Shown piece after piece: positions 1 through 64,000 of a stretch of DNA of 64,000 nt. How positions within the stretch are numbered: the first letter of the stretch is position 1; every line of letters begins with the position of its first letter. The notes beneath the pieces were generated by a model that had not been told where the DNA came from, did no database searches, and saw only the letters and a list, made by a program, of their open reading frames with translations. Made by a program: the position numbers and the translations under genes. The stretch is from Klebsiella oxytoca (GTDB taxonomy: Bacteria; Pseudomonadota; Gammaproteobacteria; Enterobacterales; Enterobacteriaceae): positions 1,674,001 to 1,738,000 of the forward strand of contig NZ_CP046115.1 of the NCBI RefSeq assembly GCF_009707385.1, written 5' to 3'.

Positions 1-381
1 GGCGCATTCCCGCTAACCCGCCGTCATGCTTTGCAGTATGTTCGTCCGGGGCTGGCGCTGGTCGGCGATGCTGCGCACACTATCCATCCGCTGGCGGGGC
101 AGGGAGTTAATCTGGGCTATCGCGATGTCGATGCGCTGCTGGATATTCTGGGCAGGGCTAAAGCGCACGGCGAAGAGTGGGCCAGTCTGCCGGTGCTCAA
201 GCGGTACCAGAGGCGACGTCAGGCTGACAACTTTATTATGCAGTCGGGGATGGATCTGTTTTACGCCGGATTCAGCAACGATTTGCCGCCGGTACGGATG
301 TTACGAAATCTAGGGTTGATGGCGGCCGAACGCGCGGGTGGATTGAAACGCCAGGCGCTGAAATACGCATTAGGACTGTAA
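1..381 (+). CDS. ubiF: 3-demethoxyubiquinol 3-hydroxylase, C-terminal part
   Basis: Partial gene: the reading frame is already open at base 1, and 126 codons precede the stop. UbiF is an FAD monooxygenase that adds the last ring hydroxyl in ubiquinone synthesis; the E. coli protein is about 391 residues, so roughly the last third is present. The second FAD-binding motif of this family is visible around residues 21-35 of the fragment (VGDAAHTIHPLAGQGVNLG). It is followed by a tRNA operon on the opposite strand, the same neighbour as in E. coli. The hairpin at 452-481 lies between the two and could stop transcription from both sides. Confidence 0.93.
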   Translation, partial: GAFPLTRRHALQYVRPGLALVGDAAHTIHPLAGQGVNLGYRDVDALLDILGRAKAHGEEWASLPVLKRYQRRRQADNFIMQSGMDLFYAGFSNDLPPVRMLRNLGLMAAERAGGLKRQALKYALGL

Positions 382-451
382 GCCCGATTTACCCGGCTGA
401 CGAAGGTTAAGCCGGGAAATGGAGTCGCGTATGAGAGGTAAATGACGGAAA

Positions 452-481
452 GCAAAAAGCTCGCCGAAGCGAGCTTTTTGC
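452..481 (-). terminator. Terminator of the tRNA operon
   Basis: A 13-bp perfect stem (GCAAAAAGCTCGC with its complement) closes a UUCG loop when read on the minus strand and ends in a T run. It lies just downstream of the last tRNA-Gln. It is close to symmetric, so it may also stop ubiF transcription. Confidence 0.88.
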
Positions 482-488
482 TATTAGA

Positions 489-563
489 TGGCTGGGGTAC
501 GAGGATTCGAACCTCGGAATGCTGGTATCAGAAACCAGAGCCTTACCGCTTGGCGATACCCCA
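489..563 (-). tRNA. glnX: tRNA-Gln (CUG), variant anticodon stem
   Basis: This 75-nt gene includes encoded CCA. The anticodon loop TTCTGAT gives anticodon CUG, reading CAG codons. It is the last gene of the operon. The anticodon stem is CTGGT/ACCAG, whereas its neighbour at 599-673 has CCGGA/TCCGG; both stems are fully paired, so the change is compensated. The T-arm matches that neighbour. Confidence 0.95.
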
Positions 564-598
564 ACGGGCGCACCCACAGAGTGGACGACTTTTAAAAT

Positions 599-673
599 TG
601 GCTGGGGTACGAGGATTCGAACCTCGGAATGCCGGAATCAGAATCCGGTGCCTTACCGCTTGGCGATACCCCA
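599..673 (-). tRNA. glnV: tRNA-Gln (CUG)
   Basis: This 75-nt gene includes encoded CCA. The loop TTCTGAT gives anticodon CUG on a CCGGA/TCCGG stem, matching the E. coli glnV sequence as I recall it. It is the sixth gene of the minus-strand operon, 35 bases upstream of glnX in the direction of transcription. Confidence 0.95.
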
Positions 674-687
674 ATTTTATTTTGTCT

Positions 688-736
688 GGCTTGTGCCGGA
701 GTCATACCGATGCCTTACAGCCTGGCGATACTCCCA
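688..736 (-). pseudogene. Decayed tRNA-Gln remnant
   Basis: Read on the minus strand from 736, the sequence follows the 5' half of the neighbouring tRNA-Gln genes closely: TGGGAGTATCGCCAGGCTGT is the tRNA start with one inserted base and a few substitutions, followed by AAGGCATCGG and a small hairpin where the anticodon arm would be. The anticodon (loop about TATGACT) and the T-arm are not preserved, and no CCA end is seen. It sits between metU and glnV, so it probably marks an eighth tRNA of the tandem array that has decayed. Confidence 0.7.
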
Positions 737-778
737 CACTTTCTGGATTTATCGAAGTGAATCAATAATTCCTTTGTA

Positions 779-855
779 TGGTGGCTACGACGGGATTTGA
801 ACCTGTGACCCCATCATTATGAGTGATGTGCTCTAACCAGCTGAGCTACGTAGCC
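779..855 (-). tRNA. metU: tRNA-Met (CAU), elongator
   Basis: This 77-nt gene includes encoded CCA. The anticodon loop carries CAU in the arm CATCACTCATAATGATG. It is identical in sequence to the copy at 1193-1269, consistent with duplication inside the array. It is the fifth gene in transcription order. Confidence 0.95.
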
Positions 856-877
856 AAAACATTACTGCATTCTTCGA

Positions 878-952
878 TGGCTGGGGTACCTGGATTCGAA
901 CCAGGGAATGCCGGTATCAAAAACCGGTGCCTTACCGCTTGGCGATACCCCA
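878..952 (-). tRNA. glnW: tRNA-Gln (UUG)
   Basis: This 75-nt gene includes encoded CCA. The anticodon loop TTTTGAT gives UUG on a CCGGT/ACCGG stem. It is identical to the copy at 989-1063. The T-arm (CCTGG/CCAGG) differs from the CUG pair, as in E. coli. Confidence 0.95.
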
Positions 953-988
953 ATACCGTCGCGGTGAACCGCAAATATCGAAGAAATA

Positions 989-1063
989 TGGCTGGGGTAC
1001 CTGGATTCGAACCAGGGAATGCCGGTATCAAAAACCGGTGCCTTACCGCTTGGCGATACCCCA
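989..1063 (-). tRNA. glnU: tRNA-Gln (UUG)
   Basis: This 75-nt gene includes encoded CCA. It has the same sequence and anticodon (UUG) as glnW, 36 bases away. It is the third gene of the operon. Confidence 0.95.
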
Positions 1064-1097
1064 ACAACATCTTTTACTGACAACGCGAAAGAGTAAA

Positions 1098-1182
1098 TGG
1101 TGCGGGAGGCGAGACTTGAACTCGCACACCTTGCGGCGCCAGAACCTAAATCTGGTGCGTCTACCAATTTCGCCACTCCCGC
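1098..1182 (-). tRNA. leuW: tRNA-Leu (UAG)
   Basis: This 85-nt class II tRNA has a long variable arm. The anticodon arm CAGATTTAGGTTCTG gives UAG, reading CUA and other CUN codons. It is the second gene of the operon, 10 bases from metT. Confidence 0.95.
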
Positions 1183-1192
1183 AAAAAAAAGA

Positions 1193-1269
1193 TGGTGGCT
1201 ACGACGGGATTTGAACCTGTGACCCCATCATTATGAGTGATGTGCTCTAACCAGCTGAGCTACGTAGCC
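1193..1269 (-). tRNA. metT: tRNA-Met (CAU), elongator
   Basis: This 77-nt gene includes encoded CCA and is identical to metU. It is the first gene of the operon, about 39 bases from the -10 box at 1308-1313. Confidence 0.95.
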
Positions 1270-1307
1270 ATCTTTTTTCGCGTTACCTTATCGGCGTTGC
1301 GGGGCGC

Positions 1308-1336
1308 ATTATGCGTATTGAGCCTTGAAGCGTCAA
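1308..1336 (-). promoter_or_regulatory. Promoter of the tRNA operon
   Basis: On the minus strand there is a -35 box TTGACG (1331-1336), a 17-bp spacer and a -10 box CATAAT (1308-1313), followed by a GC-rich stretch GCGCCCCGC. That discriminator is typical of stable-RNA promoters under stringent control; the control itself is inferred. Confidence 0.75.
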
Positions 1337-1460
1337 CCCCTTTTTCATCGAAAATGGGCTGAACGTAACTGTTTGGTTAGGTTGCGAACAGCGTGACGCA
1401 ATAATCGGCAATTATTGGTTATTTATCGTTTTTAACGGCTTAAACAAGGCACAAAAACAA

Positions 1461-1484
1461 AAACGGACTCCGCGGAGTCCGTTT
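1461..1484 (-). terminator. asnB terminator
   Basis: A perfect inverted repeat (AAACGGACTCC/GGAGTCCGTTT) 14 bases past the asnB stop, followed on the minus strand by a T-rich stretch (GTTTTTGTTTTTG). Confidence 0.8.
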
Positions 1485-1498
1485 CGAAAAAAAAGCGT

Positions 1499-3160
1499 TT
1501 AATAAGCCGACTGGTGTACGCCGACCGCGCGCCCTGACGGATCGTTCATCTTTTTGAAAGATTCATCCCATTCTATGGCTTTTGCTGAAGAGCAGGCGAC
1601 GGACGGGCCGCCAGGAACGCATTCAGCAGCGCTGGGAACCGGGAACAGCTCTTCAAAGATCTCACGGTACAGGTACGCTTCCTTCGATGATGGCGTATTG
1701 TACGGGAAGCGGAAGCTGGCCGTTTCCAGCTGCTGATCGGAAATTTGCTCAGCGGCGACTTCTTTTAACGTATCGATCCAGCTGTAGCCTACGCCGTCAG
1801 AGAACTGCTCTTTCTGTCGCCATGCAACGCTCGCCGGCAGGTAGGATTCAAAACATTCACGTAAGATATGTTTTTCCATTTTGCCGTTGCCGCACATCTT
1901 ATCCTGCGGGTTAATACGCATCGCCACATCGAGGAATTTCTTATCGAGGAACGGCACGCGTGCTTCAACGCCCCAGGCAGACATCGCTTTGTTGGCGCGG
2001 GCGCAGTCAAACATATGCAGCGCCTGCAGCTTGCGAACGGTCTCTTCATGCAACTCTTTGGCATTTGGCGCTTTGTGGAAGTAGAGATAGCCGCCAAATA
2101 CTTCGTCAGAACCTTCACCTGACAGCACCATTTTGATGCCCATCGCTTTGATTTTGCGCGACATCAGGTACATCGGTGTTGATGCGCGGATGGTGGTGAC
2201 ATCGTAAGTTTCAATGTGATAGATAACATCGCGAATCGCGTCCAGGCCTTCCTGCACCGTAAAGTGGATCTCGTGATGCACGGTACCCAGATGGTTAGCC
2301 ACTTCCTGAGCGGCTTTCAGGTCAGGTGCACCCTCCAGACCGACGGCGAAGGAGTGCAGCTGCGGCCACCAGGCCTCTGATTTTTCCTGATCCTCAACGC
2401 GGCGGGCGGCATATTTTTTGGTGATGGCGGAAATCACCGATGAATCCAGGCCGCCGGAGAGCAGGACGCCGTAGGGGACGTCGGACATCAGGTGGCTTTT
2501 CACCGACTCTTCCAGCGCCTGACGCAGCTCGTTTTTGTCGGTCACGTTGTCTTTAACCGCATCATAGTCGAACCAGTCGCGCTGGTAGTACTGACGGATC
2601 TCCCCGTCTTTGCTCCACAGATAGCTACCTGCAGGGAACTCTTTAATCGTGCGGCATACCGGAACCAGCGCTTTCATTTCAGAGGCAACGTAGAAGTTGC
2701 CGTGTTCGTCGTGACCCATATACAGCGGGATAATCCCGATGTGGTCGCGACCAATCAGATACGCGTCTTTTTCGCTGTCGTAGAGCGCGAAAGCAAACAT
2801 TCCCTGGAGATCGTCAAGGAAGTCTGCCCCTTTCTCCTGATACAGCGCGAGGATAACTTCGCAGTCGGAGCCGGTCTGGAACGCATAGCGGTCACCGTAT
2901 TCTGCGCGCAGCGCCTGGTGGTTGTAGATTTCACCGTTAACGGCGAGTGCGTGAGTTTTTTGGGCGTTATACAGCGGCTGTGCACCGGCGTTGACGTCGA
3001 CGATTGACAGACGTTCATGTGCCAGAATGGCCTTATCGCAGGCGTAGACGCCGGACCAGTCCGGGCCACGGTGGCGCATCAGGCGAGAAAGCTCGAGTGC
3101 CTTTTTACGCAGTTCGCCTGCGTCAGTTTTAATATCCAGTACGCCAAAAATCGAACACAT
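1499..3160 (-). CDS. asnB: Asparagine synthetase B (glutamine-hydrolysing)
   Basis: Makes asparagine from aspartate and ATP, using glutamine as nitrogen donor. The protein is 553 residues, one less than E. coli AsnB. Met-Cys at the N-terminus supplies the Cys nucleophile of the class II glutaminase domain (about residues 2-190, with RHRGPD near 30). The ATP-pyrophosphatase loop SGGLDSS starts near residue 235. The start is fixed by the required Cys2 and by GGAGAAGG just upstream. The leader contains an inverted repeat (AGGCTTC/GAAGCCT at 3198-3221) of unknown role. It is transcribed alone, with its own terminator. Confidence 0.97.
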   Translation of the reverse strand: MCSIFGVLDIKTDAGELRKKALELSRLMRHRGPDWSGVYACDKAILAHERLSIVDVNAGAQPLYNAQKTHALAVNGEIYNHQALRAEYGDRYAFQTGSDCEVILALYQEKGADFLDDLQGMFAFALYDSEKDAYLIGRDHIGIIPLYMGHDEHGNFYVASEMKALVPVCRTIKEFPAGSYLWSKDGEIRQYYQRDWFDYDAVKDNVTDKNELRQALEESVKSHLMSDVPYGVLLSGGLDSSVISAITKKYAARRVEDQEKSEAWWPQLHSFAVGLEGAPDLKAAQEVANHLGTVHHEIHFTVQEGLDAIRDVIYHIETYDVTTIRASTPMYLMSRKIKAMGIKMVLSGEGSDEVFGGYLYFHKAPNAKELHEETVRKLQALHMFDCARANKAMSAWGVEARVPFLDKKFLDVAMRINPQDKMCGNGKMEKHILRECFESYLPASVAWRQKEQFSDGVGYSWIDTLKEVAAEQISDQQLETASFRFPYNTPSSKEAYLYREIFEELFPVPSAAECVPGGPSVACSSAKAIEWDESFKKMNDPSGRAVGVHQSAY

Positions 3161-3353
3161 AGCCTTCTCCGTTACCCTATCTTGTTTGTTGTTGTGCAGG
3201 CTTCTTCTGCTTGCGAAGCCTCAGTGCATGCTTAAGAAAATGCCGCAAAGGGGCGTAGGGCGCAAGGGATTTACGGCTGTAAAAGGAAATAATGCAATAG
3301 CGATTGCTGGATAGTGAAAAAAGAGTATGTTTTGAGTGCTTTTATTAAAGAAT

Positions 3354-3381
3354 ATCTAATGATAATGCATTTTCATTAGAT
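3354..3381. repeat. Inverted repeat between asnB and nagD
   Basis: The repeat is ATCTAATGA / TCATTAGAT with a 10-base loop. An outer pair AAGAGT (3311-3316) / ACTCTT (3385-3390) brackets it. It lies between the asnB start and the nagD terminator. Nothing else recognisable is in this 278-base gap apart from the asnB leader. The role is unknown: operator, or part of an RNA ending at the 3411-3436 hairpin. Confidence 0.5.
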
Positions 3382-3410
3382 GAAACTCTTTTCTGGCACT
3401 TCAAAAAGAG

Positions 3411-3436
3411 AAAACCACGTCCTGGGACGTGGTTTT
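3411..3436 (-). terminator. nagBACD operon terminator
   Basis: A 12-bp stem AAAACCACGTCC with its complement lies directly after the nagD stop and is followed on the minus strand by CTCTTTTTG. It could also act on the plus strand. Confidence 0.8.
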
Positions 3437-3438
3437 GT

Positions 3439-4191
3439 TCAGAAAAGATCAATTTCTGCAACGGAAGGATAAATCCACGAAGGGCGGAACGGCATGCTGT
3501 CGATATCATCAAGCGTGGCGACCCCGGAAAGCACCAGAATGGTTTCCAGACCGGCCTGGAAGCCAGCAAGAATATCCGTACGCAGGTTGTCGCCGACGAT
3601 AACCGTTTGTTCCGAATGCGCCTGCATTTTATTCAGCGCAGAGCGGATAATCCACGGGCTTGGTTTACCGACGTAGAACGGTTTACGACCAGAGATTTTC
3701 TCAATACCGGCGCACAGCGCGCCGCAGGCCGGGTAATAGCCACGGCCGTGGGTATCCGGGTTAGTGGCGATAAAGCGCGCGCCGTTGGCGACAAAAAAGG
3801 CGGCCTTATGCATCATTTCCCAGTTAAAGGATCGGGTTTCACCGACGATAACAAAATCAGGATTGACGTCAGTAATGGTAAAGCCAGCTTTATACAGTTC
3901 GTGGATCAGCGCGCCTTCACCTACCACATAGGCTTTCTTACCTTCCTGGCGACGCAGAAAATCCGCCGTGGCCATTGCAGAGGTATAGAAGGCGGTATCA
4001 GGGACATCTATTCCCGCAGTCGCAAAACGGTTCGCCAGGTCCTGACCGGTTTGAGAAGGGTAGTTAGTCAGCATCACCAGCGGCATCTCTTTGTCGAGAA
4101 TACGTTTGATGAATTCAGCGGCGCCCGGTACGGCCACATTGTCGTGCATCAGCACGCCGTCAATATCACAGATTATGTTTTGAATGGTCAT
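3439..4191 (-). CDS. nagD: HAD-family nucleotide phosphatase NagD (UMP phosphatase)
   Basis: A 250-residue cytoplasmic phosphatase, the same length as E. coli NagD, which acts mainly on UMP and other nucleoside monophosphates. HAD motif I is DIDGVL (about residues 9-14) with the two catalytic Asp; motif II is the Thr in LTNYPS; the Lys of motif III is in YVGKPSP; and motif IV is VGDNLRTD. It is the last gene of nagBACD, 45 bases after nagC. Its link to amino-sugar breakdown is by position only. Confidence 0.95.
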   Translation of the reverse strand: MTIQNIICDIDGVLMHDNVAVPGAAEFIKRILDKEMPLVMLTNYPSQTGQDLANRFATAGIDVPDTAFYTSAMATADFLRRQEGKKAYVVGEGALIHELYKAGFTITDVNPDFVIVGETRSFNWEMMHKAAFFVANGARFIATNPDTHGRGYYPACGALCAGIEKISGRKPFYVGKPSPWIIRSALNKMQAHSEQTVIVGDNLRTDILAGFQAGLETILVLSGVATLDDIDSMPFRPSWIYPSVAEIDLF

Positions 4192-4236
4192 GAACTGTCC
4201 GACATCATTGGAGAAAGGCGAAACTATAAAGCGGCT

Positions 4237-5457
4237 TTAGATTTCCAGCAAACGCTGGAGTAGGATCCCGTTGAGCATCGCGCGCTTTACAAGGGCAAAA
4301 GCACCGATTGCCGAACGATGATCGAGCGTGGAGCGCACCACCGGCAGATTTTTACGGAAGGCCTTCAGCGCCTGGGTATTGATGCAGCCTTCGATAGCTG
4401 GCAGCAGCACTTTTTCCGCCTCGACAATCTCGCCGGCAATCACCACTTTTTGCGGATTGAACAGGTTAATAGCAATCGCGATGGTTTTACCGAGATGACG
4501 ACCAACGTGTTCGATGACCTCGCAGGCCAGCGCATCGCCTTTATTCGCGGCTTTGCAAATTGTCTTGATCGTGCAGTCCTCAAGGGAGATTTTACTTTGA
4601 TATCCCTGTTCCAGCAGATGACGAACGCGATGTTCAATCGCCGCGTTAGCGGCAACGGTCTCCAGGCAGCCAAAGTTACCGCAGTGACAGCGTTCGCCTA
4701 ATGGATCAACCTGAATATGGCCGATTTCACCGACGTTACCGTTACGGCCAATAAAAATGCGCCCGTTGGAGATGATCCCTGCGCCGGTGCCGCGGTGTAC
4801 GCGCACCAGAATGGAGTCTTCACAGTCGTGGCTCGCACCAAAGTAGTGCTCTGCCAGCGCCAGGCTGCGAATATCGTGACCGACAAAGCAGGTGACTTTA
4901 AACTTTTTTTCCAGCGCTTCGACCAGACCCCAGTTTTCCACCTGAATATGCGGCATATAGCGAATGACGCCGCTTTCCGGGTCGACCAGTCCTGGCAGAA
5001 TAACTGAGATGGCAATCAGTTCGCGGATTTTACGCTGGCAGCTCTCGATGAAAGCGGCAATGATGTTAAGCAGCGCGTGTTCCAGCGTTTCTTGCGTTCT
5101 TTCCGGCAGCGGGTAGTGCTCTTCCTCAAGCGGCTTACTGCTTAAATCGTAGAGCGTCAGGGTGGCATCATAGCGGCCAAGACGGACGCCGATAGCGTGG
5201 TAGTTGCGGGTTTCAGCAACAATAGAGATGGCGCGGCGGCCTCCGGTGGAGGCCTGCTGATCGACTTCTTTGATCAGTCCGCGTTCAATAAGCTGACGCG
5301 TAATTTTCGTTACGCTGGCGGGGGCAAGCTGGCTTTGTTCCGCAATCTGAATACGCGAGATGGGGCCGTGCTGATCGATGAGCCGATAGACGGCCGCGCT
5401 GTTCAGCTGTTTTACAAGATCGACGTTACCAATTTGAGCCTGTCCGCCTGATGTCAT
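4237..5457 (-). CDS. nagC: N-acetylglucosamine repressor NagC (ROK family)
   Basis: Represses nag and chitin-uptake genes; binding is relieved by GlcNAc-6-phosphate. The 406 residues equal E. coli NagC. The N-terminal winged helix (about 15-75) includes SRIQIAEQSQLAPASVTK. The C-terminal ROK domain has the EIGHIQ motif and the zinc cluster CHCGNFGC. It follows nagA by 8 bases, so repressor and enzyme are made from one mRNA. Candidate NagC boxes are seen at 7574-7594, 7668-7688, 11658-11678 and 11882-11902. Confidence 0.97.
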   Translation of the reverse strand: MTSGGQAQIGNVDLVKQLNSAAVYRLIDQHGPISRIQIAEQSQLAPASVTKITRQLIERGLIKEVDQQASTGGRRAISIVAETRNYHAIGVRLGRYDATLTLYDLSSKPLEEEHYPLPERTQETLEHALLNIIAAFIESCQRKIRELIAISVILPGLVDPESGVIRYMPHIQVENWGLVEALEKKFKVTCFVGHDIRSLALAEHYFGASHDCEDSILVRVHRGTGAGIISNGRIFIGRNGNVGEIGHIQVDPLGERCHCGNFGCLETVAANAAIEHRVRHLLEQGYQSKISLEDCTIKTICKAANKGDALACEVIEHVGRHLGKTIAIAINLFNPQKVVIAGEIVEAEKVLLPAIEGCINTQALKAFRKNLPVVRSTLDHRSAIGAFALVKRAMLNGILLQRLLEI

Positions 5458-5465
5458 ACTTTTAC

Positions 5466-6614
5466 TTACTCAGTGACGACCTCGTTACCATTAACGATGG
5501 TCTTGGTGATTTTATAATCGCGGGTGAATGCGGTCAGGTTAGCGACCATCCCCGGAGCAATGCTGCCTAACTGTTTATCTACGCCAATTGCGCGAGAAGG
5601 ATAGAGCGTTGCCATGCGCAACACTTCGTCCAGCGCGATGCCGCAATGCTCAACGAGGTTACGCACCCCTTCAATCATGGTCAACGAAGAGCCGCTGAGG
5701 GTACCGTTCTCATCTACGCACAGTCCATTCCGGTAGTATATTGTTTTACCAGCAAAAATGAACTGTTCAATATTGGCGCCAGCCGGAGCCGTTGCGTCGG
5801 TCACAAGGCACAGCTTATCGCCTTTCAAACGTTTAGCGAGGCGGACGTTAGCGTAATCGACGTGCATACCATCGACGATAATACCGCAGTAGACATCCGG
5901 TTCGTCGAAAATCGCCCCGGCAAGACCCGGTTCACGACCGGTAATATACGGCATGGCGTTAAACAGATGGGTAGCGAAACTAATGCCGGAGCGGAAGCCG
6001 ATTTTCGCTTCTTTCAGCGTGGCGTTGGAATGGCCCGCAGAAACGATAATTCCTGCCGCCACCAGCTTGCGGATAACTTCCGGTTCAACGCGTTCCGGCG
6101 CAAGGGTGATTTTGGTGATCACGTCCGCGTTTTCGCACAGAAAATCGACCAGTCCGGCGTCCGGTTTACGCACGTAGTCCGGGTTGTGGGTGCCTTTTTT
6201 AACAATATTCAGCCAGGGACCTTCAAGATGCAGGCCCAGCGCCTGGTTAGGATGCTTTTGCAGATACTCGCGCATCACGCGCACGCCCTGTTTCATCAGG
6301 TCATCGCTGGCGGTAATTAGCGTCGGCAGATAGCTGGTGCAACCGGAGCGCTCGTTGGCTTTTTGCATAATCTCCAGCGTTTCAACGGTGACCGCTTCCG
6401 CCGTGTCGTTGAACTGCACGCCGCCGCAGCCGTTGAGCTGGACATCGATAAAACCGGGGGCAACGATCGCACCATCAACCGAGTGCTGTTCGATCCCGGT
6501 TGGCAGTTCAGTCTGAGGACAAATACGTTCGATAAGGCCATTGGCGATAACAATCGCATGGTCATCCAGAATTTCATGGCCGGTATAAATCCGGCCTTGG
6601 GTTAATGCATACAT
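5466..6614 (-). CDS. nagA: N-acetylglucosamine-6-phosphate deacetylase
   Basis: Removes acetate from GlcNAc-6-P to give glucosamine-6-P. It has 382 residues, the E. coli length. Amidohydrolase signatures: [11 protein letters not shown] near residue 56, HLEGPW with the metal-binding Glu near 131, SAGHSNAT and ATHLFNAM carrying the metal-ligand His residues, and VTDATAP with the catalytic Asp near 273. It lies between nagB (60 bases, with a strong hairpin) and nagC. Confidence 0.97.
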
Positions 6615-6641
6615 TACGACCCCCGGTTATCCAAAATGATT

Positions 6642-6665
6642 GTCCCGCGGGGGCAGCCGCGGGAC
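6642..6665 (-). other. Intercistronic hairpin, nagB-nagA
   Basis: A perfect 9-bp GC stem (GTCCCGCGG/CCGCGGGAC) with a 6-base loop, in the 60-base gap. There is no T run, so it is more likely an RNA-stability element protecting the nagB 3' end than a terminator. Confidence 0.6.
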
Positions 6666-6674
6666 GAGACTACA

Positions 6675-7475
6675 TTACAGACCTTTGATGTTTTCAGCTT
6701 CTAATTCGTTGAAATATTTCAGCGTCTTAACTTTCAGTTCCATGGTGGATGGCTCGTCGCACACGACAACCGCTTTCGGGTGCAGCTGCAGGCAGGTAAT
6801 AGTCCACATATGGTTCACATTGCCTTCAACTGCCGCCTGCAGAGCCAGCGCTTTCTGATGGCCCAGAACCAGAATCATCACTTCTTCCGCATCCAGCAGC
6901 GTACCCACGCCTACGGTCAGCGCGTATTTAGGCACCTGGTCTACATCGCCGTCGAAGAAGCGAGAGTTTGCAACGCGAGTATCATGGGTCAGAGTTTTAA
7001 TGCGTGTGCGCGAAGCCAGAGAAGAGGCTGGTTCGTTGAAAGCGATGTGGCCATCGTTACCTACGCCGCCCATAAACAGATGAATTTTACCGTATGAACG
7101 GATTTTTTCTTCATAGCGACGGCATTCTGCATCGATATCCGGCGCGTTACCATTCAGAAGGTTGATGTTTTCTGCCGGGATATCAACGTGATCAAAGAAG
7201 TTGCGATGCATAAAGCTATGATAGCTTTCCGGATGCTCTTTCGGCAGACCAACGTACTCATCCATATTGAAGGTAACAACATGCTTAAAGCTAACCTGGC
7301 CTGCTTTGTGCATCTCAACAAGAGCTTTATAAGCGGTCAGAGGCGTACCGCCGGTAGGCAGACCCAGGACAAACGGACGGTCCGCAGTCGGCTTGAACGC
7401 ATTGATGCGGTTAACGATGTGGCGGGCAGCCCATTTACCTACTTGTTCAGCTGTTACCAGGGGGATCAGTCTCAT
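6675..7475 (-). CDS. nagB: Glucosamine-6-phosphate deaminase
   Basis: Converts glucosamine-6-P to fructose-6-P and ammonia, joining amino sugars to glycolysis. The 266 residues equal E. coli NagB, an allosteric hexamer. The catalytic Asp is in NMDEYVGL (about residue 72) and the catalytic His is in [11 protein letters not shown] (about 143). It is the first gene of nagBACD and diverges from nagE; the shared 312-base control region carries two NagC boxes and a CRP site. Confidence 0.97.
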
Positions 7476-7573
7476 TGTTCACCTCTATAGTTAAATTAGA
7501 ACCTGGCGGATTGGCGCCAGCATACTATTAAGAGTATTGCAGTAACTACGCCGACCGGGGTCAATCCGTGTTG

Positions 7574-7594
7574 ATTTTTTGAATGATAAAATAA
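7574..7594. promoter_or_regulatory. NagC operator, nagB side
   Basis: ATTTTTTG-N5-TAAAATAA fits the 8-N5-8 layout of the other boxes here, with a weaker core. Its centre is 94 bases (nine helical turns) from the box at 7668-7688, fitting a NagC-held DNA loop as known for E. coli nagBE. Confidence 0.65.
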
Positions 7595-7640
7595 GTTTTC
7601 GTTGTTAGCCAGTCAAAGGCGGAGGTGAATACGATATTTG

Positions 7641-7654
7641 GTGATTATTGTCAC
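7641..7654. promoter_or_regulatory. CRP site in the nagB-nagE control region
   Basis: A perfect core GTGA-TTATTG-TCAC between the two NagC boxes. Catabolite activation of both divergent operons is the expected role. Confidence 0.75.
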
Positions 7655-7667
7655 AAAAAATACCCAT

Positions 7668-7688
7668 TTAATTTGCGAGACGAATTAA
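7668..7688. promoter_or_regulatory. NagC operator, nagE side
   Basis: TTAATTTG-N5-CGAATTAA, a near-perfect palindrome with AT-rich arms, about 100 bases upstream of nagE. Confidence 0.75.
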
Positions 7689-7787
7689 TTTTTCAGACAC
7701 TTTGCAGGTAAGTTAAAAATTTAAGTAAGTTACACAATAATAAAGTGGCTTTAGTGAGCCTGATCGGGGTCTCATAGGGGGAATAAG

Positions 7788-9740
7788 ATGAATATTTTAG
7801 GTTTTTTCCAGCGGCTCGGTAGGGCGTTACAGCTCCCTATCGCAGTGCTACCGGTCGCGGCGCTGCTGCTGCGATTTGGTCAACCAGATCTGCTTAACAT
7901 ATCGTTTATCGCACAAGCGGGTGGGGCAATCTTTGATAACCTGGCGCTGATTTTTGCTATCGGTGTGGCATCCAGCTGGTCGAAAGACAGCGCCGGTGCC
8001 GCCGCGCTGGCGGGCGCAGTAGGTTACTTTGTTCTGACCAAAGCAATGGTCACCATCAACCCGGCCATCAACATGGGCGTCCTGGCGGGTATCATCACCG
8101 GTCTGGTCGGCGGTGCCGTGTATAACCGCTGGTCGGGTATCAAGCTGCCTGAGTTCCTGAGCTTTTTCGGCGGCAAACGTTTTGTACCCATTGCGACCGG
8201 CTTTTTCTGCCTGGTGCTGGCGGCCATCTTCGGCTACGTCTGGCCACCGGTGCAGAATGCCATCCATGCTGGCGGTGAGTGGATCGTCGGCGCGGGCGCG
8301 CTGGGTTCTGGTATCTTTGGTTTCATCAACCGTCTGCTGATCCCGACTGGCCTGCATCAGGTACTGAACACCATCGCCTGGTTCCAGATTGGTGAGTTCA
8401 CCAACGCTGCGGGCGCGGTATTCCACGGCGACATCAACCGCTTCTACGCTGGTGACGGCACTGCGGGGATGTTCATGTCCGGCTTCTTCCCGATCATGAT
8501 GTTCGGTCTGCCGGGTGCGGCTCTGGCGATGTACTTTGCCGCGCCGAAAGAGCGTCGTCCGATGGTTGGCGGTATGCTGCTGTCGGTTGCTATCACCGCG
8601 TTCCTGACCGGCGTGACTGAGCCGCTGGAATTCCTGTTCATGTTCCTGGCTCCGCTGCTGTACCTCCTGCACGCTGTTCTGACCGGTATCAGCCTGTTCG
8701 TTGCGACGGCGCTGGGTATCCACGCGGGCTTCTCTTTCTCCGCGGGTGCCATCGACTACGTTCTGATGTACAGCCTGCCGGCAGCCAGTAAAAACGTCTG
8801 GATGCTGATTGTGATGGGCGCGGTGTTCTTCGTTATCTACTTCCTGCTGTTCAGCGCGGTTATCCGCATGTTCAATCTGAAAACGCCGGGTCGTGAAGAT
8901 AAAGTCGATGACGTGGTCACTGAAGAAGCAAACAGCAATACCGAAGAGGGTTTAACCCAGCTGGCGACCAACTACATCGCTGCGGTCGGCGGTACGGATA
9001 ACCTGAAGGCGATTGATGCCTGTATTACCCGTCTGCGTCTGACCGTTGCGGACTCCGCGCTGGTAAACGATGCAGCCTGTAAGCGCCTCGGTGCTTCCGG
9101 TGTCGTTAAACTGAACAAGCAGACCATCCAGGTTATCGTGGGTGCGAAAGCGGAATCCGTTGGCGATGAAATGAAGAAAGTGGTTGCCCGTGGCCCAGTC
9201 GCCGCAACGGCAGCATCGTCTCATAGCGCTCCAGCTGCCGCTCAGGCGGTTAAACCACAGGCCGTAGCCAACGCGAAAACCGTTGAAGCGTTAGTTTCAC
9301 CCATTACCGGTGATATTGTGGCTCTTGAGCAGGTTCCGGATGAAGCCTTCGCCAGTAAAGCCGTTGGCGATGGGGTGGCGGTGAAACCGACCGATAAGAT
9401 TGTTGTGGCTCCGGTTGCGGGTACCGTGGTGAAGATTTTCAACACTAACCATGCTTTCTGCCTGGAAACTGAAAACGGCGCGGAAATCGTCGTCCATATG
9501 GGTATCGATACCGTTGCTCTTAACGGCCAGGGCTTCAAACGTCTGGTGGAAGAGGGGGCGGAAGTGAAGGCGGGTCAGCCGATTCTGGAACTGGATCTTG
9601 AGTTCCTGAACGCTAACGCGCGTTCGATGATTAGCCCGGTAGTGTGCAGCAACAGCGACGACTTCGGTGCGCTGGTAATTCAGGCGACCGGTCAGGTTGT
9701 TGCAGGCCAGACGCCGCTGTACGAAATTAAAGGCAAGTAG
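7788..9740 (+). CDS. nagE: N-acetylglucosamine PTS transporter, EIICBA
   Basis: Imports and phosphorylates N-acetylglucosamine at the inner membrane. It has 650 residues, close to E. coli (648). The EIIC membrane domain covers about residues 1-370. The EIIB domain has the phospho-Cys at 412 in ACITRLRLT, and the EIIA domain has the phospho-His at 570 in VHMGIDT. An Ala/Pro-rich linker (about 475-500) joins B and A. The product GlcNAc-6-P is the NagC inducer and NagA substrate. A strong terminator follows. Confidence 0.97.
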   Translation: MNILGFFQRLGRALQLPIAVLPVAALLLRFGQPDLLNISFIAQAGGAIFDNLALIFAIGVASSWSKDSAGAAALAGAVGYFVLTKAMVTINPAINMGVLAGIITGLVGGAVYNRWSGIKLPEFLSFFGGKRFVPIATGFFCLVLAAIFGYVWPPVQNAIHAGGEWIVGAGALGSGIFGFINRLLIPTGLHQVLNTIAWFQIGEFTNAAGAVFHGDINRFYAGDGTAGMFMSGFFPIMMFGLPGAALAMYFAAPKERRPMVGGMLLSVAITAFLTGVTEPLEFLFMFLAPLLYLLHAVLTGISLFVATALGIHAGFSFSAGAIDYVLMYSLPAASKNVWMLIVMGAVFFVIYFLLFSAVIRMFNLKTPGREDKVDDVVTEEANSNTEEGLTQLATNYIAAVGGTDNLKAIDACITRLRLTVADSALVNDAACKRLGASGVVKLNKQTIQVIVGAKAESVGDEMKKVVARGPVAATAASSHSAPAAAQAVKPQAVANAKTVEALVSPITGDIVALEQVPDEAFASKAVGDGVAVKPTDKIVVAPVAGTVVKIFNTNHAFCLETENGAEIVVHMGIDTVALNGQGFKRLVEEGAEVKAGQPILELDLEFLNANARSMISPVVCSNSDDFGALVIQATGQVVAGQTPLYEIKGK

Positions 9741-9766
9741 GTCTCCTGAGTAAGGTTTATGCCTCA

Positions 9767-9798
9767 GCGGCGCAGCGAAAGCTGCGCCGCTTTTTTTT
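9767..9798 (+). terminator. nagE terminator
   Basis: Stem GCGGCGCAGC, GAAA loop, complement, then eight T. Confidence 0.92.
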
Positions 9799-9918
9799 AC
9801 CGCAAACAACTTCATTATCTTCTCCAGAAACGTATTTTGCGTAACTAATAGTTGTCTCCACGCCCTGCTTGTAAGATCATGTGCCGTTATACGTTGTTTA
9901 CGCTTTGAGGAACCCACG

Positions 9919-11586
9919 ATGAGTGAGGCAGAAGCCCGCCCGACTAACTTTATTCGTCAGATTATTGATGAAGATCTGGCTACTGGTAAGCACACCACCG
10001 TTCATACCCGTTTTCCACCGGAACCGAACGGCTATCTGCACATTGGCCATGCAAAATCTATTTGCCTGAACTTTGGTATCGCCCAGGATTACAAAGGCCA
10101 ATGCAACCTGCGTTTCGATGACACCAACCCGGTGAAGGAAGATATCGAATACGTTGAGTCGATTAAAAACGACGTGCAGTGGTTAGGTTTCCACTGGTCC
10201 GGGGACGTTTGCTACTCGTCTGATTATTTCGATCAGCTGCACCAGTATGCGATTGAGCTCATCAATAAAGGTCTGGCCTACGTTGATGAACTGTCGGCGG
10301 ATGAAATCCGCGAGTACCGCGGCACGCTGAAAGAGCCGGGTAAAAATAGTCCATACCGCGATCGCAGCGTGGAAGAGAACCTGGCGCTGTTTGAAAAAAT
10401 GCGCAGCGGTGGGTTTGCCGAAGGTAAAGCCTGTCTGCGCGCGAAAATCGATATGGCTTCTCCATTTATCGTGATGCGCGATCCGGTTCTGTATCGCATT
10501 AAGTTTGCCGACCATCACCAGACCGGAAGCAAGTGGTGCATCTACCCGATGTACGACTTTACCCACTGCATCAGCGATGCGCTGGAAGGGATTACTCACT
10601 CTCTCTGTACTCTGGAGTTCCAGGATAACCGTCGTCTGTACGATTGGGTGCTGGATAACATCAGTATCCCTGTACACCCGCGTCAGTACGAGTTTTCGCG
10701 CCTCAACCTCGAATACACCGTGATGTCCAAGCGTAAGCTGAATCAGCTGGTGACAGAGAAGCATGTTGAAGGTTGGGACGATCCGCGTATGCCGACCATC
10801 TCCGGTCTGCGTCGTCGCGGCTACACCGCGGAATCCATTCGCGAGTTCTGCAAACGCATTGGCGTGACCAAGCAGGACAACACCATTGAAATCGCCTCTC
10901 TGGAATCCTGCATCCGTGAGGATTTAAACGAAAACGCTCCGCGCGCCATGGCCGTTATCGACCCGGTTAAGCTGGTCATCGAAAACTATCCTCAGGGCGG
11001 CAGTGAAATGGTGACCATGCCGAATCATCCGAACAAACCGGAGATGGGCAGCCGCGAGGTTCCGTTCAGCGGCGAAATCTGGATCGATCGCGCTGACTTC
11101 CGCGAGGAAGCGAACAAGCAGTACAAGCGTCTGGTTATGGGTAAAGAAGTTCGCCTGCGCAACGCGTACGTCATCAAAGCAGAACGCGTGGAAAAAGATG
11201 CGGAAGGTAACATCACCACTATCTTCTGCACCTACGACGCCGACACTCTGAGCAAAGATCCAGCCGATGGCCGTAAAGTTAAGGGTGTGATTCACTGGGT
11301 GAGCGCGGCGCACGCGCTGCCGGTAGAGATTCGCCTGTACGATCGTTTGTTCAGCGTGCCGAACCCGGGCGCGGCGGACGATTTCCTCGCGGTAATAAAT
11401 CCGGAATCGCTGGTGATTAAACAGGGATTCGCAGAACCTGCTCTGGCGCAGGCTCAGGCGGGGAAAGCTTACCAGTTCGAACGTGAAGGCTATTTCTGCC
11501 TCGACAGCCGCTATGCAAGCGCAACCAATCTGGTGTTTAACCGCACCGTCGGTCTGCGCGATACCTGGGCGAAAGTCGGCGCCTAG
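9919..11586 (+). CDS. glnS: Glutaminyl-tRNA synthetase
   Basis: Charges tRNA-Gln, four genes for which lie in this window. It has 555 residues (E. coli 554). It is a class I synthetase with HIGH at 41-44 and the KMSKS-type loop MSKR near 269. The start is supported by GAGG eight bases upstream. It is monocistronic, with a clear terminator at 11605-11630. Confidence 0.98.
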
Positions 11587-11604
11587 TTTTCCGCCTTTAT
11601 TAAC

Positions 11605-11630
11605 AACGCCGCTTATCGCGGCGTTTTTTT
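11605..11630 (+). terminator. glnS terminator
   Basis: An 8-bp stem AACGCCGC/GCGGCGTT followed by a T run. Confidence 0.88.
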
Positions 11631-11657
11631 ATGGCAAATCAGAGGATTAAATTATCA

Positions 11658-11678
11658 TATTTTCGCGATGCGAATTAA
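11658..11678. promoter_or_regulatory. NagC operator upstream of chiP, distal
   Basis: TATTTTCG-N5-CGAATTAA, with the same layout as the nagE box. It lies in the 432-base gap between glnS and chiP, which otherwise holds the chiP promoter and a long leader. Confidence 0.65.
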
Positions 11679-11881
11679 TCTTGTTTACAGAATGTAAAAA
11701 AACAGTTTTTAACCCTGCCACTTTCTCCGCGAAAAATATGTAATCGCTTTCATCTCAGTTGAATTTGTCTGTTTTTGCAAGCACTTCCACGCTAAATGCA
11801 TCACTTCTACGACTGAAACAAAAAGACATAAATTATGTGCGCTTTGTCATAATCTTCATCTTTGGTCAGCGAAAGAGATTG

Positions 11882-11902
11882 ATAATTCGCGTCACGAAAA
11901 AT
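11882..11902. promoter_or_regulatory. NagC operator upstream of chiP, proximal
   Basis: ATAATTCG-N5-CGAAAAAT. Its centre is 224 bases from the distal box, so the pair could hold a loop. Confidence 0.55.
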
Positions 11903-11999
11903 AGTCTATAGCCAGTGGTTATGCGAATTTTTACCGCACCACTTTTTAGCAGTTTTATTTATTTTTTTGCGTGTTGCCCCTGGTAACCGCACTTTAAAA

Positions 12000-12011
12000 C
12001 GTCAAAGAGGA
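12000..12011 (+). promoter_or_regulatory. ChiX sRNA pairing site and ribosome binding site of chiP
   Basis: CGTCAAAGAGGA is the exact complement of the UCCUCUUUGACG seed of ChiX as I recall it from E. coli and Salmonella. It contains the AGAGG Shine-Dalgarno element used by the ATG at 12019, so pairing would block translation, the known mode of chiP silencing. The ChiX gene is not in this window. Confidence 0.8.
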
Positions 12012-12018
12012 TATGCAT

Positions 12019-13422
12019 ATGCGTACGTTTAGTGGCAAACGTAGTACGCTGGCGCTGGCTATTGCCGGTGTAACAGCCCTGTCAGGATTTGCAATGGTGC
12101 CTGATGCAAAAGCAGAAGGATTCATTGATGATTCAACGTTAACTGGCGGCATCTATTACTGGCAACGTGAACGTGACCGTAAAGATGTAACCGACGGCGA
12201 CAAATATAAAACCAACCTCTCACACTCTACCTGGAACGCCAACCTGGACTTCCAGTCCGGCTATGCCGCCGATATGTTTGGGATTGATATTGCTGCCTTT
12301 ACCGCTATCGAAATGGGCGAGAGCAGCGAGAGCGGCCACCCGAACGAAATCGCGTTCTCCTCGCGCAATAAAACCTACGATGAAGACTATTCCGGCGATA
12401 AGAGCGGGATCAGCCTGTATAAAGCGGCTGCCAAATTTAAATTTGGTCCGGCCTGGGCGCGCGCTGGCTATATTCAGCCAACCGGCCAAACCTTACTGGC
12501 TCCGCACTGGAGCTTTATGCCGGGTACTTACCAGGGCGCTGAAGCCGGTGCCAATTTTGACTACGGTGACGCTGGCGCGCTGAGTTTCTCCTATATGTGG
12601 ACCAACGAATATAAAGCGCCATGGCACATTGAGATGGATGAGTTCTATCAGAACGACAAGAAAACCAAGGTAGATTACCTCCATTCTATCGGCGCCAAAT
12701 ACGATTTTAAAAATGACCTCGTGCTGGAAGCGGCGTTTGGCCAGGCACAGGGGTATGTTGACCAGTATTTTGCTAAAGCCAGCTATAAGTTTGATGTTGC
12801 CGGCACGCCGTTAACCACCAGCTATCAGTTCTACGGCACCCGCGATAAAGTCAGCAACGGCGGAGTTAACGATATTTATGACGGCACGGCATGGCTGCAG
12901 GCATTGACCTTTGGCTATAAAGTTGCTGATGTTCTGGACCTGCGTCTGGAAGGTACCTGGGTTAAGGCTGAAGGTCAGCAGGGCTACTTCCTGCAGCGTA
13001 TGACCCCAACCTATGCATCTTCTAACGGTCGCCTGGATATCTGGTGGGATAACCGCTCGGACTTCAACGCCAACGGTGAAAAAGCCGTGTTCTTCGGCGC
13101 GATGTATGACATGAAGAACTGGAACATGCCTGGCTGGGCCTTCGGCGCATCCTACGTTTATGCCTGGGATGCGAAACCGGGCAAAATGTCTTCTCCTGAC
13201 GCTTTCTACAATCCGAACAAACGCCTGGAAGAATCAGCCTATAGCCTGGATGCGATGTACACCGTCCAGGAAGGCCGGGCGAAAGGTACGTTGTTCAAAC
13301 TCCACTTTACTCAATACGACAACCACTCCGATATCCCAAGCTGGAGCGGCGGTTATGGCAACATCTTCCAGGATGAGCGCGACGTGAAGTTCATGGTTAT
13401 CGCTCCGTTCACCATTTTCTGA
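12019..13422 (+). CDS. chiP: Chitoporin ChiP
   Basis: Outer-membrane porin for chitobiose and chitotriose. It has 467 residues. It carries a classical signal peptide ending near DAKA-EGFI (about residue 32) and a beta-rich body ending in the outer-membrane signature Phe (VIAPFTIF). The ATG at 12019 is chosen over the in-frame ATG at 12013 because AGAGG lies 8 bases from the former and only 2 from the latter. It is expected to be silenced by NagC and ChiX, and is followed 47 bases later by chiQ. Confidence 0.94.
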
Positions 13423-13469
13423 TGCCAATGCGGCGGGCGTGAGTCCGCCGCAATTTCCCGAGGTTGATC

Positions 13470-13802
13470 ATGAAGAAGTTAATGCTTGTCGCCATTATGG
13501 CTGCAGGTCTGGTGGCCTGTACGCAGTCGCCAGCCCCTAAAGAAGACTCAAAGTTAAAAGACGCCTACAGCGCCTGTATCAATACCGCTGAGGGCAATCC
13601 GGATAAAATTCAAGCCTGCCAGAGCGTATTGAACGTGCTGAAACAAGAGAAGCAGCATCAGCAGTTCGCCACTCAGGAAAGCGTCCGGGTACTGGATTAT
13701 CAACAGTGTATTCAGGCGCGGAAAACCGGTAACGATCAGGCGGTACAGTCGCGTTGTGACCAGATCTGGAAAGAGATCCGCAGTAACAATACGCCACGCT
13801 AA
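13470..13802 (+). CDS. chiQ: Small lipoprotein ChiQ
   Basis: A 110-residue protein with a short hydrophobic leader and lipobox VAC-T (Cys near residue 17), so probably an outer-membrane lipoprotein. The rest is charged, with two Cys pairs (YSACINTAEG, QACQS; YQQCIQ, SRCDQ) that may form disulfides. It is co-transcribed with chiP in E. coli; no biochemical role is established to my knowledge. The ATG at 13470 has GAGG six bases upstream; a TTG two codons earlier is less likely. Confidence 0.9.
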   Translation: MKKLMLVAIMAAGLVACTQSPAPKEDSKLKDAYSACINTAEGNPDKIQACQSVLNVLKQEKQHQQFATQESVRVLDYQQCIQARKTGNDQAVQSRCDQIWKEIRSNNTPR

Positions 13803-13820
13803 ACCAGGCGAAGGCGGGCG

Positions 13821-13848
13821 AACGGGCGGAGCGTAAACTCCGCCCGTT
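13821..13848. terminator. Convergent terminator, chiQ and tcuC
   Basis: An 11-bp stem AACGGGCGGAG/CTCCGCCCGTT with a 6-base loop between the two convergent stops. The plus side ends in TTACTATTTTA; the minus side has no T run. Confidence 0.7.
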
Positions 13849-13854
13849 ACTATT

Positions 13855-15150
13855 TTAATGCTGTACTTCTGCCGGCTGATAGCCGCGGCTCAGGCGCACG
13901 AAGAGCATCGCGGTTGCCGCAAACCCGCATAGCGCAGCGCACATCAACCACCAGCCAGGGGAACTTTTATCCCCCGTTATCTCCACCAGGGCGGTAGAAA
14001 TCGCCGGCGTCAGGCCACCAAAGATAGCGGTTGCGAGACTAAAGGCCAGTGAAAAGCCCACGGTACGGACGTAGACCGGCATCACTTCCGTGAGCGCTGC
14101 CACCATCGCGCCGTTATACATGCCAAAGAAGAATGAGAACCACAGCAGGACCAGCGTCATGCGGGTGAAATCCGGCGCGGCGGTGAGCCAGTGCATCACC
14201 GGCCAGGTGGTGAGCAGCGCCAGCAGGGTGATCCCCATGAGCACCGGACGACGGCCTATTCTGTCAGAAATTGCCCCGCCAATCGGTAACCAGATAAAGT
14301 TAGAGATGCCGACCAGCATGGTGACCAGCAGACTGTCGCGAGCGCTAAGATGCAGAACCGTTCTACCGTAGGTTGGCGTATAGACGGTAATGAAGTAAAA
14401 GGTGGTGGTGGTCATCGCTACCAGCAGCGTCCCGGCGATAATAATGCGCCAGTTTTTGGCAATCGTGGTCAGGATCTCTTTGGTATCAGGACGATGTTTG
14501 CGCTGCAGGAAGTCTTCGGTCTCCTGTAAAGAACGACGCAGCACAAAAATAAGCGGAATAATCAGGCAGCCAATAAAGAAGGGGATGCGCCAGCCCCATT
14601 CGGCTATCTCGTCGTGGCCGAGCGTTTCGTTCAACACGTAGCCAATCAGCGCCGCCATGACAATCGCCACCTGTTGGCTGGCGGATTGCCAGCTGGTATA
14701 GAACCCTTTTTTCCCCGGCGTGGCGATTTCCGACAGATAAACCGAAACGCCGCCAAGTTCTACGCCCGCTGAAAACCCCTGCAGCAGACGGCCGACTAAC
14801 ACCAGGATGGGGGCGAGAACCCCGATTGTGTTATAGCCGGGTACCAGCGCTATCAGTAGCGTCCCGCAGCCCATAATCGCCAGCGTCACCATGAGCCCTT
14901 TCCGGCGGCCGATTCTGTCGATATAGGCTCCCAGCACTATCGCGCCGATGGGGCGCATCAGGAAGCCGGAGCCAAACACGGCAAAGGTGAGCATTAACGC
15001 CGCAAACTCACTCTCTGCCGGAAAGAAGGTTCTGGCGATGTAGGTGGCGTAAAAGCCAAACAGAAAAAAGTCGAATTGTTCGAGAAAATTGCCGCTGGTC
15101 ACGCGGAGAATTGCGCCAAAGGTGCCGGCACGCGATGATTGTTGCGTCAT
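13855..15150 (-). CDS. tcuC: Tricarballylate/citrate MFS transporter TcuC
   Basis: A 431-residue, 12-helix major facilitator of the metabolite:H+ symporter type. Family marks: [17 protein letters not shown] in helix 1, the loop motif DRIGRRKG between helices 2 and 3 and again DRIGRRPV in the second half, and [15 protein letters not shown] in helix 4. It is next to tcuB (55 bases) and ends the tcu operon. In Salmonella TcuC brings in tricarballylate and can carry citrate. The locus sits between chiPQ and fur, the Salmonella position, while E. coli K-12 lacks it. Confidence 0.9.
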
Positions 15151-15205
15151 AGGGGTTGCTCTCCATTGTCTTTATCTTGTTTTTATAGAGGTAAGAGGGA
15201 GCGGA

Positions 15206-16345
15206 TTAGTCGCCTGCGACTGCCGCCTGTTTTCCACGGCGTTTCTCAATTGCCCACTTGAGTAACGCCGCACAGCGATAAAATCCGTGGGCAAATTTTC
15301 CGTAGGGAATAGTTAAAAACAGCGCCATCACGACGCCAAGATGAATGGCAAGCAGGATGCCCATCCACGAAGTGTCGCGTCCTGCCAACAGGGCGAGCCC
15401 GGTAAGGCTGGTCAGGAACAGCAGCAGAATAAAGCCACGATCCATGGGTTTTTGTCGCGCGTCGCCGTGCAGCGGAGAACGACGCAGGTTCAGCCACAGC
15501 AAGCCAGCCGGACCTACCAGCAAGCCAATTCCGCCAAGCGTACCCAGAAGTACAGGAACGCTGAAGAACGGGTAGGGAGCTTCCCATCCGGCGAAATAGT
15601 GGTAGCCCGTGGCGACCACAGTGGCGGCGAAACAGAGCAGGAAACCATAGAAGGTAAAGTGATGGAAACGGCGGCGCATCAGCGTAAACGCGTCATCAGA
15701 CTCGTTGCAGCCTTTACCGTGTCCGCCGTCGAGATATTTCAGCGTAAGCGCATCATGTGAGGCCTTTGCGATATCACCAGGCTGCGGTTGGCCTGGTGAT
15801 ATCTCGCGCCAGAAACGGATCACCCCGGTCATCAGTAAACCGATGGCCAGAATGAAGACCGAGCCAAACATCCACGCCAGCAGGTTATGGGGAAATATCT
15901 GGTAAAAATCGCCGGCCAGCGGTGGATGAAGCAGTGAGCCTTTGAGCCCCATCGCCAGCAGTAAAAAGAGGATCAAACCGGCAATCAGAGCCAGCACCGT
16001 GGTTACGCCAGCCCGACGATACAGGCTGCCGAAAGCCGCGGGCTGAGCATAATGTTGATAGGTTTCCAGTCGCACTTCCGCCATCGCTTTCGGAACGTTA
16101 ATGGCAAACTCATGCGGCGGCGCGTACTGGCAAGCGTGCAGGCAGGCACCGCAGTTGTGGCACAGGTTGGCCAGGTAGTTAATATCCGCTTTGCCAAAGG
16201 CGAGGCGCTGGGTCATCGCCGGAAATACGGCGCAAAACCCTTCACAATAACGGCAGGCGTTACACACCTGCATCACCCTTTCAACTTCCGCTTCTGGTTC
16301 AGTGATGATTTGTGCGTCAATGATCAGCTTTTCAAGCGACTTCAT
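15206..16345 (-). CDS. tcuB: TcuB, membrane electron-transfer partner of TcuA
   Basis: In Salmonella TcuB reoxidises the reduced FAD of TcuA by passing electrons to the quinone pool. It has 379 residues. The N-terminal part has two Fe-S type cysteine clusters ([15 protein letters not shown] near 27-41 and [11 protein letters not shown] near 63-73), followed by about six membrane helices. The ATG at 16345 is chosen because AGGAG lies 7 bases upstream and the length equals the Salmonella protein; an open frame continues 22 codons further up. The start overlaps the tcuA end by 14 bases, so translation is coupled. Confidence 0.92.
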
Positions 16346-17735
16346 GCTGTGTCTCCTGCTGTGCCGCATGGGCGGCTTGCTGGCCGGCAATGCAACCGAA
16401 TGTAGTACCAATCGACATGCCCACCCCGGCGGTATAGCCTTTGCCCAGTACGTTGCCGGCCATCATTTCACCGGCCACGAACAGGTTACGGCTGGGCTTG
16501 CCTGCAAAATGGACGGCGGAGCGTTCATTAACATAGAGTCCGAGATAGGTGAAAGTGATCCCTGGACGTAACGCATAACCGTAGTAGGGCGGCGTATCGA
16601 TGGGCCGCGCCCAGTGGGTTTTCGGCGGCGTCAGGTCTGATGTCGCGCAGTTATCAAGGCGGGTATGATCGAACTGGCCGGGCGTACAGGCGGCGTTATA
16701 GCGGGCGATGGTTTGCGACAGTCGTTCCGCGTCCAGCCCCAGCTGGCGAGCCAGTTCGGCGATAGTATTGGCCTGGGCTCCGGGAAAAACGGGCGGCATA
16801 AAATGACCGATCGCTTTGCTGTCGATGATCGAGTAACCGATTTGGCCGGGCTGGTGGGCGACCAGCCGTCCCCAGATGGCATAGCGTTTAGGCCAGAAAT
16901 CCTCGCCCTCATCATAAAAGCGCTCGGCATCGCGGTTGACAACCACACCCAACGACACGCAGTCCACGCGCGTGCAGATGCCGCCATCATAGAGCGGCGC
17001 CCGGGCGTCAATCGCGACGCAGTGTGACTGTGACGGATCGCCGATGATGTCAGCCCCTGCCTCGATCATAAATTTGAGCAGGACGCCCTGGTTGAAGCGG
17101 GTTCCGCGGATGAGAAAGTTATCGGCTGGCCATTCGCCACGCTCGTTCTGTCCCCAGGCTTCGCGCAGCCACTCGCGGTTAGATTCAAACCCGCCCGCGG
17201 CGAGGACGCAGGTTTTCGCCGCGATCCTCTCTTCACCCGCCAGCGCGGCGACGAATTCGCCGTTGTGTAATTCAAGCGCCTGCACCGGCGTGTTGTAACG
17301 GATCTGCACGCCCAACTGTTCTGCGCTGCGGTAATAGGCGTTTATCAGCGCTTTACCGCCGCCCATAAAAAAGGCGTTAGTGCGGGCCACGTGCAGGGCG
17401 CCGGACAGCGGCGGCTGGAAGTTAACGCCATGCTGGCGCATCCAGTCGCGGCATTCAGATGAGGTGCGGATCACCAGCCGCGCCAGCGTTTCGTTGGTGT
17501 TGCCATCGGTAACGCGCAGCAGATCCTGCCAGTATTCTTCTTCCGGATAGCTGTCGACTAAAACATCCTGCGGAGCATCATGCATACAGCGAAGATTTCG
17601 CGTGTGCTGAGAGTTTCCGCCTCGCCATTCCCGCGGTGCGGCCTCCAGCAGCAGCACGGACGCGCCAGCTTCCCGGGCGGTTAAGGCGGCGCATAATGCG
17701 GCATTGCCGCCGCCAATCACCAGTACATCCACCAT
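16332..17735 (-). CDS. tcuA: Tricarballylate dehydrogenase TcuA
   Basis: An FAD flavoprotein that oxidises tricarballylate, a toxic citrate analogue made by rumen bacteria, to cis-aconitate, which enters the TCA cycle. It has 467 residues. The N-terminal dinucleotide fold is [21 protein letters not shown] (about 4-24, given here as [10 protein letters not shown] and LTAREAG). The C-terminal FAD motif is [20 protein letters not shown]. The ATG at 17735 has GGAG six bases upstream; an ATG four codons earlier has none. The fold is that of the fumarate reductase flavoprotein family. Confidence 0.92.
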
Positions 17736-17832
17736 TTTTGGCTCCATTACGGTTTGCTTTATTGTTAAATTTGTAATGGAAATGTAGGTGCTCAGGCCGG
17801 CAAGCCGCTATGGCGTATTGCTAAAGGGGGGT

Positions 17833-18759
17833 TTAGTGAGCGTAAAGACTGGCGCCCGGCCAGCGGCCTGATTCAACGAGCTGACGCATGACTTTTGTCA
17901 GTATCACTCGCGCCGCAAGGCCTGCTGGCGTCAGTTCATCATCAGAGAGACTGACGAGAAAATTAGGCCGACTGAGTATCGGATTGTCGACACCGATCAC
18001 TCTCAGCGCCTCGTTGTCGAGATGAGAAATGGCTGCCCCAGGCTGCAGAGTAGCGCCGAGTCCGTCGCGGACGGCGCGCATCAGCAGCGCCAGACCGTCG
18101 ATTTCAGCTACCACATCAATGTTAAGGGAGTGTTCCTGGCAGATAGACTCGAGCCTGCCGCGCAGACCATGCCCCTGGCTTGGCATAATCAACGGGATAG
18201 CGGCCAGCTGGCCTGGCGAGATGCTCGCGTCGGGAAGGGGAGCCAGCACTTCGTGGGTACCTATCAGGAACAGACGCTCTTCGAGAATGGGTCTGGCGCT
18301 CCAGCGCATAAGCTTCTCCTTCTGGAACACGATGGCTAAATCAAGCTGACGGGTATTGATCATTCGCTCAAGGTTGCCGGAGAGGCTTTCGACTAAATGC
18401 AGGCGGACATCGGCATAGCTTTCGCGCATCGCGTTAATAAAAGGCACCCCCAGAACAGAGGCGGTGCTTGGGGCCATACCGACGCTGACGTGGCCGGAAA
18501 GGCGCGCTTCGCGCGCGGCGAGAACCGCATCATCAGCATGACGCAGAGCCAGCTGCGCCTGAGAGTAAAAGGCAAGGCCAGCGCTGGTCGGCATCACGCC
18601 GCGCGATGTTCGTTGCAGCAGGCGAATAGCAAGTTCGTTCTCCAGACGCGCCATTTGTTGGCTAAGCGCGGAGACACCGATATTCAGATCTAGGGCGGCG
18701 CGGCCCATGCTGCCGGTTTCGATAATGCGGACAAAATAGCGTAGCTGGCGAAGCTCCAT
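17833..18759 (-). CDS. tcuR: LysR-type activator TcuR
   Basis: Expected to switch on tcuABC in response to tricarballylate. It has 308 residues from the ATG at 18759, chosen for GGAG upstream and because MELRQLRYFVRI is the usual LysR start. The winged helix covers about 1-60 (GSMGRAALDLNIGVSALSQQ) and the ligand domain about 90-300. It is transcribed in the same direction as tcuABC with a 97-base gap, so tcuA may have its own promoter there. The open frame runs 24 codons further up without a good start site. Confidence 0.88.
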   Translation of the reverse strand: MELRQLRYFVRIIETGSMGRAALDLNIGVSALSQQMARLENELAIRLLQRTSRGVMPTSAGLAFYSQAQLALRHADDAVLAAREARLSGHVSVGMAPSTASVLGVPFINAMRESYADVRLHLVESLSGNLERMINTRQLDLAIVFQKEKLMRWSARPILEERLFLIGTHEVLAPLPDASISPGQLAAIPLIMPSQGHGLRGRLESICQEHSLNIDVVAEIDGLALLMRAVRDGLGATLQPGAAISHLDNEALRVIGVDNPILSRPNFLVSLSDDELTPAGLAARVILTKVMRQLVESGRWPGASLYAH

Positions 18760-18842
18760 GTCGACTCTCCGTACAAGGCTGGATCCACTGACAGTAAATG
18801 TATTGAGGCGCGAGAGGAAGAGGGGGATCATATTCAGAGCAA

Positions 18843-18870
18843 AAAAAAGCCAACCTGAAGGTTGGCTTTT
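18843..18870 (-). terminator. fur terminator
   Basis: Read on the minus strand: AAAAGCCAACC, TTCA loop, GGTTGGC, then nine T. It is 20 bases past the fur stop. Confidence 0.92.
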
Positions 18871-18890
18871 AACGTTATACGCTGCGGTGA

Positions 18891-19343
18891 TTATTTCTCT
18901 GCCGCATCGTGAGCATGTTCATCTTCGCGGCAGTCGCCTTCTGCACAGTGACCGTAAAGGTACAGGCTGTGGTTAGTCAGGCGAATACCGTGCCTGGAGG
19001 CAATTTCACGCTGGCGCGCTTCAATTGAGTCATCGCTAAATTCGATCACTTTGCCGCAGTCGAGGCAGATAAGGTGATCGTGATGATGCTGCTGCGTCAG
19101 TTCAAAAACGGATTTACCGCCTTCGAAATTATGACGGGTGACGATACCGGCGTCGTCGAACTGGTTGAGTACGCGATAGACGGTCGCCAGGCCAATCTCT
19201 TCGCCCATATCGATCAGGCGTTTGTATAAGTCTTCCGCACTGACATGATGGTTATCCGGTTCCTGAAGGACTTCCAGGATTTTTAATCTTGGAAGAGTCA
19301 CTTTCAGGCCAGCCTTCTTTAATGCGGTATTGTTGTCAGTCAT
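18891..19343 (-). CDS. fur: Ferric uptake regulator Fur
   Basis: The Fe(II)-dependent repressor of iron acquisition. It has 150 residues (E. coli 148). The N-terminal winged helix (about 1-83) includes LATVYRVLNQFDDAGIV. The His-rich metal region is QQHHHDHLICLDC (about 86-98), with the Cys pair of the structural zinc site, and a second pair lies in GHCAEGDC near 133. The tail is His/Glu/Asp rich. A TATAAT at 19423-19428 on the minus strand is a candidate -10 box. Fur, fldA and the small upstream frame keep the E. coli order. Confidence 0.97.
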   Translation of the reverse strand: MTDNNTALKKAGLKVTLPRLKILEVLQEPDNHHVSAEDLYKRLIDMGEEIGLATVYRVLNQFDDAGIVTRHNFEGGKSVFELTQQHHHDHLICLDCGKVIEFSDDSIEARQREIASRHGIRLTNHSLYLYGHCAEGDCREDEHAHDAAEK

Positions 19344-19380
19344 GCGGAATCTGTCCTGTTGCTAAACGATCTACTTCCAT
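19336..19380 (-). CDS. Possible leader peptide upstream of fur (uof-like)
   Basis: A 14-codon frame starting ATG at 19380 that ends in a TGA overlapping the fur start in another frame (CATGACTGA). In E. coli a short frame called uof overlaps fur in this way and couples fur translation to RyhB action. Here the frame is open only to a stop 8 codons above the ATG and has no obvious Shine-Dalgarno, so coding is uncertain. Confidence 0.3.
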   Translation of the reverse strand: MEVDRLATGQIPHD

Positions 19381-19480
19381 CTGCGGAAGTAATACAGAGA
19401 ATCACCCGATGTAATGCGTCTCATTATAGAACTGCCATGGTGAAATGAAAACTGCAAGCATCGGGCCTTGTATGCTGTCA

Positions 19481-19522
19481 AAAACGAGGCACTCGCTACA
19501 AAGTGCTTCACGCGACCTCGTT
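19481..19522 (-). terminator. Likely fldA terminator
   Basis: Outer stem AACGAGG/CCTCGTT and inner stem GCACT/AGTGC; on the minus strand the structure ends in CTCGTTTTTG. It lies between fldA and fur and may allow some read-through. Confidence 0.55.
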
Positions 19523-19634
19523 AAATCAGAGGACATTGTACAGATATGTGACTAAAAGTTAAAAACTTGTAGCTATAACTTCGATTGCTTTTATCTATAG
19601 ATTAGGCAAAATCTGATGATTATGCCGTTCAGAC

Positions 19635-20165
19635 TCAGGCATTCTTGATTTCTTCAAGATGCAGCTCTTCAGAAATCTGTTTTACCCATTTTTCCACGCG
19701 TTCGTTGGTCAGTTCCGGCTGACGATCTTCATCGATGGCCAGGCCAACAAAGTGGTGGTCATCCGCCAGACCTTTAGAGGCTTCAAAATGGTAGCCGGCG
19801 GTCGGCCAGTGGCCAACGATAGTCGCGCCGCGCGGTTCGATGATGTCGCGAATGGTACCCAGAGCATCACAGAAGTATTCAGCATAGTCTTCCTGATCGC
19901 CGCAGCCAAAAAGGGCAACCAGTTTGCCATTGAAGTCGATCTCTTCCAGGGTCGGGAAAAAATCGTCCCAATCGCACTGGGCTTCACCATAGTACCAGGT
20001 CGGAATGCCGAGCAGCAGGATATCGTGACCTTCCAGATCCTCTTTGCTGCTTTTGGCAATGTCGTGAACATCAGCAACATCTTTACCAAGCTGCTTTTGA
20101 ATCATTTTTGCAATATTTTCGGTGTTGCCGGTGTCGCTGCCAAAAAAGATGCCGATGATTGCCAT
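19635..20165 (-). CDS. fldA: Flavodoxin 1
   Basis: An FMN electron carrier in the cytoplasm, serving for example methionine synthase, IspG/IspH and biotin synthesis in enterics. It has 176 residues, the E. coli length. The FMN phosphate loop is [12 protein letters not shown] (about 9-20), and aromatic FMN-stacking residues are in PTWYYGEAQ and [12 protein letters not shown]. It lies between fur and ybfE as in E. coli. Confidence 0.97.
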
Positions 20166-20315
20166 GAGTAAAATAACCTCTTGAAACTTAATGATGTGGT
20201 AGTGGGCGTAATGCCCGCAGATAGGGGCAATGATAGCAGAACAGAGAAAGGCGCGGAAACAGCAATCACGCCCAACTGCACACTCTGCTACATGAAAGCT
20301 GACTTTTTGAGGGTT

Positions 20316-20609
20316 TTAGGCTTTATCCTGGTCGCGCAGGGCTGCCAGCTGGTTCATCAGCATCTCTTCAATGAGATCGCTGCGGTTCATATTACGGGCT
20401 TCCGCCAGCTCGTTAAGCGCATCCACCGCATCGGCATTCAGCTTTAGCTCAACGCGCTTGAGGCCGCGGACTTTGTCGCGTTTAAGCTGGTTGCGTTTGT
20501 TGATGCGCAGCTGTTCATCGCGCGAAAGCGGATTGGTTTTCGGTCTGCCCGGCCGACGCTCAGTTGCGAACAAATCTAATGTCGTACGGTCCGTTTGTTC
20601 TTTTGCCAT
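20316..20609 (-). CDS. ybfE: Small ribbon-helix-helix-like protein YbfE
   Basis: A 97-residue, strongly basic N-terminal half (RRPGRPKTNPLSRDEQLRIN has an AT-hook-like RPGRPK). The C-terminal segment VELKLNADAVDALNELAE plus NMNRSDLIEEML resembles the CopG/MetJ-type helix pair. In E. coli the gene belongs to the LexA regulon; I did not find a clear LexA box here. The function is unknown. Confidence 0.85.
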   Translation of the reverse strand: MAKEQTDRTTLDLFATERRPGRPKTNPLSRDEQLRINKRNQLKRDKVRGLKRVELKLNADAVDALNELAEARNMNRSDLIEEMLMNQLAALRDQDKA

Positions 20610-20742
20610 GATTCAGAGTGACTTCGGGGGAAACAAGCTGTCGGGAGTAGCCGACGCAGATAGCGCGCCATAATACATCAGGCGACGAGCTGCGCCAACG
20701 ACCGCGGGCATTAAGCCGCGCGGTCGGGCATATTTTAAGCAG

Positions 20743-21516
20743 TTACCCGCCGATGGTGGCTAAATAACGTCGAATAGCGCGGATAACGGCTTCCGGTTTC
20801 TCGGCATGCACCCAGTGTCCGGCTCCGGCGATAACGTGCGCGCGCGCCTGGGGAAATTGAGCCAACAGGGCGTCACGATATTCATCGGTGACGTAAGGGG
20901 AGTTGCCGCCGGGGATAAACTGCGCCGGATGCGGCCAGGCCGGGACGGTTTGCCAGCCGACGATATTAGCGTACTGTTCCCACAGCACCGGCACGTTAAA
21001 ACGCCACTGGCCGTCCACGAAAGATTTCAACAAAAACTGAATGACGCCCTCTTCATTGAGGTGTTCGCGCATCACTGCCGCGGCCTGCTGACGCGTGGCG
21101 GCACCCGCGTCGGTGACGGCGTTGATGGCGGCGAAGATTTCATCATGGCGACGAACATGATAATCCACCGGGGCGATATCAATGGCGACCAGGCCGGCGA
21201 TACGCTCCGGCGCCAGAGCACTGAGCGCCATCACGGCCTTACCTCCCATGGAGTGACCAATAAAGGTCGCCCTCTCAATTTGTGATTCATTGAGAGTATC
21301 AAGCAGATCCTGGGCCATCGCGGCATAGGTCATCTCCGGCGCGCGCGGTGAGAGGCCGTGGTTTCGCATGTCGACCTGCAAAATATCATGGTCAAGGACC
21401 AGATCGCGGGCGAGGATCCCCAGATTATCCAGACTGCCAAAAAGGCCGTGGACCAGGACGATAGGGGGATTATTGTGCGGATTTTGTGCAGATTGCGCTC
21501 GGCTATTTAATTTCAT
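20743..21516 (-). CDS. ybfF: Esterase YbfF (alpha/beta hydrolase)
   Basis: A 257-residue hydrolase; E. coli YbfF cleaves acyl-CoA and short esters in vitro. The oxyanion motif is LVHGLFGS (about 21-28), the nucleophile elbow GHSMGG (about 88-93), and the catalytic His is in GAGHWVHAEKP near 235. The start MKLN at 21516 matches E. coli; the frame is open 33 codons further up, and the upstream Shine-Dalgarno is weak. It diverges from seqA, whose ATG is 184 bases away. Confidence 0.93.
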   Translation of the reverse strand: MKLNSRAQSAQNPHNNPPIVLVHGLFGSLDNLGILARDLVLDHDILQVDMRNHGLSPRAPEMTYAAMAQDLLDTLNESQIERATFIGHSMGGKAVMALSALAPERIAGLVAIDIAPVDYHVRRHDEIFAAINAVTDAGAATRQQAAAVMREHLNEEGVIQFLLKSFVDGQWRFNVPVLWEQYANIVGWQTVPAWPHPAQFIPGGNSPYVTDEYRDALLAQFPQARAHVIAGAGHWVHAEKPEAVIRAIRRYLATIGG

Positions 21517-21700
21517 GGCAAAGTTCTTTTTTTCGCTCCGTCGGGTTAGGGTATTATGTTGGACATTCTGCCACCCGGCTGCAAGACCCGGAAGATATCC
21601 GAGTTTTACCGCCATCCTGGTTTGACGCTATCCGCGGTTGGGATTTGTACCTATAATCCCGACAACTTGTATTCAGAAAAAGATATCGCACTGGATTAAG

Positions 21701-22249
21701 ATGAAAACAATTGAAGTTGATGATGAACTCTATAGCTATATTGCCAGCCACACCAAGCATATTGGCGAGAGCGCATCCGACATTTTACGGCGCATGTTGA
21801 AGTTTTCCGCCGTTTCCCAGACCGCCGCACCGGTAGCGAAAGCCGCTCCGGCCCCTGCGCCAACGCCTGTCGTTGAAGTGAAGCCCGCGAATCCTCTGAA
21901 AGATAAAGTCCGTGCGATGCGCGAGCTGCTGTTATCCGATGAGTACGCCGAACAAAAGCGCGCGGTAAACCGTTTCATGCTGATTCTGACAACCCTCTAC
22001 GCCTTAGACAGCAAAGCGTTTGCCGAGGCGACCGAGTCGCTGCACGGACGCACTCGCGTATATTTCGCTGAGGATGAGCGTACGCTGCAGAAAAACGGTA
22101 ATCAGACGAAGCCTAAGCAGGTTCCGGGGACACCGTGGTGGGTCATTACAAATACCAATACCGGCCGCAAATGCAGCATGATCGAACATATTATGCAGTC
22201 AATGCAGTTTCCGGCGGAATTGATCGAAAAGGTTTGCGGTACGATCTAG
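21701..22249 (+). CDS. seqA: Replication initiation regulator SeqA
   Basis: Binds hemimethylated GATC pairs and holds back re-initiation at oriC. It has 182 residues (E. coli 181). The N-terminal multimerisation domain (about 1-35, [15 protein letters not shown]) is followed by an Ala/Pro linker (about 40-62) and a DNA-binding domain to the end, with the conserved [16 protein letters not shown]. The ATG at 21701 is taken by homology; the open frame extends 21 codons upstream. It precedes pgm by 31 bases and is probably co-transcribed. Confidence 0.96.
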
Positions 22250-22280
22250 TTATTTAACTTTGCACCAGAAGGATCAGGCA

Positions 22281-23921
22281 ATGGCAATCGATAAACGCGC
22301 AGGTCAACCTGCGCAACAGAGTGATTTGATTAACGTCGCCCAGCTGACTGCCCAGTACTATGTGCTGAAGCCGGAAGCAGGCAACGCGGAACATGCGGTG
22401 AAGTTTGGCACCTCTGGCCATCGCGGTAGCGCGGCGCGCCATAACTTCAACGAACAGCATATTCTGGCGATTGCGCAGGCAATTGCGGAAGACCGCGCGA
22501 AGAACGGGATCACCGGCCCATGCTACGTCGGGAAGGACACCCACGCACTATCCGAGCCAGCCTTCATCTCCGTACTGGAAGTGCTGGCGGCGAACGGTGT
22601 TGACGTCATCGTTCAGGAAAATAACGGCTTCACTCCGACGCCGGCGATTTCCAATGCCATTCTGGTGCACAACAAAAAGGGCGGCCCGCTGGCCGACGGT
22701 ATTGTTATTACGCCGTCACACAACCCGCCGGAAGACGGTGGTATTAAGTACAACCCACCAAACGGCGGCCCGGCTGACACTAACGTCACTAAAGTTGTCG
22801 AAAATCGCGCCAACGAACTGCTGGCTGCGGGTCTGCAGGGCGTGAAGCGCATCTCACTGGATGCAGCGCTGGCTTCCGGCCACGTCAAAGAGCAGGATCT
22901 GGTGCAGCCGTTTGTTGAGGGGCTGGCAGATATCGTCGATATGGCGGCGATCCAGAAAGCCGGATTGACGCTGGGCGTCGATCCGCTGGGCGGCTCCGGT
23001 ATCGAATACTGGAAACGTATCGCTAAGCATTACAACCTTAACCTGACCATCGTTAACGACCACGTTGATCAGACCTTCCGCTTTATGCACCTCGATAAAG
23101 ACGGCGCAATCCGCATGGACTGCTCCTCGGAATGCGCGATGGCCGGCCTGCTGGCGCTGCGCGACAAGTTTGATCTGGCCTTCGCCAATGACCCGGATTA
23201 CGACCGTCACGGTATTGTCACTCCGGCCGGGTTAATGAACCCGAACCATTATCTGGCGGTAGCGATTAACTATCTGTTCCAGCATCGCCCGCAGTGGGGT
23301 AAAGATGTTGCGGTCGGTAAGACCCTGGTCTCTTCGGCGATGATCGACCGCGTGGTTAACGATCTGGGCCGTAAGCTGGTGGAAGTGCCGGTCGGCTTTA
23401 AGTGGTTCGTTGATGGCCTGTTCGACGGCAGCTTCGGTTTTGGCGGCGAAGAGAGCGCGGGAGCCTCATTCCTGCGCTTTGACGGCACCCCGTGGTCTAC
23501 CGACAAAGACGGGATCATCATGTGTCTGCTGGCGGCAGAAATCACTGCCGTAACCGGCAAAAACCCGCAGCAGCACTACGATGAACTGGCTGAGCGCTTC
23601 GGTGCGCCAAGCTACAACCGTCTGCAGGCTTCCGCGACGTCAGCTCAGAAAGCGGCGTTGTCTAAGCTCTCGCCGGAAATGGTTAGCGCCAGCACCCTGG
23701 CCGGTGACCCGATTACCGCACGTCTGACCGCGGCGCCGGGTAATGGCGCAGCGATTGGCGGCCTGAAGGTGATGACCGACAACGGCTGGTTCGCCGCGCG
23801 TCCGTCAGGCACCGAAGATGCCTATAAAATCTACTGTGAAAGCTTCCTCGGCGCTGAGCATCGTCAGCAAATTGAGAAAGAAGCGGTGGTAATTGTCAGC
23901 GAAGTGCTGAAAAACGCGTAA
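22281..23921 (+). CDS. pgm: Phosphoglucomutase
   Basis: Interconverts glucose-1-P and glucose-6-P, feeding glycogen, trehalose and envelope sugars. It has 546 residues, equal to E. coli Pgm. The phosphoserine is Ser146 in [11 protein letters not shown], the metal-binding loop is DPDYDRHG, the sugar loop is [10 protein letters not shown], and the C-terminal phosphate site is RPSGTED. The ATG at 22281 has AGGATCAGGCA upstream. Confidence 0.97.
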
Positions 23922-23934
23922 TTAAAATCACGTT

Positions 23935-23966
23935 AATCAGGCCCTTATAAGGGCCTGATTTTTTTC
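23935..23966 (+). terminator. pgm terminator
   Basis: A perfect palindrome AATCAGGCCCTTA and complement, followed by a T run, 13 bases after the stop. Confidence 0.9.
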
Positions 23967-23978
23967 GCAAGGAATGCG

Positions 23979-24398
23979 ATGAAACTGGAACGTAAAAATG
24001 TTTTTTGGTTCTGGGGTGGGATGGATCTGTTCTATTTCCTCCAGTTTATTTGCTGGAATGTCTACCATCAGCGTGTACCTTTCTACGACGATCTCCTTTC
24101 ATATCTTCAGCTTCTGCAAACCTATGGTTCTGCGGCTGCCTGGTTATTCCCGCTAAATTTCATGCTGATCCTGAGTATTCCGCTGTCGATGATTCTCTTC
24201 TGGCGGCAGAGCCGCTATGCGCTGTGGCTGACCTACGCGCAGACGCCGCTGCGCCTGATTTTCATGCTGCCTTCACTTTCGCTGGTGTTCTGGATGCTGC
24301 GCGAAATGGAGTTTAAGGGGAGCGCATTTTATATTGGGTTCCTGCTGTTGTCAGAGGTGGCAAAAGTCGCGACCCTTTGGCGATGCCGCAGGGCTTGA
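23979..24398 (+). CDS. Uncharacterised four-helix membrane protein
   Basis: A 139-residue protein that I do not recognise. Four hydrophobic segments are visible: about 9-26, 52-75, 82-107 and 116-133. The N-terminus is basic (MKLERK), and aromatic residues crowd the first helix. AAGGA eight bases upstream supports the start. It begins right after the pgm terminator and is followed by 330 bases of AT-rich DNA. It lies where the conserved block ends and the accessory sugar cluster begins. Confidence 0.75.
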   Translation: MKLERKNVFWFWGGMDLFYFLQFICWNVYHQRVPFYDDLLSYLQLLQTYGSAAAWLFPLNFMLILSIPLSMILFWRQSRYALWLTYAQTPLRLIFMLPSLSLVFWMLREMEFKGSAFYIGFLLLSEVAKVATLWRCRRA

Positions 24399-24731
24399 GC
24401 GCGATGTCGGCAGGCTGGTTATCCTGAAATCTACGGCTGTTAGCGTCCTGCGGTGACTGAATCGGGCATAATCGGGTATTGCACGTTTGCCCGACTTTGC
24501 CCGTTCTGCAGAAAAAACTGGCATGATTATCGATTAATGCCGCTTATTTTTGTGGTTTTCATCACAATATAACCCCGTTTCATATGAAATTTTCTAAATA
24601 TATATGATCGACTTCAAATTAAAAAAAGCTACAAGGTTGTTTTGATTTTGTATGATTTATGTCACTTACTGATATGGATGATTTTGTTATATTTATGTCA
24701 TTAAATCCTGGATGCTTTCTTGAGAACTTAT
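24399..24731. promoter_or_regulatory. AT-rich control region before the sugar-alcohol cluster
   Basis: No gene is seen in these 333 bases. They hold a good CRP-like site TGTGG-TTTTCA-TCACA (24551-24566), a weaker one TATGA-TTTATG-TCACT (24651-24666), and a perfect 12-base palindrome TTTCATATGAAA (24578-24589) that could be an operator. Base composition is far richer in A+T than in the flanking genes. Confidence 0.5.
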
Positions 24732-25529
24732 ATGTTACAAGTTAAACGTCACTCATTAATTGTGGAATATGTCGTAGAAAAGGGATGTGCCAGAGTTAAT
24801 GAGCTGTCGCGAATATTTGGCGTATCTCCGGAAACCATTCGTCGTGATTTAACTACGCTGGCCAGGAATAAGAAAATAGTGCGCAGCTTTGGTGGTGCAA
24901 TGATTTCTGAAAATAATGCATCATTTTTGTCTGCCGATACTCCGACAAATAATGGAAACTTTGTCGATAAAGCAGAAGCTTTTATTAAACGCACTAAAGA
25001 GCAGCCGGAGCGTAAGATGCGTATTGCTAAAGGTGCACTGCAGTTTATTCATGAACACGAGTGTATTATCATGGATAACAGTAGTTCCTGCTGGTTTCTG
25101 GCCCGCCAGTTGCCTGATATCGAATTGACCGTTATCACCAATTCTTTGAATATTATTCAAACCTTGGCCTGTCGTAAGAAAATAAGAATCGTCAGCGTTG
25201 GGGGTGAATATTCTGAGCGACACGGTGATTTCCACGGTCCGGTAGCTGAGTTTATTATTAATAACTTTAAGGTGAATAAGCTTTTTTTTTCCTGCCAGGG
25301 GTTAGACTCCGGTCTGGAAATTAAAGATAGCAACGAGGTTAATGTCCGCTTAAAGCAAGAAATGCTTAAAGTTGCCGATCAAAAAATTCTGATGGTTGAT
25401 AGCAGTAAGTTTGAGCGCTATTCATTATATAAAATATGCGATCTAGCGGATATTGATATCATGATCACTAACGAATTACCAACCGCTATCTATCGTCAGG
25501 AACAGGTTCATATTGTAGAGACTAAATAA
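24732..25529 (+). CDS. DeoR-family transcriptional regulator of the sugar-alcohol cluster
   Basis: A 265-residue protein. The N-terminal DeoR helix-turn-helix (about 4-56) carries the family signature VNELSRIFGVSPETIRRDL. The C-terminal sugar-phosphate sensor domain (about 90-250) has NSLNIIQTLA, GGEYSERHGDFHGP and VDSSKFERYS, typical of regulators that sense phosphorylated sugars. It is likely to control the genes that follow, with L-xylulose-5-P or a related phosphate as inducer (inferred). The ATG at 24732 is preferred over a TTG four codons earlier. The gene is AT-rich with many rare-type codons, unlike its neighbours, suggesting acquisition. Confidence 0.85.
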   Translation: MLQVKRHSLIVEYVVEKGCARVNELSRIFGVSPETIRRDLTTLARNKKIVRSFGGAMISENNASFLSADTPTNNGNFVDKAEAFIKRTKEQPERKMRIAKGALQFIHEHECIIMDNSSSCWFLARQLPDIELTVITNSLNIIQTLACRKKIRIVSVGGEYSERHGDFHGPVAEFIINNFKVNKLFFSCQGLDSGLEIKDSNEVNVRLKQEMLKVADQKILMVDSSKFERYSLYKICDLADIDIMITNELPTAIYRQEQVHIVETK

Positions 25530-25578
25530 AAGCTCTGCATAATAAACTATTTTCATCATTATTTACTACTCTTGTGCC

Positions 25579-25615
25579 AGATGGAGGAGTATTGCGTCAG
25601 CAATACTGTCCATCT
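25579..25615 (+). other. Two-part stem-loop between regulator and dehydrogenase genes
   Basis: Inner stem AGTATTGC-GTCA-GCAATACT and outer stem AGATGGA/TCCATCT, followed by TTCATTATTTA. It could end the regulator mRNA or set how much reads on into the operon. Confidence 0.6.
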
Positions 25616-25644
25616 TCATTATTTATCCGCAAACGAGGTTTACA

Positions 25645-26718
25645 ATGGAACAATTACCTGAAGAGATGAAAGCGGTTGTCTGCCATGGTCCCCAGGATTA
25701 CCGCTTTGAGAAAATTAAACGTCCGGTCGCACAAGAAAGAGAAGTGGTTATTAAAGTTGACGGTTGTGGAATATGTGCTGGCGATTGTAAGGCCCAGGAT
25801 GGCGCCGCTATGTTCTGGGGTGAGAATCCATGGGTAAAAACGCCGGTTGTTCCGGGACATGAATTCTACGGGCGGGTTGCTGAATTAGGCCCAGGTTCAG
25901 CTGAAAAATATAAATTAAAAATTGGCGACCGTATTCTGGCGGAGCAGATTGTACCCTGTCATGAGTGCCGTTTCTGTAAAACTGGTAAATACTGGATGTG
26001 CGAAACTCACGATATTTACGGTTTCCAGAAAGATGTTGCCGATGGCGGTATGGCTGAATATATGCGTTTTTCAGAAAGAGCGATTATTCACAAGATTCCC
26101 GAATCATTAAGCGAAGAAGATGCCGCCCTTATCGAACCGATGGCATGCGCCATCCACACGGTACGCCGCGGAGATATCGATCTGGATGATGTGGTTGTTA
26201 TCGCTGGCGCCGGGCCGCTGGGTCTGTGTATGGTGCAGGTCGCGCATCTTAAAACGCCGAAGAAGCTGGTTGTTATCGACACGATGGAAGACCGCCTGGC
26301 GCTGGCGAAAGCGTTTGGTGCCGATGTGGTTATCAACGCAGCGAAAGAAGATGCGGTTGCTATCGTTAAATCAATGACCGACGGGTACGGCTGCGACGTC
26401 TATATCGAAGCCACCGGAGCTCCAGTTGGCGTAACCCAGGGTCTGGAGATGATTCGTAAGCTGGGGCGCTTCGTCGAGTTCAGCGTGTTTGGTAAAGAAA
26501 CTACCGTTGACTGGTCGATCATTGGCGACCGTAAAGAGCTGGATATCCGCGGCGCGCATCTGGGGCCGTACAGCTATGAAATTGCCATCGATCTCTTTGA
26601 GCGAGGTCTTCTGACCGCAAAGGGGGTGGTTACTCACTTCTATTCAATCGATGAGTGGAAAGCCGCTTTTGAAGTGGCGAAGTCACTGGACTCTATTAAG
26701 GTCGTCATTAAACCATAA
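25645..26718 (+). CDS. Zinc-dependent alditol dehydrogenase (MDR family, erythritol/L-threitol dehydrogenase-like)
   Basis: A 357-residue medium-chain dehydrogenase. Catalytic zinc ligands are Cys44 (GCGICAGD) and His72/Glu73 (PGHEFYG). Four structural-zinc cysteines are at 105, 108, 111 and 119. The Rossmann motif is AGAGPLG, followed by VVIDTMEDR, whose Asp suggests NAD. From memory the ends and the segment GAAMFWG resemble the mycobacterial erythritol/L-threitol dehydrogenase EltD. Given the L-xylulose kinase downstream, the probable reaction is oxidation of L-arabinitol or xylitol to L-xylulose (inferred). GAGG lies 8 bases before the ATG. A gap of 225 bases separates it from the transporter. 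Confidence 0.85.
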   Translation: MEQLPEEMKAVVCHGPQDYRFEKIKRPVAQEREVVIKVDGCGICAGDCKAQDGAAMFWGENPWVKTPVVPGHEFYGRVAELGPGSAEKYKLKIGDRILAEQIVPCHECRFCKTGKYWMCETHDIYGFQKDVADGGMAEYMRFSERAIIHKIPESLSEEDAALIEPMACAIHTVRRGDIDLDDVVVIAGAGPLGLCMVQVAHLKTPKKLVVIDTMEDRLALAKAFGADVVINAAKEDAVAIVKSMTDGYGCDVYIEATGAPVGVTQGLEMIRKLGRFVEFSVFGKETTVDWSIIGDRKELDIRGAHLGPYSYEIAIDLFERGLLTAKGVVTHFYSIDEWKAAFEVAKSLDSIKVVIKP

Positions 26719-26730
26719 ACTTAACTTATT

Positions 26731-26748
26731 AAATGGCGCCATTTTTTT
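26731..26748 (+). terminator. Weak terminator-like hairpin after the dehydrogenase
   Basis: Palindrome AAATGGCGCCATTT running into seven T, 13 bases after the stop. The stem is only about 5 bp, so partial termination is more likely than full. The rest of the 225-base gap shows no gene. Confidence 0.4.
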
Positions 26749-26943
26749 AAGCGGCACAGAATCAACGTCGGCTAAATGAATACTGGATTTGTATCATGGT
26801 GATAACTGGGATAAATATCATCAGTATCTCTATTTCTGAACGCTGTGAATTTATTGCTCAGTATATCAGGCAACATTCGTACCATGAAAACGCCGGTGAA
26901 TAAATTTTATTTTCTGGCGCATTACTCAATAAGGAGATATTGA

Positions 26944-27858
26944 ATGCCTGTGAAATTTACTACCAAAGCATTACTCTCGGGGCTTTTGGCTATGAGCATG
27001 GTAGCCTGTATTAATGCCAGTCCTTTGAAAATCGGCATGTCGTTCCAGGAATTAAATAACGAATACTTCGTCACCATGAAAGAGTCGCTGGAGCAGTCGG
27101 CTAAGGACATTAATGCCACCGTCTATACTGCGGATGCGGCGCATGATGTTTCCAAGCAGATTAGTGACGTCGAGGACATGCTGCAAAAGAAAATTGATAT
27201 TTTGCTGATTAACCCGGCAGATAGCGTTGGTGCGGAAACCGCCGTGCTGGCAGCGAAAAAAGCGGGTGTAGTCGTGGTTGCTATTGATGCTCAGGCTAAC
27301 GGCCCCATTGATTCTTTTGTTGGCTCAAAAAACTATGATGCAGGTTTTATTGCCGGTGAGCATTTAGCGAAAGCGCTGGGTGAAAAAGGCAACGTTGCAA
27401 TTCTCGATGGTATTCCGGTGGTGCCTATTCTGGAACGCGTGCGCGGTTTTGAAGATGCGATGAAAAAGCATCCCGATATCAAAGTTATTACCAGGCTTAA
27501 TGGTAAACAGGAACGTGATACTTCCATGAGCGTGACGGAAAATATGCTGCAATCTAACCCTACGCTCAACGGTATTTTCAGCGTAAATGATGTTGGTTCC
27601 CTCGGTGCGCTGGCGGCTATTCAGGCATCGGGACGCGACGTGAAGCTGGTCAGCGTCGATGGTTCTCCGGAAGCGGTAGCCGAAATTGCTAAAGGCAATA
27701 CGCCATTTATTGCCACTGCCGCTCAGTTCCCGCGCGATCAGCTACGTATTGGTTTAGGTATTGCGCTGGCGAAACACTGGGGGGCGAATATTCCAAAAGA
27801 GATCCCTGTCGATGTGAAGCTGATTGATAAAACTAACGCTAAAGATTTCCACTGGTAA
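26944..27858 (+). CDS. Periplasmic sugar-binding protein of a ribose-type ABC importer
   Basis: A 304-residue RbsB-family protein that would capture the sugar alcohol. The signal peptide covers about residues 1-25; cleavage could be INA-SPLK, or VAC could act as an imperfect lipobox. Two-lobe marks are IGMSFQELNNEYFVTMKES, LLINPADSVGA, VVAIDAQANG (with the usual Asp), RVRGFEDA, FSVNDVGSLGALAAI and SVDGSPEA. AAGGAG lies 8 bases before the ATG. It is the first of three transport genes, and two hairpins follow it, which may keep its message more abundant than that of the membrane parts. Confidence 0.92.
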   Translation: MPVKFTTKALLSGLLAMSMVACINASPLKIGMSFQELNNEYFVTMKESLEQSAKDINATVYTADAAHDVSKQISDVEDMLQKKIDILLINPADSVGAETAVLAAKKAGVVVVAIDAQANGPIDSFVGSKNYDAGFIAGEHLAKALGEKGNVAILDGIPVVPILERVRGFEDAMKKHPDIKVITRLNGKQERDTSMSVTENMLQSNPTLNGIFSVNDVGSLGALAAIQASGRDVKLVSVDGSPEAVAEIAKGNTPFIATAAQFPRDQLRIGLGIALAKHWGANIPKEIPVDVKLIDKTNAKDFHW

Positions 27859-27878
27859 CCGCGTTATTACTCCACAGC

Positions 27879-27946
27879 GGCCCACCTTTATTTATGTGGG
27901 CCGTCCCGGATTTTTATTAAAATCTGGCACGATATTTTATCGTGCC
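27879..27946 (+). other. Pair of intercistronic hairpins after the binding-protein gene
   Basis: The first stem is GGCCCAC/GTGGGCC (27879-27902) and the second is GGCACGATA-TTT-TATCGTGCC (27926-27946). Such structures often protect binding-protein mRNA or limit read-through to the ATPase gene. Confidence 0.6.
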
Positions 27947-27963
27947 GTCATGGAGCGATGTTC

Positions 27964-29448
27964 ATGCCCAGCTTACTGGAAGTCAAAAACGTTAGTAAAA
28001 ACTTCCCCGGAGTCAAGGCGCTCGATAACGTCAATATCACCCTCGGTCGGGGGGAGGTTCATGCCTTACTGGGTGAAAATGGCGCGGGTAAATCAACGTT
28101 GATGAAAATCCTGTGCGGAATATATCAACCTGACGCTGGCAATATTTTTATTGATGGCAAGCAGCAGCATTTTCATAACTATCGTGATGCTATAGCGTGC
28201 GGTGTAGGAATTATCTTTCAGGAGTTTTCCCTTATTCCTTACCTTAACGCTTATGAGAATATTTTCCTTAACCGCGAGAAGGTGAACCGATTTGGTCTGT
28301 TAGATCGTAAAGCAATGCGCCGTGAGGCGCTGCGGATTTTCAAAGAGCTCGGCGTGACCCTCGATCCTGATGAGCAAATTTGTCACCTCAGCGTCGCCGA
28401 GCAGCAGTTTGTGGAAATTGCCAAGGCGCTATCGCTGGATGCGCGAATTCTTATTCTCGACGAACCAACCGCCACCCTGACGCCGAGCGAGGCGGAACAT
28501 CTCTTTCGCGTGATGCGCGATTTAAAAGCGAAAGGCGTCGGCATGTTCTTTATCTCTCATCACCTTGAGGAGATTTATGAGATCTGCGACAGCCTGAGCA
28601 TCCTGCGCGATGGCAAATATATCGGATCGGCAAAGGTTGATAACATCGATATCTCAGAAATGATCCAGATGATGGTCGGCCGCGAGGTAGAGAATATCTA
28701 CCCTGAGCGGCGGACGCTGGCGCATGATGAATTATTACTGGAAGCGGAAATTCAGCTCACGGAAAGCAGTCAGGTTAACCGACTGACGCTGCGCAAAGGC
28801 GAAATTTTGGGCCTTGCCGGGCTGGTGGGGTCAGGACGTTCGGAAACCATCCTGGCTCTGACCGGTGCGGATAAATGCTTCAAAAAACATGTTCGCCTTG
28901 CCGGAAAAGAGGTTACGATTAAATCTACCGATCAGGCTCTGCGTCTCGGGATCGGCCTGTTGCCTGAAAGCCGCAAAACACAGGGACTGGTGCTACCATT
29001 TTCCGTCAAAGATAATATCTGGCTCAACAAGCATGACTGTCAATTCTCGCTGATCCGCGATGGCGAAGAACGAAAAACCGCGGAACGTTTAATTAATCAT
29101 GTTGGCGTCAAAACGCCGGATGCGTGGACTGCCGTAGGCACATTGAGCGGCGGCAACCAGCAGAAAGTCGTTATTTCTCGTTGGTTAAATCATGATGTCA
29201 ATATTCTTATTTTTGACGAACCAACACGCGGTATTGATGTTGGCGCAAAATCAGAAATCTATCAAATCATGCGCGACCTCACCGCTCAGGGTATTGCGAT
29301 TATTATGATTTCGTCTGAATTACCGGAAGTCATTGGCGTTAGCGACCGGGTCATGGTTTTTCGTGACGGCAATATTGTCGCTGAGCTTGAGAACGACAAC
29401 ATTAACTCCACCGTGATTATGCTGCATGCTGCCGGTAATATTATTTAG
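27964..29448 (+). CDS. Sugar ABC importer ATPase (two nucleotide-binding domains)
   Basis: A 494-residue RbsA/MglA-type protein. In the first domain, Walker A is GENGAGKST (about 38-46), the signature is LSVAEQQ and Walker B is ILILDEPTA. In the second domain, Walker A is degenerate (GLVGSGRSE), the signature is LSGGNQQK and Walker B is ILIFDEPT, the usual asymmetry of this family. The ATG at 27964 has GGAG eight bases away and is preferred to the ATG two codons earlier, which is too close. It drives import through the permease 10 bases downstream. Confidence 0.93.
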   Translation: MPSLLEVKNVSKNFPGVKALDNVNITLGRGEVHALLGENGAGKSTLMKILCGIYQPDAGNIFIDGKQQHFHNYRDAIACGVGIIFQEFSLIPYLNAYENIFLNREKVNRFGLLDRKAMRREALRIFKELGVTLDPDEQICHLSVAEQQFVEIAKALSLDARILILDEPTATLTPSEAEHLFRVMRDLKAKGVGMFFISHHLEEIYEICDSLSILRDGKYIGSAKVDNIDISEMIQMMVGREVENIYPERRTLAHDELLLEAEIQLTESSQVNRLTLRKGEILGLAGLVGSGRSETILALTGADKCFKKHVRLAGKEVTIKSTDQALRLGIGLLPESRKTQGLVLPFSVKDNIWLNKHDCQFSLIRDGEERKTAERLINHVGVKTPDAWTAVGTLSGGNQQKVVISRWLNHDVNILIFDEPTRGIDVGAKSEIYQIMRDLTAQGIAIIMISSELPEVIGVSDRVMVFRDGNIVAELENDNINSTVIMLHAAGNII

Positions 29449-29458
29449 GGAGTAGTAA

Positions 29459-30445
29459 ATGAGTAATGAAAATGTATCATTAGCGCCAGCCGCATCTCCT
29501 GATAAAGATAAAAAAGTCCTCCATGGATTATTAAAAATGCCAGCGTTCCTGCCGTTTGTGGGACTGGTATTGCTGTTTTCCTGTATGGCTATCTTTAATG
29601 ACTACTTTTTAACGGTAGATAACCTGTCTACCGTCGCACGCCAGGTTTCGATTAACGCGATCATCGCTATCGGGATGACCTTTGCTATTCTTACCGGCGG
29701 TATCGACCTTTCCGTTGGCGCTGTGATGGCGCTGGCTGGAACCCTGATGGCAGGGTTAATGAAGTACTATGGTTTAGATCCCTGGCTCGCCATTCTTATC
29801 GGCCTGTGTTCCGGCGTGGCCTTTGGCGCGCTAAACGGTTTTTTAACCGCCTACGGTAAGATGCCGCCGATTATTGTGACTCTCGGAGCAATGATAATTG
29901 CCAAAGGCCTGGCGCTGATCTATACCGGCGGCTATCCGATCTCTGGATTACCGGATTCATTCGCTTTTTGGGGCCGTGAATATCTGTTTGGTATTCAGGT
30001 GCCGATTATTCTGATGGTCGTTTTATATATCATCTTCTATATCGTGCTGAACCATATGCCGTTTGGTCGCTATGTTTATTCCCTGGGCGGCAATGAAGAG
30101 GCGGCGCGCCTGAGCGGACTGCGGGTTAAATATTATAAGCTGCTGGTTTATGTAATTAGCGGCTTTACCGCCAGTTTTGCCGGACTTATTTTCACCTCGC
30201 GCGTGATGAGCGGTCAGCCTAATGCTGGAGTGGGTTTTGAACTGGATGCTATTGCCGCCGTGGTGCTCGGCGGGGCATCGATTGCCGGCGGCCGCGGAAT
30301 GATTATTGGCACGCTGATCGGCGCCATGATGCTCGGCGTACTGAATAATGGATTAAATCTTTTAGGGATCTCACCTTACGTTCAGTACGTAGTGAAAGGG
30401 CTTATTATTTGGGGCGCCACCTTTATTAGCTCAGCCAGACGTTAA
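29459..30445 (+). CDS. Sugar ABC importer permease
   Basis: A 328-residue RbsC-family membrane protein with about 8-10 helices. Family motifs are LTGGIDLSVGAVMALAG, PPIIVTLGAMIIAKG, GRYVYSLGGNEEAARLSG, the EAA-like loop contacting the ATPase, and AIAAVVLGGASIAGGRG. GGGAG precedes the ATG. A palindromic repeat begins at the stop codon itself and separates the transport genes from the catabolic ones. Confidence 0.93.
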   Translation: MSNENVSLAPAASPDKDKKVLHGLLKMPAFLPFVGLVLLFSCMAIFNDYFLTVDNLSTVARQVSINAIIAIGMTFAILTGGIDLSVGAVMALAGTLMAGLMKYYGLDPWLAILIGLCSGVAFGALNGFLTAYGKMPPIIVTLGAMIIAKGLALIYTGGYPISGLPDSFAFWGREYLFGIQVPIILMVVLYIIFYIVLNHMPFGRYVYSLGGNEEAARLSGLRVKYYKLLVYVISGFTASFAGLIFTSRVMSGQPNAGVGFELDAIAAVVLGGASIAGGRGMIIGTLIGAMMLGVLNNGLNLLGISPYVQYVVKGLIIWGATFISSARR

Positions 30446-30591
30446 GAGCCTATCTCATTAGGGCTATTTTGCTTGCCATTTTGAACCTGGGCAGTGCTCA
30501 GAATCCTCACGTACTACGTGTACGCTCCGGTTCTTCCGCGCTGTCCGTGTTCAAACTGTCTGCGCCAATAACGCCTACTGGGATAGGCTCT
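30445..30591. repeat. 147-bp imperfect palindromic repeat (MITE-like)
   Basis: The ends are near-perfect inverted repeats (AGAGCCTATCTCATTAGG against AGAGCCTATCCCAGTAGG), and the match continues inward for about 50 bases with some mismatches, so the transcript would fold into one long hairpin. The centre holds CACGTACTACGTG. It has no coding capacity. It interrupts the operon between permease and kinase. A diverged relative seems to lie at 57442-57619. Confidence 0.75.
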
Positions 30592-30620
30592 AAATCATTT
30601 TCATTGTGGGGTGAAGGGAT

Positions 30621-32099
30621 ATGAATTTTATCGGAGTGGATATAGGTGGTACGGTCACCAAAGCGGGTATATATAATGAGTCAGGGCAGGAGATCCACGT
30701 TGCTTCACAATATGCGCAGGTATTATCCGAACAGCCGGGTTTTACTGAACGAAATATGCATGAGCTATGGGACACCGTTTGCCGCGTGATTAAAAAAGCG
30801 ATGTATGAAAGCCAGGTGCCTCCGTTAAGCATCGGCGGCATCGGTTTCTCTTCCCACGGCAAAGGGTTGTACGCGATTGATAAAAACGGCGAGCCGGTGC
30901 GCAACGGCATTATCTCATCCGATACTCGGGCGCTGGAGTTTGTCAAAAAATGGTATCGCGAAGGTATCGATAAACTGGCCTACCCAAAGGGGTTGCAGCA
31001 GCTGTGGACCGGGCACCCGGTGTCGCTGCTGGCGTGGCTGAAAGAACATGAACCGGCCAATTACGACAGGATCGACGCCGTTTTAATGGTACACGACTAT
31101 ATTCGCTTCCGCCTGACCGGCGAGGCGACGGCAGAGATCACCAATATTTCCGGTAGCAATTTTTATAACCAGTTCACCTCCCGCTATGACTGCGACATGA
31201 TGGCGCTGTTTGGTATTGAGGAAGTGGCGGAGAAAACCGCACCGGTAGTGAACTCGACGGACTGCGTAGGCCACATTACCTTACAGGCTTCGCTGGACTG
31301 CGGGTTATGTCCGGGGACGCCGGTATTCGGCGGCTTTTTCGACGTGGTTGCTTCCGCGGTCTCCTCGGGCATTGACCGGGCCGATACCCTGAGCGCGGTG
31401 GCCGGGACCTGGAGCATTGCCACCTCCGTAACGGATAGCATTATCGCCAGCGACTTCCCGTACATCTGGGGAAAATACTGCATCCCGGGCAAATATTTTG
31501 TTCATGAGGGCAGCCCCACCTCGGCGAGCAACCTGTCGTGGTTTGTGAAGCAGTTTTTTCCGGATGATGATCGCTGCTACGAGCATTTTGAAAGCTGGAT
31601 TGCGCAGGAGACTGACAGCAGCCTGATCTTTTTACCCTATCTGTTCGGTTCGAATCTGGCGATGGATCTCCCCGGCGCGCTGGTCGGCCTGGCGGGGCAT
31701 CACAGCAAAAAGGATATTATCGCCGCCATTTATCGCGGGATCGTTTTTTCCCATCTGGTGCATCAGGACCGTATTATCGAACTCAATCAGGATATCCAAA
31801 AAATCCGCTTTACCGGCGGGCCAAGCCAGTCGAAAGGCTGGACGCAGATGTACGCCGATGCTTCAAATCTCCCGCTGGAAGTGGTCGATATCGAACAGGC
31901 CGGATGCCGGGCCGCCGCACTCTGCGCCGCGGCAGGGACCGGAGCGTACGCCAATTTCAGCGAGGCGATTAAAGCCACCCAGCCGGAGGTGGTTTGCTAT
32001 CAACCCGACAGCAAACGGCATCAACAGCTACGTGAAGGCTACGACCGTTATTTACAGGTAGCGCAAAGCCTTTCCAGAGCAACGGGAGCTGCACAATGA
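30621..32099 (+). CDS. FGGY-family carbohydrate kinase, L-xylulose kinase-like
   Basis: A 492-residue kinase whose closest relative in memory is E. coli LyxK (L-xylulose kinase, 498 residues). Shared stretches include GIGFSSHGKGLYAIDKNG, WTGHPVSLLAWLKEHEP, HDYIRFRLTG and HEGSPTSASNLSWF. The ATP-site motif DIGGTVTKAG is at 7-16, the catalytic Asp is in FGGFFDVVAS, and the C-terminal phosphate loop is RFTGGPSQSKGW. The likely product is L-xylulose 5-phosphate. GGTGAAGG precedes the ATG. The stop overlaps the next start (ATGA), so the catabolic genes are coupled. Confidence 0.87.
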   Translation: MNFIGVDIGGTVTKAGIYNESGQEIHVASQYAQVLSEQPGFTERNMHELWDTVCRVIKKAMYESQVPPLSIGGIGFSSHGKGLYAIDKNGEPVRNGIISSDTRALEFVKKWYREGIDKLAYPKGLQQLWTGHPVSLLAWLKEHEPANYDRIDAVLMVHDYIRFRLTGEATAEITNISGSNFYNQFTSRYDCDMMALFGIEEVAEKTAPVVNSTDCVGHITLQASLDCGLCPGTPVFGGFFDVVASAVSSGIDRADTLSAVAGTWSIATSVTDSIIASDFPYIWGKYCIPGKYFVHEGSPTSASNLSWFVKQFFPDDDRCYEHFESWIAQETDSSLIFLPYLFGSNLAMDLPGALVGLAGHHSKKDIIAAIYRGIVFSHLVHQDRIIELNQDIQKIRFTGGPSQSKGWTQMYADASNLPLEVVDIEQAGCRAAALCAAAGTGAYANFSEAIKATQPEVVCYQPDSKRHQQLREGYDRYLQVAQSLSRATGAAQ

Positions 32100-32995
32100 A
32101 ACCCAGAATTGGTATTTACGAAAAAGCGCTTCCTGCGGAGCTGAACTGGGCGCAACGCTTTGCAACGGCGGCCAGTCTGGAATTTGATTTTCTCGAAATA
32201 TCCGTTGATGAAAGCCCCGATCGCCAGGCCCGACTGCGCTGGAACCGCGGGCAGCGGCTGGCATTCGTGGCGGATAAAATTAACAGCGGCATCGATGTGC
32301 CGAGCATGTGCCTTTCCGCGCACCGTAGCTATCCTTTTGGCAGCGTCAATCGCGATACCCGGCTTAAGGCGCGTGAACTGATGCTGGATGCGCTGGATTT
32401 TGCCAGCCACGTCGGCATTCGCAATATCCAGCTGGCAGGTTATGACGTTTATTACGAATCGTCTTCGGCTCAGACGCGGGAATATTTTATTGAGGGTATT
32501 AACTGGGCGGTAGCTGAAGCGGCGAAAGCGCAGGTAATGCTGTCGATGGAGATTATGGATACCGCCTTCATGAGCAATATCTCCCGCTGGCTGGATCTGG
32601 AGCGCAAGGTTTGTAGTCCGTGGTTTTGCGTTTACCCGGATGTCGGCAACTTAAGCGCCTGGCAAAACGACGTACCTGAAGAGTTGAGTAAGGGAATTCA
32701 TAAAATCACCGCGATTCATTTGAAGGATACCCAGCCCGTTTCACACGCCTCTTTGGGGCAGTTCCGCGACGTGCCATTCGGTACCGGCTGCGTCGATTTT
32801 ACTGAGATATTCCGTACCCTCTCGGCGCTGAACTACCGCGGCGCGTGGCTGATTGAGATGTGGGCTAAAAATGACGGCCTGGATAGCGAGAGAATTGCCG
32901 AAGCTAAAGCGTGGCTTGCGGATAAATATCAGCAGGCGTTTCGTCCACCGCAGTATGAAAGCATGGTGAATTCAGGAGTGAAGTATGTTGGATAA
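32096..32995 (+). CDS. L-xylulose-5-phosphate 3-epimerase (UlaE/SgbU family)
   Basis: A 299-residue TIM-barrel enzyme, predicted to turn L-xylulose-5-P into L-ribulose-5-P. Metal and catalytic residues of the UlaE family are kept: Glu152 (SMEIMD), Asp182 ([10 protein letters not shown]), His208 (AIHLKDT) and Glu254 (LIEMW). Other shared blocks are [17 protein letters not shown] and [11 protein letters not shown]. It is slightly longer than E. coli UlaE, with extra residues near 213-225 and at the C-terminus. It overlaps the kinase by 4 bases and the next gene by 11. Confidence 0.9.
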
Positions 32996-33680
32996 CCTCA
33001 AGCAGGCGGTTTTCGACGCCAATCTGGCGCTGCCGAAATTTAATCTGGTGACTTTTACCTGGGGTAACGTCAGCGGTATCGATCGCGATGCCGGGCTGGT
33101 GGTGATTAAACCTTCCGGCGTTGAATACGCCGCGATGGCGGCGGACGATATGGTGGTGGTTGAACTGGCGACCGGCAGGGTGGTGGAGGGACGTTACAAG
33201 CCTTCATCGGATACGCCGACCCACCTTGAGCTGTATAAAGCGTTTAGCGACGTGGGCGGAATCGTACACACCCACTCGCGCCATGCGACCATTTGGGCGC
33301 AGTCGGGCAGGCCGCTGCTGGCGATGGGCACCACCCATGCCGACTATTTTTATGGGCCTGTTCCCTGTACCCGACCGCTTAGCGACGATGAAATCCGCGG
33401 TAATTATGAAGCCAATACCGGTCATGTGATTATCGAGACGTTGAACCGGCAGCACATTGAACCGCTCAGCGTACCCGCCGCGCTGGTCCACGGCCATGGC
33501 CCTTTTGCGTGGGGAAAAGACCCGGCGAACGCGGTACATAATGCGGTGGTGCTGGAAGAGATTGCCTATATGAATATGTGGACTCGGCAGTTGTGTACTG
33601 ACGAACAGCCGGTCTCTGCGACGCTGCTGGATAAACACTACTTGCGTAAACACGGGGCGGGGGCCTACTACGGGCAATAA
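32985..33680 (+). CDS. L-ribulose-5-phosphate 4-epimerase (AraD family)
   Basis: A 231-residue class II aldolase-fold enzyme, the same length as E. coli AraD, SgbE and UlaF within a few residues. Zinc ligands His95, His97 (IVHTHSRH) and His171 are present, as is Asp76 (SSDT). Asp120 and Tyr229, needed for epimerisation rather than aldol cleavage in AraD, are also kept, so the activity is well supported. The product D-xylulose-5-P enters the pentose phosphate pathway. It starts inside the preceding gene and closes the cluster, directly before a REP array. Confidence 0.92.
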
Positions 33681-33691
33681 TCGCCCGCATT

Positions 33692-33971
33692 CCCCGGATT
33701 GCGGCGTAAACGCCTTATCCGGGCTACCGATTCACAGACGGCGGTGGACAAGTAGCCCGGCTGAGCGAAGCGCGAGCCGGATTGCCCCCCCCGGAGGCGG
33801 CGCTTGCCGCGCCTGTCCGGGCTACGCGTCTTCAGCGGTCTGCGGTCCGGTAGCCCGGCTGAGCGAAGCGCGAGCCGGGTTGACCCCCCGGAGGCGGCGC
33901 TTGACGCACCTGTCCGGGCTACCGCCTGGCAGACGACGGCGGTAGCCCGGCTAAGCGAAGCGCGAGCCGGG
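33692..33971. repeat. REP/BIME array of six units
   Basis: Two unit types alternate in opposite orientation. Type A, GTAGCCCGGCTGAGCGAAGC onward to GAGCCGGG, occurs at about 33752-33780, 33850-33879 and 33942-33971. Type B, CCGGAGGCGGCGCTTG to GTCCGGGCTAC, occurs at about 33789-33825 and 33886-33922, with a classical REP at 33692-33727. The array fills the space between the convergent 4-epimerase gene and kdpE; no other feature is seen there. Confidence 0.9.
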
Positions 33972-33979
33972 GACAACGG

Positions 33980-34657
33980 CTACGGCATAAACCGGTAGCC
34001 AATCCCCGTTTCGGTCAGCAAATGCTGCGGACGGGCCGGATCGACCTCCAGCTTTTGCCGCAGATGTCCCATATAAATACGTAGATAGTGGCTATGCTCC
34101 ACCGCATTCGGCCCCCAGACCTGGTTGAGCAGCTGTCGCTGGGTCAGCACCTTGCCTGGATTATTTAACAGCACTGCCAGCAGGCGAAATTCAATCGGCG
34201 TCAGGTGTATCTCCTCGTCGCCGCGCAGGATGCGACGGGCGGGGATATCCACTTCGATATTGGCAAAACGCACCAGCGGCTCGTCGGCCTGAGCGCCTGA
34301 ATGACGGCGCATCGCTACCCGCAACCGCGCCTGCAGTTCACCGATACCGAAGGGCTTACTGAGATAATCATCGGCGCCGGCGTCAAGGGCGGCGATCTTG
34401 TCCTGCTCCTCGGTGCGCGCCGATAGTACGATAATCGGCATCTGGCTCCACTGGCGAACTTCGCGAATAAACGCGTTACCATCACCATCGGGCAGCCCAA
34501 GATCGAGAATGGTTAAATCCGGCTTGCGGGTCGCGGCTTCAATCAGCCCGCGCTGCAGCGTTTCCGCTTCAAATACGCGCATGCCGTCGGCTTCCAGCGC
34601 GGTGCGCAGAAAGCGGCGGATAGCGTTTTCGTCTTCGATAATCAGTACGTTTATCAC
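33980..34657 (-). CDS. kdpE: Response regulator KdpE
   Basis: Activates kdpFABC under potassium limitation. It has 225 residues. The receiver domain has the phospho-Asp at 52 (TILDLGLPD), acidic pocket Glu8/Asp9 and Lys in YLSKPFG. The C-terminal OmpR-type winged helix has HLTPIEFRLL and SHYLRIYMGHLRQKLE. The start codon is GTG with GGAAG upstream. A 27-base gap separates it from kdpD, whereas in E. coli the two genes overlap. Confidence 0.96.
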   Translation of the reverse strand: MINVLIIEDENAIRRFLRTALEADGMRVFEAETLQRGLIEAATRKPDLTILDLGLPDGDGNAFIREVRQWSQMPIIVLSARTEEQDKIAALDAGADDYLSKPFGIGELQARLRVAMRRHSGAQADEPLVRFANIEVDIPARRILRGDEEIHLTPIEFRLLAVLLNNPGKVLTQRQLLNQVWGPNAVEHSHYLRIYMGHLRQKLEVDPARPQHLLTETGIGYRFMP

Positions 34658-34684
34658 CCGTTCTTCCCGTTCAGACAGATAAAA

Positions 34685-37435
34685 TTATCCTCTACCAAAG
34701 TACCCGGATCGCGTCTTAAGGACGGCGACAAACGGTATCCCGGTATTTAACACCACCTCATCCCATTCGCCCAGTTCAGGGGGCACTTCTCGCGGCAGTG
34801 TAACACGGAAACAGGCGCCGCCTTGCGGGCGCGTCGCGGCGCTAATTGTCCCGCCGTGGACTTCAACAATGGCCTGACAAATCGCCAGCCCCAGGCCTAC
34901 GCCGGGAATTGCCGACTCTTTATTACCGCGGGCGAATTTATCAAAGATAGCCTGTTCCTGCCCGACAGGAATGCCCGGTCCGTTATCCCATACCTCGAGA
35001 CACAAATGATGCGGGTCGGCGTGCGCGGTAATGCCGATTTGCGCCTGCGGCCCGGCGTACTTCACCGCGTTTTCCAGCAGATTAATCAGCACCCGTTCGA
35101 AAAGCGGGCCATCGACGTGGACCAGCAGCAGCGGATCCGGCAGGGCGAGCTGAATATGCCTCCCGCCGAGCCCCGGTTCCAGCATACGCAGCGCGCTGCC
35201 GATCACCTCTTCGAGGGTCAGCCACTCTTTATGCAAATTAAAGCCGCCGGACTGGATCCGCGCCATATCCAGTAGATTATTGACCAGGCGGGTGGTGTTC
35301 AGCACGTGCTGGCGAATCTCATTGGCCTGCGGCGCGTGCTTCGATCCTTCGCTGGCGAGATCGAGGGTCAGGATCTCCGCCTGACCGAACAGCACCGTCA
35401 AAGGAGTGCGGAGATCGTGAGAAAGCGCCGCCAGCAGCGAGTTGCGCAGACTTTCTCGTTCGCTGTTCAGCCGCGCCTGCTCTTCGCTGGCGGTAAGCGT
35501 CAGTCTCTCCAGCGCGCTGGCGACCAGCAGGGTGAAGGTTTCCAGCAGGCGCTGCTGTTCAGGGATCATCAGCTGGCGCAGATTCGCTGGTTCCACTACC
35601 AGTAACCCCCAGGTGCGGGCGGCGCTTTTCAGCGGCAGAATTTGGTAGGGCACGCCGGGCAGCGTATCGGTACCCGCTCCGGCGGGCTGCCCTTTGTCGA
35701 AGCTCCAGCGGGCAATCGCGTCATCCCAGGTGATTGTCGCCGTCTGCTGCGTCAACGGAGAGAGCCTGTCTGCCTCATCGGGCAACAGCAGCTGGCTACG
35801 CGCCTGAAACGTTGAGGCGATAAACCGCTCGCTGGTGGCGGCGATATCCTCCCGACTGCGGCCCACCGCCAGCGCTTTTGACATTTCGTACAGATGCCGG
35901 GTGCGCCGTTCGCGATAGCGCGCCACCCGCGCCTGGTAGCGTACGCCGGCGGTGAGGTTGCCGATAAGCAGCCCGACGGTCAGCATCACGCCAAAGGTCA
36001 ACAAGTACTGCACGTCGGAAACCGCCAGCGTTCCGCGCGGTGCGACGAAAAACAGATCAAAGCTGACTACGTTAATCACCGTCGCCAGTACCGACGGCCA
36101 GCGGCCATAGACGAGGGCGATAATCACCACCCCAAGCAGATACAGCATCACCAGATTGGCGGCTTCAAAGGCCATCAGCCACTGCATGGCGACAACGGTA
36201 ATCACCGCACATAGCGCGATGGCGACAACGCATCCTTGTAGCTGTAAACGCCATTTTTCCATCGCCGTCCGGCCATCGCTGGCGGGAGCGGGCAGGGAAG
36301 CGGCCTTTTCATCCAGCGCGATCGCCACCAGATCGAGATCCGGCGCGTGGCGGGCCAGACGATCGGCGAAGCCGCTGCGGTCCCACCAGCGTTTTTTTTG
36401 CTGGCGGCCAATCACTATCTTGCCGAGATTATGTTCGCGGGCGTAGTGCAGAACGGCCTTCTCTTCAGAAGGATCGGAGAGGGTGGCGGTTTCCGCGCCC
36501 AGCTCCTGCGCCAGCCTGAGCGCGGCGAGAATCGCCCGCCGTTTCGCTTCCGGCAGGCGATGCAGAGAGGGGGTTTCGACATACACCGCATGCCAGACGC
36601 TGCCCAGCCTGGCGGCCAGCCGGGCGGCGGCGCGCACCAGCTTTTCGCTGCCGGTGTTATGTCCGATGCACAACAGAATGGCGTCGCGGGTATGCCAGAC
36701 TTTTTCCTGGCCCTGGCGGTCGCGCCAGGCGCGCATCTGCTCATCGACGCGGTCGGCGGTGCGGCGCAGCGCCAGCTCGCGCAGGGCGATCAGGTTGCCC
36801 TTACGAAAGAAATTCTCAATGGCCCGCTCGGCCTGGCCACCGATATAGACTTTACCTTCATTCAGCCGCTGACGCAGATCGTCCGGGGGCAGGTCGACCA
36901 GCACCACATCGTCGGCGGCATCGAAAAACGGGTCGGGGACAGTTTCTCGAACCTGCACGCCGGTGATGCCGCTGACGACGTCGTTCAGGCTCTCAAGATG
37001 CTGGACGTTAACGGTAGTGAAAATATCAATGCCGGCTTCCAGCAGCTCTTCAACGTCCTGCCAGCGTTTAGGATGACGCGAGCCGGGCGCGTTGCTGTGC
37101 GCCAGCTCATCGACGAGGATCAGCGCCGGGCGGCGGGCCAGCGCGCCGTCAAGGTCAAACTCCCGAACGTAGCGCCCGCGGTGGGAGAGACGGCGCTGGG
37201 GCAGGGTGCTGAGCCCCTCAAGCATCGCCGCCGTCTCTTTACGCCCGTGGGTTTCCGCCACGCCAATCAGAATATCCAGACCCTGGGCGCGTAGCCGCTG
37301 CGCTTCCGCCAGCATCGCCCAGGTTTTACCCACCCCCGCGCAGGCGCCAAAAAATATCTTCAGCTTGCCGCGATGGGGGGCGGCGGTGTGTTGCAGCAGG
37401 CGGTCAGGGTCCGGACGCAGCGGCTCGTCACTCAT
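34685..37435 (-). CDS. kdpD: Sensor kinase KdpD, with extended C-terminus
   Basis: Senses potassium and turgor and phosphorylates KdpE. It has 916 residues against about 894 in E. coli. The N-terminal KdpD domain has Walker A GACAGVGKT (about 31-39). A USP-like domain follows, then four membrane helices near 400-500, a GAF-like region, a HisKA box with the phospho-His in ALSHDLRTP, and the ATPase boxes NLLENAVKYAG, DNGPGIP and GVGLGLAI. The excess lies after PPELGEWDE: about 20 residues ending in SGYFGRG. It starts one base after the kdpC stop. Confidence 0.94.
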   Translation of the reverse strand: MSDEPLRPDPDRLLQHTAAPHRGKLKIFFGACAGVGKTWAMLAEAQRLRAQGLDILIGVAETHGRKETAAMLEGLSTLPQRRLSHRGRYVREFDLDGALARRPALILVDELAHSNAPGSRHPKRWQDVEELLEAGIDIFTTVNVQHLESLNDVVSGITGVQVRETVPDPFFDAADDVVLVDLPPDDLRQRLNEGKVYIGGQAERAIENFFRKGNLIALRELALRRTADRVDEQMRAWRDRQGQEKVWHTRDAILLCIGHNTGSEKLVRAAARLAARLGSVWHAVYVETPSLHRLPEAKRRAILAALRLAQELGAETATLSDPSEEKAVLHYAREHNLGKIVIGRQQKKRWWDRSGFADRLARHAPDLDLVAIALDEKAASLPAPASDGRTAMEKWRLQLQGCVVAIALCAVITVVAMQWLMAFEAANLVMLYLLGVVIIALVYGRWPSVLATVINVVSFDLFFVAPRGTLAVSDVQYLLTFGVMLTVGLLIGNLTAGVRYQARVARYRERRTRHLYEMSKALAVGRSREDIAATSERFIASTFQARSQLLLPDEADRLSPLTQQTATITWDDAIARWSFDKGQPAGAGTDTLPGVPYQILPLKSAARTWGLLVVEPANLRQLMIPEQQRLLETFTLLVASALERLTLTASEEQARLNSERESLRNSLLAALSHDLRTPLTVLFGQAEILTLDLASEGSKHAPQANEIRQHVLNTTRLVNNLLDMARIQSGGFNLHKEWLTLEEVIGSALRMLEPGLGGRHIQLALPDPLLLVHVDGPLFERVLINLLENAVKYAGPQAQIGITAHADPHHLCLEVWDNGPGIPVGQEQAIFDKFARGNKESAIPGVGLGLAICQAIVEVHGGTISAATRPQGGACFRVTLPREVPPELGEWDEVVLNTGIPFVAVLKTRSGYFGRG

Positions 37436-37436
37436 C

Positions 37437-38012
37437 TTACTTTTCCTTCAGGGCATCCAGCGACATATTCAGCTGCAGTATATTTACCACAGGTTGGCCG
37501 AGAAAACTGAGCAACGGTTTTTGCGTCGCCTCGTTCACCATCTGCCTGACCTGCTCCACGCTAAGCTGCCGCGCTTTAGCGACCCGTGCAACCTGCCACA
37601 GCGCGGCGGCCGGAGTCAGGCTGTAATCCAGCCCGCTCGCCGAGGCGGTAACCAGTTCCACCGGCACCGTCGGATTCGCCTCCGGGTTGGCGGCGCGCAG
37701 AGCCTGCACCCGATCGCTGATGGCTTTGTCCAGCGCTGGATTGCTGGCGGCGAGGTTACTGCCGCCGGACGCCAGCGGGTTATCCGCCACTTCCGCGGTG
37801 GCGGAAGGGCGGCCCTGGAAATAGCCCGGGGCGGTAAAGTTCTGTCCGATAAGGCTGGAACCGCGCACTTCGCCGTCAATCCGCACCAGCGAGCCGTTGG
37901 CCTGCTGCGGGAACCACCATTGTCCCAGAGCGGTGGTGAGCAGCGGATAGACGCCGCCGGTTATTAGCGTTAACAGAATAAACAGCACAACGGCAGGACG
38001 AATTAATGACAT
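37437..38012 (-). CDS. kdpC: K+-transporting ATPase subunit KdpC
   Basis: An assembly and affinity subunit of the Kdp potassium pump. It has 191 residues (E. coli 190), one N-terminal membrane helix (about 8-30) and a soluble periplasmic domain with [12 protein letters not shown] and the conserved [17 protein letters not shown]. It follows kdpB by 10 bases. Confidence 0.95.
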
Positions 38013-38022
38013 GGTTTTTTCC

Positions 38023-40071
38023 TCACAGCAGTCCGCTCAGGGTCAGTAACAGGTCGATAGCTTTAATACCGATAAACGGCACCAGCAGGCCGCCCAGGCC
38101 GTAGACCCACAGGTTGCGGCGCAGCATCGCCGAGGCCGTCAGCGGCTTATAGCTCACGCCCTTCAGCGCCAGCGGGATCAGGAAGATGATGATCAGCGCG
38201 TTAAAAATCACCGCGCTCAGGATCGCCGAAGAGGGCGAGTGCAGATGCATCACGTTAAGCATCGCCAGCGGCGGATAGACGGCGGCAAAGGCGGCCGGAA
38301 TAATGGCGAAATACTTCGCCACGTCGTTGGCGATGCTGAAGGTGGTTAAAGAACCACGGGTCATCAGCATCTGTTTACCGATATGCACAACCTCAATCAG
38401 TTTGGTGGGGTTAGAGTCCAGATCCACCATGTTGCCCGCCTCTTTTGCCGCCTGGGTACCGGAGTTCATCGCCACCGCGACGTCGGCCTGCGCCAGCGCC
38501 GGGGCATCGTTGGTACCGTCGCCGGTCATCGCCACCAGCCGTCCTTCGGATTGATACTGACGAATCAGCGCCAGTTTAGCCTCCGGCGTCGCTTCGGCGA
38601 GAAAATCATCCACTCCGGCCTCCGCGGCAATAGCGGCGGCGGTCAGGCGGTTATCGCCGGTGATCATCACCGTTTTAATGCCCATTTTGCGCAGCTGGGC
38701 AAAGCGCTCTTTAATACCGCCCTTGACGATATCTTTGAGCGAAATAATCCCCAGCACCCGCTCGCCCTCGGCAACCACCAGCGGCGTGGCGCCAAGACGC
38801 GCCACTTCTTCTACCTGCTTCTCGACATCGGCCGGGAAATGGCCGCCGTTGGCCTCCACGTGGCGGCGAATGGCATCCACAGAACCTTTGCGGATCATCC
38901 GCTGGTCGATGTTGATGCCGCTCATTCGGGTCTGGGCGGTAAACGGCACAAAGGTGGCATGCAGGGATTGCAGATCGCGCTCGCGCAGGTTAAAGCGCTG
39001 TTTTGCCAGCACCACGATGCTGCGACCTTCCGGCGTTTCATCGGCCAGCGACGAAAGCTGGGCGGCATCGGCGAGCGTTTTTTCTTCCACGCCCTGCGCA
39101 GGCAGGAATGCCGACGCCTGGCGGTTGCCGAGGGTAATGGTGCCGGTTTTGTCCAGCAGCAGGACGTCGACATCCCCAGCCGCCTCCACCGCGCGGCCGC
39201 TGGTGGCGATCACGTTCGCACCGAGCATGCGGCTCATGCCGGCGACGCCGATGGCCGACAGCAGGCCGCCGATCGTCGTGGGGATCAGGCACACCAGCAG
39301 CGCCACCAGTACCGTTACGCTGACCGCGTTACCGCTCCAGGCGGAGAAGGGCCAGATGGTGGCGGTGGCCAGCAGGAATACCAGGGTCAGGGCGATCAGC
39401 AGGATGGTCAGGGCGATTTCGTTCGGCGTCTTACGGCGCTGGGCGCCTTCAACCATAGCGATCATCCGGTCGAGGAAGGTTTCGCCGGGGTTGACGCTGC
39501 AGCGGATCACCAGCCAGTCAGACAGAATACGCGTCCCGCCGGTTACCGACGCGAAGTCGCCGCCGGATTCGCGGATAACCGGCGCGGATTCGCCGGTAAT
39601 GGCGCTCTCATCCACCGACGCGCCGCCTTCGATCACTTCGCCGTCGCAGGGAATAATATCCCCCGCTTCGACCAGCACCACGTCGCCTTTACGCAGTTCC
39701 TCGGCGGGCACGTGATCAATTTGCGCATCGTGCTGCGGCGCGCGCAGCTTACGGGCGAATGAGGTCTTTTTAACCCCTTTAAGGCTGTTGGCCTGCGCTT
39801 TGCTGCGGCCCTCGGCCATCGCCTCGGCGAAGTTGGCGAACAATACGGTGAACCACAGCCAGAAACTAATGGCCGCGGTAAACCCGGCGCTGCCGGCTAC
39901 CTGCCCGCTTGCCATGGCGACGGCCAGCAGGGTGGTCAGCAGGCTGCCAATCCAGACGATAAACATTACCGGGTTATGCCACTGCACGGCAGGGCTCAGT
40001 TTTTTCACGGCATCCAGCAGCGCCTGGCGCACCAGCGTCGGCTCCAGCAGGGCTAATGATTTGCGACTCAT
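38023..40071 (-). CDS. kdpB: K+-transporting P-type ATPase subunit KdpB
   Basis: The ATP-hydrolysing subunit. It has 682 residues, equal to E. coli. The phosphorylated Asp307 is in DKTGTIT, the actuator loop is TGES, and the hinge motif is [21 protein letters not shown] (within about 515-535). About seven membrane helices are present. It follows kdpA by 21 bases. Confidence 0.97.
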
Positions 40072-40092
40072 AACAGGTAGCTCCGCACTTGC

Positions 40093-41772
40093 TTAAAGTA
40101 AGGAAAAGTGTTCCGCCAGCGGGCCGAGCGCCAGCGCGGGAATAAAGGTCAGGGCGCCGACCAGCAGCACGGTGCCGATCAGCAGGCCGATAAACAGCGC
40201 ATCATGGGTGGCGAGCGTGCCGCTACCGGCGGGCTGAATTTTCTTGGTCACCAGCGAACCGGCGATAGCCATGACCGGAATAATCACCGCGAAGCGGCCG
40301 ACCAGCATGCAAAACGCCAGCAGCAGGTTCCAGAACGGCGTCGCCGCGCTCAGGCCGCCAAAGGTGCTGCCGTTGTTATTGGCCGCTGAGGTGACGGCGT
40401 ACAGCACTTCGCTGAAGCCGTGTGGGCCAGGGTTGAACATTCCCGCGCGTCCTGCCTCGGTCATCATCGCCAGCGCCGTGCCGAGCAGTACCAGCGTCGG
40501 GGTGACGAGAATAGCCAGCGCAATCATTTTCATTTCGCGGACGTCGATTTTCTTACCGAGGTATTCCGGGGTGCGGCCAATCATCAGCCCGGCGATAAAT
40601 ACCGCCAGCATCACGAACAGCAGCATGCCGTACAGGCCTGAACCGACGCCGCCGAAGACCACTTCGCCTATCTGCATCAGCCACATCGGCACCATGCCGC
40701 CCAGCGCGGTAAAGGAGTCATGCATCGCGTTGACCGCCCCGCATGACGCGGCGGTAGTGACCACGGCAAACAGGCTGCTGGCAAGAATGCCGAACCGGCT
40801 CTCTTTTCCTTCCATGTTCAGACTGCTGTCGGCGCCAAGGCTCAGCAGATGCGGGTTGCCGCGGGTTTCCGCCCACATGACTACCGCCACGCAGACGATA
40901 AAGATAAGCGTCATTGCCCACAGGATTGCCCGTCCCTGACGGCGGTCGCCTACTACCTCACCGAAGGCGAAGCACAGCGCCGCCGGGATCAGAAAGATCG
41001 CCAGCATCTGTACCAGATTGGTCAGCGCAGTGGGGTTTTCAAACGGATGCGCCGAGTTAGCGTTAAAGAAGCCGCCGCCGTTGGTACCCAGCATTTTTAT
41101 CGCTTCCTGCGAAGCCACTGGCCCCATTGGCAGCATCTGGCGTACCCCTTCAAGCGAGGTAAAACCCTGATTAGGCGCAAAACTCTGCGGTACGCCCTGC
41201 TGAATAAAGAACAGCGCAATCAGCAGCGAAATGGGCAGCAGCAGCCAGAGGGTGATGCGGGTCAGATCGACCCAGGCGTTACCCAGGGTGCTGACCTTCT
41301 GCCGGGCGTAAGCGCGGGTAAGGGCAAAGATCACCGCGATGCCGGTGGCGGCGGAAAGGAAGTTTTGCACCGCCAGTCCGGCCATCTGGCTAAGGCTGCT
41401 CATGGTGGCTTCACCGGCATAGGCCTGCCAGTTGGTATTGCTGACGAAGCTCACCGCCGTATTCAGCGCCAGATCCCATGAAAGTCCGGGCAGGTGCTGA
41501 GGATTGAGCGGCAGGGAACCCTGGAGCATCAGTAGCGCAAAAAGCGCCGCCAGGCCCAGCGCGTTAAACAGCAGGATAGCGAATAAATATTGATACCAGT
41601 TCATCTCCTGCGAACCAATGCCCGCCGCCCGCCATAAACCGCGTTCGATACCGGCCAGTCCCGGTAGTGGAACATCGTTGATCATGGTCGCCAGCGCCGT
41701 GCCCAGCGGACGAGCCAGGAGCATCAGCAGTATCAGGAAGCTGGCAATGAGTAAAAATCCTTGAGCGGCCAT
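40093..41772 (-). CDS. kdpA: K+-transporting ATPase subunit KdpA
   Basis: The potassium-selective, channel-like subunit. It has 559 residues (E. coli 557). Four selectivity-type loops are recognisable (for example [51 protein letters not shown]). The ATG at 41772 has GGAGG upstream and shares its A with the kdpF stop (TGATG), so the two are translationally coupled. Confidence 0.97.
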
Positions 41773-41861
41773 CAGAATGCCTCCGCGTGTATCAGGGCAT
41801 AGACCAGATAAACCAGCAACAGGAACACCAGCGCTACGCCAGCGATTACGCCTGCAGTCAC
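41772..41861 (-). CDS. kdpF: K+-transporting ATPase small subunit KdpF
   Basis: A 29-residue, single-helix peptide that stabilises the Kdp complex. The reading from GTG at 41861 gives a protein nearly identical to E. coli KdpF, ending [15 protein letters not shown] lies 5 bases before the GTG. Its TGA overlaps the kdpA ATG by one base. Confidence 0.95.
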
Positions 41862-41943
41862 AATCCACCTCCGGGTGTCTTTTTGATTTACGAGGAGGAT
41901 AGGAATTCGGGCGCAAAGATTTCGCAAAAATCAGCCGCGGGGG

Positions 41944-41960
41944 TGTAAAAAAAATATAAA
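41944..41960 (-). promoter_or_regulatory. KdpE binding site
   Basis: On the minus strand TTTATATTTTTTTTACA, which matches the T-rich 17-base KdpE site of E. coli kdpFABC with one difference as I recall it. It lies 83 bases upstream of kdpF. The remaining gap to ybfA (to 42170) is AT-rich with no gene. Confidence 0.75.
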
Positions 41961-42170
41961 AATCGCCAAGCCCACAATTTAACTAATGGTTAGTATTAAT
42001 TTAACTTTTATGTAACTAAGTTACCGGATGAATGTAAATAAAGGCTAAATAAGTGCTTTTTAGTGGTCGGATGAGTAGTAAAATTACAACCAAAGCGGTA
42101 CTATTTTAGGCAGAGAAACATTGTAACTTTACCGGCTTTGCTTGCCGGCCTGACAAAGGGGAGAGAAATT

Positions 42171-42377
42171 ATGGCGTTGTACAAAACTTATCCTGCTCAT
42201 ATCATCTTTGCGCGTCGCGCTTTCGCCGTGGCCGCTGGCGTGCTGGCCCTTCCGGTGATGCTGTTCTGGAAAGATCGCGCGCGTTTTTACAGCTGGCTGC
42301 ACCGTGTGTGGTCAAAAACCAGCGACCAGCCGGTATGGATGGCGCAGGCGGAAAAGGCCTCCGCAGATTTTTATTAA
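42171..42377 (+). CDS. ybfA: Small membrane protein YbfA
   Basis: A 68-residue protein of unknown function with one hydrophobic segment (about 18-36, [19 protein letters not shown]), then [17 protein letters not shown]. It is very similar to E. coli YbfA and in the same place, divergent from kdpF. GGGGAG lies 8 bases before the ATG. The rhs and ybg genes that follow ybfA in E. coli K-12 are absent; phrB comes next. Confidence 0.9.
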
Positions 42378-42452
42378 AAATTTCAGATTGCGGGACAGCT
42401 GAGCCTGCAGAAGCATGGGCACAGAGCCCACCCAGATTTGTTACGCATCAAG

Positions 42453-42480
42453 CCGCCGGTTTATCCGGCGGTTTTTTTTT
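42453..42480 (+). terminator. ybfA terminator
   Basis: Stem CCGCCGG/CCGGCGG with a 5-base loop, then nine T. Confidence 0.88.
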
Positions 42481-42579
42481 GCCTGGAGTGGCTTACACTT
42501 ATTAACTCCCCGCAGGCAAAGCCTGTGGGAGAGTTGAATATAAGTCGAATTTATCAATTTTAATGATGAAAGGAATGTT

Positions 42580-44022
42580 ATGGCCACCCATCTGGTCTGG
42601 TTTCGCGCGGATTTGCGCATGCACGATAACCTAGCGCTTGCTGCTGCCTGTCGCGATCCCCATGCCGAGGTGCTGGGGTTATTTATTGCCACGCCAGCGC
42701 AATGGCGCCAGCACGGGATGGCACCGCGTCAGGCGGCGTTTATGGTCAGCCACCTTCATAGCCTGCAGGCGGCGCTGGCAGAAAAGGGGATCCCGCTGCA
42801 CGTTGAGCATGCGGAAGATTTCGCTGCCAGCGTTAAGCGACTGACCAGCTTCTGCGAGCGACAGCAGGTCACTCATCTGTTTTACAACTATCAGTACGAA
42901 ATTAACGAACGCCAGCGCGATGCGGCAGTGGAGAAAGCTTTAGCAGCAGTCGTCTGTCAGGGTTTTGATGACAGCGTGCTGCTGCCGCCCGGCAGCGTGC
43001 TGACCGGCAGCCGCGAAATGTATAAGGTATTTACGCCGTTTAAAAATGCTTTTATTCGGCGTCTACAGGAAGCGCTGCCTGAGTGCGTCGCCGCGCCCAG
43101 GGTTCGCGCCGGTGGGCCAATAGATTCTGTAGCTGAAGTAAAAATTGATTATCCCCAGACGCCATTTGATACAAAACTGTTTGCCGCTGATGAAAAAAGC
43201 GCTATCGCCCGGCTTCGCGGCTTTTGCCAGCAAAAGGCCGCCGAATATGAACAGCAGCGCGATTTTCCGGCCATTGAGGGGACCAGTCGGCTGTCGCCGT
43301 GCCTGGCGGTAGGCGCGCTTTCACCGCGTCAGTGCCTGCATCGCCTGCTGGTGGAGCAGCCGCGAGCGCTGGAGGGGGAAGCGGGGGCGGTTTGGCTCAA
43401 CGAACTTATCTGGCGTGAGTTTTATCGCCATCTGATGGTTTACTACCCGAATTTGTGTAAAGGACGACCTTTTATCGCCTGGACCGATAAGGTGGCGTGG
43501 CTGGATGATACATCCCTGCTTCAGGCCTGGCAGCGCGGGGAAACCGGCTTCCCGATTGTTGACGCCGCCATGCGTCAGCTCAACACCACCGGCTGGATGC
43601 ACAATCGCCTGCGGATGATTGTCGCCAGTTTCCTGGTGAAAGACCTGCGTATCGACTGGCGGCTGGGGGAGCGCTACTTTATCGAACAGCTTATTGATGG
43701 CGATCTGGCGGCGAATAACGGCGGCTGGCAGTGGGCGGCGTCAACCGGTACCGATGCCGCGCCCTATTTTCGTATTTTTAACCCGACGACCCAGGGAGAG
43801 CGCTTTGATAAAGCGGGACAGTTTATTCGTCAATGGTTGCCGGAGCTGGCTACCGTGCCTGAAAAAGCGCTGCATCAACCGTGGCAGTGGGCGGATAAAC
43901 AGGGCTTAACGCTGAATTATCCGCGCCCGATTGTCGATCACAAGCAGGCGCGGCTGGAGACGCTGGCGGTCTGGGAAGCCGCCAGAGAACTTAAGGCTCC
44001 ATCGCCAGACGACGAGCCCTGA
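42580..44022 (+). CDS. phrB: Deoxyribodipyrimidine photolyase
   Basis: A light-driven repair enzyme for UV-made cyclobutane dimers. It has 480 residues (E. coli 472). The N-terminal antenna (MTHF) domain begins [15 protein letters not shown]. The FAD domain has [49 protein letters not shown] and [31 protein letters not shown] precedes the ATG. Its last 32 bases overlap the convergent end of dtpD. Confidence 0.96.
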
Positions 44023-45472
44023 TTTTAACCGAGTGATACAGCCAGATAGCCAGCACCAGGCCGACGCAGGCCAGCGCGCCCCAGGTTATCTGGCTGAATA
44101 CCTCAATGTAGGCATTAATCGAGTAGTTGACGGCTCCGGCGGCGTCAAACGACCCCTGCGAGGTCTGGTCGGCAATCACGCCCGCCAGGTAATTGGCGAT
44201 AGCCCCGGAGAGCAGCATATAGATGCCGGTCAGTACGCCGGTCACGCCAGGGATCTCGATACGGGTAATCTGCGACATCGCCACCGGGTCGATAAACAGC
44301 TCGGCGAAGCCCATCACCGCCAGCCCCAGCACCATCAGCGGCATTGAAGATTGCCCGAAAGCCGCCGACCAGCGTGCGCTGAGGGTCAGGATACAGAACC
44401 CGGCGCTCATCAGGCCGAGGCCCAGCGCGAACTTGCCCCAGATACGCACGGTACGGTTGCCGTTGATATTCTCTTTCACCAGCCACGCCAGCACGACCCC
44501 GCAGAGCATCACCGCAAAGGCGTTGACCGACTGGAACATCGCGGTCGGTATCTCGTAGCCCATAAAATGACGGTTAACAAAACGGTCGATGTACAGGCTG
44601 ATGGAGCTGCCGCCCTGCTGCGCAAAAGCCCAGAACAGCAGGCTGAAGCAGGTGAGCACTATAATCAGACGTAGCTCTTTACGCTGCCTGGCGGTCTCAG
44701 CCCTCAGGTAGATCCGCGCCAGTACCGCCAGACCAATTACCGTCGCCACAATCAGCGCATATACCGACCACTCCTGCCAGAACAGCACGGCGATCAGCAG
44801 CGGCGCGGTGATAAGCAGAACCAGCAGCCAGCCCCAGTTCGGTAAGACAAAATTTCGTGCCCGCAGCGCTTCGCGATTGACGTTCCGCGTGTGGCGGAAG
44901 TGGCGGTTACCGCTGAGAAATATGACCAGCCCGGCAATCATCCCCACTGCCGCCAGCGCGAAGCCCATCGCCCAGCTGTACTCTTGCTGCACGTAGCCGC
45001 AGGCGATTGGCGCCACGATAGATCCGACGTTGCCCGCCGCGTACATCAGCGAAAAACCGCCATCGCGACGCGGGTCTGTGGGTTCATACAGTTCACCGAG
45101 CAGACAGCTGACGTTGGATTTAAACAGCCCGTAGCCGCAGACAATAATCGCCAGCGACAGGTAGAGGAAGGTGGGGGCGATTTCGCTGGCGCCGAGCACC
45201 AGATGGCCGATGGCCATCAACAGCGCGCCGAGCATCACCGCCATGCGGTTGCCCAGCAGCTTATCGGCGAGAAAGCCGCCGAGAATCGGCGTGACGTAGA
45301 CCAGTGAGCAATAGGCGCTGAACAGCGCATAAGCATGATTATCGTCATACTTCAGCTGATTGGTGAGATAGAGGATCAGCAGCGCGCGCATGCCGTAAAA
45401 ACTGAAGTATTCCCAGATTTGCAGCGCGACGACGTAATAAATCGCCCGCGGCTGTGAAGATTGTGTGTTCAT
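43991..45472 (-). CDS. dtpD: Dipeptide permease D (POT family)
   Basis: A proton-coupled di/tripeptide importer. It has 493 residues and about 14 helices. Helix 1 reads [17 protein letters not shown], including the shortened ExxER-type motif of this subfamily. Further marks are [30 protein letters not shown] and [17 protein letters not shown]. The end differs from E. coli DtpD and runs into phrB on the other strand. A 271-base gap upstream holds promoters for it and for ybgI; no gene is seen there. Confidence 0.92.
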
Positions 45473-45743
45473 TTAACGCTCTGTCCTGCCATCAAAAATG
45501 AAAGTCGATCTTTCTGCATGAATAGCCATTAACTAGTGATATTCATGTGTTTAAAGGCTTTCTGGTTATTTAATATGCTGTAATAGTGCATAAATATACA
45601 CGAATGCGCGAGGGGAGGAGTAGACAAATTGCGGGATTTCGCCAACAGTCAAAGTAGCTGGCGAAGCGGTAGACCTATCGACTGACCGGGCGGATACCGT
45701 TATGTTATCCCTCTGCATAGAATGATGACCTGATGGAGCGGTA

Positions 45744-46487
45744 ATGAAAAATAGTGAACTGGAACAACTGATTAATGAAAAACTCAATAGCGCGGCCATC
45801 AGTGATTACGCCCCAAATGGCCTGCAGGTGGAAGGGCGCGAGACGGTACAAAAAATCGTCACCGGCGTGACCGCCAGCCAGGCGTTGCTCGATGAAGCCG
45901 TCCGTCTGCAGGCGGACGCGGTGATCGTCCACCATGGCTACTTCTGGAAAGGGGAATCACCAATTATTCGCGGCATGAAGCGCAACCGTCTCAAGACGCT
46001 GCTGGCTAACGACATCAACCTCTACGGCTGGCACCTGCCGCTCGACGCGCATCCTGAACTGGGTAATAACGCCCAGCTGGCAGCGCTGCTCGGCGTCAAC
46101 GTGATGGGCGAAATTGAGCCGCTGGTGCCGTGGGGAGAACTGTCAATGGCGGTATCGGGGCTGGAGCTGGCTTCGTGGATTGAAGCGCGGTTGGGGCGTA
46201 AACCGTTGTGGTGCGGCGACACCGGGCCGGAGAGGGTGTCCCGCGTGGCGTGGTGTACCGGCGGCGGCCAGAGCTTTATTGATAGCGCGGCCCGCTTTGG
46301 CGTCGATGCGTTTATTACCGGCGAAGTTTCAGAGCAGACCATTCATTCGGCGCGCGAGCAGGGGCTGCATTTCTATGCCGCGGGCCACCATGCCACCGAG
46401 CGCGGCGGAATTCGCGCGTTAAGCGAATGGCTAACGGAAAATACCGAACTGGAAGTCACCTTTATTGATATCCCGAACCCGGCTTGA
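45744..46487 (+). CDS. ybgI: NIF3-like metal-binding protein YbgI
   Basis: A 247-residue protein that forms a toroidal dimetal hexamer in E. coli; the function is debated (linked to radiation resistance or hydrolysis). Metal ligands are visible in IVHHGYFWKG (two His near 63-64), LDAHPELGNN and AGHHATERGG. It is followed 15 bases later by pxpB, as in E. coli, so a shared mRNA is likely. Confidence 0.93.
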   Translation: MKNSELEQLINEKLNSAAISDYAPNGLQVEGRETVQKIVTGVTASQALLDEAVRLQADAVIVHHGYFWKGESPIIRGMKRNRLKTLLANDINLYGWHLPLDAHPELGNNAQLAALLGVNVMGEIEPLVPWGELSMAVSGLELASWIEARLGRKPLWCGDTGPERVSRVAWCTGGGQSFIDSAARFGVDAFITGEVSEQTIHSAREQGLHFYAAGHHATERGGIRALSEWLTENTELEVTFIDIPNPA

Positions 46488-46502
46488 TGAACGGAGGCAA
46501 AA

Positions 46503-47159
46503 GTGCAGCGAGCGCGTTGTTATTTGTTAGGTGAAACGGCAGTCGTGCTGGAGCTTGAGCCTCCGGTAACGCTGGAAAGCCAGAAACGGATCTGGCGGTT
46601 AGCCCAGCGGCTGGTTGGTCATACCGAAGTGGTGGAAGCCGTACCGGGGATGAACAATATTACCGTGATATTGCGCAACCCACAGCAGACCGCATGGGAT
46701 GCGATTGAGCGCCTGCAAATCTGGTGGGAGGAGTGCGATACGCTCGAGCCGGAATCGCGGGAGATTTCGGTCCCGGTGGTGTACGGCGGCGAGGGCGGTC
46801 CCGATCTGGGGGAGGTTGCCCGCCACAGCGGACTGAGCGAAAAGCAGGTGGTTGAACTGCACTCATCGGTGGAGTACGTGGTGTGGTTCCTCGGCTTCCA
46901 GCCGGGATTCCCGTATTTTGGCGGCCTGCCGGAAAAGCTGGCGATGCCGCGACGGGCGGAACCGCGCCTGCTGGTACCGGCGGGTTCGGTAGGGATTGGC
47001 GGCGCGCAAACCGGGATCTACCCGCTGGCGACGCCGGGCGGGTGGCAGCTATTGGGTCGTACGCCGCTGGCGCTATTTGATCCGAAGCGCAAGGAACCCG
47101 TGCTGCTGCGTTCCGGCGACAGAGTACGCTTCGTGCCGCAAAAGGAGGGCGTATGTTAA
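46503..47159 (+). CDS. pxpB: 5-oxoprolinase subunit B
   Basis: PxpABC opens 5-oxoproline (pyroglutamate) to glutamate with ATP. It has 218 residues, with the allophanate-hydrolase subunit 1 / KipI fold: [31 protein letters not shown] and [19 protein letters not shown]. The start codon is GTG with GGAGG upstream. It overlaps pxpC by 7 bases. Confidence 0.95.
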
Positions 47160-48085
47160 AGATCATTCGCGCCGGGATGTATACCTCGGTGCAGGACGGC
47201 GGGCGTGAAGGGCTGCGTCAGCTGGGCATCAGTCGCTGCGGCGCCATGGATAAGCCGGCGCTGGTGACCGCCAATCTGCTGGTTGGCAACGGGGCTAACG
47301 CTGCGGCGCTGGAGATAACGCTGGGGCAGGTGGATATTCAATTTGAACGCAGCGGCTGGTTTGCGCTGACCGGCGCCGCCTGTGAGGCGAAGTTAGACGG
47401 CGAACCCGTGTGGGTGGGCTGGCGTATGGCGGTCAAGGCCGGACAGCATCTGGTGCTCAGGAACCCGCAGCACGGCGTGCGCAGCTATCTGGCAGTCGCC
47501 GGGGGCATTGCGGTACCCAAAGTGCTGGGCTCGCGCAGTACCGACCTGAAAGTGGGGATTGGCGGCCTGGAAGGGCGGCGCCTGCAGGATGGCGATCGGT
47601 TGAAGCTGGGAAAAGTGGATAAACAGTTCAGCGGGCCACGCGGCGTGAAACAGCTGCCCGTCGGCAACCGCATCCGCGCTTTGCCGGGGCCGGAATATCA
47701 TGAGTTCGATAGCGTGTCGCAGGACGCTTTCTGGCGCTCGCCGTGGCAGCTTAGCCCGCAGAGCAACCGCATGGGCTATCGTCTGCAGGGGCAGCCGCTG
47801 AAGCGGACCACCGATCGCGAGATGCTTTCGCACGGCCTGCTGCCCGGCGTGGTGCAGGTGCCGCATAACGGCCAGCCAATCGTACTGATGAATGACGCGC
47901 AGACCACCGGAGGCTATCCGCGCATTGCGACCATCATCGAGGCGGACATGTATCAGCTGGCGCAAATACCGCTGGGTCAGCCGATCCACTTTGTTCCCTG
48001 CTCGCTGGAGGAAGCGCTTAAAGCGCGTACTGACAGGGAACGTTATTTTGAACAACTGGCATGGAGACTTAATGATGAAGATTGA
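47153..48085 (+). CDS. pxpC: 5-oxoprolinase subunit C
   Basis: A 310-residue protein with the allophanate-hydrolase subunit 2 / KipA fold and partner of Pxp[27 protein letters not shown]-type loop replaced by [13 protein letters not shown], and [24 protein letters not shown] precedes the ATG inside pxpB. It overlaps pxpA by 11 bases. Confidence 0.95.
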
Positions 48086-48821
48086 TTTAAACGCCGACCT
48101 GGGTGAAGGATGCGCCAACGATAGCGCGCTGCTGCAGCTGGTCTCTTCCGCCAATATTGCCTGCGGTTTCCATGCCGGGGACGCGGTGATGATGCTGCAG
48201 AGCGTTCGCGAAGCGCTGAAAAATGGCGTGGCGGTAGGGGCACATCCGAGCTTCCCCGATCGGGATAATTTTGGTCGCACGGCAATGCAGCTGCCGCCGG
48301 AGACGGTTTACGCACAAACGCTGTATCAGGTTGGCGCGCTGGCGGCGATAGTACGCGCGCAGGGCGGCGAGCTGCAGCACGTCAAGCCGCACGGCATGCT
48401 CTATAACCAGGCGGCAAAAGATCCGCAGCTGGCCGATGCGATTGCGAAAGCGGTGCGCGATGTTGACGCTGACCTGGTTCTGGTTGGTCTGGCAGGCAGC
48501 GAGCTGATTCGCGCCGGGCAACGTTATCAGCTGACCACCCGCCAGGAAGTCTTTGCTGACCGCGGTTATCTGGCGGATGGCAGTCTGGTGCCGCGCACGC
48601 AGCCCGGTGCGCTGATTGAAAGCGAAGAACAGTCTCTGGCGCAAACTCTGGAAATGGTGCAGCACAGCCGGGTGCGCAGCATCACCGGCGAATGGGCGCA
48701 CGTGGTGGCGGAAACCGTCTGCCTGCACGGCGACGGCGAGCACGCGCTGGATTTTGCGCGTCGCCTGCGCGCGGCTTTTGCCGGGCGCAATATTCAGGTG
48801 AGTGCGGAACTCGAAGAATAA
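48075..48821 (+). CDS. pxpA: 5-oxoprolinase subunit A
   Basis: A 248-residue LamB/YcsF-family protein: [47 protein letters not shown] and EVFADRGY. An ATG one codon earlier (48072) is also possible; 48075 matches the E. coli start. It is the last of the three oxoprolinase genes; 62 AT-rich bases separate it from the next gene. In E. coli nei follows directly, while here three genes are inserted. Confidence 0.95.
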
Positions 48822-48883
48822 AAATAATATTATCAATCAATTAGAAATAGACAACAATTCACAACAACATACAGGATGTTACT

Positions 48884-49609
48884 ATGGGAGAGTCACTATC
48901 TCTCTGGCCGCTGATCGGTATTGCCGCGATCGTGGTCGGATTTATTCTGCGTTTTAACCCGGTGCTGGTGGTTATTGTCTCCGGGATCATTACCGGTCTG
49001 ACGGCGCATATGCCGATCGCGACCATTCTCGAAAAGCTGGGTGAAGGATTTCTCAATACCCGCAATCTGCCGTTTATTCTGCTGCTGCCGCTGGCGGTGA
49101 TTGGCCTGCTGGAGCGTCATGGTCTGAAAGAGCGCGCGCAAACGTGGATCGCGAAGATCCGTAGCGCCACCGCCGGTCGCCTGCTGATCGTCTATCTGTT
49201 CGTTCGTGAAGTGACCGCCGCGATGGGGTTAACCAGCCTGGGTGGCCATCCGCAGATGGTGCGTCCGCTGCTGGCGCCGATGGCGGAAGGGGCGGCGGAG
49301 AAAAACTTTGGCGCTTTGCCGGGCAATATCCGCTATCGCCTGCGCGCGATGTCGGCAGCGACCGATAACGTGGGCCTTTTCTTCGGCGAAGATATTTTCG
49401 TCGCTTTCGGCGCGATTATCTTTATGCATAACTTTATGCTTGAGTCGGGCGGCATTCAGACAGAGCCGCTGCATATTGCTCTGTGGGGGATCCCGACGGC
49501 GGTATGCGCCTTCTTGATCCATTCCGCCCGTCTGTGGCGTCTCGACCGCCATCTTCAGCGCGAACTGGACAAGGTTAACGCCGCTCAGGCGAAAGGCGGT
49601 GCGGCATGA
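48884..49609 (+). CDS. DUF969 membrane protein, putative pyroglutamate transporter component
   Basis: A 241-residue integral membrane protein with about six hydrophobic segments, beginning LWPLIGIAAIVVGFILRFNP. Conserved polar patches inside the membrane part are VREVTAAMGLTSLGGHPQM and RAMSAATDNVGLFFGEDIF. The family has no assigned function that I know. It always seems to go with DUF979: the next gene starts within its stop (ATGA). Placement between 5-oxoprolinase and pyroglutamyl peptidase suggests transport of pyroglutamate or its peptides (inferred). Confidence 0.85.
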   Translation: MGESLSLWPLIGIAAIVVGFILRFNPVLVVIVSGIITGLTAHMPIATILEKLGEGFLNTRNLPFILLLPLAVIGLLERHGLKERAQTWIAKIRSATAGRLLIVYLFVREVTAAMGLTSLGGHPQMVRPLLAPMAEGAAEKNFGALPGNIRYRLRAMSAATDNVGLFFGEDIFVAFGAIIFMHNFMLESGGIQTEPLHIALWGIPTAVCAFLIHSARLWRLDRHLQRELDKVNAAQAKGGAA

Positions 49610-50601
49610 ATTTTCAACAAACCTGGCTGTACTGGCTGGCGGGTGTCGTGCTTTTAATCGTGGCGGTGATGTCCTGGCGCGATAAGGCTAACCCGCGCAG
49701 GCTGACTACCGGCCTGTTCTGGGGGCTATACGGCCTGGTGTTTTTGTTTGGCGACTGGACCTATGAGCTGGTTGGCGACAAGCGCAGCGTCAATATTGGT
49801 GTTGGCGTAGTGGTGGTGGTACTGGCGTTAATCGCCGGTTTTGGCGGCGTACGTCTTGGTCGCTATCACCAGCGCTCGCAGGAGGAACGCAGCGCCAGCG
49901 CCGCGCGTCTGGGCAACAGGCTGTTCTTCCCGGCGCTGGCGATCCCGGTAGTCACGGTTATCGGTGTACTGCTGTTTAATAATCTGCCTTCGCTGCAGGT
50001 CGCTATCTTTGGCCCTGGCAATCACGCGACGCTGATTACCCTGTTTTCAATGACCGCGGGCACGCTGCTTGGTCTGGTAATGGCTATCCGCATGACCCAT
50101 GAAACGGCGGTGCAGCCGTTGCAGGAGGCGCGGCGTCTGCTGGATTCGGTGGGCTGGGCGTTTATTTTGCCGCAGATCCTCGCGGTTCTCGGGCTGCTGT
50201 TTACCGCCGCAGGCGTCGGCAATAGCATCTCCTGGCTGACGCAGCAGTATCTGGCGGTGGACAGCCGGTTTATCGCCGTGGCTGTCTACACCCTTGGCAT
50301 GGCGCTGCTGACGATGGTGATGGGCAACGCTTTCGCCGCGTTCCCCATCGTGACGGCAGGGGTCGGGATCCCGATTCTGGTGCTACAGCACGGCGGTAAT
50401 CCGGCGGTGATGGCGGCAATTGGCATGTTCTCCGGCTATTGCGGCACCCTGATGACGCCGATGGCGGCTAACTTTAATATTGTTCCGGCGGCGCTGCTGG
50501 AGCTGCCGGATAAAAACGCGGTGATCAAAGCCCAGGTGCCGACCGGCATTCTGCTGCTTATCGTGAACGTATTTTTGCTCTATTTCCTGATGTTCCTGTA
50601 A
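49606..50601 (+). CDS. DUF979 membrane protein, partner of DUF969
   Basis: A 331-residue protein with about nine to ten hydrophobic segments. Conserved polar motifs are FGPGNHATLITLFSMTAG and NAFAAFPIVTAGVGIPILV, plus CGTLMTPMAANFN, which recall ion-transporter-superfamily permeases. It overlaps DUF969 by 4 bases and lies 9 bases before pcp. The two proteins may form one carrier; this is not shown by the sequence alone. Confidence 0.85.
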   Translation: MNFQQTWLYWLAGVVLLIVAVMSWRDKANPRRLTTGLFWGLYGLVFLFGDWTYELVGDKRSVNIGVGVVVVVLALIAGFGGVRLGRYHQRSQEERSASAARLGNRLFFPALAIPVVTVIGVLLFNNLPSLQVAIFGPGNHATLITLFSMTAGTLLGLVMAIRMTHETAVQPLQEARRLLDSVGWAFILPQILAVLGLLFTAAGVGNSISWLTQQYLAVDSRFIAVAVYTLGMALLTMVMGNAFAAFPIVTAGVGIPILVLQHGGNPAVMAAIGMFSGYCGTLMTPMAANFNIVPAALLELPDKNAVIKAQVPTGILLLIVNVFLLYFLMFL

Positions 50602-50610
50602 GGAGGGATC

Positions 50611-51255
50611 ATGGCTGGCGTACTGATTACCGGTTTTGAACCGTTCGGCGGTGAGGCGGTTAACCCTTCGTGGGAAGTGGTGAAGCGGCTGGATGGCGCT
50701 ATTATTGCCGGACAGTCCGTAGCGGCGCGGCAGCTGCCGTGCGTATTCGGCGAAGCGCTGACCGCACTTAACGCCGCCCTCGATGAGCTGGATCCCGTCC
50801 TGACGCTGGCCGTCGGTCAGGCAGGGGGACGCGTCGATATCACCGTCGAACGAGTGGCGATCAACGTCGATGATGCGCGGATCCCAGATAATAAAGGTCT
50901 GCAACCCATCGACGTGCCGATTGCTGCCGATGGTCCGGCGGCGTACTTCAGCACGTTGCCGATCAAAGCGATCGTCGCCGTGCTGCGTAGCCAGGGGATC
51001 CCGGCCTCGGTGTCGCAGACGGCGGGGACGTTTGTCTGTAATCACGTGATGTATGGCCTGCTGCACCGGCTGCGTGATAAGCGCGGCGCGAAGGGGGGCT
51101 TTATCCATATTCCGTATCTGCCGGAGCAGGCCGCAGTTCATGCTGGCGCCGCGAGCATGGCGGTAGAGACGGTGCGTACGGCGCTGGAGACGGCAATTGC
51201 CGTCGCTCTGCAGCAGGATGCCGACGTAAAAATTGGCGGCGGCGCAACGCATTAA
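50611..51255 (+). CDS. pcp: Pyrrolidone-carboxylate (pyroglutamyl) peptidase
   Basis: A C15-family cysteine peptidase that removes N-terminal pyroglutamate from peptides. It has 214 residues. The catalytic triad is present: Glu80 (VERVAIN), Cys143 ([17 protein letters not shown]) and His166 ([11 protein letters not shown]). The start has TAAGGAGG upstream. Its product, free 5-oxoproline, is the substrate of PxpABC encoded just upstream. Confidence 0.96.
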
Positions 51256-51270
51256 CACAAGGATATTATT

Positions 51271-52062
51271 ATGCCGGAAGGTCCGGAAATTCGCCGCGCG
51301 GCGGATAGCCTGGAAGCGGCGATTAAAGGCGAACCCCTGACCGAGGCGTGGTTCGCCTTCCCGCAGTTACAACATTATCAATCTCAGCTTGTCGGCCAGA
51401 GAGTGACGCGTATTGAAACCCGCGGTAAGGCGCTGCTGACCCATTTCTCCGGTGGCCTGACCTTGTACAGCCATAACCAGCTGTACGGAGTCTGGCGGGT
51501 GGTCGATGCCGGGGAGCAGCCTGAAACGACGCGTATTCTGCGCGTTCGCCTGCAGACGGCGCGTAAGGCGATTTTGCTCTACAGTGCCTCTGAGATTGAG
51601 ATGCTGACGCCCGAGCAGCTTGCCCGACATCCATTTTTGCTGCGGGTCGGGCCCGACGTGCTCGACATGACCCTGAGCGTGGCGCAGGTTAAAGAGCGGC
51701 TGCTGTCGGCGAAATTCCGCAACCGCCAGTTCTCCGGACTGCTGCTGGATCAGGCGTTTCTCGCCGGATTGGGCAATTATCTGCGCGTGGAGATCCTTTG
51801 GCAGGTCGGGCTAACCGGTCGTCACAAAGCCTCTGAACTTGATGAGAAACAGCTGGATGCGCTGGCGCATGCGCTGCTGGAGATCCCGCGCTTGTCCTAC
51901 AACACGCGCGGCCTGGTCGATGAGAATAAGCATCATGGAGCGTTGTTTCGTTTCAACGTTTTTCATCGTGAAGGGGAGACCTGCGAGCGCTGCGGCGGGA
52001 TTATCGAAAGGACCATGCTGTCGTCACGGCCGTTTTACTGGTGCCCGGGGTGCCAGCGTTAG
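51271..52062 (+). CDS. nei: Endonuclease VIII
   Basis: A DNA glycosylase and AP lyase for oxidised pyrimidines. It has 263 residues, equal to E. coli Nei. Pro2 and Glu3 ([11 protein letters not shown]) are the catalytic N-terminus, and the C-terminal zinc finger is CERCGG...CPGC. It follows pcp by 15 bases. The E. coli neighbour abrB is absent; the convergent gltA is next. Confidence 0.96.
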
Positions 52063-52137
52063 TTTAGCGATATGACCATAAGGATGCGGTTTCCGGTATC
52101 GTGCCGGGAGCGGTACAGCACGCCGTTTATCGACAAT

Positions 52138-52166
52138 AAAAAACGCGCCTTCAGGCGCGTTTTTTG
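52138..52166. terminator. Bidirectional terminator, nei and gltA
   Basis: A-tract, stem ACGCGCC, loop TTCA, GGCGCGT and T-tract. It serves both converging genes. Confidence 0.9.
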
Positions 52167-52183
52167 TCGCTGCGATATCCGCC

Positions 52184-53467
52184 TTAGCGGGCGATATCGT
52201 TTTTGTAATCGCGTTTTTCGTAGCCGGTATACAGCTGACGCGGACGGGCGATTTTCATGCCGTCGCTGTGCATTTCGTTCCAGTGCGCAATCCAGCCCAC
52301 GGTACGCGCCATCGCGAAGATAACGGTAAACATGGAGGACGGAATACCCATCGCTTTCAGGATGATGCCGGAGTAGAAATCGACGTTCGGATAGAGTTTC
52401 TTCTCAATGAAGTACGGATCGTTGAGCGCGATGTGCTCAAGCTCCATAGCGACTTCCAGCAGATCGTCTTTGGTGCCCAGCTCTTTCAGCACTTCGTGGC
52501 AGGTTTCACGCATAACCGTGGCGCGCGGGTCGTAGTTTTTGTACACGCGGTGGCCAAAGCCCATCAGGCGGAAAGAGTCGTTTTTGTCTTTCGCGCGACG
52601 GACGAATTCCGGAATGTGTTCCACGGAGCTGATCTCTTCGAGCATCTTCAGCGCCGCTTCGTTGGCGCCGCCGTGCGCCGGTCCCCACAGGGAAGCAATA
52701 CCCGCAGCAATGCAGGCGAACGGGTTCGCGCCGGAAGAGCCGGCGGTACGCACGGTGGAGGTAGAAGCATTCTGTTCGTGGTCGGCGTGCAGGATCAGGA
52801 TGCGGTCCATAGCGCGTTCCAGCACCGGGTTAACCTCGTAGGTTTCACACGGCGTGGAGAACATCATATTCAGGAAGTTACCCGCGTAGGAGAGGTCGTT
52901 GCGCGGATAAACGAAAGGCTGGCCGATAGAATACTTGTAACACATTGCCGCCATCGTCGGCATTTTGGAGAGCAGGCGGAATGCGGCGATATCGCGGTGA
53001 CGCGGGTTATTCACATCCAGCGAATCGTGATAGAACGCGGCCAGCGCGCCGGTGATACCGCACATAACGGCCATCGGATGGGAATCGCGGCGGAACGCGT
53101 GGAACAGACGAGTGATCTGCTCGTGAATCATGGTATGGCGGGTAACGATAGTTTTGAATTCGTCGTACTGTGCCTGGGTTGGTTTCTCACCGTTCAACAG
53201 GATGTAGCATACTTCCAGATAGTTGGAGTCAGTTGCTAATTGATCGATCGGGAAACCGCGGTGCAGCAGGATACCTTCGTCACCGTCAATAAAGGTGATT
53301 TTAGATTCGCAGGATGCGGTGGAGGTGAAACCAGGGTCAAAAGTAAACACGCCTTTTGAACCAAGACTACGAATATCAATAACATCCTGACCGAGAGTGC
53401 CCTTTAGCACATCCAGTTCAATAGCAGCATCACCACCCAGGGTGATTTTTGCTTTAGCATCAGACAT
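52184..53467 (-). CDS. gltA: Citrate synthase (type II, hexameric)
   Basis: Joins acetyl-CoA and oxaloacetate. It has 427 residues, equal to E. coli GltA, with the NADH-sensitive N-terminal domain. Catalytic residues are in [11 protein letters not shown] (His near 265), [14 protein letters not shown] (His near 306) and VDFYSG (Asp near 363). It diverges from sdhCDAB across a 655-base control region. Confidence 0.98.
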
Positions 53468-53670
53468 TTATGGTCTCCTTAGCGCCTTTATTGCTTAAGG
53501 CTGCCGGGTGGTGGATTTGCATTCGGCCCGTAGCAGATGACATTACCAGGTTGTTATGTTGCACATCGCTCTGCGTCGCGAAAAGGGCAGGGTACAGAGC
53601 AAAGGCGCTTGATGGTAAGCCTTCAACCTACGATGAAACAGCAGCAAATCAGCGTTTTAGCAGCCCGAAT

Positions 53671-53676
53671 ATTATA
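53671..53676 (-). promoter_or_regulatory. Candidate gltA -10 box
   Basis: TATAAT on the minus strand, about 204 bases upstream of the gltA start, in a region resembling the E. coli gltA upstream promoter. The -35 box 17 bases away (CAGTTA) is poor, so activation by another factor would be needed. Confidence 0.4.
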
Positions 53677-53867
53677 AAACTATATACCACTAATAACTGT
53701 CCTGATTACATCGGTCAATACTCTCTCACTGTTGCATAACTTATTCTCAGGTAAAAGAGTGACCTCATAACTTTTGCGTATTATTGCATTTATCTGGTAA
53801 TGGTTGTAACAATAATGTTTAATATTTGTCAAATCAGATGATTAAAATTTAAAAATATGTTGTTATC

Positions 53868-53881
53868 GTGACATTGATCAC
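53868..53881. promoter_or_regulatory. CRP site upstream of sdhC
   Basis: Core GTGA-CATTGA-TCAC, about 80 bases above the expected sdhC transcription start. The remaining part of the 655-base gltA-sdhC gap is AT-rich and shows no convincing gene. Confidence 0.6.
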
Positions 53882-53919
53882 TGTTCGGGAGAAAACCCGA
53901 CAAACTATATGTAGGTTAA

Positions 53920-53948
53920 TTGTAATGATTTTGTGAACGGCCTATACT
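53920..53948 (+). promoter_or_regulatory. sdhC promoter
   Basis: -35 TTGTAA (53920-53925), 17-bp spacer, -10 TATACT (53943-53948). The leader to the sdhC ATG is about 165 bases. Confidence 0.75.
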
Positions 53949-54122
53949 GCCGCCAGGTCTCCGGAACACCCTGCAATCCCGAGCCACCCAGCGTTATTTT
54001 TGTCACGCTTTAACTCCTGGAAAGGGGTTTTAACATGACTTTTAGTTATAGATAAGGACGCTGTCTGACCCGCAAGCAGACCGGAGGAAGGAAACAATAA
54101 GAACAGCATGTGGGCGTTATTC

Positions 54123-54512
54123 ATGGTAAGAAATGTGAAAAAACAAAGACCTGTCAATCTGGATTTGCAAACGATCCGGTTCCCAATCACGGCGATAGCG
54201 TCCATTCTCCATCGCGTATCCGGAGTCATCACCTTCGTGGCGATCGGGATTCTGCTTTGGCTGCTGGGCACTAGTCTCTCCTCTCCCGAAGGTTTCCTCA
54301 CTGCGGCGTCCATCATGGATAGCTTCTTTGTGAAATTCATTATGTGGGGCATCCTCACCGCGCTGGCGTATCACGCGGTAGTCGGTATCCGCCACCTGCT
54401 GATGGATTTTGGTTACCTCGAAGAAACCCTCGAATCAGGGACACGTTCCGCCAAAATTTTTATTGTAATTACTGTCGTGCTTTCACTTCTCGCAGGAGTC
54501 CTCGTATGGTAA
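54123..54512 (+). CDS. sdhC: Succinate dehydrogenase cytochrome b556 subunit
   Basis: A membrane anchor that binds heme b and quinone with SdhD. It has 129 residues, equal to E. coli, and three helices. The heme ligand is the His in SILHRVSGV... or HAVVGIRHL region; the quinone-site Ser/Arg lie in ILHRVSG. The ATG at 54123 follows the E. coli start. An in-frame ATG at 54108 also exists, and the strong GGAGGAAGG lies well above both, so the start is not settled by the sequence. Confidence 0.95.
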
Positions 54513-54853
54513 GCAACGCCTCAGCACTAGGACGCAACGGCGTACATGACTTTATTCTGGTCCGCGCTACCGCAATCGTTCTGACCCTCTACATCATCTA
54601 CATGGTCGGCTTTTTTGCCACCACCGGTGAAATCTCATGGGAAGTCTGGACAGGCTTTTTCTCCTCCGCGTTTACAAAAGTCTTTACCCTGCTGGCTCTC
54701 GTTTCGATTCTGATCCACGCGTGGATTGGAATGTGGCAGGTGTTAACGGACTACGTTAAACCACTGGCCGTGCGCTTGATTCTGCAACTGATTATCGTTG
54801 TTGCGCTGGTGGCTTACGTTCTTTATGGATTTGTTGTGGTGTGGGGTGTGTAA
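54506..54853 (+). CDS. sdhD: Succinate dehydrogenase membrane anchor subunit
   Basis: A 115-residue, three-helix anchor and partner of SdhC. Motifs are [13 protein letters not shown] and the heme-ligand helix [15 protein letters not shown] (His near 71). CAGGAG precedes the ATG, which lies inside the sdhC end (7-base overlap). Its TAA shares an A with the sdhA ATG. Confidence 0.96.
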
Positions 54854-56619
54854 TGAAATTGCCTGTCAGAGAATTTGATGCAGTCGTAATTGGTGCCGGT
54901 GGCGCAGGTATGCGCGCGGCGCTGCAGATTTCCCAGAGTGGCCAGACCTGTGCGTTGCTCTCAAAAGTTTTCCCGACCCGTTCCCATACCGTATCCGCGC
55001 AGGGTGGTATCACCGTCGCGCTCGGTAATACCCATGAAGATAACTGGGAATGGCATATGTACGACACCGTTAAGGGGTCGGACTACATTGGCGATCAGGA
55101 CGCCATCGAATATATGTGTAAAACCGGCCCGGAAGCGATTCTCGAGCTGGACCATATGGGACTGCCGTTCTCCCGTCTTGAAAATGGCACTATTTATCAG
55201 CGTCCGTTCGGCGGCCAGTCGAAAAACTTCGGCGGCGAGCAGGCGGCACGTACCGCTGCGGCGGCAGACCGTACCGGTCACGCCCTGCTGCATACCCTTT
55301 ATCAACAGAACCTGAAAAACCACACCACGATTTTCTCCGAATGGTATGCGCTGGATCTGGTGAAAAATGCCGATGGCGCAGTAGTCGGTTGTACCGCTCT
55401 GAGCATCGAAACCGGTGAAGTGGTTTACTTCAAAGCCCGCGCGACCGTGCTGGCAACCGGCGGCGCAGGCCGTATTTACCAGTCCACTACTAACGCGCAT
55501 ATCAATACCGGCGACGGCGTGGGTATGGCTATCCGTGCCGGTGTTCCGGTACAGGATATGGAGATGTGGCAGTTCCACCCGACCGGTATCGCCGGTGCGG
55601 GCGTTCTGGTCACCGAAGGTTGCCGTGGTGAAGGCGGCTACCTGCTGAACAAACACGGCGAGCGCTTTATGGAGCGTTATGCGCCGAATGCGAAAGACCT
55701 GGCGGGTCGTGACGTGGTGGCGCGTTCCATCATGATTGAAATTCGTGAAGGTCGCGGCTGTGACGGTCCTTGGGGCCCGCACGCCAAGCTTAAGCTTGAC
55801 CACCTGGGTAAAGAAGTCCTCGAATCCCGTCTGCCGGGTATCCTGGAACTCTCTCGTACCTTTGCCCACGTCGACCCGGTTAAAGAGCCGATTCCGGTTA
55901 TCCCAACCTGCCACTATATGATGGGCGGAATTCCGACCAAAGTAAGCGGCCAGGCGCTGACCGTAAACGAGAAGGGCGAAGACGTGGTGATTCCTGGGCT
56001 GTTCGCGGTCGGCGAAATCGCCTGCGTATCGGTACACGGCGCAAACCGTCTGGGCGGCAACTCGCTGCTTGACCTGGTGGTCTTTGGTCGCGCGGTGGGT
56101 CTGCATCTGCAGGAATCGATTGCCGAGCAGGGCGTCCTGCGCGATGCGACGGACGAAGAGATCGACGCTTCTCTGGAACGTCTGAACCGCTGGAACGGCA
56201 ACCGTAACGGTGAAGACCCGGTCGAAATCCGCAAAGCGCTGCAGGAATGTATGCAGCATAACTTCTCAGTATTCCGCGAAGGGGATGCGATGGCGAAGGG
56301 TCTTGAGCAGCTGAAAGCCATCCGCGAGCGCCTGAAAAACGCCCGTCTGGATGACACTTCCAGCGAATTCAATACCCAGCGCGTTGAGTGCCTGGAGCTG
56401 GATAACCTGATGGAAACCGCTTACGCCACCGCGATGTCCGCCAACTTCCGTACCGAAAGCCGTGGTGCCCATAGCCGCTTCGACTTCCCGGATCGTGATG
56501 ATGAAAACTGGCTGTGCCATTCCCTGTATCTGCCAGAGTCGGAATCCATGACGCGTCGTAGCGTCAATATGGAACCGAAACTGCGTCCGGCGTTCCCGCC
56601 GAAGATTCGTACTTATTAA
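54853..56619 (+). CDS. sdhA: Succinate dehydrogenase flavoprotein subunit
   Basis: Oxidises succinate to fumarate. It has 588 residues, equal to E. coli. FAD is attached to His45 in [10 protein letters not shown]; the dinucleotide fold is [14 protein letters not shown]; the active-site Arg/His are in [11 protein letters not shown]; and the FAD contact is [15 protein letters not shown]. It starts at TAATG with sdhD. Confidence 0.98.
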
Positions 56620-56634
56620 TGCGGAGACAGGAAT

Positions 56635-57351
56635 ATGAAACTCGAGTTTTCAGTTTATCGTTATAACCCGGACGTAGACGATGCTCCGCGCATGCAGGAT
56701 TACACCCTGGAAGCGGAAGAGGGTCGCGATATGATGCTGCTGGATGCGTTAATCCAGCTAAAAGAAAAAGATCCGTCTCTGTCGTTCCGCCGCTCCTGCC
56801 GTGAAGGGGTATGTGGTTCCGACGGCCTGAACATGAACGGCAAGAACGGTCTGGCGTGCATTACGCCGATCTCCGCGCTGAATCAGCCGGGCAAGAAAAT
56901 TGTTATCCGTCCGCTGCCAGGATTACCGGTTATCCGTGATTTGGTGGTAGACATGGGGCAATTCTATGCACAATATGAGAAGATTAAGCCTTACTTATTG
57001 AATAATGGGCAAAATCCTCCTGCTCGCGAGCATCTGCAGTCGCCAGAGCAGCGTGAGAAACTCGACGGTTTGTACGAGTGTATTCTCTGCGCATGTTGTT
57101 CAACTTCATGCCCGTCGTTCTGGTGGAATCCGGATAAGTTTATCGGCCCGGCTGGCCTGCTGGCCGCGTATCGCTTCCTGATCGACAGCCGCGATACCGA
57201 AACCAGCGAGCGCCTCGAAGGGCTGAGCGATGCTTTCAGCGTATTCCGCTGTCACAGCATCATGAACTGCGTCAGTGTATGTCCTAAGGGGCTGAACCCG
57301 ACGCGCGCCATCGGCCATATTAAGTCGATGCTGCTGCAGCGCAGTGCGTAA
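56635..57351 (+). CDS. sdhB: Succinate dehydrogenase iron-sulfur subunit
   Basis: A 238-residue protein carrying three clusters: [2Fe-2S] by SCREGVCGSDGLNMNGKNGLAC-type ligands (Cys near 55, 60, 63, 75), and [4Fe-4S] and [3Fe-4S] by CILCACCSTSCP (near 149-159) and CHSIMNCVSVCPKG (near 206-219). It passes electrons from SdhA to quinone. GGAGACAGGA precedes the ATG. Confidence 0.98.
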   Translation: MKLEFSVYRYNPDVDDAPRMQDYTLEAEEGRDMMLLDALIQLKEKDPSLSFRRSCREGVCGSDGLNMNGKNGLACITPISALNQPGKKIVIRPLPGLPVIRDLVVDMGQFYAQYEKIKPYLLNNGQNPPAREHLQSPEQREKLDGLYECILCACCSTSCPSFWWNPDKFIGPAGLLAAYRFLIDSRDTETSERLEGLSDAFSVFRCHSIMNCVSVCPKGLNPTRAIGHIKSMLLQRSA

Positions 57352-57354
57352 GTA

Positions 57355-57435
57355 ACCCGGTCTGTCCCGGATGGCGCTACCGCTTATCCGGGCTACCAAA
57401 AGCAGTAACCCCGGTAGCGTTCGCGCCGCCGGGGA
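57355..57435. repeat. REP pair after sdhB
   Basis: Two opposed REP-like palindromes, about 57355-57396 (CCCGGTCTGTCCCGGATGGC to ATCCGGGCTAC) and 57405-57435 (ACCCCGGTAGCG to CGCCGGGGA). They are located just after the sdhB stop and probably protect the sdh part of the mRNA. Confidence 0.7.
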
Positions 57436-57441
57436 CATAGC

Positions 57442-57619
57442 AGGAAACCTCTAAAAACTGCCACATTAATAGTAATAATCGAGATGTTCAGCGCGAGACA
57501 AGGCGCGAGCAGAACGAATCTCCGGGAGCATAGTGAACTATGTGACCGGAGTGAGTGAGGGTCGCAACACAGTCGCAGCCTGAACAAAGAAGATTATTAG
57601 ACAGTTTTTAAAGGTTCCT
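57442..57619. repeat. 178-bp imperfect palindromic repeat (MITE-like)
   Basis: The ends are inverted repeats (AGGAAACCTCTAAAAACTG against AGGAACCTTTAAAAACTG). The arms continue to match (TAATAATC/GATTATTA, GTTCA/TGAAC). The centre has CATAGTGAACTATG flanked by CCGG. It has no coding capacity. It shares the layout and short stretches with the repeat at 30445-30591. Confidence 0.75.
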
Positions 57620-57729
57620 TAGCGGACGAAACCACAACTCCTCCGCAACAAGTGAACCCCGGCACGTACAACTTCTGTGCGTGGTAGTTTCTACGGCGAA
57701 ATAAGCATATAAATGCTTAAGGGATCACG

Positions 57730-60537
57730 ATGCAGAACGGCGCAATGAAAGCCTGGCTGGACTCTTCTTACCTCTCTGGTTCGAACCAGAGCTGGATAGA
57801 ACAGCTCTATGAAGACTTCTTAACCGATCCTGACTCTGTTGACGCCAACTGGCGTTCTATGTTCCAGCAGTTACCTGGCACCGGAGTCAAACCGGATCAA
57901 TTTCATTCCAAAACGCGTGATTATTTCCGCCGCCTGGCGAAGGATGCCTCGCGTTACACTTCTTCGATTTCCGACCCTGACACCAATGTGAAGCAGGTTA
58001 AAGTCCTGCAGCTCATCAACGCATACCGCTTCCGTGGTCACCAGCATGCGAATCTCGATCCGCTGGGACTGTGGCAGCAAGAGAGAGTGGCGGATCTCGA
58101 TCCGGCTTACCACGATCTGACCGAGGCCGATTTCCAGGAAAGCTATAACGTAGGTTCTTTTGCCATCGGCAAAGACACGATGAAGCTGGGCGAACTGATT
58201 GCAGCCCTCAAGCAAACCTACTGCGGCTCCATCGGCGCGGAATATATGCACATTACCTCTACCGAAGAAAAGCGCTGGATCCAGCAGCGTATCGAGTCGG
58301 TGGCAGGCAAAGCGAGCTTCACCGCGGAAGAGAAAAAACGCTTCCTCAGCGAACTGACCGCAGCGGAAGGCCTTGAGCGCTACCTCGGCGCGAAATTCCC
58401 GGGCGCAAAACGCTTCTCGCTGGAAGGCGGGGACGCGCTGATCCCGATGCTCAAAGAGATTATCCGCCACGCGGGTAAGAGCGGCACACGCGAAGTGGTG
58501 CTGGGCATGGCGCACCGCGGCCGTCTGAACGTACTGGTCAATGTGCTGGGTAAAAAACCGCAGGACCTGTTCGACGAGTTCGCCGGCAAACATAAAGAAC
58601 ACCTCGGCACCGGCGACGTGAAGTACCACATGGGCTTCTCTTCCGATATGGAAACCGAAGGCGGACTGGTACACCTGGCGCTGGCGTTCAACCCGTCGCA
58701 CCTGGAAATCGTCAGCCCGGTAGTTATCGGTTCCGTGCGCGCCCGTCTCGATCGTCTGGACGAGCCAAGCAGTAACAAAGTGCTGCCAATCACTATTCAC
58801 GGCGACGCCGCAGTAACCGGCCAGGGCGTGGTTCAGGAAACCCTGAACATGTCCAAAGCGCGCGGTTACGAAGTGGGCGGTACCGTACGCATCGTTATCA
58901 ACAACCAGGTTGGCTTCACTACCTCCAACCCGCTGGACGCGCGTTCTACCCCGTACTGCACCGATATCGGCAAAATGGTACAGGCGCCGATTTTCCACGT
59001 TAACGCTGATGATCCGGAAGCCGTGGCTTTTGTGACTCGCCTGGCGCTGGATTTCCGTAATACCTTCAAACGCGATGTCTTCATCGACCTGGTGTGCTAC
59101 CGCCGTCACGGCCATAACGAAGCCGACGAGCCGAGCGCAACCCAGCCGCTGATGTACCAGAAAATCAAAAAGCATCCGACCCCGCGCAAAATCTATGCCG
59201 ACAAGCTGGAAGCCGACAAGGTTACGACGCTGGAAGACGCTACCGAGCAGGTTAACCTCTACCGCGATGCGCTGGATGCCGGCGAATGCGTGGTGCAGGA
59301 GTGGCGTCCGATGAATATGCATTCATTTACCTGGTCGCCGTACCTCAACCACGAGTGGGATGAAAGCTACCCGGACAAAGTTGAACCTAAGCGTCTGCAA
59401 GAGCTGGCGAAACGCATCAGTACGGTGCCGGAAGCCGTTGAGATGCAGTCCCGCGTGGCGAAAATTTATGGCGATCGTCAGGCGATGGCCGCCGGTGAGA
59501 AGCTGTTTGACTGGGGCGGCGCGGAGAATCTCGCCTACGCTACGCTGGTTGATGAAGGCATTTCTGTACGTCTGTCCGGCGAAGACTCCGGACGCGGTAC
59601 CTTCTTCCACCGTCACGCGGTTATCCACAACCAGAAAAATGGCTCAACCTATACGCCGCTGCAGCACGTCCACAATGGCCAGGGTCATTTTAAAGTCTGG
59701 GACTCCGTGCTGTCTGAAGAGGCGGTACTGGCGTTTGAATACGGCTATGCCACCGCAGAACCGCGCACCCTGACTATCTGGGAAGCGCAGTTCGGTGACT
59801 TCGCCAACGGCGCGCAGGTGGTTATCGACCAGTTCATCAGCTCCGGCGAGCAGAAATGGGGCCGGATGTGTGGCCTGGTGATGCTGCTGCCGCACGGCTA
59901 CGAAGGCCAGGGGCCGGAGCACTCCTCCGCGCGTCTGGAGCGTTATCTGCAGCTCTGCGCCGAGCAGAATATGCAGGTCTGCGTACCGTCCACTCCGGCG
60001 CAGGTTTACCATATGCTGCGTCGTCAGGCGCTGCGCGGTATGCGCCGTCCGCTGGTGGTGATGTCGCCGAAGTCTCTGCTGCGCCACCCGCTGGCGGTCT
60101 CCAGCATGGACGAACTGGCGAATGGCACCTTTATGCCGGCCATCGGCGAAATCGACGAGCTCGATCCGCAAGCGGTGAAGCGTGTTGTGCTGTGCTCTGG
60201 TAAGGTTTACTACGATCTGCTGGAACAACGCCGTAAGAACGAGCAGAAAGATGTCGCTATCGTGCGCATAGAGCAGCTCTATCCGTTCCCGCATCAGGCG
60301 GTACAGGAAGCGCTGAAACCTTATGCGCACGTGCATGATTTTGTCTGGTGCCAGGAAGAACCGCTCAACCAGGGCGCGTGGTACTGCAGCCAGCATCACT
60401 TCCGCGAAGTGATTCCGTTTGGGGCCTCTCTGCGTTATGCAGGCCGCCCGGCCTCCGCCTCTCCGGCGGTAGGTTACTTGTCCGTTCACCAGAAACAGCA
60501 ACAAGATCTGGTCAATGACGCGCTGAACGTCGATTAA
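57730..60537 (+). CDS. sucA: 2-Oxoglutarate dehydrogenase E1 component
   Basis: A thiamine-diphosphate enzyme that decarboxylates 2-oxoglutarate. It has 935 residues, two more than E. coli, from a small insertion near residue 190. The ThDP/Mg region is [18 protein letters not shown]...NNQVGFTTS. Active-site His loops are [13 protein letters not shown] and [24 protein letters not shown] precedes the ATG. A 378-base gap with repeats lies between it and sdhB, and an internal promoter is possible there. Confidence 0.98.
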
Positions 60538-60551
60538 TTAAAGGATACATA

Positions 60552-61778
60552 ATGAGTAGCGTAGATATTCTGGTTCCCGACCTGCCTGAGTCCGTAGCTG
60601 ACGCAACGGTTGCTACCTGGCATAAAAAACCGGGTGATGCGGTTGTCCGTGACGAAGTGCTGGTAGAAATCGAAACTGACAAAGTGGTACTGGAAGTGCC
60701 GGCTTCAGCGGATGGCATTCTGGATGCAGTGATTGAAGATGAAGGCGCCACCGTGCTTTCACGTCAGATCCTGGGCCGCCTGCGTGAAGGTAACAGCTCC
60801 GGCAAAGAGTCCGGCGCTAAAGCAGATGCTAAAGAGTCTACTCCGGCCCAGCGCCAGCAGGCTTCTCTGGAAGAGCAAAATAACGATGCGCTGAGCCCGG
60901 CAATCCGCCGTCTGCTGGCGGAGCATAGCCTCGACGCGGCAGCTATTAAAGGCACCGGCGTTGGCGGCCGTCTGACCCGTGAAGACGTTGAAAAACATCT
61001 GGCGAGCGCACCGGCAAAAGCTGAAGCGCCGGCCGCTGCGCCAGCCGCTGCCGCTGCTGCGGCTCCGCAGCTGGGCAATCGTTCTGAAAAACGCGTGCCG
61101 ATGACCCGCCTGCGCAAGCGCGTTGCCGAGCGTCTGCTGGAGGCGAAAAACTCCACCGCCATGCTGACGACCTTCAACGAAGTCAACATGAAGCCGATTA
61201 TGGATCTGCGTAAGCAGTACGGCGACGCGTTTGAAAAACGTCACGGTATTCGCCTGGGCTTTATGTCCTTCTACGTGAAGGCGGTGGTTGAAGCGCTGAA
61301 GCGCTATCCGGAAGTGAACGCTTCTATCGATGGCGATGACGTGGTGTATCACAACTACTTCGACGTCAGCATGGCGGTCTCCACGCCGCGTGGCCTGGTG
61401 ACCCCGGTTCTGCGTGACGTTGACCTGCTGGGCATGGCGGATATCGAGAAGAGAATTAAAGAGCTGGCAGTAAAAGGCCGCGACGGCAAGCTGACCGTAG
61501 ACGATCTGACCGGCGGTAATTTCACCATTACCAACGGCGGCGTATTCGGTTCGCTGATGTCCACGCCGATCATCAACCCGCCGCAGAGCGCGATTCTGGG
61601 TATGCATGCCATTAAAGACCGTCCGATGGCGGTGAATGGTAAGGTGGAAATTCTGCCGATGATGTACCTGGCGCTCTCCTACGACCACCGTCTGATCGAC
61701 GGACGTGAATCGGTAGGCTTCCTGGTAGCGATTAAAGAGCTGCTGGAAGACCCGACTCGTCTGCTGCTGGACGTGTAG
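60552..61778 (+). CDS. sucB: Dihydrolipoyl succinyltransferase (E2)
   Basis: The core of the 2-oxoglutarate dehydrogenase complex. It has 408 residues (E. coli 405). The lipoyl domain has the lipoate carrier Lys44 ([10 protein letters not shown]), the E3-binding domain is around 113-145 ([23 protein letters not shown], cited as [12 protein letters not shown]), an Ala/Pro linker spans about 158-175, and the catalytic domain ends with [11 protein letters not shown]. It follows sucA by 14 bases. Confidence 0.98.
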
Positions 61779-61799
61779 TCAGCAAGAGTATTACCTACC

Positions 61800-61840
61800 G
61801 TAGGCCGGATAACATGCGTCAGCGCCGTTATCAGGCCTAC
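61800..61840. repeat. REP element between sucB and sucC
   Basis: A palindrome GTAGGCCGGATAACATGCG to CGCCGTTATCAGGCCTAC, a single REP unit of the common enteric type. The 103-base gap holds nothing else. Confidence 0.8.
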
Positions 61841-61881
61841 AGGTTTAAAGATAATTATTCCCTGAAGGATGGACTGAACAC

Positions 61882-63048
61882 ATGAACTTACATGAATATC
61901 AGGCAAAACAACTCTTTGCCCGCTATGGCTTACCGGCGCCGGTGGGTTATGCCTGTACTACTCCGCGTGAAGCAGAAGAAGCCGCTTCAAAAATCGGCGC
62001 GGGTCCGTGGGTAGTGAAATGTCAGGTTCACGCTGGTGGCCGCGGCAAAGCGGGCGGTGTGAAAGTAGTTAAAAGCAAAGAAGACATTCGCGCATTTGCT
62101 GAACACTGGCTGGGCAAACGCCTGGTAACCTACCAGACAGATGCAAACGGCCAGCCGGTTAACCAGATTCTGGTTGAAGCGGCGACCGATATCGATAAAG
62201 AGCTGTACCTGGGCGCGGTAGTTGACCGTAGCTCCCGTCGCGTGGTCTTTATGGCCTCTACCGAAGGCGGCGTGGAAATTGAAAAAGTGGCGGAAGAAAC
62301 TCCACACCTGATCCACAAAATCGCTCTTGATCCGCTGGCGGGCCCGATGCCTTATCAGGGACGTGAACTGGCATTTAAACTGGGTCTGGAAGGTAAGCAG
62401 GTTCAGCAGTTCACCAAAATCTTTATGGGTCTGGCGACCATTTTCCTTGAGCGCGATCTGGCGCTAATCGAAATTAACCCGCTGGTTATTACTAAGCAGG
62501 GCGACCTGATCTGCCTCGACGGCAAACTGGGCGCTGATGGCAACGCGCTGTTCCGCCAGCCGGATCTGCGCGAAATGCGCGATCAGTCGCAGGAAGATCC
62601 GCGTGAAGCTCAGGCGGCACAGTGGGAGCTGAACTACGTTGCGCTGGACGGCAACATCGGTTGCATGGTTAACGGCGCGGGCCTGGCGATGGGTACCATG
62701 GACATCGTTAAGCTGCACGGCGGCGAACCGGCTAACTTCCTCGACGTTGGCGGCGGCGCAACTAAAGAGCGCGTCACCGAAGCGTTCAAAATCATCCTCT
62801 CTGATGACAACGTTAAAGCGGTTCTGGTTAACATCTTCGGCGGTATCGTACGCTGTGACCTGATTGCCGACGGCATCATCGGCGCGGTGGCTGAAGTGGG
62901 CGTTAACGTCCCGGTAGTGGTCCGTCTGGAAGGTAACAACGCCGAACTGGGCGCGAAGAAACTGGCTGACAGCGGCCTGAATATTATTGCAGCGAAAAGT
63001 CTGACGGATGCAGCTCAGCAGGTTGTTGCCGCAGTGGAGGGGAAATAA
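61882..63048 (+). CDS. sucC: Succinyl-CoA synthetase beta subunit
   Basis: A 388-residue protein, equal to E. coli. The N-terminal ATP-grasp domain begins [16 protein letters not shown] and has [12 protein letters not shown]. The C-terminal ligase domain has [15 protein letters not shown]. It makes ATP from succinyl-CoA with SucD. The stop shares its A with the sucD ATG (TAATG). Confidence 0.98.
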
Positions 63049-63917
63049 TGTCCGTTTTAATTAATAAAGATACCAAGGTTATCTGCCAGGGCTTCACCGG
63101 TAGCCAGGGTACATTCCACTCTGAACAAGCCATCGCTTACGGTACGCAGATGGTTGGCGGCGTTACGCCGGGCAAAGGCGGCACCACTCATCTGGGCCTG
63201 CCGGTGTTCAACACCGTGCGCGAAGCGGTAGAAGCCACCGGTGCGACCGCATCCGTTATCTACGTTCCGGCGCCGTTCTGCAAAGACTCCATCCTGGAAG
63301 CTATCGATGCAGGCATTAAGCTGATTATCACCATTACTGAAGGTATCCCGACGCTGGATATGCTGACTGTGAAAGTGAAGCTGGACGAAGCTGGCGTGCG
63401 TATGATCGGGCCGAACTGCCCGGGCGTGATCACGCCGGGCGAATGCAAAATCGGCATCATGCCGGGCCACATTCACCAGCCGGGTAAAGTGGGCATCGTT
63501 TCCCGTTCCGGTACCCTGACCTATGAAGCGGTTAAGCAGACCACCGACTATGGCTTCGGCCAGTCCACCTGCGTGGGCATCGGCGGCGACCCGATCCCGG
63601 GCTCCAACTTCATCGATATCCTGAAGCTGTTCCAGGAAGATCCGCAGACCGAAGCGATCGTGATGATCGGTGAGATCGGCGGTAGCGCGGAAGAAGAAGC
63701 GGCTGCTTACATCAAAGATCACGTGACCAAACCGGTTGTCGGCTACATCGCCGGCGTGACCGCGCCGAAAGGCAAGCGTATGGGCCACGCGGGCGCGATC
63801 ATTGCCGGTGGTAAAGGGACTGCGGATGAGAAATTCGCCGCTCTCGAAGCCGCAGGCGTGAAAACCGTTCGCAGCCTGGCCGATATCGGCGAAGCGCTGA
63901 AAACCGTTATTAAGTAA
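63048..63917 (+). CDS. sucD: Succinyl-CoA synthetase alpha subunit
   Basis: A 289-residue protein, equal to E. coli. The CoA-binding fold has [15 protein letters not shown] and [12 protein letters not shown]. The phosphorylated His is residue 247 counting Met ([11 protein letters not shown]). It is the last gene of the operon in this window. Confidence 0.98.
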
Positions 63918-64000
63918 GAAGTAAAAAAACAGCCCTGGCTTTCTGCATGGCCAAGGGCTGGTCCAGTTTCGACATGGTTGGCCATCTGATGATGGTCTTT
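63918..64000 (+). ncRNA. sucD 3' UTR with terminator; possible SdhX-type sRNA, cut by window end
   Basis: Two hairpins follow sucD. The first is AGCCCTGGC.../GCCAAGGGCT (63931-63959, one bulge). The second is a perfect 7-bp stem GGCCATC-TGAT-GATGGTC (63980-63997) running into T at the window edge, which is terminator-like. In E. coli the processed sRNA SdhX comes from the end of this same operon. That the same RNA is made here is inferred from position only. Confidence 0.5.

Follow-up and report, generated by a model that had tools for sequence, protein, structure and literature searches.

We find that an eight-gene operon of Klebsiella oxytoca, flanked by pgm and kdpED, probably encodes a pathway of pentitol catabolism that runs through L-xylulose, with L-arabitol and/or xylitol as the most likely substrate, a reading to which we assign a probability of roughly two in three. 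The genes all point in the same direction at 24732-33680 of the window (the whole 64,000-nucleotide stretch of DNA analysed), and a frame check of the window finds every frame open and complete:

24732..25529, + strand, DeoR-family transcriptional regulator, probable local repressor (PF00455 and PF08220 matches)
25645..26718, + strand, zinc medium-chain polyol dehydrogenase, proposed to convert a pentitol to L-xylulose
26944..27858, + strand, RbsB-type periplasmic binding protein of the importer, proposed to bind a pentitol (PF13407)
27958..29448, + strand, two-domain sugar ABC transporter ATP-binding protein (PF00005, two stretches)
29459..30445, + strand, sugar ABC transporter permease, RbsC type (PF02653)
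30621..32099, + strand, LyxK-clade FGGY kinase, proposed L-xylulokinase (LyxK identity and tree position)
32096..32995, + strand, UlaE-type L-xylulose/L-ribulose-5-phosphate 3-epimerase (TIGR00542 above cut-off, metal-site residues intact)
32985..33680, + strand, AraD-type L-ribulose-5-phosphate 4-epimerase (TIGR00760 above cut-off, catalytic residues intact)

Family scans match each named gene class and, with the complete frames, confirm the gene set that an original prediction had read from the DNA letters. The DeoR frame opens with TTG at 24720 and has an in-frame ATG at 24732; its sequence was taken from codon 2 (24735) for the family scans and as BLAST reference. Frames overlap at the junction of kinase and 3-epimerase (4 bases) and at that of the two epimerases (11 bases). 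In the family scan of the eight genes, scores above a curated NCBIfam cut-off are confined to the two epimerases. The DeoR protein, dehydrogenase, binding protein, both ABC proteins and kinase give superfamily matches, with no curated equivalog cut-off passed among the matches listed, so the family models leave the exact names of these six proteins unsettled. Rfam returns nothing above gathering scores in 23900-34200, and since promoter (15 vs 13.0 in shuffles) and terminator (10 vs 12.8) scans show no excess, no promoter is claimed.

L-arabitol and xylitol can each be oxidised to L-xylulose. In the pathway we propose, the RbsABC-type importer would take up a five-carbon alditol, most likely one or both of these, the zinc dehydrogenase would oxidise it to L-xylulose, and the LyxK-clade kinase would convert this to L-xylulose 5-phosphate, all under a DeoR protein that is probably the operon's repressor. 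The 3-epimerase would then yield L-ribulose 5-phosphate and the 4-epimerase D-xylulose 5-phosphate, which enters the pentose phosphate pathway; these last two steps draw good support from protein family and intact active sites. The 3-epimerase scores 374.9 bits against TIGR00542 (cut-off 272.15) and the 4-epimerase 394.4 bits against TIGR00760 (cut-off 389.1). The AraD residues D76, H95, H97, D120, H171 and Y229 and the UlaE-type residues E152, D182, H208 and E254, which we take to be catalytic or metal-binding, are all intact, as had been noted originally.

The kinase is 42.3% identical to E. coli LyxK vs 25.5% to XylB and 24.8% to AraB, and groups within the LyxK clade, not with XylB, AraB or RbtK, in a tree of 36 rows that carries a long-branch warning on its deep joins; its own subclade comprises 15 rows with support of 97/95. 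The eight operon genes include no SgbH/UlaD 3-keto-L-gulonate decarboxylase, and a gene of this type lies within 6 kb at 0 of the 34 closest-kinase loci (kinase at least 46.5% identical to the window kinase) vs 38 of the remaining 46, which makes L-xylulose a more likely kinase substrate than 3-keto-L-gulonate. Loci of Sodalis, Martelella, Succinivibrionaceae (three) and Pleomorphomonas (two) keep a 3-epimerase and show no 4-epimerase in the examined stretch, a pattern consistent with a kinase that makes L-xylulose 5-phosphate. Counting against the pathway, one Succinivibrionaceae locus (L116) combines a window-group kinase with neither epimerase. From clade and context we infer that the enzyme is an L-xylulokinase. 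Kinase clade, decarboxylase counts, the frequent retention of the 3-epimerase and intact epimerase sites together lend good support to the predicted L-xylulose intermediate and lower pathway, and would make these proteins candidate enzymes to make or use L-xylulose.

The importer is RbsB-like in fold and probably not in ligand. The binding-protein model (mean pLDDT 90.6) is predicted to adopt a periplasmic-binding fold whose closest fold match is to ribose-binding proteins, and also matches allose, inositol and other binders, so that the fold comparison does not separate ligands. Fifteen ribose-site positions, presumably the RbsB ribose contacts, are invariant in 34/34 importer family members, and five of them depart from RbsB (S9Q, F15Y, R90A, F164Q, F214V); the protein scores 155.9 bits against the RbsB model, below the cut-off of 337. 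In these contact residues the importer does not match the ribose importer RbsABC. Members of the family in Rhizobium stand with a ribitol-2-dehydrogenase-type SDR beside a kinase that passes TIGR01315, and elsewhere with L-xylulose-reductase-like SDRs, from which it is likely that the family accompanies several pentitol pathways. With such a role, an importer family that is currently unnamed or labelled ribose transporter would gain a ligand class.

In a sample of 398 genomes, the dehydrogenase adjoins the importer in 7 of the 8 that have the importer, the window genome not counted, which suggests that the two probably work together. This linkage, and binding-site positions unlike those of RbsB, argue against import of a free sugar, whether ketose or aldose (L-xylulose or L-lyxose), with the dehydrogenase acting on a second, unrelated substrate or as a reductase. 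We consider that scheme unlikely, even though Providencia, Pantoea and Citrobacter have sister operons that combine a same-type DeoR gene, kinase, 3-epimerase and 4-epimerase with another importer, of two permeases, and lack the dehydrogenase, and a Providencia plasmid carries the dehydrogenase and importer with no kinase or epimerases nearby. The window DeoR protein is 48-56% identical to the DeoR proteins of these dehydrogenase-free kinase operons. Comparative context supports a pentitol as the probable import substrate, in line with the predicted import of an alditol.

Several other readings concern the product of the dehydrogenase. EltD, the source of its database name, makes L-erythrulose, and its local stereochemistry, if copied onto pentitols, would predict L-ribulose or D-xylulose, not L-xylulose. 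L-ribulose could then arise from ribitol or L-arabitol, with the kinase as an L-ribulokinase, AraD finishing the route and the 3-epimerase on a side branch; the presence of AraD in the operon and of ribitol-dehydrogenase-type SDRs beside related importers fits such a scheme. It is nonetheless quite improbable, as the kinase lies far from AraB, the seven relatives above have a 3-epimerase and no 4-epimerase in the stretch examined, and rbt- and ara-type loci are already in the genome.

D-xylulose or D-ribulose could also be the product, because related importer-dehydrogenase pairs elsewhere adjoin XylB-like or TIGR01315 kinases. In particular, XylB-like kinases adjoin orthologues of the dehydrogenase, in Burkholderia-type loci among others, as would be expected if D-xylulose were formed from xylitol or D-arabitol and the window kinase and epimerases served another sugar. 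The three of these kinases that were scanned (L017, L043 and L149) score 325-341 bits, below the xylulokinase cut-off of 380.25; an L-xylulose-reductase-like SDR is present at 4/7 XylB-like-linked loci (called from solved structures at L149, and by similarity only at L150, L151 and L153); and the window kinase falls outside the XylB clade, all of which makes this option very unlikely. L-xylulokinase-linked (n=12) and XylB-like-linked (n=7) dehydrogenases are separated by only 3 group-fixed differences, which suggests that both groups catalyse one reaction; one of the three, residue 46, is two positions from the catalytic Cys44 and counts against a single reaction. Fold comparison of the dehydrogenase model does not separate ligands: threonine, sorbitol, L-arabinitol and other MDR enzymes all match it within ~3 Z units.

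A tetritol operon (erythritol or L-threitol) is most improbable: a homologue 86% identical to the window enzyme does bear the name erythritol/L-threitol dehydrogenase, and several homologues at 53-57% identity adjoin DhaK and mostly RpiB genes, but the eight-gene operon has no DhaK- or RpiB-type gene, its epimerases work on C5 sugar phosphates, and dehydrogenases of tetritol-type operons mostly form a separate clade, with Ser56 and Tyr63 in 8/8 rows vs Met56 and Trp63 in 23/23 importer-linked rows. On this clade division the name appears doubtful for the window enzyme and would be a probable misnaming. The predicted resemblance to erythritol/threitol dehydrogenases is largely a matter of the database label, the clade division having two exceptions; one tetritol-type operon, L154, encodes a dehydrogenase 64% identical to that of the window.

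We tentatively suggest that importer and dehydrogenase may form a transferable module, converting pentitol to L-xylulose in several Pseudomonadota groups and joined to different lower pathways. The kinase and epimerases would be fed by it in Klebsiella, Serratia, relatives of Sodalis and Succinivibrionaceae. Elsewhere in the Gammaproteobacteria, and in some bacteria of the Burkholderia type, it may feed a bacterial counterpart of the fungal route: an L-xylulose-reductase-like SDR would make xylitol from L-xylulose, oxidation would give D-xylulose and a XylB-like kinase would phosphorylate it.

The chemistry has apparently long been known, and the gene set and importer family, both apparently uncharacterised so far, are the new part. 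Mortlock, Fossitt, Wood and Doten reportedly described how Aerobacter aerogenes (Klebsiella) and Erwinia break down L-arabitol and xylitol by way of L-xylulose, a route said to be known as enzyme activities, partly in mutants, with the same order that we propose, from pentitol to L-xylulose, L-xylulose 5-phosphate, L-ribulose 5-phosphate and D-xylulose 5-phosphate. We found no link between those activities and the window gene set; the operon, if correctly read, would give this trait, apparently known only from enzyme activities, a gene-level basis in the K. oxytoca group. The E. coli yiaK-S (lyxK-sgbHUE) and ula operons have a kinase of the same clade and both types of epimerase in common with the window operon, but their entry compounds are 2,3-diketo-L-gulonate or ascorbate and they include a decarboxylase gene, and the stretches examined, unlike the window operon, hold no annotated polyol dehydrogenase.

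The original claim that such an enteric operon had not been described proves too strong. A classic study concerns the use of unnatural pentitols by Aerobacter aerogenes (Mortlock, Fossitt and Wood 1965, cited in the available text of PMC9953744), and a xylitol operon has been published for Pantoea ananatis (Sakakibara and Saha 2008, cited in PMC10398940, whose available text cites this work and a 2012 paper for L-arabitol 2-dehydrogenase, xytF). The latter is likewise enteric, and its substrate is one of the two proposed for the window operon, a likeness by description, the compared loci including none from Pantoea ananatis. The erythritol/L-threitol dehydrogenase (EltD) pathway of Mycolicibacterium smegmatis (Huang 2015, cited in the available text of PMC12780249) shares dehydrogenase superfamily and database name with the window enzyme; the window operon differs in having no DhaK- and RpiB-type genes. 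The Sinorhizobium meliloti erythritol/adonitol/L-arabitol locus (MptABCDE, LalA, RbtABC) imports several polyols, L-arabitol included, by an ABC system, as proposed for the window operon, but uses EryA and LalA-RbtABC, with no window-like kinase-epimerase route described in the available text (PMC3599248). The literature matches listed, which cover subscription journals thinly, contain no description of the window gene set and, in their available text, no pentitol growth data. K. oxytoca complex phenotype arrays are published (PMC6824210), the available main text, supplements excluded, naming neither arabitol nor xylitol; the available texts of PMC12780249, PMC6365646, PMC12193009, PMC10433430 and PMC4179279 hold no direct evidence on the operon, and PMC9007349 and PMC10932307 give no term matches.

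The operon is present in 7/20 genomes of the genus. A genome search for the gene order, which the original prediction had proposed, finds it again in other genera, a recurrence that argues against chance. A DNA search of 5,426 E. coli genomes gives some match in 298 (best places at 80-90% identity in 297 and at 95-99% in one) and at least 80% operon coverage in none; the matches listed (20 of 298) are 154-base stretches under hemE. The window genome also has rbt-, dal-, ula-, xyl- and ara-type loci, of which the rbt and dal types appear to be ribitol and D-arabitol operons, so that L-arabitol and xylitol remain of the four pentitols; were the operon to serve these, the question would arise of which gut or plant niches offer them. 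A second LyxK-clade kinase in the same genome (C1:2824432) belongs to a PTS-type operon and was left out of the comparison.

The operon lies in a 5.39-Mb, single-contig genome and comprises eight genes running in the same direction, which family scans assign to the classes originally predicted; the catalytic residues listed in that prediction are intact.

24732-33680, all in one direction: DeoR regulator, zinc medium-chain dehydrogenase, binding protein, ABC ATPase, permease, FGGY kinase, UlaE-type 3-epimerase, AraD-type 4-epimerase, in that order

The last three genes overlap end to end, and the two epimerases are the only ones of the eight proteins to pass curated cut-offs. The operon is bordered by kdpE on one side and by pgm, with a small ORF, on the other; pgm and kdpED are 96-99% identical to their counterparts in K. 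oxytoca, michiganensis, grimontii and spallanzanii, and the nearest named relatives of the operon kinase are from Klebsiella, which we accordingly take as the genus. We find kdpE in 20/20 genomes of the genus, the source genome counted, and the operon kinase (at least 93% identity) and dehydrogenase (at least 96%) in seven. The pgm-kdpE gap is 10,062 bp in the window; in the 12 of 13 operon-negative genomes with both flanks in the fetched stretch, it is 61-480 bp in ten and about 4.3 kb, with other ORFs, in two. The G+C fraction is 0.57 upstream, drops to 0.43 at the regulator end and recovers to 0.61 by kdp, and on the simplest reading the operon is a discrete island, probably acquired. Superficieibacter electus likewise carries it between pgm and kdpE, a site that may be an insertion hot spot. 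In the pgm-operon interval, a 139-aa ORF (23979-24398, forward strand) matches no Pfam or NCBIfam model at E 0.001; in three operon-negative genomes of the genus, relatives with 63-64% identity occupy the pgm-kdpE gap by themselves. At this site two genomes of the genus (L194, L198) hold two adjoining ORFs, one of about 440-460 aa and one of 730 aa, and a similarly sized pair adjoins the Superficieibacter operon (L041).

The chemistry of pentitol breakdown, including the Aerobacter aerogenes pathway, is already known. Earlier work on pentitol use by that organism is referenced in PMC9953744, and a xylitol operon of Pantoea ananatis is referenced in PMC10398940, so that the original prediction, which knew of no described enteric operon with this combination of genes, is too strong as worded; for the present gene set, a literature search with most subscription journals outside its reach found no paper, and the set is apparently without earlier description. 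Elsewhere in the genome, a kinase scoring 767.6 bits against the TIGR01315 cut-off of 408.7 adjoins a ribitol-dehydrogenase-like SDR, and next to it is a XylB-clade kinase with an MFS transporter, which we read as DalK; ula, xylAB and araBAD loci are also present. Ribitol and D-arabitol are thus probably handled by other loci, which leaves L-arabitol and xylitol as candidate substrates of the operon. Both can give L-xylulose upon oxidation at C4. The same chromosome carries a PTS-type operon (L174, 2817000-2834000). Its products include an SDR and galactitol-EIIC-like, DhnA-aldolase-like and 2-hydroxyacid-dehydrogenase-like proteins, none of which reaches a curated cut-off, and its kinase forms a long branch inside the LyxK clade. 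The window also holds a tricarballylate operon, tcuCBA (13855-18831, reverse strand), with all three proteins above their respective NCBIfam cut-offs and a LysR-type regulator adjoining.

The operon kinase shares 42.3% identity with E. coli LyxK, compared with about 25% for XylB and AraB. A 36-row tree groups it within the LyxK clade, in a 15-row subclade (support 97/95) that leaves the yia-type kinases outside; some of the deep joins carry a warning from the program as possible long-branch artefacts. A search of genome contigs gave at least 80 kinase loci, which we split into 34 whose kinase shares 46.5% identity or more with the operon's and 46 others, counting neighbours within 6 kb, midpoint to midpoint. 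An SgbH/UlaD-type decarboxylase is found at 0/34 close loci vs 38/46 others, and yiaK/N/O genes at 0/34 vs 42/46, which places the window's kinase group outside the 3-keto-L-gulonate route. The 3-epimerase is near at least 27 and the 4-epimerase near at least 10 of the 34, both undercounts, as the Providencia-type 4-epimerase and the 3-epimerase of three Succinivibrionaceae lie beyond 6 kb and some contigs are cut. L-xylulose 5-phosphate is the kinase product that requires the 3-epimerase, and seven loci (Sodalis, Martelella, three Succinivibrionaceae, two Pleomorphomonas; two stretches shortened by contig ends) have the 3-epimerase with no 4-epimerase in the fetched stretch. One kinase of the group (L116) has neither epimerase and counts against the link. 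A sister operon (L046, L052, L055) has no dehydrogenase; its kinase shares 54-56% identity with the window's and stands with DeoR, 3-epimerase and a two-permease importer. Enterobacter, Klebsiella and Citrobacter plasmids (H41-H52) carry a kinase at 55% identity.

Among the best 40 of 95 plasmid records matching the binding protein, identity declines from 78% to 58% and then jumps down to 37% and lower, a clear gap that sets its family apart within the plasmid collection. An alignment of 34 members (33 loci plus the window's own) shows no variation at any of the 15 positions matching what we take to be the ribose contacts of E. coli RbsB, and five of these differ from RbsB (S9Q, F15Y, R90A, F164Q, F214V). 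This site is kept while its gene surroundings vary across 39 loci, a non-random set in which each locus was picked for its kinase, dehydrogenase or binding protein. In Enterobacterales, Succinivibrionaceae and a handful of other groups the importer accompanies a LyxK-clade kinase, mostly with the 3-epimerase; Burkholderia-type loci, among others, pair it with the dehydrogenase and a XylB-like kinase; and most alphaproteobacterial plasmid loci have it beside SDRs, an AraC regulator and an FGGY kinase of the ribitol-kinase type, where the sole kinase scanned (L121) passes TIGR01315. In an even 398-genome Pseudomonadota sample, nine genomes including the source match the binding protein; the dehydrogenase adjoins the importer in seven of the other eight, and the eighth has a neighbour most like a ribitol-dehydrogenase-type SDR, by similarity only. 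Judged from sequence, the best reading is a putative pentitol importer, possibly for several pentitols.

Several observations count against L-xylulose as the intermediate. The product of the dehydrogenase would be L-ribulose or D-xylulose if it shared the stereochemistry of EltD, the erythritol/L-threitol dehydrogenase. Some related dehydrogenases adjoin kinases of the XylB-like or TIGR01315 type, which would suit D-xylulose or D-ribulose, and on a Providencia alcalifaciens plasmid (L011) a dehydrogenase and importer 86% and 73-82% identical to the operon's stand with a LacI regulator, about 10 kb around them holding neither kinase nor epimerases. The 12 dehydrogenases linked to LyxK-clade kinases (among them that of Sodalis, where both kinases are present) and the 7 linked to XylB-like ones show three group-fixed differences, one at residue 46 near catalytic Cys44, which would be few if the two groups catalysed different reactions. 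Neighbouring SDRs offer a clue: at the three dehydrogenase-bearing loci searched (L012, L149, L155) they match L-xylulose reductase best among solved structures, L012 having a different importer and no kinase in its stretch, and SDRs of L150, L151, L153 and L156 are assigned by similarity to the L012 protein only. In a Rhizobium importer operon the second SDR also matches L-xylulose reductase best and the first instead matches ribitol 2-dehydrogenase, so this match is not automatic for any SDR. Burkholderia-type loci L017, L119 and L152 have no such SDR, and human L-xylulose reductase doubles as a dicarbonyl reductase, which makes these matches a lead, short of proof.

The predicted resemblance to erythritol/L-threitol dehydrogenases holds for the database names of some close homologues, and several 53-57% homologues adjoin DhaK and mostly RpiB and SorC-type regulators, but in a 37-row tree the tetritol-type rows mostly fall apart from the operon's enzyme, eight forming a clade (100/99; L159 among them without those neighbours). 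The importer-linked enzymes lie across a weaker fork (90/94), on whose far side L012, L014 and L118 also fall, as do two rows from tetritol contexts, L154 and one of L157. This locus comparison covers the 17 matches from outside the source genome less G411 and G096. We find 20 group-fixed differences between 23 importer-linked and the eight tetritol-clade enzymes. Met56-Pro62-Trp63 is present in 21/23 of the former, with Ala62 in the other two, vs Ser56 and Tyr63 in 8/8 of the latter. The two tetritol-context rows on the importer side have Arg56-Ala62-Tyr63 (L154) and Met-Pro-Phe (L157), and L014, L118 and L162 pair Met56 with Tyr63, so the 56/63 rule is not strict; the 120 best homologues in any context have Met56 in 117 and Trp63 in 109. 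This pattern suggests that specificity differs between the two groups. On plasmids of Cronobacter and Pantoea, the L014 and L118 dehydrogenases, 60-61% identical to the operon's, have a GH88 glycoside hydrolase and a LacI regulator as neighbours. Tetritol-type operons made up of dehydrogenase, MFS transporter, DhaK/DhaL, RpiB and transaldolase occur on plasmids from Salmonella and Klebsiella pneumoniae (L015, L016).
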